Assembly (NCBI GenBank): GCA_021205755.1
Contig: JAJPWX010000072.1
Location: 1-34,863, forward strand
Origin: Lachnospiraceae bacterium
GTDB taxonomy: Bacteria > Bacillota > Clostridia > Lachnospirales > Lachnospiraceae
DNA: 34,863 nt
Direction of reading: 5' to 3'
Below, in pieces: positions 1 through 34,863 of this stretch. The position numbers and the translations under genes were made by a program. Each line of letters begins with the position of its first letter. Positions within the stretch are counted from its first letter, which is position 1. The notes under the pieces were generated by a model. The model did no database searches. It was given only the letters and a program-made list of their open reading frames with translations, and had not been told where the DNA came from.

Positions 1-531
1 AATCTTTCCGGATACGCTGCCGCCTGCAAACGGTTCTGCGTCAGAAAGGGCAATGTAACCATTCTCAGAGATAACCGCCTGGCCTTCTTCGCTCAGAATG
101 AAATCAATGAAATCCTGTGCTTCTTCGCTGACTTCTTCCATTGTCAGGATGTTGAACGGACGTACAACCGTATAATCGCCGGATTCCACATTCTCTACGG
201 AAGCCTCTACTCCGTCAATCGCTACTGCTGTCACGCTCTCATCCAGAGACCCCAGAGAGATGTAACCGATTGCATTCTCATCACCAGCTACCTTTGTGAT
301 CATAGCCGCTGTGCTGTTGGTAATCTCAGCTGCCTCTGTCGTCATATCTACTTTGTTGCCATCCTCATCCTTCTGCTCTACGCCAACCAGCTCAATGAAC
401 GCGCCGCGTGTGCCTGAGCCATCTTCTCTGGAGCATACTACAATATCGCCGGTCGCATCCGCCATTGCGGTTGTTCCAAGGCTTGCTACCATCATTGCTG
501 CGATCACTGCTGCGATTGCTTTTCTCTTCAT
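1..531 (-). CDS. pstS: Phosphate ABC transporter substrate-binding protein, PstS type (3' end outside window)
   Basis: Secreted phosphate-binding protein feeding a PstCAB importer. The 177 visible residues start with a signal peptide (MKRK, hydrophobic stretch, Ala-Met-Ala-Asp near residue 24). At residues 34-42 comes SREDGSGTR, the phosphate-binding loop of PstS proteins, followed by the conserved IGYISLGSL (88-96) and a RPFNI segment. In ordinary PstS this loop lies in the middle of the protein, after a 120-150 residue N-terminal part. Here it follows the signal peptide directly, and the visible part ends in SVSGKI, the kind of stretch that begins the usual N-terminal domain, so the protein may be circularly permuted. 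An in-frame ATG at 537 is an alternative start only 4 nt from the AGGAG; ATG 531 has 10 nt spacing and gives a better signal peptide. PhoP-like boxes lie upstream. The rest of the gene and the permease genes are beyond the window. Confidence 0.85.
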   Translation of the reverse strand, partial: MKRKAIAAVIAAMMVASLGTTAMADATGDIVVCSREDGSGTRGAFIELVGVEQKDEDGNKVDMTTEAAEITNSTAAMITKVAGDENAIGYISLGSLDESVTAVAIDGVEASVENVESGDYTVVRPFNILTMEEVSEEAQDFIDFILSEEGQAVISENGYIALSDAEPFAGGSVSGKI

Positions 532-628
532 AATCATTCGTCTCCTTTTATAATAGAACAAATTATTTTGCAGAGGACTTACCCGTTCTTTCGCTGTTGT
601 CGTTTTCCGGTGCCTCATTACGATGCTT

Positions 629-714
629 ATTCTAATGCGGCTATGTAAAATACATAACCCGGTCAATGTAAAGTATCTGTAAATTCAAGGTAAGGAACTT
701 AAAGGAAATGTAAA
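629..714 (-). promoter_or_regulatory. PhoP-type promoter of pstS with repeated TTTACA boxes
   Basis: Reading the minus strand, TTTACA occurs exactly at 709-714, 678-683, 667-672 and 644-649. Related hexamers lie at 698-703 (TTTAAG) and 689-694 (CTTACC). Several start-to-start distances are 11 bp (709/698, 689/678, 678/667), the helical spacing of PhoP direct repeats in Firmicutes, and 23 bp separates 667 and 644. A TAGAAT -10 element lies at 629-634 with no good -35 (TTATGT at 652-657), as expected of an activator-dependent promoter. This implies induction by phosphate starvation. Confidence 0.75.
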
Positions 715-740
715 ATGATCTGCGGATTTTTTTTGCATAG

Positions 741-765
741 AAAAAGGGATGGGCAAGCCCATCCC
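741..765 (-). terminator. Intrinsic terminator of the nucleotidyltransferase gene
   Basis: An 8-bp perfect stem (GGGATGGG at 746-753 pairing with CCCATCCC at 758-765) with a 4-nt loop is followed on the minus strand by five T residues (741-745). It lies 15 bp after the stop of the gene ending at 780 and separates it from the pstS promoter. Confidence 0.85.
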
Positions 766-779
766 CTGCAAGTTACCTC

Positions 780-1706
780 TTACCAGAGCTTCTGCGGATA
801 AAGTCCGTCATCTTTCATTTTCTGAATCGCCTGCATCAGCGACGGCTTATCCTCTTTATAAGTCACACCAAACCACTTGTCAGGCGTCTTCATCACCTTT
901 ACGGTCGCCTTTTTCTCCGTCAGCAGTTCATCCACGACAAACGGAAGGAAATATTCACATTTCAGCGGATTTTTCTCCAGATTTTCTTTCAGGAAAACCT
1001 GAAACCTTTCCTTTAACTGAATGAGAATATCCGACGAGAATCCCCACATGTTCAGAGAAACAGTGGTGTCCGCAGCAAGCGGCGTCCAGCTCTGGCCGCC
1101 ATCTTCTGTATATGCAATGCCGTCGCCATGTCTCTCGATACAGGTACGCTCCGTGATCTTAATCAAATAGCCGTTCTCATCCGTCTCACAGATTCCCCGC
1201 GCGACGGAGCCGTTTTCAGTAAGCGTGTTCTCCAGCCGATAGCCAACCATCATATAGCGGCCATCCGTCTCCCTGGCCAAATCATTCTTATGAGTCAGAA
1301 AATCATAGGCCAGAGAAAAAGCATGGCTTCCATAATAATCGTCCGCATTGATCACTACCATCGGCCCGTCCACCTCATTCAGACAGCTCAGAACCGCGTG
1401 GCCGGTTCCCCACGGCTTCACCCTGCCCTCCGGCACCGCAAACCCCTCTGGAAGATTGGACAGCTCCTGAAAAACATAGGATACCTCTATCTGCTTCTCC
1501 AGGCGGTCTCCGATCGCCTTTCGGAAATCTGCCTCATTCTCTTTTTTAATAATAAAAATCACCTTTTCAAACCCGGCCTGAACCGCGTCATAAACAGAAA
1601 AATCCATAATAATATGTCCGTCTGCGTCTACCGGGTCAATCTGCTTCAGACCGCCATAACGGCTCCCCATTCCTGCTGCCATTACTACCAGTACCGGCTT
1701 TTTCAT
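780..1706 (-). CDS. Sugar-phosphate nucleotidyltransferase-like protein
   Basis: A 308-residue NTP-transferase-fold protein expected to join a nucleoside triphosphate and a sugar phosphate, releasing pyrophosphate. The nucleotide-binding loop VMAAGMGSRYGGLKQ is at residues 8-22, and the metal-binding stretch NADDYYG at 120-126 with a KPWGTGHAV motif at 98-106 supports the family. The sugar and nucleotide cannot be told from sequence. The frame opens upstream, but ATG 1706 (MKKPVL) puts the binding loop at the usual distance and has an AGGAG 13 nt upstream; an in-frame TTG directly abuts that AGGAG and is less likely. It lies 107 bp after the phosphopantetheinyl transferase gene on the same strand and may be co-transcribed or use its own weak promoter. 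A strong terminator follows. Confidence 0.8.
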   Translation of the reverse strand: MKKPVLVVMAAGMGSRYGGLKQIDPVDADGHIIMDFSVYDAVQAGFEKVIFIIKKENEADFRKAIGDRLEKQIEVSYVFQELSNLPEGFAVPEGRVKPWGTGHAVLSCLNEVDGPMVVINADDYYGSHAFSLAYDFLTHKNDLARETDGRYMMVGYRLENTLTENGSVARGICETDENGYLIKITERTCIERHGDGIAYTEDGGQSWTPLAADTTVSLNMWGFSSDILIQLKERFQVFLKENLEKNPLKCEYFLPFVVDELLTEKKATVKVMKTPDKWFGVTYKEDKPSLMQAIQKMKDDGLYPQKLW

Positions 1707-1813
1707 AATTCCACACAATCTCCTTTGTTCTATCAATATATTTTCCGTGTCCTCATCATTATCCTGATTTTTTGCACTTCACCAAAGAGTACAGATTCCG
1801 CCACCCCCAGGTA

Positions 1814-2479
1814 TTACCCCGATTTCAAACATACCGCAGCGCGGTATCCTTCGAGCAAATATTCTTCCAGCGTATACTCTGCATCATCATACTGCTGCCT
1901 GAGTGAACATAAGTCTTCTCCCTCAAAAGTAAAGCAGAACGAATCGAGCGGAAGATGAAGCCCCATTCCCGTCGCTTTTAAAAAGCTTTCCTTCAGAGTC
2001 CAGAGCCGGTAAAACCGTCTTTTTTGCACCTCCAGATCCTCTGATTGCGTCATCCAGGCGTATTCGGACGGGCAGAAAAAACGTCTGGCCAATTTTTCAT
2101 TGAGCCGCTTCTGGTATTCAATATCACATCCAGCCTCTTCATCCGCAAACACCGCCATAGCCATCTCATGCGAATGAGAAAGACTGAAATGAATATCCGG
2201 AAAATCCGGAAGATACGGCTTTCCATACGCTCCATAGGCAATCCGCACATCCGCCTCCCGCAGGCCATAGGTTTGCAGTCCCTGATCAAGAAGAATCCCT
2301 GCTGCCAGGGAAAGCATCCGGTCCTTCTCCTGACATAGCCTGTCAATCTTCTCCCTGCGCGCAGCGGACATTTCATTGTAATACCGCGCGTAAGCTGCAG
2401 AATCAGTCAGGATCTCTGTGCTCATTGTATACAATTTCCTGTTATCATCTGGAAAGCGGATTTCTTTCATGCCGGACAT
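1814..2479 (-). CDS. 4'-phosphopantetheinyl transferase, Sfp type
   Basis: Transfers the phosphopantetheine arm of coenzyme A to a serine of carrier proteins. The 221-residue length fits the Sfp group rather than the short AcpS group. Visible family motifs are GKPYL (86-90), HFSLSHS (97-103), GCDIEY (117-122, with the Mg-binding Asp119 and Glu121), FFCPSEY (134-140) and WTLKES (160-165, with Glu164). No polyketide or peptide synthetase is in the window, so the partner is unknown; it could serve fatty-acid ACP. The start is uncertain: ATG 2479, ATG 2470 and ATG 2425 are all in frame, and the last has an AGGAA about 10 nt upstream. The gene is divergent from the ABC-F gene and shares its promoter core. 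Confidence 0.88.
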   Translation of the reverse strand: MSGMKEIRFPDDNRKLYTMSTEILTDSAAYARYYNEMSAARREKIDRLCQEKDRMLSLAAGILLDQGLQTYGLREADVRIAYGAYGKPYLPDFPDIHFSLSHSHEMAMAVFADEEAGCDIEYQKRLNEKLARRFFCPSEYAWMTQSEDLEVQKRRFYRLWTLKESFLKATGMGLHLPLDSFCFTFEGEDLCSLRQQYDDAEYTLEEYLLEGYRAAVCLKSG

Positions 2480-2521
2480 GGTATGTTACAAACCTTTCTT
2501 TCATATTTTCTGCGCACCCTA

Positions 2522-2573
2522 ATTATACTCTTCCAGGCTCGATCTTGCAACGAAAGGTTTTTTGTATTATAGT
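2522..2573. promoter_or_regulatory. Back-to-back promoters sharing one -35 hexamer
   Basis: The self-complementary hexamer TTGCAA (2545-2550) can act as -35 in both directions. On the plus strand a 17-bp spacer leads to TATAGT (2568-2573), serving the ABC-F gene. On the minus strand a 17-bp spacer leads to TATAAT (2522-2527), serving the phosphopantetheinyl transferase gene. Both -10 elements and spacers are near consensus. Confidence 0.7.
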
Positions 2574-2611
2574 ATCCGTAGTTCAAATCTATTGAAAAGG
2601 GATAAAAGGCC

Positions 2612-4489
2612 ATGAATTTACTGACAGCGGAACAACTGACAAAGGTTTTTACGGAAAGAAAACTTCTGGATCATGCGGATTTTTCCATCGAGGAAGGGGA
2701 GAAAATCGGTGTGATCGGCGTCAACGGCACAGGAAAATCGACGCTTCTGAGACTGATCGCCGGACTGGAAGAGCCGGATTCCGGCTCAATCACCAAAGGG
2801 CGGAATCTGACGATCCGCTATCTTCCGCAGGAGCCGGTTTTTGATGAAAACGCCACCGTTATGGATGCGATCATAAAGGACAACCGAAATGAACTCAATG
2901 AGTGGAGCATCGAAGCGGATGCTGCAAGCGCGATCAACCGGCTCGGACTGCCCAGTGCTGCGGAAAAGATGGCACACCTTTCCGGCGGACAAAAAAAGCG
3001 GGTTGCTCTGGCAAACGCAGTACTCGCCCCGGTCGACCTGCTGGTGCTGGATGAGCCGACCAACCATCTGGACGCAGAAATGGCCCAGTGGCTGGAGGAT
3101 TATCTGACTGATTTTCGCGGCGCGCTTGTAATGGTGACGCATGACCGCTATTTTCTGGACAGCATCAGTACCAGAATTATCGAAATCGACCACGGCAGTA
3201 TCTACAGCTATCCCGGTGATTACGCGACTTATCTCATGCTCAAGGAGCAGCGCCAGAATCAGGAAATCGCCTCCGAGCGAAAACGGGCCAGCCTGCTGCG
3301 GACCGAGCTTGCCTGGCTTTCCCGCGGCGCCAGAGCCCGCTCGACCAAGCAGAAAGCACACATCGACCGTATCCGTGCCCTGCAGCAGCAAACCGGGCTG
3401 ATCGAAGAAGCGCGCCTGGAGCTCTCCTCCATCGGAAGCCGTATGGGACGCACCACGATTGAGCTGGATTCCATCTGCAAAGCCTACGGGGAAAAGGAAC
3501 TGATTACTGATTTTACTTATACCTTTTTAAAACACGACCGCGTAGGGATAGTAGGTCCCAACGGCTGTGGAAAAAGTACGCTTCTCAATATGATTTGCCG
3601 CGGCCTGCAGCCGGACGCCGGACAGATCACCATCGGGCAGACGATCCTGATCGGCTATTTTGCGCAGGAAAACAGCGCCCTTTGCGGCTCACAGACCGCC
3701 ATCGAATGCGTAAAAGAGATCGGGGAAGCCATTCATACCGCCAACGGTACCATCTCCGCCTCGCAGCTGTTGGAGCGTTTTCTTTTTGATAAAACCATGC
3801 AGTGGACGCGCGTTGAAAAGCTTTCAGGAGGGGAAAAACGCCGTCTCTATCTTTTGCGCGTCCTGATGAGCGAGCCAAACGTCCTCGTACTGGACGAGCC
3901 GACCAATGACCTGGACATCCAGACTCTCGAAGTACTGGAGGAATACCTGGACTCCTTTGACGGAATCGTGATCACCGTCTCCCACGACCGCTATTTTCTG
4001 GATCGAACCGTACAGAGAATTTTTGCCTTTGAAGGGAATGGGCAGCTGCGGCAGTATGAGGGAAATTATTCCGACTATCTGCATGCGCGGCCAGAGTCTG
4101 ATTCCGTCTCGGAATCTGCTATGAACAAAGGCAGCTCCACCGCTTCCAACAGACAGTTGAAAGCAGGTGCAGCTGCCTCTGATAACCAGGGGAACCTGAC
4201 CAAATCCACGCAGCCTGACAGCCGCAGTACATGGGGCGGTCCCAAAAAGCTCCGTTTTTCTTTCAAAGAACAAAAAGAATACGAGACCATCGACAGCGAT
4301 ATTGCCGCTCTGGAGGAAAAAATTGCCTCGCTGGAGAGCGATATGACCCGCTACGCAAGCGACTACGGCAGGCTAAACCAGATTGTCCGCGACAAGGACG
4401 AGGCCGAATCGCTGCTGGAGCAGAAAATGGAGCGCTGGGTCTATCTGAATGAATTAAAGGAAAAAATTGATGCGCAGAACGGCCTTTAA
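2612..4489 (+). CDS. ABC-F family ATPase, Uup-like with C-terminal coiled coil
   Basis: A cytoplasmic protein with two ABC ATPase domains and no membrane segment, as in ABC-F translation factors that act at the ribosome. Domain 1 has Walker A GVNGTGKS (36-43), signature LSGGQKKR (123-130) and Walker B LLVLDE (143-148). Domain 2 has GPNGCGKS (315-322), LSGGEKR (404-410) and VLVLDE (424-429). The interdomain linker (about 200-275) is rich in Arg and Lys, as expected of the P-site tRNA-interaction motif. A Ser/Ala/Gln-rich spacer (495-540) leads to a charged coiled coil (about 555-620), the Uup-type C-terminal domain. AAAGG precedes ATG 2612. The last 4 bp overlap the convergent MutS-related gene. 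Antibiotic-resistance ABC-F proteins are an alternative, but the coiled-coil tail favours Uup. Confidence 0.9.
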   Translation: MNLLTAEQLTKVFTERKLLDHADFSIEEGEKIGVIGVNGTGKSTLLRLIAGLEEPDSGSITKGRNLTIRYLPQEPVFDENATVMDAIIKDNRNELNEWSIEADAASAINRLGLPSAAEKMAHLSGGQKKRVALANAVLAPVDLLVLDEPTNHLDAEMAQWLEDYLTDFRGALVMVTHDRYFLDSISTRIIEIDHGSIYSYPGDYATYLMLKEQRQNQEIASERKRASLLRTELAWLSRGARARSTKQKAHIDRIRALQQQTGLIEEARLELSSIGSRMGRTTIELDSICKAYGEKELITDFTYTFLKHDRVGIVGPNGCGKSTLLNMICRGLQPDAGQITIGQTILIGYFAQENSALCGSQTAIECVKEIGEAIHTANGTISASQLLERFLFDKTMQWTRVEKLSGGEKRRLYLLRVLMSEPNVLVLDEPTNDLDIQTLEVLEEYLDSFDGIVITVSHDRYFLDRTVQRIFAFEGNGQLRQYEGNYSDYLHARPESDSVSESAMNKGSSTASNRQLKAGAAASDNQGNLTKSTQPDSRSTWGGPKKLRFSFKEQKEYETIDSDIAALEEKIASLESDMTRYASDYGRLNQIVRDKDEAESLLEQKMERWVYLNELKEKIDAQNGL

Positions 4490-6207
4490 ACCAGGCTCTT
4501 TTCCTTCGCAAGCTGCTCGTAGGTGACCCCGTATTTTTCCGCAATGTCATGCGCATAGGATTTTCCGCCGGGCGGGGCGACCTTTACGCGGTAAGAGCGC
4601 TTTCCCTCGTCTGCCTCGACGATCAGGCTCGCGATCTTGCTGTCGCCGCCCTCCTCTTCGTTCAGCTCGTCCAGTTCAATCGCCAGCTTATGCATATGCG
4701 TGTTGTAAATCGTCCGTACACCCAGGCGGCGCAATATCCGCGTGACATCCCGCGCGATAAAGTAGCCCTCCTCAAAAGAGGTCGTCGAAAAGGATTCGTT
4801 TAAAAGCAGCAAGCTGCGCGAGGTCGCTGCCTGGAACAGATCCCGGAAACGGCTGGACTCTTCGCCAAGCCTGCCCAGATCCATCGTCTGATTCTCATCC
4901 GCCGGATAATGGGTAAAAATATTGTCCGCCGGACTGAACGCGAACGATTCCGCAGGGACATACAGCCCGCTCTGCGCAAACAGAAACGCCAACCCGACTG
5001 CCTGCGTGATCGTCGTCTTCCCGCCGCGATTTGCCCCCGTCAGAATGTAGATCCGATGCTCCGCGTCAAAATCCAGATCGTTTGGCACAATCTCCTGCGC
5101 CGGCTCTCCCTTTTCAAAGAAAGACTGCGCCAGCTTCATATTACAGAGATTCTTTGCCCGCATCTCGCGTTTCTCTGGCTCCAGAATCTGCGGCTTGCAG
5201 AAATGGAATCCGGCTGCCTCCATCTTCTCAATGTATTCTGCCCATCGAATATAGAACAAAAACTCCGGGATCAGCGCCGATATCGTATGTGTGCTGACGG
5301 ACACATGTCTGGAAAGCACAGATTTCAGCTTTTTGACCGTACGCGTCAGAAGCGCACTGATTGCGCGGTCCAGTGTGCGGATCACATCGCCGCCGCGGCT
5401 GTCATCATCCACTCGCGCCATCCCCGCCGCGGCAAAAAGAGGATTGGCGCGCATCAGTCCGACTCTCCCCATCGTCTCGGTCGCACCTTCCAGATCCATC
5501 CCTGAGGTACGGAACGTCATATTGCCATTCCACTCCGTATCCGGCTGAACATCATCCTTCCGATTCAGGAACTCGCAGAAATTTGCTATCACGTTTGATT
5601 TGGTAAACGGCTTTTCATTGATCGAGACAATGCCCGTCTCAACCGGTTCAAAGCGGTCATTCAGATTCACACCCAACGTCACGCTTTTGACTTTTGCCGC
5701 GTCTACCTTCAGGTTTTCGATGTCCTTTTTCAGCTCCGAAAAGCCGCAATCCTCGTAAAGATTGCGCACGTATTCCTTCAGGTTCAGCAGCCCTTCTGAC
5801 GAAATCGCGTTCTCATTCAGAACTGCGTAGATCGCTTCCACGCAATGTATGTACTCATCCATCTCATCCAGGCGATGAACCAGTTCCCAGACGCCTGCCG
5901 CGTCAGAACCCTTGTCAAAGCTTCCATATGTCTTCAGAAAATCTACCCGATCCAGCAGCTTTTGCATCTGTTCCCGCAGCTTTGGAAACCGCAGAATATC
6001 CTCAAATACATCACACCGATAGCGAATCACATCCGGGTCTCCTGAAATACGCGCCATCATCCGGCGCAACAGCGCCCGCTCCGGCTCCATCTTTGAGAGG
6101 GGCTCACAGATCGTTTCCACAGAAAGGTCATGATAAGTCGCCTCGGGGAGTTCTCTCTCATGCGCCCGTTTTCCGGGCGGACAGAGTAAGCTTAAATTAT
6201 CTTCCAT
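4486..6207 (-). CDS. MutS-related ATPase (MutS domain III/V protein)
   Basis: A 573-residue protein with the ATPase and lever parts of MutS but without the N-terminal mismatch-recognition domain (full MutS is about 850 residues). The helical lever region covers about 30-330. Walker A is GANRGGKTT (391-399), followed by a LGEESSRF signature-like stretch (447-454), LLLLNESFSTTS as Walker B (466-477) and the conserved TH of the switch loop (503-504). Walker B has Asn470 where MutS has Asp. No Smr nuclease domain is present, so it is not MutS2. Function is unassigned beyond DNA-linked ATPase. The gene has a strong AGGAGG 7-8 nt before ATG 6207 and its own promoter, and its stop overlaps that of the convergent ABC-F gene by 4 bp. 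Confidence 0.82.
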   Translation of the reverse strand: MEDNLSLLCPPGKRAHERELPEATYHDLSVETICEPLSKMEPERALLRRMMARISGDPDVIRYRCDVFEDILRFPKLREQMQKLLDRVDFLKTYGSFDKGSDAAGVWELVHRLDEMDEYIHCVEAIYAVLNENAISSEGLLNLKEYVRNLYEDCGFSELKKDIENLKVDAAKVKSVTLGVNLNDRFEPVETGIVSINEKPFTKSNVIANFCEFLNRKDDVQPDTEWNGNMTFRTSGMDLEGATETMGRVGLMRANPLFAAAGMARVDDDSRGGDVIRTLDRAISALLTRTVKKLKSVLSRHVSVSTHTISALIPEFLFYIRWAEYIEKMEAAGFHFCKPQILEPEKREMRAKNLCNMKLAQSFFEKGEPAQEIVPNDLDFDAEHRIYILTGANRGGKTTITQAVGLAFLFAQSGLYVPAESFAFSPADNIFTHYPADENQTMDLGRLGEESSRFRDLFQAATSRSLLLLNESFSTTSFEEGYFIARDVTRILRRLGVRTIYNTHMHKLAIELDELNEEEGGDSKIASLIVEADEGKRSYRVKVAPPGGKSYAHDIAEKYGVTYEQLAKEKSLV

Positions 6208-6239
6208 TAAAAAGCCTCCTTTGGTCCCTATATGGCTTT

Positions 6240-6268
6240 ATTATAGAAGAGTTCTGCCCCCAATGCAA
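6240..6268 (-). promoter_or_regulatory. Promoter of the MutS-related gene
   Basis: On the minus strand TTGCAT (6263-6268) is separated by 17 bp from a perfect TATAAT (6240-6245), about 32 bp before the start codon at 6207. It matches the vegetative sigma-A consensus well. Confidence 0.75.
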
Positions 6269-6326
6269 TGAATAAATTCAATCTTATACTACCCACGCGC
6301 CTATCCGTGCTAAACAATATGTAGAT

Positions 6327-6560
6327 GTTGGATTCATTCCAACGTCATTTCATAACTCACGCCTGGCAGCCCCCACACGCTGCCAGGCACTCCCTCGAAT
6401 CATAATACACATTTAATATTACTTCTTTGATTGAATCCCTCGTTAAACGGAAAAAAGCGCAAAATATAAAAAGCGATGTTTTTCCGGGTTTTACGCCATT
6501 TTTACACCATTTGCGTTAAGTGGCAAGGAATCCTCCCACAAGTGGGGCCCCCTTACCACA
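6327..6560. other. Gene-free region with four stem-loops
   Basis: The 457 bp between the MutS-related gene and the LysR gene hold no convincing ORF. Four inverted repeats stand out: GTTGGA/TCCAAC (6327-6343); a perfect 9-bp stem GCCTGGCAG/CTGCCAGGC (6361-6388); CGGAAAAA/TTTTTCCG (6448-6486); and about 6520-6557, where GTGGTAAGG pairs with CCTTGCCAC on the minus strand through one wobble and encloses an inner CCCAC/GTGGG stem. None has a clean U-run, so they are not obvious terminators. The stretch could be a structured RNA, a decayed repeat, or mRNA tail structure of the LysR gene. Confidence 0.4.
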
Positions 6561-6664
6561 TTATTTAAATAAAAATATGCTGTTTCTGCCCATCAGTTTC
6601 ATCCTGCCATAATCTCGCCAATCCGGTCGAATTCCTTCCTGATTTGCATCCTTCTTTTACACGC

Positions 6665-7561
6665 TCAATCAGAATAATGTTTTAGGGCATGTATGTACAC
6701 TTCTCCGATTGGACTGATTTTTATTCCTTTTTGCTTCACATAACCGATGCAGATTTTTTCTGACTCGACAAGCGGAATTGCTTTATAATCCTTTCCGTTC
6801 AGTTCTTCGCAGATAATACCGGAACAGAGTGTATATGCGTTCAGACCCACCATAAGATTCAGCAATGTAGCCCGATCACTTGCGTGAATCAGCCGTTCAT
6901 ATTCATATGTACTGTTCATCTCTTCCGCAAAGTAATAGGAATTGTTTTTTCCCTGGTCAAATGCCAGGCACGGGAAAGGCGCAAGCTCCTGCATGGAAAT
7001 GCAGTCTTTTTCCGCTAGGGGATGCCGATGCCAGAGGTAGACATATGTGTCACATTGAAATAATTCCACGAATTCAAGGCCATTTTCAGAAATTATCTTT
7101 GTCAGCGCCTTTTCATTAAATTCGCTGCGGTACAGAATTCCTATTTCGCTTTTCAGGTTCTTCACATTTTCAATTACCTCTGCTGTCGTTGTTTCATACA
7201 CAGCAAACTCATAGCAGTCAATTCCAGCCGTTTTTACGGTATCAATAAAGGCTTTTACCGCAAATGTATAATGCTGCATGGATACGCTGAATTTCTCTTT
7301 TGCGCGCTTCTCCACATAACGCTCATAAAGAAGGCCAAACTGCTCGGATACCCCTCTCGCATAGTTTAAAAACTCTTCGCCTTCCCCAGTCAGCAGGATT
7401 CCCCTGTTCGTGCGTACAAAAATATTGAAGCCAATTTCATTTTCCAATTCCTTTATTGCCCCGGAAAGGCTGGACTGGGAAATAAATAACTCTTTTGCAG
7501 CACCATTTATAGAACCGTGATCGGCAATCGCAAGGGCATATCGTAACTGTTGCAGAGTCAT
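6665..7561 (-). CDS. LysR-family transcriptional regulator
   Basis: A 298-residue LysR-type regulator. The N-terminal winged helix-turn-helix (about 1-60) shows LQQLRYALAIADHGSINGAA, SQSSLSGAIKELE and VRTNRGILLTGEG in the family order. The rest (about 90-295) is a periplasmic-binding-like effector domain whose ligand cannot be predicted. ATG 7561 is chosen because AGGAGGGG lies 9 nt upstream and the HTH then starts at residue 1-2; the frame extends 15 codons further without a better site. It lies downstream of the sulfate operon in the same orientation, separated by a 180-bp stretch holding a palindromic repeat. By position it is a candidate activator of the sulfur genes, since CysB, CysL and CmbR belong to this family, but no binding evidence is available. 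Confidence 0.88.
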   Translation of the reverse strand: MTLQQLRYALAIADHGSINGAAKELFISQSSLSGAIKELENEIGFNIFVRTNRGILLTGEGEEFLNYARGVSEQFGLLYERYVEKRAKEKFSVSMQHYTFAVKAFIDTVKTAGIDCYEFAVYETTTAEVIENVKNLKSEIGILYRSEFNEKALTKIISENGLEFVELFQCDTYVYLWHRHPLAEKDCISMQELAPFPCLAFDQGKNNSYYFAEEMNSTYEYERLIHASDRATLLNLMVGLNAYTLCSGIICEELNGKDYKAIPLVESEKICIGYVKQKGIKISPIGEVYIHALKHYSD

Positions 7562-7628
7562 CGCTGTCGTCCCCTCCTTACTACAGTCGTCAAATATAGT
7601 AAACAACGTAAGTCGTTTTACTTTGCGC

Positions 7629-7726
7629 CAGACGCGAGGCTGCGGCGCTGGACATCCAGTGGATGTCCGTTTAGCGCCGACCGAAGCGGAGCGGAGCGGA
7701 GACCGCAGCCATTCCTCGTGCGTCTG
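7629..7726. repeat. Nested palindromic repeat element (REP/MITE-like)
   Basis: About 98 bp built of nested inverted repeats. The outer arms CAGACG/CGTCTG (7629-7634, 7721-7726) continue into CGAGG/CCTCG (7635-7639, 7714-7718). Next come GGCTGCGG/CCGCAGCC (7638-7645, 7703-7710), then GGCGCT/AGCGCC (7644-7649, 7673-7678), then a perfect 8-bp hairpin GGACATCC-AGT-GGATGTCC (7650-7668). The second arm holds three tandem GCGGA units (about 7686-7700). It has no gene and sits between the JAMM gene and the LysR gene. The compact fold and high GC suggest a dispersed repeat; no second copy was seen in this window. Confidence 0.6.
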
Positions 7727-7742
7727 TGTGCATCATTTAACT

Positions 7743-8156
7743 TCATTCCAACACCAGATTTTCCTTTTCCACTTCACCTTTTTCCACATGAAAAGAATTC
7801 AGAACCGGAGCTGTCTGATTCTCCAATGACAGGATCAGATAGCTCGCGCTGCTGTCAAAAGCCAGCCGTATGTCCTCCTGGGAAGGGCGTGACGGAGACT
7901 CCGGATGGGAATGCCAGTTTCCAAGCGGTTTCCATCCATTTTTGCGCATATCCCTGACCGCCGAAAGCTGTTCTTTGGAATTCAGTGAAAAATGCTCCCT
8001 GGAATGATCAATATTGGTCAGAAGATACACATTTTCAATATATTTTTCTCCCCCTTCGATTCTCCCGCCAATCAGGCCACAGGCCTCCTCCGGAAGCTGT
8101 GCGAACGCATGGGAAATCATCTTATCGTAATCTTCTCTTTTCAGATGAATCGTCAT
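7743..8156 (-). CDS. JAMM/Mov34 (MPN+) metalloprotease, HcyD/Mec+-like
   Basis: A 137-residue single-domain zinc isopeptidase-like protein. The catalytic Glu is in PEEACGLIGG (22-31), and the JAMM motif is HSHPESPSRPSQED, giving His82, His84, Ser92 and Asp95 in the H-x-H-x7-S-xx-D spacing. Bacterial members next to sulfur-carrier genes remove residues after the C-terminal Gly-Gly: Mec+ frees cysteine from CysO, and HcyD trims HcyS. The gene is last in the sulfate operon, 102 bp after the E1-like gene and two genes from a carrier that ends GGGC, its likely substrate. GGAG lies 7 nt before the ATG. Confidence 0.88.
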   Translation of the reverse strand: MTIHLKREDYDKMISHAFAQLPEEACGLIGGRIEGGEKYIENVYLLTNIDHSREHFSLNSKEQLSAVRDMRKNGWKPLGNWHSHPESPSRPSQEDIRLAFDSSASYLILSLENQTAPVLNSFHVEKGEVEKENLVLE

Positions 8157-8258
8157 ATTTTTTCTCCGTTTCTTCCTGCAAGCCTTTTCAAAACGTCATT
8201 ACACAGGCTGCCATTTATTTTTCTGTTATGACCTGTTCTGAAGTGCTGCCCGGATATC

Positions 8259-9140
8259 TCAGATACCCTCGCATTCTGTCTGTTCATAATCAATCAGTTC
8301 TGTGATCGTCGGATGTGCCCCGCAAACAGCACAGGAGCCGTCCGGTTTTGGAAGCCGTATTTTCCGGAACTCCATTTTGATTGCGTCAAAAGTCAGCAGG
8401 TAACCCGTCAACAGATCTTCAGCCCCCGTGATGTATTTGATCGCTTCCATCGCCTGAAGGCTGCCAATAACGCCGCCCATTGCTCCGATCACGCCCGCCT
8501 GTTTGCAGGTCGGAACCGCATCTTTGGGCGGCGGATTTTTAAATACACAGCGGTAACAGGGACCCTCCCCCGGCACGTAAGTCATCAGCTGTCCTTTAAA
8601 TCGAATGATTCCCGCGTGAGAAAATGGTTTTCTGCCCATCACACAGGCATCATTGATCAGAAATTTTGCCGGGAAATTATCAGTCCCATCAATAATGAAA
8701 TCATAGTCTCTTATCAGATCCATGATGTTTTCTGCGCTCACAAATGTGCGGTATGTATTTACCTGCACATCCGGATTCATCCGGTTCATCGTCTCTTTCG
8801 CGGACAAAACCTTCGCTTTTCCCAGATCCTCTGTCGAATGGATGATCTGTCTCTGAAGATTTGAGAGATCCACCTCGTCCGCATCTGCGATTCCGATTGT
8901 TCCGACTCCGGCAGCTGCCAGATACATGGCCGCAGGCGCCCCCAGGCCCCCGGCGCCAATGATCAGCACTTTCGAATTTAACAGTTTTTTCTGACCCTTT
9001 ACACCGATTTCTTTTAAAATGATATGTCTGGAATAACGCTCAAGCTGCTCATTTGACGCTGTCCAGCGCGAGACCGGAGCATCAGCCGGGCGCGAAGCAT
9101 TTTCGGCACTGTCGGTATTCGTATCCTTTTGTACCCCCAT
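8259..9140 (-). CDS. E1-like adenylyltransferase (ThiF/MoeB/HesA family), HcyF-like
   Basis: Activates the C-terminal glycine of a ubiquitin-like sulfur carrier by adenylation. The 293 residues show the nucleotide-binding loop GAGGLG (62-67), the DLSNLQRQ stretch (91-98), a DGTDNFPAK motif (151-159), the Zn-binding pairs CYRC (195-198) and CAVC (270-273), and a candidate catalytic Cys212 in PTCKQAGVIG. No rhodanese domain follows, unlike MoeB-R/MOCS3 proteins. The first 25 or so residues are an Asp/Ala/Ser-rich extension, probably disordered. Its ATG overlaps the carrier stop codon (TGATG), so translation is probably coupled and the carrier is the natural partner. ThiF or MoeB would be alternatives, but no thiamine or molybdopterin gene is nearby. 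Confidence 0.9.
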   Translation of the reverse strand: MGVQKDTNTDSAENASRPADAPVSRWTASNEQLERYSRHIILKEIGVKGQKKLLNSKVLIIGAGGLGAPAAMYLAAAGVGTIGIADADEVDLSNLQRQIIHSTEDLGKAKVLSAKETMNRMNPDVQVNTYRTFVSAENIMDLIRDYDFIIDGTDNFPAKFLINDACVMGRKPFSHAGIIRFKGQLMTYVPGEGPCYRCVFKNPPPKDAVPTCKQAGVIGAMGGVIGSLQAMEAIKYITGAEDLLTGYLLTFDAIKMEFRKIRLPKPDGSCAVCGAHPTITELIDYEQTECEGI

Positions 9141-9346
9141 CAGCAGCCACCTCCCATAAAATACAGGAATTCTACCACGTCGCCCTCCTTCAGCGCCGCA
9201 GTTTCAAAAGTGGCACGTTCCGCAAATTCCTCATTTACAGAAACGCTGACATAGTCTGGCATTTCCACATCCTCTGATCTGATCAATTCAGCAATCGTAA
9301 TTCCATCCTTTACTTCCTTTGTTGTACCTGCAACTGTTATCTTCAT
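9140..9346 (-). CDS. ThiS/MoaD-like sulfur carrier protein with C-terminal GGGC
   Basis: A 68-residue ubiquitin-fold sulfur carrier. The N-terminal MKITVAG strand, the central LIRSEDV and VNEEF segments, and the late GDVVEFLYFMGG match ThiS-type proteins. In ThiS and MoaD the chain ends at Gly-Gly and becomes a thiocarboxylate; here one more Gly and a Cys follow (Gly65-Gly67, Cys68) before TGA. That extension must be removed before adenylation, which fits the JAMM protease in the same operon. GAGGAGA lies 7 nt before the ATG. By context it resembles HcyS of Wolinella, which carries sulfide for homocysteine synthesis; a role in cysteine synthesis like CysO is the alternative. Confidence 0.88.
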   Translation of the reverse strand: MKITVAGTTKEVKDGITIAELIRSEDVEMPDYVSVSVNEEFAERATFETAALKEGDVVEFLYFMGGGC

Positions 9347-9389
9347 CTCAATCTCTCCTCTATATTTTTGATCAAAGCACAGCTTTTGC

Positions 9390-9719
9390 TTACAGATTCT
9401 CTCTCACCGCCATCTCCAGCACAAGCTTTGGCTGCACGCCGCCAAGCCGGCCGACTTCCTTTCCGTCCTTCAGGAAAAGAAACGTCGGCGCGGAAAGGAC
9501 ATGATACTTGGCAGCAAGCTCCGAATTCCATGCGACATTTACTTTTCCGACAAACACCTGGTCGCCAAATTCTTCTGTTAGTTCTTCCTCCAGCTCAGCC
9601 AGTACCGGCGCCATGCGTTTGCAGGGGACGCAGCTGTCCGAATAAAAGTCAATCAAGGACAGTCTGCCATTTTCCAATACTCTTTTTTGAAAACTTGTAC
9701 CATCAACTTTTTCTGCCAT
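9390..9719 (-). CDS. Thioredoxin-like protein with CVPC active site
   Basis: A 109-residue single-domain thioredoxin fold, cytoplasmic (no signal peptide). The active site is DSCVPCK with Cys30 and Cys33; normal thioredoxin has WCGPC, so both the Trp and the Gly are replaced. The cis-proline segment SAPTFLFLKDGKEVGRLGG is present at the usual distance. In this operon it may supply electrons for the APS/sulfite reduction steps or reduce a persulfide on the neighbouring TusA-like protein. The AGGAAGGGG site lies about 9 nt before the ATG, and the gene starts 16 bp after the TusA-like gene. Confidence 0.88.
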   Translation of the reverse strand: MAEKVDGTSFQKRVLENGRLSLIDFYSDSCVPCKRMAPVLAELEEELTEEFGDQVFVGKVNVAWNSELAAKYHVLSAPTFLFLKDGKEVGRLGGVQPKLVLEMAVRENL

Positions 9720-9735
9720 CGCGTTCTGCCCCTTC

Positions 9736-9978
9736 CTATTCGACTTTTCTCACGATCAACTCGAACGTGCCGTCCTTATTGTCGATCAGCTTCAGGACCT
9801 GATGTCCCTCTTCTTTTATGCTTCTCGGAACATTCTGAACCGTTTCTCCCCCATTCATATGGATTGAAAGGATCTGCCCATCCTCCAGTTCCTCCAACGC
9901 TACTTTTGCTTTCACAAACGTCACCGGGCAGACGACATCCGTGATATCTACTGACCCATCTACCTGAAATTCCGCCAT
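9736..9978 (-). CDS. TusA/YedF/SirA-family sulfurtransferase
   Basis: An 80-residue sulfur-relay protein. The family's catalytic cysteine is Cys17 in VDITDVVCPVTFVKAK, and the later residues form the expected beta-alpha fold ending in IVRKVE. The standard CPxP motif is changed to CPVT. TusA-type proteins pass a cysteine persulfide between partners; here the neighbours are a sulfite reductase, a thioredoxin and a carrier/E1 pair, so a role in handing sulfur to the carrier is plausible but inferred. A strong AAGGAGG lies 8 nt before ATG 9978. Confidence 0.88.
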   Translation of the reverse strand: MAEFQVDGSVDITDVVCPVTFVKAKVALEELEDGQILSIHMNGGETVQNVPRSIKEEGHQVLKLIDNKDGTFELIVRKVE

Positions 9979-9993
9979 TCCATTTTCCTCCTT

Positions 9994-10098
9994 CTATTCG
10001 GACTCCTGTTTCTGTGACTTTTGTATGTTCACAGTTCCCCTGTTTTTTGACTGATAAGCCAATCTGAAAACTAAGTTTTTCCCTTTCACGCTGCCCAT
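9994..10098 (-). CDS. Possible 34-residue ORF between sulfite reductase and TusA genes
   Basis: The 163-bp gap between the sulfite reductase and TusA-like genes is unusually long for this tight operon. It holds a 34-codon ORF (starting MGSVKGKN, ending QKQESE) with AGGAA 6 nt before the ATG, and its TAG stop sits just before the tusA ribosome binding site. The sequence is Lys/Gln/Ser rich and not recognised. It may be chance or a small translation-coupling ORF. Confidence 0.2.
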   Translation of the reverse strand: MGSVKGKNLVFRLAYQSKNRGTVNIQKSQKQESE

Positions 10099-10141
10099 AT
10101 ACCGTTCCTGCTGACAAAAAGTTCCGGCAACTGTACATGGT

Positions 10142-11017
10142 TCAGACAGGATTCGCTGCACCATCGTATGCTGTTTTCAGCACCTCATGAAACTTCTCTT
10201 TGCCGACTCGATCAATCGTGAACTTAAACCGCTCTCCGGCATTCGCGTTGTCTCCAAAAAACTGAATCGCCGCATCAGTGACGGCAAAAAGCTGCTCTTC
10301 GGTTGTAATAAGAGGCAGGGGCGATTCCCCTTTGCAAATACTGTTGCCGAACGTGCCGCCAAATGACAAAATGTATGCCGTTTCCGCGTCCCAGGCATCG
10401 GTCGGACAGGATTTTTCACATCTTCCGCAGTAATTGCATTTTTCGTAATCCACCGTAGCCTTTCCGTCCACCAGGGTAATCGCGTGGGAGCGGCAGGCCT
10501 GCTCACAGACTCCGCATCCGATACAGTCTTCCTGACGCCATTTTACATTCAGCGCCCCTTTGATCCCCACATCATTTTCCTCTGCTTTCAGGCAGTTGTT
10601 CTGGCAGCCTGTGACTCCGAATTTAAATTTATGGGGAAGCTCTCTGCCGAAGTAGCGCTGATCCAGCTTTTTCGCAATATCCTGACAGTCAATATTGCCG
10701 CTCGGACAGACCGTATTTCCCTGGCAGGCCGTCACAGTACGGACGCGCGGCCCGCAGACGCCGGGCCTGCAGCCGCCATCCGCAAGCTCCGCTTTCACAG
10801 AATCAATGTCTTTTAATTTGATAAATGGAATTTCTACCCCCTGGCGGGAAGTCAGATGTACATAACCCTCTCCATATTTTTCCGCCACCTCGGCAATCTT
10901 CGCGAGATTCTCCGCCGTAAGCGTACCGCCCACCACCTGCAGACGCAAAGAAAAATGATCCTTTTGCTTCTGACGCATAAAACCGCCTTTTTTCAGAGTC
11001 GCATAATCAACTGCCAT
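10142..11017 (-). CDS. Siroheme sulfite reductase with ferredoxin insert (AsrC-like)
   Basis: Predicted to reduce sulfite to sulfide. The 291 residues show an N-terminal half-domain (about 15-80), then the siroheme/[4Fe-4S] ligands C98-x5-C104 and C138-x3-C142 (TGCQNNC), followed by the ENDVGIKG stretch of the AsrC/dissimilatory family. Two ferredoxin clusters are inserted at Cys165/168/171/175 and Cys194/197/200/204. It is somewhat shorter than AsrC (about 337) and no AsrA or AsrB partner is near, so electrons probably arrive from ferredoxin or from the thioredoxin two genes on. It follows the APS-forming and APS-reducing genes, which places it at the next chemical step. AGGAG lies 7 nt before the ATG. 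Confidence 0.88.
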   Translation of the reverse strand: MAVDYATLKKGGFMRQKQKDHFSLRLQVVGGTLTAENLAKIAEVAEKYGEGYVHLTSRQGVEIPFIKLKDIDSVKAELADGGCRPGVCGPRVRTVTACQGNTVCPSGNIDCQDIAKKLDQRYFGRELPHKFKFGVTGCQNNCLKAEENDVGIKGALNVKWRQEDCIGCGVCEQACRSHAITLVDGKATVDYEKCNYCGRCEKSCPTDAWDAETAYILSFGGTFGNSICKGESPLPLITTEEQLFAVTDAAIQFFGDNANAGERFKFTIDRVGKEKFHEVLKTAYDGAANPV

Positions 11018-11106
11018 ACTTCTTCTCCTTTCTTTGCCAGGAACCTATGAGCATTCCCACAGACCATCCCATCCCTATGTTTTTTATCAAAGCCCTATGC
11101 CTTCTA

Positions 11107-12819
11107 TTACAGGAACCCGCCATCCTGTGTGCCCTCTGACACCAGCGATGTTTCCTGAAGAATCGCCCTCGCAATTTCACTTGCAGAGCAAATATCCACA
11201 TTCTTCCATCCGGAATAGACGGATGAATTCTCCGCAATCGGAACTTCCGGATTTTCCACCAAAAGTACGATTAAACCCGCTTCCGTCAAAAGCTCCAGAA
11301 TCCGGCCGATGTCCTCACCCGGCTCCGGCTGATAGAGGAACGTTCTTCTTCCCTCCGTGTACAGCCTGTACTCCACCTCCTGAATGAGCTTTAACGTAAT
11401 CCCATCCGTTTCCGGCGATAATTTAAAGACAGCCGCCGTGTGTCCGTTCAGAATTGCCCGCTTCATGGCTGTAACCGTCTTATTTTCGTGCAAATCCTGC
11501 GTCGTGGAAGTGATAACTCCGCAGGCAGAAGTCATATTGGTAATGCGGTCAATCAGAATTAGTTCACCCAGAGTCTTATGTTTGCGGAACAGATCCAGCA
11601 CAACACTGTCGGCAAATGTGATTTCCACCGAACCGATTTCGTTTTTCCGCAAATATCCCGTCTGGCGCCTTTCTCCTGTATTTACATCCGTATTGTAGCG
11701 AATCTGGCGCACCTGTCCCGGAACCAGCCGGGTTCCGATTTTTATGAAAAAAGCTTTTCCATTTATCAAAGCCTCATCATCCATCCACAGGATATCCGCA
11801 GTAACGCCGGACGCAATGGATAAATGCTCTCCTGCGGTCAGTACGCAGCCGCGGGAAACATCCACTTCCCGGTCAAGCTGGATTGTCACAGGCTGTCCGC
11901 GAAACGCTTCTTTGACTTCAGCATCTCCTGCCAGAATGTGCTTCACATGCGCTTTTTCCCGGCTCGGCAGCGCTGTGATTTCCTCTCCAGTCCGAATGAC
12001 GCCTTCCTCAATCTGCCCCTGAAAACCGCGAAATTCGTGATTGGGCCGGCAGACACGCTGCACCGGCATATAAAACGGATTCTCAATCTCCTCGTTACGC
12101 CCCTTCTCTCTGTTTGCAGGTCTGGCGGTATCGGTAATGTCGGTCTGATAGGATTTGCTCTCCCAGGCGTCCGCATCCTCCGCGACGTCTACCTGCTCCA
12201 GATACGTCAAAAGAGCAGGACCGTCATACCAGCCGGTATGGACAGACTTTACGGTCACATTATCTCCTTCCGTTGCAGAAACCGGAATGATCCGGATATT
12301 GAAAAGTCCAAGCTCCGTTTTTAACTTCTCAATCTGCGTTTCAATCTCCCGAAAGCGTTCTTCGCTGTAATCCACCAGATCCATCTTGTTTACCGCAAAA
12401 ACAAAATAACGGATTCCCATCAGTGCGCAGATGCGGGCATGGCGTCTGGTCTGCACGAGAACGCCCTGCGTGGCATCCACCAGAATCACCGCAAGATCCG
12501 CAAAGGAAGCTCCTACCGCCATATTGCGTGTGTACTCCTCATGCCCTGGCGTATCCGCCACAATAAAGCTGCGGTGTTCGGTTGTAAAATAGCGGTAGGC
12601 CACATCAATCGTGATTCCCTGCTCCCGCTCCGCCATCAGTCCATCCAGCAAAAGAGAATAGTCAATTGCCCCGCCTCTGGAGCCGACCTTAGAATCCAGC
12701 TCCAGCGCGCGCTCCTGATCCGCATAAATCAGCTTGGAGTCGTATAAAATATGTCCGATCAGGGTAGATTTTCCGTCATCCACACTTCCGCAGGTAATAA
12801 ATTTCAGCAGTCCCTTCAT
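11107..12819 (-). CDS. cysN: Sulfate adenylyltransferase subunit 1 (GTPase) with degenerate C-terminal kinase-like domain
   Basis: GTPase subunit of ATP sulfurylase, which drives APS formation with CysD. It has the P-loop GSVDDGKS (11-18), ADTPGHEEY (G3) and NKMD (G4), followed by the EF-Tu-like beta-barrels. At 570 residues it is about 95 longer than E. coli CysN (475) and shorter than CysNC fusions (about 640). The extra part (about 457-570) resembles the APS kinase fold around RLYTEGRRTFLY and LLTEAGLIVLLVENP, but the kinase P-loop is replaced by KLSPETDGIT. It is therefore probably a dead CysC domain, in keeping with direct APS reduction by AprAB. ATG 12819 is set by AGGGAGGGG upstream and starts 1 nt after the CysD stop. 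Confidence 0.9.
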   Translation of the reverse strand: MKGLLKFITCGSVDDGKSTLIGHILYDSKLIYADQERALELDSKVGSRGGAIDYSLLLDGLMAEREQGITIDVAYRYFTTEHRSFIVADTPGHEEYTRNMAVGASFADLAVILVDATQGVLVQTRRHARICALMGIRYFVFAVNKMDLVDYSEERFREIETQIEKLKTELGLFNIRIIPVSATEGDNVTVKSVHTGWYDGPALLTYLEQVDVAEDADAWESKSYQTDITDTARPANREKGRNEEIENPFYMPVQRVCRPNHEFRGFQGQIEEGVIRTGEEITALPSREKAHVKHILAGDAEVKEAFRGQPVTIQLDREVDVSRGCVLTAGEHLSIASGVTADILWMDDEALINGKAFFIKIGTRLVPGQVRQIRYNTDVNTGERRQTGYLRKNEIGSVEITFADSVVLDLFRKHKTLGELILIDRITNMTSACGVITSTTQDLHENKTVTAMKRAILNGHTAAVFKLSPETDGITLKLIQEVEYRLYTEGRRTFLYQPEPGEDIGRILELLTEAGLIVLLVENPEVPIAENSSVYSGWKNVDICSASEIARAILQETSLVSEGTQDGGFL

Positions 12820-12820
12820 A

Positions 12821-13720
12821 TTAAAAATACCCCTCCCTTTTTCTGCGCTCCATGCTGCCGCTTTCCTCATGGTCGATGACGCGGCTGGTCCGCTCCGATT
12901 CCACCGCGCTCAAAGTTTCTTCAATAATCGCATCCAGTGTATCCGCGTCGGATTCGACCCCGCCCGTCAGCGGATAGCAGCCAAGAGTGCGGAAGCGGAT
13001 CTTCTTTTTCACAATCTCTTCTCCCGGACGCAGCTTCAGCCGGTCGTCATCTACCATAATGATATTGCCATCCCGATAAACCACGGGACGTTCAGCCGCA
13101 AAATAAAGAGGAACAATCTCTATGTTTTCCTGGCGGATGTACTGCCAGATATCCTTCTCTGTCCAGTTAGACAAGGGGAATACCCTCATGCTCTCCCCCT
13201 TGTGGATCTTTGTATTATAAAGCTTCCACATTTCCGGTCGCTGGTTTTTCGGATCCCATGCCTGCTCGGCATTGCGGAAAGAGAAAATCCGTTCCTTGGC
13301 CCGTGATTTTTCCTCGTCCCTGCGCCCGCCGCCAAATGCCGCGGTGAAACCATACTTTTGAAGCGCCTGTTTTAATGCCTGCGTCTTCATGATATCCGTA
13401 TAAGCCGAACCATGGTCGAATGGATTGATTCCCTGGCGGACGCCCTCTTCGTTTGTGTACACCAGCATTTCAATTCCTTTTTCTTTCGCGATCCGATCGC
13501 GGAACTCGATCATCTCCCGGAATTTCCATGTCGTATCAATATGAAGAAACGGAAATGGAGGTTTTTCCGGATAAAATGCTTTCATAGCCAAATGAAGCAT
13601 CACGGAACTGTCCTTTCCGATCGAATAAAGCATGACCGGTTTTTCACATTCCGCGGCTACTTCCCGCATGATGTAAATCGCCTCTGCCTCCAGTTCATCC
13701 AAATGCGATAAATTGTACAT
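12821..13720 (-). CDS. cysD: Sulfate adenylyltransferase subunit 2
   Basis: Catalytic subunit of ATP sulfurylase, forming APS from ATP and sulfate. The PP-loop SIGKDSS (33-39) opens the PAPS-reductase-like fold; [27 protein letters not shown] and the [15 protein letters not shown] segment are all typical. The C-terminal [15 protein letters not shown] is the conserved CysD tail. Length 299 matches E. coli (302). The frame is open further upstream, but ATG 13720 has AGGAGA 8 nt before it and starts [17 protein letters not shown] as in homologues. It lies 22 bp after AprB and 1 bp before CysN. Confidence 0.95.
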
Positions 13721-13742
13721 GGTATTTGTCTCCTTACTGATC

Positions 13743-14057
13743 TCAATATCGGTTCGCCTCTCTGGAATCCACAAGGATTTCCTGACAATTCTGGTGCGCA
13801 TCCGTAACCTGCCAACACAGCACGCTTTTTTCTTTTTTTACCGAAAGCACAGCGCCGCGGCCGCCGATATCCGCTCCGAGATAATAATGAATCGCCCCAA
13901 AAGGGCATTCCTTTAAACAGGAAGCGCAGCCCCAGCAGTCGCGTTCCTGTCGGATAAAAGCCCTGCCATCCACACCCACTCCGAGCAGATTTCCCGGACA
14001 GGCTTCCACACATCTGCCGCAGCCCACACATTTTCCCGCATCAATCCGGATACTCAT
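13743..14057 (-). CDS. aprB: APS reductase beta subunit-like ferredoxin (short AprB)
   Basis: Electron-transfer partner of the AprA-like flavoprotein. The 104 residues carry two [4Fe-4S] motifs, Cys10/13/16/20 ([12 protein letters not shown]) and Cys41/44/47/51 ([12 protein letters not shown]), then a [15 protein letters not shown] stretch as in AprB. Dissimilatory AprB is about 150 residues with a C-terminal tail that wraps around AprA; most of that tail is missing here, in line with an assimilatory-type enzyme. The start codon overlaps the AprA stop (ATGA), implying coupled translation and a fixed ratio. Confidence 0.87.
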
Positions 14058-15826
14058 GGTTTTTCTCTCCCATCCCCTGTTTTGATATCCCGGTAAATGA
14101 TTTCAATCTGTCCGTTCCGATACCTTGAATTTACATATTTTTCAAACCGCGGATCTGTCCTGGGATAGTCTGTATTCTCCGCAAATCCATGCCAGCGTGT
14201 CTCTTTTCTTGCCGCCATATGGGCGAGAAGCGTCCGGCACACCACCAGACGTTCCCGAAGCTCATAGATACGCAGCAGATCATACATGGTTTCCGCCCGA
14301 AGAGAGGGAATCTCCTCCTGCAGCAGCCGGATTCTGCGGTCGGCCTCCTTTAATCCAGTTTCACTGTATCGGTAATCTGTGCGGATGCCGCCTGCATACT
14401 GATCCATAATTGCCTGCATGGCTTCCTCCGCCTGATCGATATCAATTACAGTACGAGATTTTGAAAGATATGCTTCATATTCCTGCTTTTTCTTCGGACT
14501 ATCCTCCTCGAATCTGTCCGAATCATCCTTTCTGCCCGCACCAGCATATGCGTACCCACTCTTCTGCTCGTGAGAACCCTTCTGCGTCTTCGTATGCTCC
14601 CCCACCGCGCAATTCCCGAAAACGCCATCTGACAGGTAGCGCATCATCGCCTCCGCCGCAATCTCCGCTTCAGCCAGCGCGCCGGTGACATATTTCTGCG
14701 GGCAGCCTCCCGCCACGTCCCCCGCAGCAAAAAGCCCCTGAAGCGTCGTCCGGCGATTTTCATCAACCCAGTATCCGCTTGCAGTGTGACCTCCCACAAT
14801 ATATGGCTCCGTCCCTTCGATCTCCACATTCTTCCCTGACGGTCCGCATTCGTCCTCCAGCCACTTTAAAGTCTGCGATGGAGCCATATTCAGATACGCT
14901 TTGTATAAATCCGTCTCCTGTTCTTTGGAAATTCCTGCCGTTTTCAGGAAGCAGGGGCCGCGCCCCTCGCGGTTTTCCATAACCGTTCCATATAGCCGCC
15001 CGGACGTCGTACGGTCATAGCGGTTTTCGTACTCCTCCCCTTTGGCATTCACCTGACTGGCCAAAATTCCCTGGGCGATCGTCCCGACCGGGGCAATCGT
15101 GTCCTTGCATCGCAGAGCGATGAAGCGCATCTCAAAGGTCGTCATCTCCGCCCCGGCCAGGATACCCATTGCATAGCCGGCCCCGGTATTAAAAGGAGGA
15201 TACCAGAGTTTGTGTTTCGAAAAGCCGGGATTATTAGGGCGATAGAGACCTGCCGCCCCGCCGGTCGCTATCAGTACCGCTTTCGCGTGAATCTCGTAAA
15301 ACACAGGAGCATTCACATCAAATCCATATGCTCCCCGCACTGTGCCATCTTCCAGAAAATAATCTGTAATATTGACATGATTCAAAACCGCCACGTTTGG
15401 CTGAGAAGATGCTGCGTTCGCCAACAGCGGTTTGATGTTTTCTCCGTTAATCTTAATATTGCGCCATCCACGTGAGGCATAGCTGCCGTCCTCATTTTTC
15501 AAAATGACCAGCCCAAGCCGCTCCAGTTCTTCCGTCACCTCATTGAGGCGCCCGGACATGGACAAAAGCAGATCCTCCCGCGCAATCCCCTGGGCGTCCC
15601 TTTTGGCGTAATCTACGTAATCCTGCAGCGTGTGCCCGTCCGTAATATAGGCATTCAGCGCATTTACCCCTGCCGCAAGACAGCCGCTGCGCCGGATATT
15701 CGCTTTTTCCACGATCAAAACATGATAATCGGATCTCTGTCCAAGGATGTAAGCGGCATAGCACCCCGCCGTTCCACCGCCGATGATGAGGATGTCTGTA
15801 GAAAGCACTTTTGTTTCAAGGGTCAT
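14054..15826 (-). CDS. aprA: Adenylylsulfate reductase alpha subunit-like flavoprotein
   Basis: FAD enzyme of the fumarate reductase/AprA family, expected to reduce APS to sulfite and AMP. The FAD loop IIGGGTAGC is at 14-22, the second flavin motif is LFAAGDVAGG (365-374), and GGHTASGYWVD (345-355) and the TTFEMRFIALR stretch (229-239) follow AprA. A 40-residue hydrophilic segment (about 404-446, rich in Lys, Asp and Gly) interrupts the region before the C-terminal helical domain and looks like a loop insertion. Direct overlap with CysA upstream and AprB downstream (both ATGA) places it firmly in the sulfate operon. Because ABC uptake and CysDN are in the same unit, the role is most likely assimilatory rather than respiratory. 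Fumarate reductase is unlikely given the partners. Confidence 0.88.
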   Translation of the reverse strand: MTLETKVLSTDILIIGGGTAGCYAAYILGQRSDYHVLIVEKANIRRSGCLAAGVNALNAYITDGHTLQDYVDYAKRDAQGIAREDLLLSMSGRLNEVTEELERLGLVILKNEDGSYASRGWRNIKINGENIKPLLANAASSQPNVAVLNHVNITDYFLEDGTVRGAYGFDVNAPVFYEIHAKAVLIATGGAAGLYRPNNPGFSKHKLWYPPFNTGAGYAMGILAGAEMTTFEMRFIALRCKDTIAPVGTIAQGILASQVNAKGEEYENRYDRTTSGRLYGTVMENREGRGPCFLKTAGISKEQETDLYKAYLNMAPSQTLKWLEDECGPSGKNVEIEGTEPYIVGGHTASGYWVDENRRTTLQGLFAAGDVAGGCPQKYVTGALAEAEIAAEAMMRYLSDGVFGNCAVGEHTKTQKGSHEQKSGYAYAGAGRKDDSDRFEEDSPKKKQEYEAYLSKSRTVIDIDQAEEAMQAIMDQYAGGIRTDYRYSETGLKEADRRIRLLQEEIPSLRAETMYDLLRIYELRERLVVCRTLLAHMAARKETRWHGFAENTDYPRTDPRFEKYVNSRYRNGQIEIIYRDIKTGDGREKP

Positions 15827-16926
15827 ATGATCACCGTCTCTTCTGTGTTGATCAGCGAATTCCCAACGATCTGTACCTTCTGATCTTCGCTAAACACATA
15901 GGCGCGGTAGATAAATACCCGGACTTTTTCCCCTTCCTGCACCGGCGCTTCTTCAATTTTCCGCATTCCCTGCACAAGAATCCCGTGAATCCTCACCCAC
16001 AGGTCAATCTCGCGTCCGCGGAAGAGCACGCGCTCGACGATCCCTTCCTCTGTGGAAATTTCATAACGGAGTGTCTCCCCTTCTTTGGAAATACTCACAT
16101 TCTCCGGCCGGATGACAGCGTGATATTCCGGACCGAGCTGCCCGAATCCTCTGAAGCTTCCGATGTTGTCAATCCGCGTCGGATGTCCCATGAATTCCGC
16201 GACGAAAGCGGTATCCGGATTGCGGTAAATCTCCATCGGTGAGCCAATCTGCTCAATGCGCCCCGCATTGGTAATGATGATCTCATCAGCCACCTCGATC
16301 GCCTCGTCCTGATCATGAGTAACAAAGATGCTGGTCACCCCGACCTTATTAATCATTTCCCGCAGCCAGGCGCGAAGCTCCTGTCTCACCTTCGCGTCGA
16401 TCGCGGCAAACGGCTCATCTAAGAGCAGCAGCTCCGGATTGGGCGCAAGTGCCCTTGCAAAAGCCACCCGCTGTCTCTGTCCGCCGGAAAGTTGGTTTGG
16501 ATAGCGTTTTTCCAGTCCTTCCAGCCCGATCAGGGAGATCAGCTCATTTACCCGCTCCCGGATGTCTTTTGTTTTCCATTTATTCACCTTTAATCCGAAG
16601 GCGATATTGTCATACACCGTCTTATAGCGGAACAGCGCATAATTCTGAAAGACAAACCCCACGCCGCGTTTACTTGCAGGGACATCGCTGACATTCTTCC
16701 CACTGATCAGAATCTCTCCGGAATCCGCCGTCTCCAGACCGGCGATGATGCGCAATATCGTGGTTTTCCCGCTTCCACTCGGGCCAAGCAGGGCAACCAG
16801 CTGCCCTTTTTTCACACCAAAACTCACATTCCGTGAGGCATGGCAATCCTGAAAGGCCTTGTTGATTCCTCTCAGTTCCAGATAGTTCTCGTTTGCTGCT
16901 TCTGTTTTGTTGTTTCGCTGTTCCAT
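15823..16926 (-). CDS. cysA: Sulfate/thiosulfate ABC transporter ATP-binding protein
   Basis: Cytoplasmic ATPase of the sulfate importer. Walker A GPSGSGKT is at 48-55, followed by the LSGGQRQRVAFARAL signature, LLLLDEPFAAID Walker B and the VTHDQDEA switch. The C-terminal third is a TOBE-type regulatory domain (about 240-350) containing VIRPENVSIS. The 367-residue length matches CysA. It is 18 bp after CysW and overlaps AprA by 4 bp (ATGA), so transport and reduction are translationally linked. AGGGAGA precedes the ATG. Confidence 0.95.
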   Translation of the reverse strand: MEQRNNKTEAANENYLELRGINKAFQDCHASRNVSFGVKKGQLVALLGPSGSGKTTILRIIAGLETADSGEILISGKNVSDVPASKRGVGFVFQNYALFRYKTVYDNIAFGLKVNKWKTKDIRERVNELISLIGLEGLEKRYPNQLSGGQRQRVAFARALAPNPELLLLDEPFAAIDAKVRQELRAWLREMINKVGVTSIFVTHDQDEAIEVADEIIITNAGRIEQIGSPMEIYRNPDTAFVAEFMGHPTRIDNIGSFRGFGQLGPEYHAVIRPENVSISKEGETLRYEISTEEGIVERVLFRGREIDLWVRIHGILVQGMRKIEEAPVQEGEKVRVFIYRAYVFSEDQKVQIVGNSLINTEETVII

Positions 16927-16944
16927 TTCGTTCTCCCTGAGATT

Positions 16945-17772
16945 CTATATCGTCTGATTCTCCTGCTTTCCCCTGCGTTCCAGCACGCTGCGGAGGATCA
17001 GGATCAGCACCGCCATCAGCACCAGAATTGCCGACACCGCAAACGCTCCTGTGAAATCATATCCCTGGTACAAAAGTTCGATATAAAGCGGCATGGTATT
17101 GGTTTTCCCTCGCAAATGTCCGGACAATACCGATACCGCGCCGAACTCTCCCATCGCTCTGGCGCTGCAGAGGACAATTCCATACAGAAGCGACCATTTG
17201 ATATGCGGAAACGTGATTTCACGAAAAATCCGAAATCCCCCGGCGCCCATCAGCGCTGCCGCTTCCTCTTCATCCGTCCCCTTCGCAGTCAGCACCGGAA
17301 TAATCTCCCTCGATACAAATGGGAACGTGACAAAAATCGTTGCCAGCACAATTCCAGGGACTGCAAAAATAATCTGGATACCGGCTTCTTTTAGATACGG
17401 ATATAATGCACTCTGCCGCCCGAAGGTCAGCACATAGATCAATCCGGCGATGATTGGCGACACCGTAAGCGGCAGATCAATCAGCGTTGAAATAATTTTC
17501 TTTCCTCTGAACTGGAAACGGGTGATCAGCCAGGCTGCGAAAATACCAAAAATGGTATTAAAAATCACGGTAAGTACAGTCACTTCAATTGTCAGCAAAA
17601 TTGCCTTTACCGCATACTCATCCGACACAGCCTCCCAGAATGCCCCGACTCCTTCCCGGAAAGCGGTCACAAGGACATAGATCAACGGCAACACCAGCAT
17701 GACGATCAGAAAGACCGCGCAGATTCCGATGAGCAGCCATTTTACAGATCCCGAGTTTTTCTTTGTGTTCAT
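16945..17772 (-). CDS. cysW: Sulfate ABC transporter permease
   Basis: Integral membrane permease of the sulfate importer. The 275 residues have six hydrophobic segments; the binding-protein-dependent permease motif EEEAAALMGAGGFRIFREITFP lies around 190-210. LCSARAMGEFGAVSVLSG (about 217-234) is the hallmark of the CysW/ModB group. AGGAGG lies 9 nt before ATG 17772, and the gene starts 12 bp after CysT. Confidence 0.95.
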   Translation of the reverse strand: MNTKKNSGSVKWLLIGICAVFLIVMLVLPLIYVLVTAFREGVGAFWEAVSDEYAVKAILLTIEVTVLTVIFNTIFGIFAAWLITRFQFRGKKIISTLIDLPLTVSPIIAGLIYVLTFGRQSALYPYLKEAGIQIIFAVPGIVLATIFVTFPFVSREIIPVLTAKGTDEEEAAALMGAGGFRIFREITFPHIKWSLLYGIVLCSARAMGEFGAVSVLSGHLRGKTNTMPLYIELLYQGYDFTGAFAVSAILVLMAVLILILRSVLERRGKQENQTI

Positions 17773-17784
17773 AAAAATCGCCTC

Positions 17785-18627
17785 CTATGCGATTCCGCTC
17801 ACGATACGTGATGCACGGCTCTGTACCACTGCATTAATAAAAAGGATTGCAAAAGCCGCCAGCAGCATCACCAAAGCGATCGATGTCGCACTGGCATAGT
17901 CGTATTCCTGCAGCTCCGACATAATCATCAGAGGGGCAATTTCGGTCTTATACGGCGTATTTCCCGCTATAAACACGACACTGCCGTACTCTCCGAGTCC
18001 CCTCGCGAATGAGGTAGTAAAGCCTGCGATCAATGCCGGAAAAATCTCCGGCAGGATCACATGTCTTAATGTCTGTCCACTGCTTGCGCCTAAAATATTG
18101 GCCGCCTCTTCAAACTGCGGATCAAGGCTTTCCAGTACCGGCTGTACAGACCGGACGACAAAAGGAATTCCTATAAACACCAGGGCTACCGTAATACCGG
18201 TCGTTGTATATGCGATCTTTATTCCAAACCGGTTAAAGAAACTCCCTACCCAGCCATTTGTAGTAGTAAGGTGGGTAAGAGAAATACCCGCGACCGCCGT
18301 CGGCAGTGCAAATGGAAGTTCAATAATCCCATTCATGATTTCTTTTCCCGGAAACTCATAGCGTACCAGTACCCAGGCCAGGATCGTACCCATCACCGCA
18401 TCAATCACCGCTGCGACAAAAGCAGTCCGGAAGCTGACTGCGTAGCTGGATAATACCCTGGGTCTGGTCACGGTACTGATGAAATCCGCAAACGAGAGCT
18501 GTGCGGAATAAATAACCAGCGTACAAAGCGGAATGACCACGATCAGCCCCAGCATAGCCGTCACGATTCCAAGAGAAAGGCCAAACCCCGGAATCACCCG
18601 TTTCTTTTTTCTCTTCTTTTCTTTCAA
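17785..18627 (-). CDS. cysT: Sulfate ABC transporter permease, TTG start
   Basis: Partner permease of CysW, 280 residues, with six membrane segments. The EAA-type motif FEEAANILGASSGQTLRHVILPEIFPAL and the SFARGLGEYGSVVFIAGN stretch define the CysT/CysU group. The open frame reaches ATG 18672, two bases after the stop of the binding-protein gene, but TTG 18627 has AGGTGG at an ideal 7-nt spacing. It gives a 280-residue protein like E. coli CysU (277), so it is preferred; the ATG would add a 15-residue tail. Confidence 0.9.
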   Translation of the reverse strand: MKEKKRKKKRVIPGFGLSLGIVTAMLGLIVVIPLCTLVIYSAQLSFADFISTVTRPRVLSSYAVSFRTAFVAAVIDAVMGTILAWVLVRYEFPGKEIMNGIIELPFALPTAVAGISLTHLTTTNGWVGSFFNRFGIKIAYTTTGITVALVFIGIPFVVRSVQPVLESLDPQFEEAANILGASSGQTLRHVILPEIFPALIAGFTTSFARGLGEYGSVVFIAGNTPYKTEIAPLMIMSELQEYDYASATSIALVMLLAAFAILFINAVVQSRASRIVSGIA

Positions 18628-18674
18628 ATGAGTTCCACCTTTCCTTGTTGGCAGCCCGTTCTTCACAAACATTC

Positions 18675-19739
18675 TTACTCTTCATAGATACTGTCGAAAA
18701 TAGCTCCGTCCACAAAGTGTGTCTCTGTCGCCTCTGTCCATCCGCCAAAATGGCTGATGTCCGTCAGTTCAACATTCGTATTAATCCACTTGCCATCCTC
18801 CGGAATCTCGGTGATCGTATTGCTCTCATCCTCCGTCGCGTATTCCGCAAGAATCTCTTCATTTGATGGGCGATAATAATTTTCTGCCTCCAGACGCTGA
18901 GCCTCATCCGAATACAGATAGCTCAGATACTCAGTCGCGACCTCCCTTGTGCCTCTCTCATCCACGACCTCATCTACGATCGCTACAGTTGGCTGGCAGA
19001 GGATGGATACCGACGGAACCACAATCTCATACTCACCCGGATACTCTTCCAGTGCCAGAAATGCTTCATTTTCCCAGGCAATCAGCACATCTCCCTGTCC
19101 GTTCTCTGTGAATGTCGTCGTCGCGCCGCGCGCACCGGAATCAAGTACCAGAACATTCTCATACAGTGTCTTAATGCTCTCCTGAATCTCCTCCTCACTC
19201 TGCCCCTGCAGCTCGAAATAGTACCAGGCCGCCAGATAATTCCAGCGCGCGCCACCGGAAGTCTTCGGATTCGGCGTAATCACACCCACACCCTCATTCA
19301 GCAGGTCATCCCAGTCCTGAATATCCTTCGGATTACCGGAGCGTACCAAAAAGACAATCGTCGAAGTATAAGGTGAGCTGTCCAAATCAAATTCTGAGGT
19401 GTACCCCTCCTCAATCAGCCCCGCATCTACAAGTGTATCCACATCACCCTCCAGCGCCAATGTCACTACATCCGCCTCAAGGCCGTTCGCCACCTCAAGC
19501 GCCTGCTTACCGGAGCCGCCGTGAGACTGTACGATCTCGACCTCCTCGCCGGTCAGTTCCAGCCAGTGTGCCTGAAACAGCTCATTGTAAGCTGCGTAAA
19601 GCTCTCTGGTCGGGTCATACGAAACGTTTGTGATCTCCACACTTGCGGCAGACACCGGTACGCTGCCAACACCCAGCGCGAGTGCGCATAAGCTTGCTGC
19701 CGAGCCGCTTAAAAATTCTCTTCTGGTTATTCTTGTCAT
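18675..19739 (-). CDS. Sulfate ABC transporter substrate-binding protein with Tat-like signal
   Basis: Extracellular sulfate (or thiosulfate) receptor of the CysATW importer, Sbp/CysP family, 354 residues. The mature part shows SYDPTRELYAAYN, the family's anion-site stretch SHGGSGKQA, VVTLALEGDVD, NPKTSGGARWNYLAAW and the GQGDVLIAWENEA segment. The N-terminus is MTRITRREFLSG with a moderately hydrophobic stretch and a VSAAS cleavage region (about 30-32), so it looks like a twin-arginine (Tat) signal rather than a lipoprotein signal. AGGAGG lies 9 nt before ATG 19739. It is the first structural gene of the operon, behind a roughly 190-nt leader with short ORFs. Confidence 0.93.
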   Translation of the reverse strand: MTRITRREFLSGSAASLCALALGVGSVPVSAASVEITNVSYDPTRELYAAYNELFQAHWLELTGEEVEIVQSHGGSGKQALEVANGLEADVVTLALEGDVDTLVDAGLIEEGYTSEFDLDSSPYTSTIVFLVRSGNPKDIQDWDDLLNEGVGVITPNPKTSGGARWNYLAAWYYFELQGQSEEEIQESIKTLYENVLVLDSGARGATTTFTENGQGDVLIAWENEAFLALEEYPGEYEIVVPSVSILCQPTVAIVDEVVDERGTREVATEYLSYLYSDEAQRLEAENYYRPSNEEILAEYATEDESNTITEIPEDGKWINTNVELTDISHFGGWTEATETHFVDGAIFDSIYEE

Positions 19740-19763
19740 TTCTATTTTCCTCCTATGCTTCTG

Positions 19764-19808
19764 TCAAAAAAACACTTGATACAGGTCATAATTACTTCCT
19801 ATTTTCAT
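19764..19808 (-). CDS. Second short ORF in the sulfate-operon leader (14 codons)
   Basis: A 14-residue ORF (MKIGSNYDLYQVFF) with AAGG 6 nt before its ATG, ending in the T-run just upstream of the sbp ribosome binding site. It has no cysteine codon. It overlaps the alternative stems of the leader and may only be chance. Confidence 0.2.
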   Translation of the reverse strand: MKIGSNYDLYQVFF

Positions 19809-19840
19809 CAATAGCCTTCTCTCCTATTGCCAGGCTGACG

Positions 19841-19885
19841 TCAACAATTGCAGATTCCCCCCGCAGATAAAAAAATCAGTTTCAT
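19841..19885 (-). promoter_or_regulatory. Putative cysteine leader peptide of the sulfate operon
   Basis: A 14-codon ORF, MKLIFLSAGGICNC, begins about 45 nt after the predicted transcription start, with GGAGG 5 nt before its ATG. It ends with Ile-Cys-Asn-Cys codons (ATC TGC AAT TGT) before TGA. Downstream, CTATTG (19809-19814) can pair with CAATAG (19824-19829) or, as CTATT, with AATAG (about 19799-19803), giving competing stems. This fits control by ribosome stalling at cysteine codons. The competing stems are short and no strong terminator hairpin was found before the nearby seven-T run, so the mechanism is unproven. Confidence 0.45.
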
Positions 19886-19900
19886 ATGTTCCTCCATTTT

Positions 19901-19917
19901 CCTACTAAATTAATAGG
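19901..19917 (-). promoter_or_regulatory. Imperfect palindrome just downstream of the sulfate-operon promoter
   Basis: A 17-bp imperfect palindrome CCTATTAATTTAGTAGG (minus strand), at roughly +13 to +29 from the predicted start. A 17-bp relative, CCTATCGAATAAATAGG, sits at about the same place in the metY promoter (33790-33806). Such a site could bind a repressor; Rrf2/CymR-type proteins bind palindromes of this general form, but the assignment is a guess. Confidence 0.4.
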
Positions 19918-19936
19918 TTTTATATGTTATGAGGTA

Positions 19937-20006
19937 ATCATACAACAAAAAAAGGAATCCGTCAATTTCCGGATTCCGATAACTGGTTATCTGTTTTACA
20001 GATAAC
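19937..20006 (-). promoter_or_regulatory. Promoter A of the sulfate operon with upstream sulfur box
   Basis: On the minus strand, TTGACG (19960-19965), a 17-bp spacer and TATGAT (19937-19942) form the core. Exactly 8 bp before the -35 lies TTCCGATAACTGGTTATC (plus-strand reading, 19974-19991), with a third half-site CAGATAAC at 19999-20006. The same arrangement precedes the metY-like gene at 20034-21308 and the metY gene at 32428-33711. Confidence 0.7.
19947..19977 (-). terminator. Hairpin after the MetY-like gene, overlapping promoter A
   Basis: GGAATCCG/CGGATTCC (19954-19961, 19970-19977) forms an 8-bp stem followed on the minus strand by seven T residues (19947-19953), 57 bp after the stop of the gene ending at 20034. 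The same bases contain the -35 element and the edge of the sulfur box, so the segment may end one transcript and start the next. Confidence 0.7.
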
Positions 20007-20033
20007 TACTTTTAATTATTTGCTCCTTCCTGT

Positions 20034-21308
20034 TCATTTTACCACCATTGTTATCGCGGTCGTAAAATCCTCGATCAAATCCTTCGCATCCTCAATCCCT
20101 ACGCTGACACGGATCAGGTCGTCATAGACTCCCGCTGCCGCTCTTTGCTCTTCCGATGCGTGTACATAAATCGTTGACGCCGGATGGATGACCAGGGTAC
20201 GGACATCGCCAATATTGGTGGCCTTTTTCGCATATTTCAGGCTGTCCATCATCTGGTAGGCCTTCTCCTTCGAGCCGACGCGTATGGTCAGGATCGCACC
20301 GCCCCCCTTTCCACCAAACTGGCTTTCCGCCAGTGCATGATATGGGCTTTCATTCAACGTTGGATAATTCACATACAGACAACCACACTTGCCCGGTGCA
20401 CTCTGCTTATCCTGTTCATGAGCCAGACGCTCTATCGCCTCGGCAAGCGCCTGCGCATTCTCACAGATTCGCTGCATCCGAAGCCCCAGAGTTTCCAGAC
20501 CGACAACATTCAAAAAAGCGTTCATTGGAGCAAGACAGGCTCCCATATTTCTCCAGATTCCGTTGCGCAGCTTTGCGGTGTAAGCAAATGGTCCATAGGA
20601 ACGATACTCCGTCATGCCGGGATAACGTTCTGTATTCCATTTAAAGCGCCCACCATCTACAATAATTCCACTAATGGAATTTCCGCCGCCATTTATATAT
20701 TTTGAGGAAGAATGTACAACAATATCTGCACCATATTCAAGCGGACGGATCAGGTAAGGAGTTGCAGTAGTCGCATCCACAATCAGCGGGATTCCCCTCG
20801 CATGTGCAAGCTCTGCCACACTGCGGACATCCATCACATCCAACGCTGGATTGCCAATCAGTTCGCCAAAAATAACCTTTGTCCTCTCATTAATAAGCGG
20901 TTCTATTTCCTGAACCGTCACATGCTCAACATATCGTGTTGTAATCCCAAAGCTTTCCAGATCTCCAAACAGATCGATGGTCCCGCCAAACAGTCCGCTT
21001 CCCGCAATCACCTCATCCCCCGCCTGAAGGATGTTCAAAAGCGACAGCGTAACAGCAGCCATCCCGGAAGAACAGGCTACAGCGCCCACTCCACCTTCCA
21101 GTTCACAGATTCGTCTTTCAAACGCATCCACCGTAGGATTTCCGATCCTGGTATACGCGAAGCCCGGTGCCCGGTTCTGGAATACCTTTTCCAATGCCTC
21201 CGAGCTTTCATAGCTAAAGGCGCTTACCTGTGAAATCGGGGGCAGGGTAGCGCCATTCTGATATTCTTTTGCCTCTTTTCCATGCAGCAGTTTCGTTGAA
21301 AATTCCAT
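20034..21308 (-). CDS. O-acetylhomoserine sulfhydrylase-like PLP enzyme (divergent MetY)
   Basis: A 424-residue member of the Cys/Met-metabolism PLP family closest in length and layout to MetY, which makes homocysteine from O-acetylhomoserine and a sulfur donor. The PLP lysine is Lys203 in HSSSKYING, and the YTRIGNPT stretch (52-59) is canonical. It departs from the standard enzyme in two places: the usual YGGT becomes FGGT (Phe107), replacing the Tyr that stacks on PLP, and the KFIGGHG stretch becomes KYINGGG. It lies directly upstream of the sulfate operon and has its own sulfur box, so it could be the acceptor enzyme for the operon's carrier-bound sulfide. GGAGG lies 8 nt before ATG 21308. 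Confidence 0.85.
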   Translation of the reverse strand: MEFSTKLLHGKEAKEYQNGATLPPISQVSAFSYESSEALEKVFQNRAPGFAYTRIGNPTVDAFERRICELEGGVGAVACSSGMAAVTLSLLNILQAGDEVIAGSGLFGGTIDLFGDLESFGITTRYVEHVTVQEIEPLINERTKVIFGELIGNPALDVMDVRSVAELAHARGIPLIVDATTATPYLIRPLEYGADIVVHSSSKYINGGGNSISGIIVDGGRFKWNTERYPGMTEYRSYGPFAYTAKLRNGIWRNMGACLAPMNAFLNVVGLETLGLRMQRICENAQALAEAIERLAHEQDKQSAPGKCGCLYVNYPTLNESPYHALAESQFGGKGGGAILTIRVGSKEKAYQMMDSLKYAKKATNIGDVRTLVIHPASTIYVHASEEQRAAAGVYDDLIRVSVGIEDAKDLIEDFTTAITMVVK

Positions 21309-21385
21309 CTTTTTTCCTCCATATGCACCTGGCTTGCTTCCCGCAAATCTGTGCGAAACAATATATTTGCCTTTCTGAGACTTAG

Positions 21386-21454
21386 CTTATAACAGATCAC
21401 AGCCGTTCGTCAAAGTCCTTTTTCCGATAGCCAGCTATCGGAAATTCAGATAGC
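21386..21454 (-). promoter_or_regulatory. Promoter B of the MetY-like gene with sulfur box
   Basis: TTGACG (21408-21413), a 16-bp spacer and TATAAG (21386-21391) on the minus strand, 78 bp before the start codon. A perfect 22-bp palindrome at 21422-21443 (arms TTCCGATAGC and GCTATCGGAA around CA) lies 8 bp before the -35. A third half-site CAGATAGC is at 21447-21454, the same 25-bp offset as in promoters A and C. Confidence 0.7.
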
Positions 21455-21494
21455 AAAAATGACCCTCAATTACCAAATATTGAGAGTCATTTTT
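21455..21494 (-). terminator. Terminator of the sugar operon, possibly bidirectional
   Basis: AAAAATGAC...GTCATTTTT with an inner CTCAAT/ATTGAG stem and one mismatch forms a long hairpin ending in T runs on both strands. It lies 16 bp after the GH13 stop codon (21511) and directly abuts sulfur box B. Confidence 0.8.
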
Positions 21495-21510
21495 CTGATA
21501 TCAATGATGA

Positions 21511-23382
21511 TCAGCAGGCACACCGCCGCAGATAACGAAATCCATACGCAGGCAGCTTTACATTGACCATCTGCATACGTACGCCGCTTAACAGATCCTC
21601 GTACATCCCATCTGTCTCGGAAATCCAGGCGGTTTTATTCTTTTCACAGAAATTAAAGAGTCCGACCACTTTTTCTCCCTCAAAGCAGCGGCCGATCCCT
21701 AATACAGAATCGTCCCCGGTCTCTACGGTCCAGACATCCGCATTTGTGACAAAGACTTTCGACGTCCGGCGTATCTCCTCCAGCCGGGCAAGCGGGTAAA
21801 AGATCCGGCTCTCGGTCGAATCCGCATCCTTGAGCCGCTCCACTGCTTCCCAGTCCATCCTGCCGCGGTGAATATAGCGGGAGTCGTCTGCCTTCCACGG
21901 ATCCTCTCTGTAGGAGTAATCGTTCTTCTGCGCGACTTCATCCCCGCTGTACAAAATCGGGATCCCGGAAAGAAAAAACATATACGCGTGCAGCATAACA
22001 TCCAGGGAAATCGCCTGCGCAAGCTCCGTCTCCTCCTTCGGGCAGCCCTGGCGCAATCCGCGCTCCGCCGCCTCAATCCCGCACATGGAGGCAGTCGTAC
22101 CGCAGAAACGGGCGTCCCCCGTCACAGGATCGTCGTTGTAGAGTTCGCCCCGGCTGCTGTTCCCTGCTTTTCCAAGAAAATACGCATTCAGATACTGCTT
22201 ATGCGCACATTCTTCAAAGCCCTGCCGCGCCAGGAAATCATAGTCCAGTCCCCAGCCGATGTCGTCATGGCAGCGCAGGTAATTTAAAAAAACATAGTCT
22301 TTAGGAAGCGCACAGATGGTATCCAGCTGTTTTTTCAACAGACGGACGTCTCTGGTAGCTACGGTATGCCAGGTGGTCGCCATCGTCGTCACATTGTAAA
22401 GCATATGACATTCCGGCTTCTCTATCGTGCCAAAATAGGGCGCCACCTTTTCCGGCTCCATCACCACCTCACCCAGCAGCAGAATCCCGGGGCAAACGAT
22501 CTCCGCGATCATGCGCATCATACGCACGATTGTATGCACCTGCCGCAGATTCCGGCAGGAGGTGCCGAGTTCCTTCCATATATATGGTACTGCGTCAATG
22601 CGAAAAATATCGATGCCCTGGTTCGCCAGATACAGGAAGTTGTACATCATCTCGTTGAAGACACGCGGATTCCTGTAATTCAGATCCCACTGATAGGGAT
22701 AAAAGGTCGTCATCACATAATGGCCGACCTGTGGTAACCAGGTGAAATTGCCGGGTGCCGTCGTCGGGAAGACCTGCGGCACAGTCTGCTCAAACTGCCG
22801 GGGAATCGTTTCATTCTCATAGAAAAAGTACCGGCTCATGTACTCGCCCTCGCCCGCCCGGGCGCGGCGCGCCCACTCATGGCACTCCGAGGTATGGTTC
22901 ATGACAAAATCCATGCAGACATTAATCCCATTTTCATGACAGGTGTTCGCCAGATGAGCAAGATCCTCCATCGTCCCCAGTTCGTCATTCACTCTTCGAA
23001 AATCGGATACAGCATAGCCGCCATCGGACTTCCCTTTTTCCGTTTTCAGAAACGGCATCAGATGAAGCACGTTAACATTGCACTTTTGTATGTAGTCCAA
23101 CCGCTCTTCCACACCCTTAAGCGTACCGGCAAAATTGTCCACGTAAAGCATCATGCCCAGCAGATCATTCCCTTTATACCAGGCGGAACCGGCCTCCGCT
23201 TCTGCTTCCCGGACATGATCTCTGTCACGAAGCTTCGCATCCCGCTCCAGATAAAACTGCTCCATTCTGTCGCACAGCTCCGCGAACATAGAGCCATTGT
23301 CGTAAAGCTCCATATACAGCCAGCGCAGTTCGTCCCTGTGCTTTTCCAGACGTCTGTCAAAAAGAGTTCTGTCTTCCCCCAT
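21511..23382 (-). CDS. Amylosucrase/sucrose hydrolase-like glycoside hydrolase family 13 enzyme
   Basis: A 623-residue alpha-amylase-superfamily enzyme acting on sucrose or related glucosides. Conserved regions match the amylosucrase subfamily: LHLMPFLKTEKGKSDGGYAVSD (107-127), DFVMNHTSECHEW (158-170), APGNFTW and QWDLNYRNP (209-239), then FRIDAV with nucleophile Asp263, LLLGEVV with acid/base Glu305, and RCHDDIGW with Asp373. No signal peptide is present, so it acts inside the cell, after uptake. The start is chosen at ATG 23382, which has GGGAGA 5 nt upstream; GTG 23403 and ATG 23394 are in frame but lack a site. Last in the sugar operon, it would split sucrose left by the alpha-galactosidase. 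Transglycosylation to a glucan is possible but cannot be told from sequence. Confidence 0.85.
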   Translation of the reverse strand: MGEDRTLFDRRLEKHRDELRWLYMELYDNGSMFAELCDRMEQFYLERDAKLRDRDHVREAEAEAGSAWYKGNDLLGMMLYVDNFAGTLKGVEERLDYIQKCNVNVLHLMPFLKTEKGKSDGGYAVSDFRRVNDELGTMEDLAHLANTCHENGINVCMDFVMNHTSECHEWARRARAGEGEYMSRYFFYENETIPRQFEQTVPQVFPTTAPGNFTWLPQVGHYVMTTFYPYQWDLNYRNPRVFNEMMYNFLYLANQGIDIFRIDAVPYIWKELGTSCRNLRQVHTIVRMMRMIAEIVCPGILLLGEVVMEPEKVAPYFGTIEKPECHMLYNVTTMATTWHTVATRDVRLLKKQLDTICALPKDYVFLNYLRCHDDIGWGLDYDFLARQGFEECAHKQYLNAYFLGKAGNSSRGELYNDDPVTGDARFCGTTASMCGIEAAERGLRQGCPKEETELAQAISLDVMLHAYMFFLSGIPILYSGDEVAQKNDYSYREDPWKADDSRYIHRGRMDWEAVERLKDADSTESRIFYPLARLEEIRRTSKVFVTNADVWTVETGDDSVLGIGRCFEGEKVVGLFNFCEKNKTAWISETDGMYEDLLSGVRMQMVNVKLPAYGFRYLRRCAC

Positions 23383-23406
23383 ATATTCTCCCATCCTGTT
23401 CACTCA

Positions 23407-24144
23407 CTATACATCCAGTCTTTTCATATCCGCCAGGATTTCCTTCTCCGTCTTTTGCCGCGGCGCGGCTCCCTGCACATCGGACGGAACATCCCCCTCT
23501 GTTTCCGCCGTATCCGGATCCAGATACGGGGCAAACATCCTCAACAGCCTCGAAGCATGAAACATCGCAATCGCAGAAAAGCCACAGAGAACCCAGAGAA
23601 ACGCGTAGGTCGGCAGGTTTCTCTGGTCGTAAAAAGTCCAGACCAGAGGTACAATGTTCAGTACCAGCATCAGCAGTGTCTGCGCCGGCTTTTTGACAGC
23701 AAAATATACACTGTCTGCAATCAGCTGCCGAATGCTGACGCGAAACACGGACATCACCGGGAATACATAGCACGCAAGAATCAGCAGGATAATGACAATC
23801 GCCATCAAAGGATATCGGAAAAAGCGCAGGATTCCCTCAGACTGACTGCACCAGTAAATTTCCAGGCAGGCAAGAAGTCCCAGCAGAGCCATCCCGGCAT
23901 AACAAAGTGTTCCCTGTTTGAAGTTATCCTTTAATCCCTGCCAGAAGGTTGAAAACGGATTGATTGTTTTTTGCCTGAGACAGCGAAACATCGTTAAGTA
24001 GAGCGCGGCATAAGCTGCCCCTGCCGTTACGACCGGCAGAGAACAAAGAATAAAAAGCAGGTTTGCCGCAATCAGGATGCCGCACCGGGTCATGATCTGC
24101 CCGAAAACGCTGTCGTTGTCCATAAAACTGTTTAAAAATCGCAT
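23407..24144 (-). CDS. DUF624 (YesL-like) membrane protein
   Basis: A 245-residue membrane protein with about five hydrophobic segments. The family is recognisable from the N-terminal FGQIMTRCGILIAANLLFILCSLPVVTAGAAYAALY region, repeated in many Clostridial sugar operons. Function is not established; it may help an ABC sugar importer. The C-terminal 40 residues are hydrophilic and charged. AGGTGG precedes the ATG, and the gene lies 24 bp before the GH13 start. Confidence 0.8.
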   Translation of the reverse strand: MRFLNSFMDNDSVFGQIMTRCGILIAANLLFILCSLPVVTAGAAYAALYLTMFRCLRQKTINPFSTFWQGLKDNFKQGTLCYAGMALLGLLACLEIYWCSQSEGILRFFRYPLMAIVIILLILACYVFPVMSVFRVSIRQLIADSVYFAVKKPAQTLLMLVLNIVPLVWTFYDQRNLPTYAFLWVLCGFSAIAMFHASRLLRMFAPYLDPDTAETEGDVPSDVQGAAPRQKTEKEILADMKRLDV

Positions 24145-24228
24145 TCTTCACCCACCTCTGCTACCAAATCCATTCCCTGTTCAAAACAACAGGCCACTGT
24201 CTGCGCTTCAATTCCGTCTGAACCATTT

Positions 24229-26475
24229 TCAAAGCCGTCTGAAATAAATCTGTACGCTCGGATAATCCCCATACAGTCTCGGCAGCACCAGCCCGCCGTA
24301 CATCAGCGCATCCCCGCCAAAAATTCCAAAAGGCTCCGGTGTCTCCGCCTCTTTGCTCTCCGGGTTACCAATCGCGCCGAATACATCAAACACAGCCAGC
24401 CGGTATTCCGCCTGCGGATCCAGCCCACGCAGGCGCAGGCGCACCAGCGGAGCGTTTCCTCTTGAATGGGTAATTACCACATTCACCAGACTCTCCGTCT
24501 GATCTTCTGAAACAAACTGCCACGCCAGGTACGGCAGACGATCGTCCGGATTTTCCATCCGGAAATAATCGCCTTCCCGGATCAGATCCGCATAGCGGTG
24601 AAATCGCGTGATCTGTCCACGTACTGCCTCTTTTTCCGCTTCCGTGAGAAGATTCAGGTCCAGCTCGTAGCCAAAGGTACCGCTCATAGCCACCACAGCG
24701 CGCGTATCAATTGGCACGGTTCGCCCGGTCTGGTGATTTGGGCAGGCAGAAACATGTGCCCCGACCGCGCTCACCGGATAGGCAAATGATGTGCCATGCT
24801 GGATGGTCAAGCGCTCGATCGCGTCTGTATCATCGCTGCACCAGATCTGCGGAAAATAAGAGAGCATCGCGGCGTCAAATCTCCCGCCGCCCCCCGCGCA
24901 GCCTTCAAACAGCACCTCCGGGAATTGACCAGTCAGCCGCTCCAGCAGATCGTATACGCCAAGAATGTATCGATGAAAGACCTGACCCTGGTTTTGCGCC
25001 GGCAGCGCACGGGAATAAACGTCTGTCATATTCCGGTTCATATCCCATTTGATATAATCAATTCGATGATTCCTCAGCAAAGCGCCAATTCGCTCATAAA
25101 GATACTCTACCACCTCCGGACGGCTCATATCCAGCACCAGCTGGTCACGCCCCATTGTCGGCGCCTTGCCCGGAAGCGTCAGCACCCAGTCCGGGTGCGC
25201 CCGGTAAAGGTCAGAATCCTCATTTACCATCTCCGGCTCGATCCAGAGGCCGAACCGCATTCCGAGACGATTCACCTCTTCGATCAGGCGGTTCAGCCCG
25301 CCCGGCAGCTTTTCTTCATTCACAATCCAGTCGCCCAGACCCTGATGCTCGCTGTTGCGTCCGCCAAACCAGCCATCGTCCAGCACCAGAAGGTCCACCC
25401 CCAGCGCACTGGCCTCTCTTGCGATAGAAATAATCTTGTCCGTATCAAAATCAAAATAAGTGGCTTCCCAGTTATTAATAAGGACCGGCCGCTTTTTCTC
25501 CGTCCATCGGCTGCGGCAGATATTTTTTCGGATAAAGCGGTGATAATTTTGCGAAAGCGTTTCCAGTCCTTCATGAGAAAATGTCAGAAGAACCTCCGGC
25601 GTCTGAAAGCTCTCACCGGGAGTGAGCGGCCAGCGGAACATCTCGTCATGAATTCCCGGAACCACCCGAATGCCGCCGCTCTGATCCTTTTCCACATCCA
25701 ATTGATAGCTGCCGGAATAGACCAGCATTACCCCACAGCAGTCGCCATATTTTTCTGTCGTCTCATGCTCCGCCAGTATGAGAAAGGGATTATGATGATG
25801 ACTTGATGCGCCGCGCCGGGAGGAAATCGTCTGAATCCCGTGCATCACGGGGATGCGTTCCATCTGACGCTCCATCAGATGCCGTCCGTGAAAATGAAGC
25901 AGCTCCCAGTCGCCAAACGGAATATCCAGACAGGCGCTGGCCGCCTTCTCCAGTGTCAGCTCCAGCCCGCTGATATTTTTGATCCGAGCCGCGCGCGTAA
26001 TCATATCACGCTCTTCAAACACGCCGTAGTACAGAGTCAGCTCCAGCCCCGCCACCGGATCCACCAGCTTCACAATCAGTGTCTGCGCTTCTGTCTCCCG
26101 CGCAAATGCCGAAGGCATTCCTTCCACCGTATATTTTCCCTCAAGAATTTCGTGGCTTTCATAGCAAAAATCCGCTCCGCAGGAGCCGTCACCCGCCCGG
26201 GGAACCAGTGCGCTGACGCGGAAATCTCCCTGATTGCAGCCCGGGTACTCCTGCGGCATCGTATCCAGACTATATCCCGTCTGAAGCCGTTTTTCATACG
26301 GATTCGGAGAAAACCCATAATCTGCTGGATGGTACAGATGGCTCAGGCTGCCGCTCACCCTGCGTCCATAATACAAATGCCGCAGATGTCCCAGCTCATC
26401 CACCTGCATTTCATAAGTTGTCTTTTTTGTATGAAGGGCAAAGATTTTCTCATTTTTTAAAAAAAGAATACTCAT
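24229..26475 (-). CDS. Alpha-galactosidase, GH36
   Basis: Removes terminal alpha-1,6-galactose from raffinose, stachyose or melibiose. At 748 residues it has the three-part GH36 layout: N-terminal beta-supersandwich (about 1-320), TIM barrel (about 325-650), C-terminal beta domain. The nucleophile is Asp478 in IDYIKWDMNR, the acid/base Asp548 in CSDDTD, and VLDDGWFGGR (364-373) and LWIEPEMV (410-417) are the conserved substrate-pocket segments. No signal peptide, so it is cytoplasmic. It follows the AraC regulator and precedes the DUF624 gene, and an AGGA/GGAG pair lies upstream of the ATG. Confidence 0.95.
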   Translation of the reverse strand: MSILFLKNEKIFALHTKKTTYEMQVDELGHLRHLYYGRRVSGSLSHLYHPADYGFSPNPYEKRLQTGYSLDTMPQEYPGCNQGDFRVSALVPRAGDGSCGADFCYESHEILEGKYTVEGMPSAFARETEAQTLIVKLVDPVAGLELTLYYGVFEERDMITRAARIKNISGLELTLEKAASACLDIPFGDWELLHFHGRHLMERQMERIPVMHGIQTISSRRGASSHHHNPFLILAEHETTEKYGDCCGVMLVYSGSYQLDVEKDQSGGIRVVPGIHDEMFRWPLTPGESFQTPEVLLTFSHEGLETLSQNYHRFIRKNICRSRWTEKKRPVLINNWEATYFDFDTDKIISIAREASALGVDLLVLDDGWFGGRNSEHQGLGDWIVNEEKLPGGLNRLIEEVNRLGMRFGLWIEPEMVNEDSDLYRAHPDWVLTLPGKAPTMGRDQLVLDMSRPEVVEYLYERIGALLRNHRIDYIKWDMNRNMTDVYSRALPAQNQGQVFHRYILGVYDLLERLTGQFPEVLFEGCAGGGGRFDAAMLSYFPQIWCSDDTDAIERLTIQHGTSFAYPVSAVGAHVSACPNHQTGRTVPIDTRAVVAMSGTFGYELDLNLLTEAEKEAVRGQITRFHRYADLIREGDYFRMENPDDRLPYLAWQFVSEDQTESLVNVVITHSRGNAPLVRLRLRGLDPQAEYRLAVFDVFGAIGNPESKEAETPEPFGIFGGDALMYGGLVLPRLYGDYPSVQIYFRRL

Positions 26476-26534
26476 ATGTCCTGATCTCCAATCAAATGTT
26501 TTCGTCCGTTCAGTACTTTCACAGTGCTGTTTTT

Positions 26535-27452
26535 TTACTCATCCAGCGCGAACAATTCTCCGTTCGGATAGCGCAGATGGGTGCGCGCTTCCCGCGGCGC
26601 CCTGCGGTAATCAACAGGCGCGCACTGGTAATTCTGTTTGAAAATCCGTGAGAATGCCTGCAGACTGCCATATCCCGTCCGCAGTGCAATCTCCTCGACG
26701 GAAAGATCTGTATCTGACAGCAGGCGGGCGCCCTCCCGCATACGCACCAGAATCAGATATTCCCTCGGTGAAACACCGATCTTCTTTGAAAACAATTTCG
26801 TAAAATAACTGCGGTCAATCCCGATCGAACGCGGGACATCTCCGATTTTCATGGAAGCGAAATTATGCCGGATATACTCCATGCCATGCTTCACATACGT
26901 ATCCGGGTCATATTCCTGGTTGTGGTTCTCCTTGTCCGGGGTTCCCGTCTTCACTGCCAGCCCCAGAAACTGGTAAAGAATCCCCAGCCTCCAGAGATCA
27001 CTGGAAAGCTGCAGCTCCGGCTTCTCCATCAGTTTGGAGATCAATTCCAGAAAATTTGACGGATTCGTCCTGCAGTCGCGAATGTTTACCCCTGTGCGCA
27101 GTCCCGCCTGCTCCAGATAATAAATCGCTTTCTCCCCGCCAAAGGTCACCCAGCAATAGGTCCATGGGGTCTCCATATCGGCCTGATAGCGCGTCCGCTC
27201 CATTGGTTTCGTGACAAAAATCTGCCCCGCACGAACCGTCGAAGCATTCCCCTCGACTTCCAGCGTCCCCTGACCCGAAAGAACCACATGGAAATGATAG
27301 CCCGGACGGTCAGCAGTTGCAAAAAAATAACCCGGATGGCATTTTTCGATTCCACAGCACATCAGATACAGTGATTCGTTCTGTCTTTTTGAGTGAGTCA
27401 GCCCCAGATAGCGGCAGTGTTCTGATTTATATACGTATTCTTTTTCCGGCAT
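26535..27452 (-). CDS. AraC-family regulator of the sugar locus
   Basis: A 305-residue regulator. The N-terminal half is a cupin-type sensor (about 45-100, with PGYHFHVVLSGQGTLEVEG), and the C-terminal 100 residues are the two-HTH AraC domain (IGDVPRSIGIDRSYFTKLFSKK, then SVEEIALRTGYGSLQAFSRIFKQ). MsmR/RafR-type activators sit in raffinose operons in the same way, so it probably activates this locus with an alpha-galactoside. It lies 60 bp before the alpha-galactosidase gene. Confidence 0.9.
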   Translation of the reverse strand: MPEKEYVYKSEHCRYLGLTHSKRQNESLYLMCCGIEKCHPGYFFATADRPGYHFHVVLSGQGTLEVEGNASTVRAGQIFVTKPMERTRYQADMETPWTYCWVTFGGEKAIYYLEQAGLRTGVNIRDCRTNPSNFLELISKLMEKPELQLSSDLWRLGILYQFLGLAVKTGTPDKENHNQEYDPDTYVKHGMEYIRHNFASMKIGDVPRSIGIDRSYFTKLFSKKIGVSPREYLILVRMREGARLLSDTDLSVEEIALRTGYGSLQAFSRIFKQNYQCAPVDYRRAPREARTHLRYPNGELFALDE

Positions 27453-27697
27453 GACTGTTCTCTTTTCCTTTCCCGCAAATCAAGCAGGCAAACATCTTTG
27501 GCTGCCGCTTAACATCCGCTGAGGCAAAACATACACCTGCAGTACATCCGCCTGAATCATCACAAAGATATTACTACGAATAGATTCCGTTCGCAATCTG
27601 GAACAAGCCGGTAATCTCATTTTTATGTTTACAGGCCACGCCTTCCTTCTGTCCATCAAACGCAAGCCCCTGGCCTGTAAAGCAGCAATTGATGTTT
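27453..27697. other. Intergenic stretch with 11-bp inverted repeat
   Basis: The 245 bp between the second permease gene and the AraC gene hold no convincing gene. A perfect inverted repeat TTTACAGGCCA/TGGCCTGTAAA (27628-27638 and 27671-27681) encloses a 32-nt loop. No T-run follows, so it is not a standard terminator; it could stabilise the transporter mRNA or be an operator. Confidence 0.5.
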
Positions 27698-28537
27698 TTA
27701 CAGCTTGCTTCCCGAAGTCGCGATGCCCTCGATGAACTGCTTCTGGAAGACCAGATACAGTACAATCATCGGGAGACACGCCATCAGCGCGGCGGCCATC
27801 AGCTCCGGGTAGTTGGAGCTGTACTGCCCCTGCATTTTCGCGAGCGCCGCGGAAAGCGTTGTTTTCTCAATTTTTGTTGATACAATCATCGGCCACATCA
27901 GATCCTTATAGGCAAATACTGCTGTGAAAATTCCCAGGCTGACCATAGCCGAGCGGGTCAGCGGAGCCATAATGAACAGGAAACGCTGCGGAATGCTGCA
28001 GCCGTCAATTGCGGCTGCCTCCTCCAGGCTCTTCGGCAGTCCCTGGTAACCCTGTTTGAGCAAAAACGTTCCAAACGCTGTAACTACGCCTGGAAAAACC
28101 AGACCTGCCATGGTGTTCATCCAGCCGAGTTTGGAAATCATTACATACTGCGGAATGATAAAAATCTGGCTGGGCACCATCATCTGAATCAGCACCAGGG
28201 AAAACAGCAGATTCTTTCCCGGAAAATTCAGACGGCCAAACGCATAGCCGGCCAGTGTCGCCGTCAATACCGCGCAGACCACGCGCCAGAAGATCATCAG
28301 TATGGTATTTTTGTAAAGGTACAAAAAGTTATAGTTTTTCCAGACGGAAACAAAGTTGTCCAGCTTCCAGCTGGACGGGAAGATCACAAACGGGTTGACC
28401 GAGGTCGACTCAGAAAGTGTCTTAAACGCGGTCAGGAGCATCCACAGAAACGGCACCAGCATCGTGATCGAAACAACAATCAGGATAACATGAATCAGCC
28501 CCTGCGTCATGCGCTGTTTTGTCTTATAGCTATCCAT
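27698..28537 (-). CDS. Carbohydrate ABC transporter permease (MsmG/MalG type)
   Basis: Inner-membrane permease, 279 residues with six hydrophobic segments. The MalG-type docking motif SLEEAAAIDGCSIPQRFLFI (about 170-190) is clear. It is 12 bp after its partner permease, with GAGGAGG before the ATG. Predicted substrates are raffinose-type oligosaccharides, judged from the hydrolases in the same locus. Confidence 0.93.
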   Translation of the reverse strand: MDSYKTKQRMTQGLIHVILIVVSITMLVPFLWMLLTAFKTLSESTSVNPFVIFPSSWKLDNFVSVWKNYNFLYLYKNTILMIFWRVVCAVLTATLAGYAFGRLNFPGKNLLFSLVLIQMMVPSQIFIIPQYVMISKLGWMNTMAGLVFPGVVTAFGTFLLKQGYQGLPKSLEEAAAIDGCSIPQRFLFIMAPLTRSAMVSLGIFTAVFAYKDLMWPMIVSTKIEKTTLSAALAKMQGQYSSNYPELMAAALMACLPMIVLYLVFQKQFIEGIATSGSKL

Positions 28538-28549
28538 TTTCCCGCCTCC

Positions 28550-29443
28550 TCAATCGTAATATACCCACTTTTTCTCTGCTCTCTGAAGCAGGAAAGTGAT
28601 TGCCATAATGAACACCAGCATGCACACTACAATGGCCGCGCCATAGCCCCGGTTGCCATTGGTAAACGCATATTTATAGAAAAGATACACCACCGACTGT
28701 ACCGAGGAAAGCGCCTGGTTGGTCGTATCCATGACCATATAGATCAGATCAAACACCTGAAGCGCGCCAATGATACGGGTCTGCAGGATAAAGAATGTAG
28801 TCGCGGAGAGCAACGGTACCGTTACATGGAAAAACTGTTGAATACCGGACGCGCCGTCAATCATCGCCGCCTCATAATAATCATGCGGAATTTCCTGCAG
28901 TCCGGAGAGAAACAGGATCATATTGTAACCGACGATCGACCACACACCAATCACGCCGATCGAGATCCAGGCGATATTTGAGTCAGAAATCCACGCGATG
29001 TTCAGGCCGAACAGATTATTTAGCAGACCAAACTGCTGGTTGTAGAGAAACTTCCACACCATAGCCACCGCTGCTGGTGCGGCCACCATCGGCAGGAAGA
29101 AGATCGTGCGGTAGCCGCTCCGGAACGCGATCTTCCGGTTCAGGAAAACCGCCAGCAAAAGACCAAGCGCAATGCCGAACGGCACCTCAATCAGGGCATA
29201 TTTTACGGTATTTACAAGGCTCCCCCAGAACTCCGAGCTGGTGAGTACGCCTTCATAATTGCTCAGTCCGACAAAGACATTTCCCCGGCCGAAATCGCCG
29301 GTTTTGCAAAAGGACTGGTAAATCGTATAGACAATCGGGTAGAAGTTCAGAACGAACAGGCCGATCATTGTCGGGGCCACAAACAGCAGCCCCCACATCG
29401 CCTCATTCTTTTCCGCCCGGGACATTTTTCCTTTTTTTCCCAT
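28550..29443 (-). CDS. Carbohydrate ABC transporter permease (MsmF/MalF type)
   Basis: Partner permease, 297 residues, six membrane segments. It opens with a basic cytoplasmic stretch (MGKKGKMSRAEK) and then LLFVAPTMIGLFVLNFYPI. The docking motif is DYYEAAMIDGASGIQQFFHVTVP. The frame opens further upstream, but ATG 29443 has GGAG 8 nt before it and 22 bp from the binding-protein stop, and gives a normal N-terminus. Confidence 0.93.
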   Translation of the reverse strand: MGKKGKMSRAEKNEAMWGLLFVAPTMIGLFVLNFYPIVYTIYQSFCKTGDFGRGNVFVGLSNYEGVLTSSEFWGSLVNTVKYALIEVPFGIALGLLLAVFLNRKIAFRSGYRTIFFLPMVAAPAAVAMVWKFLYNQQFGLLNNLFGLNIAWISDSNIAWISIGVIGVWSIVGYNMILFLSGLQEIPHDYYEAAMIDGASGIQQFFHVTVPLLSATTFFILQTRIIGALQVFDLIYMVMDTTNQALSSVQSVVYLFYKYAFTNGNRGYGAAIVVCMLVFIMAITFLLQRAEKKWVYYD

Positions 29444-29465
29444 AGCGCACACTCCATTTCTATCA

Positions 29466-30767
29466 TTACTCAGAGGCCAATATGTCATTCATATAGGAAG
29501 CGCAGGCGTCCAGAGTGCTGCTCATTACAGATGTATCCAGCCACGCGTTGACAAGCTGCTCCCGGTAATAATTCTGCCAGGTAGTAGTATAGCGGCTGTG
29601 CGGATAAGAAATCAGAGTCGCCGTATCGTTCATCACCGCTACCGCAGAAGCGTCAATCCCTTTCTCCGTGATCACATCCGCATACGAGGAATCCGCCCCC
29701 ACATAACCGGAAAGCGTCACGCCTAGCTCTGCCTGCTTCACCTGCATATCATAGCTGGAAAGCCAAAGCACCAGAGCCGCTGCCTCGTCTGTATAAGAAG
29801 AACCTGCTGACGCCGACCACGCAAGGGAATTGTAGATGGTCACGCGCTCTCCCTCGTCGCACTCTCCGTTATCATTCGCGTCATAATACGGCAGCACCGC
29901 TGTCGCGTAATTCTCAGAGCCCTCATATTCGGTAAATCCGGCCAGCGTATAGTTGCCCTGACAGATCATTGCCACCAGATTATTCGTAAAGAGGCCGCTC
30001 GTCCCATTTTCAGACACCAGAGACTGCGGCGCAAATGCGTCGTCAATCAGAGTTCCCACAAACTCCATCGCCGCCTTCGTCTCATCCGAATCCAGCAGAG
30101 ACGTCGTGCCGTCGTCAGAGATAATGCCGCCGCCCATCGCGTATACGATATTCCACCAGCCATCCTGGTCATTCGTCGTATTCATGGCCGCGCCATATAC
30201 CGTGCCGCCGCTCGCTTCCGTAATCCCGGAAGCCACTTCATAGAAGGTTTCCCAGGTCCATGTCTCATCCGGGTAGGAATATCCGTACTCGTCAAAAACA
30301 GCCTTGTTGTACAGAATGACATTGATGTCGTGATCCTTTGGAATGCCGTAATACTTTCCATCGTATGTAAAGGTGTCAACCGCGCCTTCATAATAATTTG
30401 CCATATCAATCTCATCGTCTGCTTCGATGTAAGGCGTCAGATCCAGCAGGATATCATTGGCCATATACTTCTCAGCTTCCTGCACATGCATCCAGAAGAC
30501 ATCCGCCATTTCCCCGCCGGACGCACCCGCCTCCAGGAGCGTCCAGTAGTTGTCCCACGTCACCACATTGACCTCTACCTCAATACCCGTGTCATCCGTA
30601 AACAGATCGCAGATTTCCTGAATACCATCCTGCTGATCCGAATCCCAGATCCACACCTCCAGCTTCGCCGAGCTGTCCAGTTCGTCTGCGCTCACACATC
30701 CCGCAATCGTCATTGAGCCAATGAGCGAAGCGGCGAGAATTCCCGCCATCATTTTCCTGAATTTCAT
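29466..30767 (-). CDS. Sugar ABC transporter substrate-binding lipoprotein
   Basis: Extracellular oligosaccharide receptor, family 1 solute-binding protein, 433 residues. The signal peptide ends in a lipobox IAGC with lipidated Cys24. The mature part shows LEVWIWDSDQQDGIQEI, GGEMADVFWMHVQEAEKY, YYGIPKDHDINVILYNK and GLFTNNLVAMICQGNY, all as in this family. ATG 30767 is chosen because AGGAGG lies 8 nt upstream; the longer frame would bury the signal peptide. First gene of the sugar operon. Confidence 0.93.
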   Translation of the reverse strand: MKFRKMMAGILAASLIGSMTIAGCVSADELDSSAKLEVWIWDSDQQDGIQEICDLFTDDTGIEVEVNVVTWDNYWTLLEAGASGGEMADVFWMHVQEAEKYMANDILLDLTPYIEADDEIDMANYYEGAVDTFTYDGKYYGIPKDHDINVILYNKAVFDEYGYSYPDETWTWETFYEVASGITEASGGTVYGAAMNTTNDQDGWWNIVYAMGGGIISDDGTTSLLDSDETKAAMEFVGTLIDDAFAPQSLVSENGTSGLFTNNLVAMICQGNYTLAGFTEYEGSENYATAVLPYYDANDNGECDEGERVTIYNSLAWSASAGSSYTDEAAALVLWLSSYDMQVKQAELGVTLSGYVGADSSYADVITEKGIDASAVAVMNDTATLISYPHSRYTTTWQNYYREQLVNAWLDTSVMSSTLDACASYMNDILASE

Positions 30768-30811
30768 CACTTTTTCCTCCTTTATCGGGATAGGTTTTAT
30801 TTGGTATGTAC

Positions 30812-30840
30812 AATATAACCATTTTGAAAAAGCCATACAA
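30812..30840 (-). promoter_or_regulatory. Promoter of the sugar operon
   Basis: TTGTAT (30835-30840), a 17-bp spacer and TATATT (30812-30817) on the minus strand lie about 45 bp before the binding-protein start. The weak -35 fits activation by the AraC protein. The remaining upstream DNA to 30966 shows no clear operator. Confidence 0.6.
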
Positions 30841-30966
30841 TGTATTGATGCGGAATTGACTTAACCGTTTGTGGAGATTGGGTGCATTGACCAGGGGCGA
30901 TTTGCCGGGATTCAGCACATTTATACAGCCATACTCACAAGAAAGGGCAGAAAACTTTCCTGTTGT

Positions 30967-30997
30967 AAAAAAAAGGAAACGGCAAAATGTCGTTTCC
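30967..30997 (-). terminator. Terminator after the PLP gene at 31017
   Basis: GGAAACG/CGTTTCC (30975-30981, 30991-30997) forms a 7-bp stem followed on the minus strand by eight T residues (30967-30974). It lies 20 bp after the stop codon at 31017 and insulates the sugar operon. Confidence 0.85.
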
Positions 30998-31016
30998 AGA
31001 TTCTTTTCATCTGTTT

Positions 31017-32213
31017 TTATAGTCCAACCGCCCTGAATGCCTGATCCAGATCGTCTATAATATCTTCTGATGACTCAAGTCCAACACTAAACCGAATAAA
31101 TCCCTTTCTGAACTTTTCCGGATATAGCAGAATTCGCTCATCATAGCTCGGCTGCGGGAAAATCAGGCTTTCATCATGCCCCAGCGAAACGGCAAAGGTA
31201 ATCACCTTCAGCCTCGCGCAGAACTGTTCGACTGTTTTATCGTCCGCATTTACGCCAAAAGAAATCACGCCTCCGAATCCGTTTTTCATTTGCCGTCTGG
31301 CCAGCTCGTGCCCCGGATTGCCGGGAAGTCCCGGATAAGAAACGAACGTGATGTTTTCCCGCTGCTCCAGCCACTCGGCAATCTGCTGTGCGGAGTGGTT
31401 AATCCGCTCCATACGCAGGGGGAACGTGACGGATCCGCGGAAAATCTGCCACGCGTTGAACGGGCTGATCACTGCCCCGACATTCACCTGCGCTTCATAG
31501 CGAATGCGATCCATGGTTTCCAGATCATTCGAGATAATCGCTCCTCCCTGTGCGTCACCATGGCCGTTGATAAACTTTGTAAGCGCGTCTACCACAAAAT
31601 CTGCCCCAAGTTCCAACGGCTTTTGATTCAGAGGGGACGCAAAGGTATTATCAACTGACAGAATTGCGCCATTTTCGTGAGCAAGCTTCGCAACCGCCGC
31701 TATATCTGTCACCCCTACGGTTGGATTGTCCGGCGTCTCGATATGAACCAGCTTTGTCCCAGGAGTGATCGCTCTTTTTACCGCCTCCAGGTCTGTCATG
31801 TCCACCATGACCGTTTCCACACCGAATTTTTTATTGAACAGCTCATGGAACATCCGGTAGACAGCCATATAACTGACATTTGGATACACGACACGGTCTC
31901 CTGATTTCAGAAGCGTCCAGAACAGCGCGTGAAGTGCCCCGACTCCGCTTGCCAGCACGATCGCATCATCTGCATTGTACAAAGCCGCGATTTTTTCCTC
32001 AAGCCAGTGCTGGTTTGCATTTCCGTTTCTGGAATACATCAAAAGATCTGTAGAGGAATAATTGACCTGTGAAAGGTCATCCGGCAGCCTGTAGCTGTTC
32101 GTCATGTGCAAAGGTCTGCGGACAGCACCGGTTCCCTCGTCGTAATCCGTTCCGGTGTGTATGGCCTGCGTGGAAATATCGTACCCTCTGAATCTGTTCT
32201 CTTTTTTAGCCAT
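31017..32213 (-). CDS. Cys/Met-metabolism PLP enzyme (gamma-synthase/lyase family)
   Basis: A 398-residue trans-sulfuration-family enzyme. The PLP lysine is Lys213 in DALTKFINGHGD, Tyr115 in NVSYMAVY is the PLP-stacking residue, and YSR (60-62) is the phosphate-binding pair. The usual RxGNPT stretch reads RNGNANQ, and the flanking sequence is not typical of the best-known cystathionine gamma-synthases. Cystathionine gamma-lyase, gamma-synthase or methionine gamma-lyase are all possible and cannot be separated here. AGGAGG lies 7 nt before the ATG. A terminator hairpin separates it from the metY gene upstream, so it may have its own promoter or depend on readthrough. Confidence 0.82.
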   Translation of the reverse strand: MAKKENRFRGYDISTQAIHTGTDYDEGTGAVRRPLHMTNSYRLPDDLSQVNYSSTDLLMYSRNGNANQHWLEEKIAALYNADDAIVLASGVGALHALFWTLLKSGDRVVYPNVSYMAVYRMFHELFNKKFGVETVMVDMTDLEAVKRAITPGTKLVHIETPDNPTVGVTDIAAVAKLAHENGAILSVDNTFASPLNQKPLELGADFVVDALTKFINGHGDAQGGAIISNDLETMDRIRYEAQVNVGAVISPFNAWQIFRGSVTFPLRMERINHSAQQIAEWLEQRENITFVSYPGLPGNPGHELARRQMKNGFGGVISFGVNADDKTVEQFCARLKVITFAVSLGHDESLIFPQPSYDERILLYPEKFRKGFIRFSVGLESSEDIIDDLDQAFRAVGL

Positions 32214-32232
32214 TTTGGAACCTCCTGCTGTT

Positions 32233-32370
32233 TTAAATCCCGAATATCCGTATCTGATCGTAGTCCTCCAGTGAATCCAGCCGATAATATTCCGTCAGCG
32301 CACTTTTTAGTTCAAACGGCAGCGCGTCGTAAGGTGTATCTCCGATTTCAGAAAAAAGACTCTCAAACAC
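32233..32370 (-). CDS. Possible small ORF between two PLP genes (45 codons, GTG start)
   Basis: An open frame of 45 residues ending in LDSLEDYDQIRIFGI, then TAA 19 bp before the next start codon. The sequence is acidic, with a plausible helix (ALPFELKSALTEYY). GTG 32370 lacks a clear ribosome site; an in-frame TTG at 32403 would give 56 residues. The frame runs through the terminator hairpin at 32352-32383, which is odd for a translated gene. Not recognised. Confidence 0.3.
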   Translation of the reverse strand: MFESLFSEIGDTPYDALPFELKSALTEYYRLDSLEDYDQIRIFGI

Positions 32371-32383
32371 GGAATTTTGAGAG
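32352..32383 (-). terminator. Terminator after metY
   Basis: CTCTCAAA/TTTGAGAG (32360-32367, 32376-32383) is a perfect 8-bp stem with an 8-nt loop, followed on the minus strand by a T-rich tail TCTTTTTT. It lies 44 bp after the metY stop. Confidence 0.75.
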
Positions 32384-32427
32384 CCCTTTTCAGATATTTT
32401 CAAAGTTGTCCCGATGAACTTTTCCCC

Positions 32428-33711
32428 TTATTTCACCGCAGCAAATCCGTTCTCCAGGTCAGCGATAATATCATCAATATGCTCTGTTCCGATGGAAAGC
32501 CGGATTGTGTTCGGTTTTATTCCCTGATCCAACAGTTCCGACTCAGAGAGCTGGGAATGCGTCGTGGTCGCCGGATGGATCACCAGGCTCTTCACGTCCG
32601 CCACATTTGCCAGCAGGGAGAAAATCTTCAGGCTGTCAATAAACTTCCACGCTTCCTCCTGTCCGCCTTTGATCTCAAAGGTGAAAATGCTCGCTCCGCC
32701 ATTTGGGAAGTATTTCTGATACAGCTCATGGTCTGGGTGATCCGGCAGGGAAGGATGGTTGACCTTTTCGACCTGCGGATGTGCTGCCAGATATTCCACG
32801 ACCTTTTTCGTATTCTCCGCGTGCCTCTCCAACCGCAAAGACAGCGTCTCCACGCCCTGAAGAAGCAGGAACGCGTTAAATGGAGAGATCGTTGCTCCGG
32901 TATCCCGCAGGAGAATTGCGCGGATGTAGGTGACGAACGCCGCCGGTCCGGCTGCATCTACGAAGGATACTCCGTGATAACTGGGATTTGCCTCCGCGAT
33001 CGGGGCATACTTCCCGCTCGCTTTCCAGTCAAATTTTCCGGAATCTACGATGATTCCGCCGAGCGTCGTTCCATGGCCGCCGATAAACTTGGTCGCGGAA
33101 TGAACCACGATGTCCGCGCCGTGCTCAATCGGACGAATGAGATACGGGGTGCCAAAGGTATTGTCAATGACGAGCGGCAGGCCATGCTTATGGGCGATTG
33201 CGGCAATCGCGTCAATATCCGGGATATCACTGTTCGGGTTCCCCAGCGTTTCCAGATAGACCGCTTTCGTGTTCTCCTGAATGGCAGCCTCGACCTCATC
33301 CAGGTTATGCGCATCCACAAATGTAGTAGATATTCCATACTGTGGAAGTGTATGCGCCAGCAGATTATAGCTGCCGCCATAGATGGTTTTCTGCGCCACA
33401 ATGTGCTCACCCGCCTGAGCCAGGGCCTGAATGGTATAAGTAATCGCAGCAGCACCGCTTGCCAGCGCCAGAGCCGCGACGCCGCCCTCCAGAGCCGCCA
33501 GCCGCTTTTCCAGTACGTCCTGTGTGGAATTGGTCAGTCTGCCGTAAATGTTGCCAGCATCCGTCAAACCAAATCGGGCTGCGGCATGTTCGGAATTGTG
33601 GAATACATAGGAAGTCGTCTGATAAATCGGAACCGCTCTCGAATCAGTAGCCGGATCGGCCTGTTCCTGTCCAACGTGAAGCTGTAAAGTCTCAAATTTG
33701 TATTCGCTCAT
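32428..33711 (-). CDS. metY: O-acetylhomoserine aminocarboxypropyltransferase (sulfhydrylase)
   Basis: Makes homocysteine from O-acetylhomoserine and sulfide. The 427 residues match MetY throughout: FETLQLHVGQEQADPATDSRAVPIYQT (6-32), NIYGRLTNST (54-63), the PLP-stacking Tyr111 in YGGSYNL, the ETLGNPNSDIPDI stretch (154-166), Lys208 in HSATKFIGGHGTTLGG, and the C-terminal SLVIHPATTTHSQL. The start MSEYKF at 33711 has AGGAG 10 nt upstream; the open frame extends 11 codons further. It has its own sulfur box and a palindrome near the start of transcription. Confidence 0.95.
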   Translation of the reverse strand: MSEYKFETLQLHVGQEQADPATDSRAVPIYQTTSYVFHNSEHAAARFGLTDAGNIYGRLTNSTQDVLEKRLAALEGGVAALALASGAAAITYTIQALAQAGEHIVAQKTIYGGSYNLLAHTLPQYGISTTFVDAHNLDEVEAAIQENTKAVYLETLGNPNSDIPDIDAIAAIAHKHGLPLVIDNTFGTPYLIRPIEHGADIVVHSATKFIGGHGTTLGGIIVDSGKFDWKASGKYAPIAEANPSYHGVSFVDAAGPAAFVTYIRAILLRDTGATISPFNAFLLLQGVETLSLRLERHAENTKKVVEYLAAHPQVEKVNHPSLPDHPDHELYQKYFPNGGASIFTFEIKGGQEEAWKFIDSLKIFSLLANVADVKSLVIHPATTTHSQLSESELLDQGIKPNTIRLSIGTEHIDDIIADLENGFAAVK

Positions 33712-33783
33712 GATAATTAATCTCCTTTTCTGGTGCGCCTGCACCTTTACTGTTTAGCACCTGCATCCTTAATATCCTTTTTC

Positions 33784-33812
33784 ACATTACCTATTTATTC
33801 GATAGGTAATGT
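33784..33812 (-). promoter_or_regulatory. Perfect 11-bp inverted repeat in the metY 5' region
   Basis: ACATTACCTAT/ATAGGTAATGT (33784-33794, 33802-33812) with a 7-nt spacer, at about +9 to +37 of the predicted transcript. It can act as an operator or as an mRNA hairpin. Its core resembles the palindrome at 19901-19917. Confidence 0.6.
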
Positions 33813-33827
33813 ATGTTTATGTCAATT

Positions 33828-33897
33828 ATAATACAGCCAGATCCGGTTTTCGTCAAATTCAGGATTCCGATAACTGGTTATCAGTTTTTCCTATAGC
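33828..33897 (-). promoter_or_regulatory. Promoter C of metY with sulfur box
   Basis: TTGACG (33851-33856), a 17-bp spacer and TATTAT (33828-33833) on the minus strand. TTCCGATAACTGGTTATC (plus-strand reading, 33865-33882) lies 8 bp before the -35, and a third half-site CCTATAGC is at 33890-33897, 25 bp from the start of the first. It sits between two divergent genes. Confidence 0.7.
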
Positions 33898-33916
33898 AAA
33901 ATGTTCTTCCTTGACA

Positions 33917-33945
33917 TTGATTTATTTTTGTTCACAAAATATAAT
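33917..33945 (+). promoter_or_regulatory. Promoter of the nitrilase-family gene
   Basis: TTGATT (33917-33922), a 17-bp spacer and a perfect TATAAT (33940-33945), about 65 bp before the start codon. The sulfur box C ends 19 bp upstream of its -35, so the two divergent promoters may share control. Confidence 0.6.
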
Positions 33946-34009
33946 TTTCCTGTTCACCTGTGAATTTTACAGGCAATTAATCTTACAGAAACGAAATGTG
34001 GTGGATAAG

Positions 34010-34807
34010 ATGAAAATCGCTTTATTTCAAATGAAAATGTCCACGGATAAAGAGGACAATCTGAAGCACTGCTTACGCGCTTTGCAAAATGCAGCCCAAA
34101 ACAGCGCAGATTTGATTTTATATCCGGAATTGACACTTTTGCCGTTTTTTCCTCAATATAAAAAGCGGAATGCATTCGACTACTCTGTGAAAATGGATGC
34201 TGATGAGATCGTAAAATTTCAGAGCGCTTGTCAGGAAAACCATATTTACGCAGTTCCCAATTTTTATTATGAGGAAAACGGGCTTTGCTATGATGCGAGT
34301 TTTCTTGTTTCCCCATACGGAGAAATACAAGGCATCCAGAAGATGGTACATATCGCACAGGCAAATAATTTTTACGAACAGGATTATTATACGCCCTCGG
34401 ACAATGGCTTTTTCGTATTCCAGACTCCGTTTGGGAACATCGGGATTGTTGTCTGTTTTGACCGCCATTATCCGGAAAGCATCCGGACAGAAAAGTTAAA
34501 AGGGGCAGATTTAATACTGATTCCAACAGCAAATACGAAAGCCGAACCACTCTCGATGTTTGAATGGGAAATCCGTGTGCAGGCATATCAAAACTGCGTT
34601 CCGATTGTTATGTGTAACCGAACCGGCTTAGAAGGAAATATGGACTTTGCTGGCGAATCACTTGCCGTGGATTCCGATGGAAATGTTCTTGTAAAGTCAA
34701 ATGAAAGGGAACAGCTTGTTTATGTTGAGATTGATATAGAAAATGCTCGTCTAAGCGGCGACAGGCGTCCATATGTATGCCTGCGCAGGCCGGATTTGTA
34801 TGCTTGA
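34010..34807 (+). CDS. Nitrilase-superfamily amidase (carbon-nitrogen hydrolase)
   Basis: A 265-residue cytoplasmic hydrolase that cleaves a C-N bond of an amide or carbamoyl compound. The catalytic triad is visible: Glu40 in YPELTLLP, Lys111 in IQKMVH and Cys149 in IVVCFDRHYPE. GTPFGNIG-like QTPFGNIG (138-145) and the C-terminal GDRRPYVCLRRPDLY match N-carbamoylputrescine amidase and related enzymes, but the substrate is not certain. The open frame extends upstream, but ATG 34010 has GGTGG 5 nt before it and puts the fold at residue 1. Base composition is visibly more AT-rich than in the neighbouring genes, which could mean recent transfer. It is divergent from metY. Confidence 0.88.
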   Translation: MKIALFQMKMSTDKEDNLKHCLRALQNAAQNSADLILYPELTLLPFFPQYKKRNAFDYSVKMDADEIVKFQSACQENHIYAVPNFYYEENGLCYDASFLVSPYGEIQGIQKMVHIAQANNFYEQDYYTPSDNGFFVFQTPFGNIGIVVCFDRHYPESIRTEKLKGADLILIPTANTKAEPLSMFEWEIRVQAYQNCVPIVMCNRTGLEGNMDFAGESLAVDSDGNVLVKSNEREQLVYVEIDIENARLSGDRRPYVCLRRPDLYA

Positions 34808-34823
34808 ATATAAGTTTCCCAAT

Positions 34824-34861
34824 CTGCCGGACTATATAGTCCCGGCAGACTGAGGATTTTT
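34824..34861 (+). terminator. Terminator of the nitrilase-family gene
   Basis: CTGCCGG/CCGGCAG (34824-34830, 34842-34848) encloses the self-complementary ACTATATAGT, followed by a T-run at 34857-34861. It lies 16 bp after the stop codon. Confidence 0.75.
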
Positions 34862-34863
34862 CC

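Follow-up and report, generated by a model that had tools for sequence, protein, structure and literature searches.

A candidate LysR-type operator conserved upstream of sulfur genes in Lachnospiraceae, accompanied by a putative repressor site

The way in which Lachnospiraceae handle sulfide and cysteine is of importance to gut ecology. Operators of LysR-type regulators usually consist of a T-N11-A recognition dyad at about -65 and a second contact nearer the -35 element. For CmbR and CysR, Kovaleva and Gelfand reportedly described the arrangement TGATA-N9-TATCA-N2-4-TGATA in 2007. CmhR/MtaR/MetR of streptococci is presented in excerpts of PMC5359408 as a LysR-type methionine activator which acts on metQ and other met genes, and whose operator, TATAGTTTSAAACTATA, was tested by mutation. 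According to parts of PMC5131005, cysteine genes of S. pneumoniae are repressed by CmbR through GYGATAAAAAWWAYTTATMAC, and L. lactis has one CmbR box with its centre 46-53 bp before the start and another farther upstream. Rrf2 proteins have the operator TGTAA-N9-TTACA (PMC9218516, in part). In the open literature searched, no description was found of sulfur regulators of Lachnospiraceae, most subscription papers being outside this scope, nor of a GATAAC half-site, a sulfate-operon target or a wide clostridial subfamily.

The DNA analysed here (the window) is a stretch of 34,863 nucleotides comprising the whole of contig JAJPWX010000072.1 from a Lachnospiraceae draft genome (GCA_021205755.1; 4.02 Mb, 99.86% complete; G000 in our genome sets). 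It carries three sulfur promoters preceded by similar boxes. We consider it very probable that a clostridial subfamily of LysR-type sulfur regulators (LysR1/LysR2) uses the box as its operator and activates under sulfur scarcity; a further site found at many of these promoters may serve a repressor. The features are:

6668-7561, minus strand: LysR1, LysR-type regulator, last gene of the sulfate gene row
7743-19739, minus strand: sulfate gene row with cysP, cysT, cysW, cysA, an aprA-like gene, a small ferredoxin-like ORF (identified by eye), cysD, cysN and further genes; its 3' part encodes a sulfite-reductase-type protein, a MoeB/ThiF-like protein and a JAB-domain protein, followed by LysR1
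19937-19965, minus strand: sulfate-operon promoter, TTGACG (19960-19965), 17 bp, TATGAT (19937-19942), start predicted
19978-20006, minus strand: candidate activator box of the sulfate operon, three half-sites, GATAAC-TG-GTTATC-N9-GATAAC
20034-21308, minus strand: MetY-like protein of the O-acetylhomoserine/O-acetylserine sulfhydrylase family (TIGR01326, 413.9 bits, below the cut-off of 495.1)
21386-21413, minus strand: promoter of the MetY-like gene, TTGACG (21408-21413), 16 bp, TATAAG (21386-21391)
21426-21454, minus strand: candidate activator box of the MetY-like gene, GATAGC-CA-GCTATC-N9-GATAGC
32428-33744, minus strand: metY, PLP-dependent enzyme of Cys/Met metabolism (name from the earlier annotation; family supported by Pfam)
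33828-33856, minus strand: metY promoter, TTGACG (33851-33856), 17 bp, TATTAT (33828-33833)
33869-33897, minus strand: candidate activator box of metY, GATAAC-TG-GTTATC-N9-TATAGC

A previous reading of the window, made from the sequence only, had proposed a common promoter module in front of the sulfate gene row, the MetY-like gene and metY, and its geometric claims agreed with what we found: the half-sites are present at all three places and each of the three units is preceded by a box. The boxes share GATARC-N2-GYTATC-N9-KATARC and read GTTATCTGTAAAACAGATAACCAGTTATC, GCTATCTGAATTTCCGATAGCTGGCTATC and GCTATAGGAAAAACTGATAACCAGTTATC in the direction of transcription, with TTGACG following after exactly 12 bp in each. 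Measured from TTCC, TTGACG stands at exactly 8 bp, with spacers of 17, 16 and 17 bp to the -10 element, and the 8-mer CNKATARC that contains the third half-site begins 25 bp past the first base. On the minus strand the sulfate box runs GTTATC-N9-GATAAC (T-N11-A), then GTTATC closest to the -35 element; relative to the predicted start, its TC-N9-GA dyad is centred at about -66 and the third half-site lies at about -50, which is the usual LysR layout. A generic promoter scan, which did not find many more promoter-like sites here than in shuffled sequence (5 vs 3.1 and 4 vs 2.2), detected the promoters at 19937-19965 and 33828-33856; the promoter at 21408 was missed because its -10 element TATAAG lacks the final T which the scan requires.

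Searched with up to three mismatches, an 18-mer of the motif gave six matches in the window against 0.27 expected; they come from three places, each nearly palindromic and counted once per strand. Exact copies of the 14-mer GATARCYRGYTATC number three in the whole draft genome, and the window contains all of them. The composite GYTATM-N9-KATARC-N2-GYTATM-N12-TTGAC is present in four perfect copies in the 4.02-Mb draft genome, with no further copies at up to three mismatches and none for the reversed control. All four stand before sulfur genes, whereas scatter at random positions was what the sequence-only reading had named as grounds for giving up its proposal. The fourth copy (G000:C19:2778-2823) lies on another contig ahead of a metQ-N-I operon (NCBIfam scores of 154 bits for MetQ and 366 bits for MetN, both below the curated cut-offs) and has TATA-type half-sites (TATAA-N7-TTATA). 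Sites with GATA-type half-sites are referred to as class A and those with TATA-type half-sites as class B.

A pattern covering both classes was found with up to one mismatch at 73 places in 22 of 47 genomes of the same genus, compared with nine for the reversed control. Among the 72 places examined (one on contig C18 of G311 was left out), 58 sites in 16 genomes had TTGAC exactly 12 bp from the box, 43 of them class A and 15 class B; the compared promoters come from related genomes, and these counts are not independent. The other 14 sites did not have this spacing, and ten of them belong to genomes without LysR2, the second LysR protein described below. All 15 class-B sites precede metQ. Downstream of the 43 class-A sites were genes for (i) CysP (9, including the site in the window, which entered the count from a separate look); (ii) MetY (10); (iii) MetY-like proteins (4); (iv) sulfite reductase (1); (v) MetC-like proteins (2); (vi) parts of polar amino acid ABC transporters (8); (vii) other proteins (4); at five sites none was recognised. 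Only CysP, MetY, MetY-like, sulfite reductase, MetC-like and MetQ were counted as sulfur genes because the other reference proteins (OppA, SBP3, PFL-like, DUF2318, TcyA, TcyB) came from the loci under study; 'Tcy' is our own label for proteins with best NCBIfam matches to polar amino acid transporters. The sulfate box is kept at the equivalent position before cysP in G304, G305, G306, G310, G313, G314, G315 and G318, the MetY-like box before the orthologue in G314, G315 and G318 and also in G317, where no orthologue was recognised, and the metY box before MetY in nine more genomes. A sulfate-type promoter was also kept at two loci with a shortened gene row, at one of them before sulfite reductase (L117 3939-3967, in G311) and at the other with no recognised gene downstream (L109 7693-7721, in G307). 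The comparison of related genomes that had been asked for thus bears out a fixed TTGAC spacing before orthologous sulfur genes, and the idea that a sulfur regulon has a LysR-type operator in common, placed directly before the -35 element, is supported by both spacing and conservation. The element is real and conserved and, in all likelihood, functional.

At the family level, 299 genomes were searched, nearly one per genus. A strict class-A search with up to one mismatch found 25 places in 17 genomes (reversed control, 5). A sulfur or LysR neighbour was recognised in five of the 17 genomes (G000, G203, G180, G245 and G153), the box in G180 pointing away from metY; none was recognised in the other 12, and these were taken as chance matches. 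The related 21-mer GYTATAR-N7-YTATARC was present in 76 of 114 genomes with a strong match to the LysR subfamily (E<=1e-130) and in 33 of 185 others (p=1.5e-17 by a Fisher test that treats genomes as unrelated); it was missing in its exact form from 38 of the 114. The reversed 21-mer leaned the other way (26/114 vs 61/185, p=0.07). We take this correlation, which is one of co-occurrence, as the strongest evidence that the subfamily would bind the motif. A scan of named genomes for LysR relatives gave at least 586 places, of which 80 loci were kept; among the matches listed, their neighbours included MetQ-like (24), MetY-like (21) and CysK-like (17) genes, and the 21-mer stood within 300 bp behind the LysR gene at 17 of 79 testable loci, the reversed pattern at none. 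In the family genomes at least ten 21-mer sites lay within 300 bp behind LysR genes among the best 75 of 187 places. Most of 21 aligned sites from behind LysR genes show a TATAG-N7-CTATA core. LysR-type boxes were also seen ahead of SGNH-hydrolase-like genes in G153 and G321 (L047 1501-1529 and L097 1501-1529), that of G153 adjoining a LysR-subfamily gene.

It is conceivable that a regulator of another family reads the box and that LysR genes go with it only through their common sulfur neighbourhoods, as GATAAC-N2-GTTATC is also an ordinary palindrome and other regulators (Rrf2) are present. The LysR association extends across about 298 genera, however, sites lie right behind the LysR gene, the T-N11-A geometry falls at about -66, and the family-wide core is identical to that of a mutation-tested LysR operator, so that we give this explanation a very slim chance.

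The latter identity concerns CmhR/MtaR, whose core TATAG-N7-CTATA is also the core of the family-wide 21-mer. The motif had been described as unlike any known operator, a view that does not hold for its family-wide form. The likeness is one of operator letters. It applies to the wider LysR subfamily and not to the three sites of the window, which have TATC-N9-GATA at two sites and TATAG-N7-CTGATA at the third; the class-A half-sites here are GATAAC, and the regulon includes sulfate assimilation. The third half-site and the fixed 12 bp to TTGAC were seen in the promoters studied here. The kind of system is known, and the GATAAC half-sites of the window are a variant of it. In Enterococcus raffinosus, a LysR gene whose product is 45% identical to LysR2 is located beside metEF-patB and divergent from metEF, and the intergenic sequence AATAACTAGTTATAGCCAATAACTATAAC contains three half-sites in the same order.

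CmbR/CysR resembles the system described here in being of the LysR type, in controlling a sulfur regulon and, for L. lactis, in having two boxes at comparable places. The operator letters differ, however: read against the published letters, none of the three window sites has GYGATAAAAAWWAYTTATMAC. CysB of enterobacteria is distant as well, LysR1 scoring 45.9 bits against the cut-off of 436 for NF009326. Direct membership of CmbR or CysB was rejected by the operator letters and by the NCBIfam score, respectively. A search of NCBIfam with a 50-residue piece gave no match. Plasmids were searched for a named relative of CmbR, which led no further: the S. suis match adjoins glycogen genes, a Roseburia plasmid match has no sulfur neighbour, and a Priestia match lies beside a LysE-type transporter with a GATATAG-N7-CTATATC palindrome behind the gene.

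Activation is not automatic, because CmbR of S. pneumoniae is described as a repressor (PMC5131005, in part), and the box might likewise be a repressor operator. Its fixed distance upstream of the -35 element at 58 of 72 sites argues against this, as does the CmhR site, which carries the family-wide core and activates; we regard repression from the box as quite improbable and activation as the preferred reading.

Two subfamily members were identified in the genome. LysR1 matches HTH_1 (69.9 bits, cut-off 26.6) and LysR_substrate (28.9 bits, cut-off 28) of Pfam, and its predicted model has a full-length LysR fold (mean pLDDT 85.3); a fold search returned many LysR proteins at similar Z and did not single out CysB or MetR. 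LysR2 (G000:C2:36511-37413) is 57% identical to LysR1 and, in this genome, lies on a contig that carries none of the four boxes. In a tree, LysR1 groups with the sequences of loci L179 and L222, and LysR2 with Roseburia and Coprococcus sequences; the two are therefore old paralogues, or one of them was acquired. LysR2 is present in exactly 16 genomes of the genus, the same 16 that hold all 58 TTGAC-spaced sites, a strong match that represents one clade and not 16 independent events.

The local LysR gene had been put forward as the candidate regulator. One version of this idea is that LysR1 alone reads the class-A boxes and that LysR2 serves only the class-B site of metQ. LysR1 does end the sulfate gene row, class-A boxes occur in all nine genomes in which LysR1 (8) or a fragment of it (1) was found, and class B is closer than class A to the family-wide site. 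On the other hand, class-A boxes are kept in six of seven LysR2 genomes without detected LysR1 (no match at E<=1e-30 in the draft), five of the six being 98-100% complete, and among the nearest relatives of LysR1 outside the genus L179 has TATA-type sites while none were seen at the locus of L222. LysR1 as a necessary reader was rejected on the strength of these genomes, and exclusive reading by LysR1 is unlikely. The local gene no longer stands as the best candidate by itself, as LysR2 accompanies the boxes in 16 of 16 genomes.

A second palindrome and a hairpin, both absent from the sequence-only account of the promoter module, were found beside the LysR-type box, which itself stood up:

19901-19917, no strand: CCTA-N9-TAGG at the sulfate promoter, about +13 to +29 of the predicted start, candidate repressor operator
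19954-19977, minus strand: terminator-like hairpin, GGAATCC...GGATTCC followed by T7, overlapping the sulfate -35 element
33790-33806, no strand: CCTA-N9-TAGG at metY, about +15 to +31 of the predicted start, candidate repressor operator

The palindrome is thus present at two of the three promoters in the window. In the genus it accompanies 33 of the 43 class-A promoters (23 perfect; 32 plus the cysP site of the window, which was counted separately) and none of the 15 class-B promoters, 59-69 bp after the box or about +13 to +35 of the predicted start. Within bases 50-90 after 42 class-A boxes, the N9 spacing gave 22 perfect copies and 32 at up to one mismatch, N6 gave eight at one mismatch, and N7, N8, N10-N12 and the reversed pattern gave none. 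Its function is argued by position and spacing and not by number, because the reversed control outnumbers the motif: 40 vs 5 per strand across this genome, and 29 vs 17 in the 80 LysR loci, where other spacings from 3 to 15 gave 0-7 (among the matches listed). Several of these N9 places lie between the promoter and cysK, an SGNH hydrolase gene or lysR itself (among the matches listed). In G153, from another genus, CCTA-N9-TAGG overlaps the -35 element. The longer form CCTAY-N7-RTAGG has five places in the own genome. Three precede sulfur-type genes, namely the sulfate operon, metY and a gene with 81% identity to the tcyA-like reference. Of the remaining two, one lies ahead of a gene whose product has a Tat-like signal (by eye) and the other overlaps a tRNA gene. 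A tcyA-like gene at G000:C60:65160-65176 (L262) has TTGACG, TATGAT and the CCTA-N9-TAGG palindrome, and no LysR box was found there.

The inverted half-sites 9 bp apart correspond in spacing to the operators of Rrf2-family repressors (CymR, IscR, HypR/SifR), but the half-site letters differ. Three Rrf2 genes above the Pfam cut-off are present in the genome, one of them beside a cysteine-desulfurase-like gene (by eye). With moderate confidence, CCTA-N9-TAGG is a putative Rrf2-type repressor site.

The palindromes could instead be RNA hairpins, i.e. terminators or leader structures and not DNA operators. Two features would fit: the terminator-like hairpin with its T-run overlaps the sulfate -35 element, and the metY CCTA palindrome lies inside a 12-bp inverted repeat (33784-33812). 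A matching GGAAT...ATTCC repeat, however, was found at only 13 of 58 related promoters, mostly of the cysP type, and no Rfam family reached its cut-off in the window; a hairpin of the whole box was rejected on these grounds. The LysR-type box is moreover outside the predicted transcript because it lies upstream of the predicted -35 element. RNA hairpins are an extremely improbable explanation of the palindromes, which we regard as candidate DNA operators. The hairpin at 19954-19977 may end transcription of the upstream gene.

From the observed sequence, spacing, conservation and co-occurrence we infer the following course of regulation, which includes binding, activation, an inducer, cotranscription and a repressor. 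A regulator tetramer would hold the divergent GTTATC-N9-GATAAC dyad (T-N11-A, centred at about -66 of the predicted start), its second dimer touching the third half-site at about -50, 12 bp from the -35 element. Under sulfur scarcity a small-molecule inducer, which by analogy may be O-acetylserine or homocysteine, would enable the regulator to recruit RNA polymerase, and sulfate uptake and reduction, two MetY-type enzymes and, elsewhere in the genome, metQNI would be switched on. The LysR1 gene closes the sulfate gene row and, if cotranscribed, would reinforce activation; LysR2 would be the reader that accompanies the boxes throughout the genus. A further protein, most probably of the Rrf2/CymR kind, would act on CCTA-N9-TAGG just after the start and so repress most class-A promoters.

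We are evenly divided on a broader proposal, namely that sulfur genes of Lachnospiraceae are governed by a hitherto undescribed two-operator switch made of a LysR activator box at a fixed 12 bp from the -35 element and a CCTA-N9-TAGG repressor box shortly after the start, and that in this genus, where two LysR paralogues coexist, part of the regulon has exchanged the LysR half-site TATAAC for GATAAC. If so, the sulfate operon and metY would obey both regulators, and metQ and the MetY-like gene LysR only. The system would then offer an example from nature of a regulator being kept as its operator half-site changes. With the motif, the fixed spacing and the LysR subfamily in hand, the regulon is open to scanning and direct test.

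The genes for the JAB-domain and MoeB/ThiF-like proteins (7743-9140) sit inside the sulfate gene row, which suggests what we presume to be a carrier-protein route to cysteine. Between the JAB-domain gene and LysR1 there are about 180 bp (7562-7742) with a GC-rich inverted repeat (by eye); the same gap in G318 is only 36 bp.
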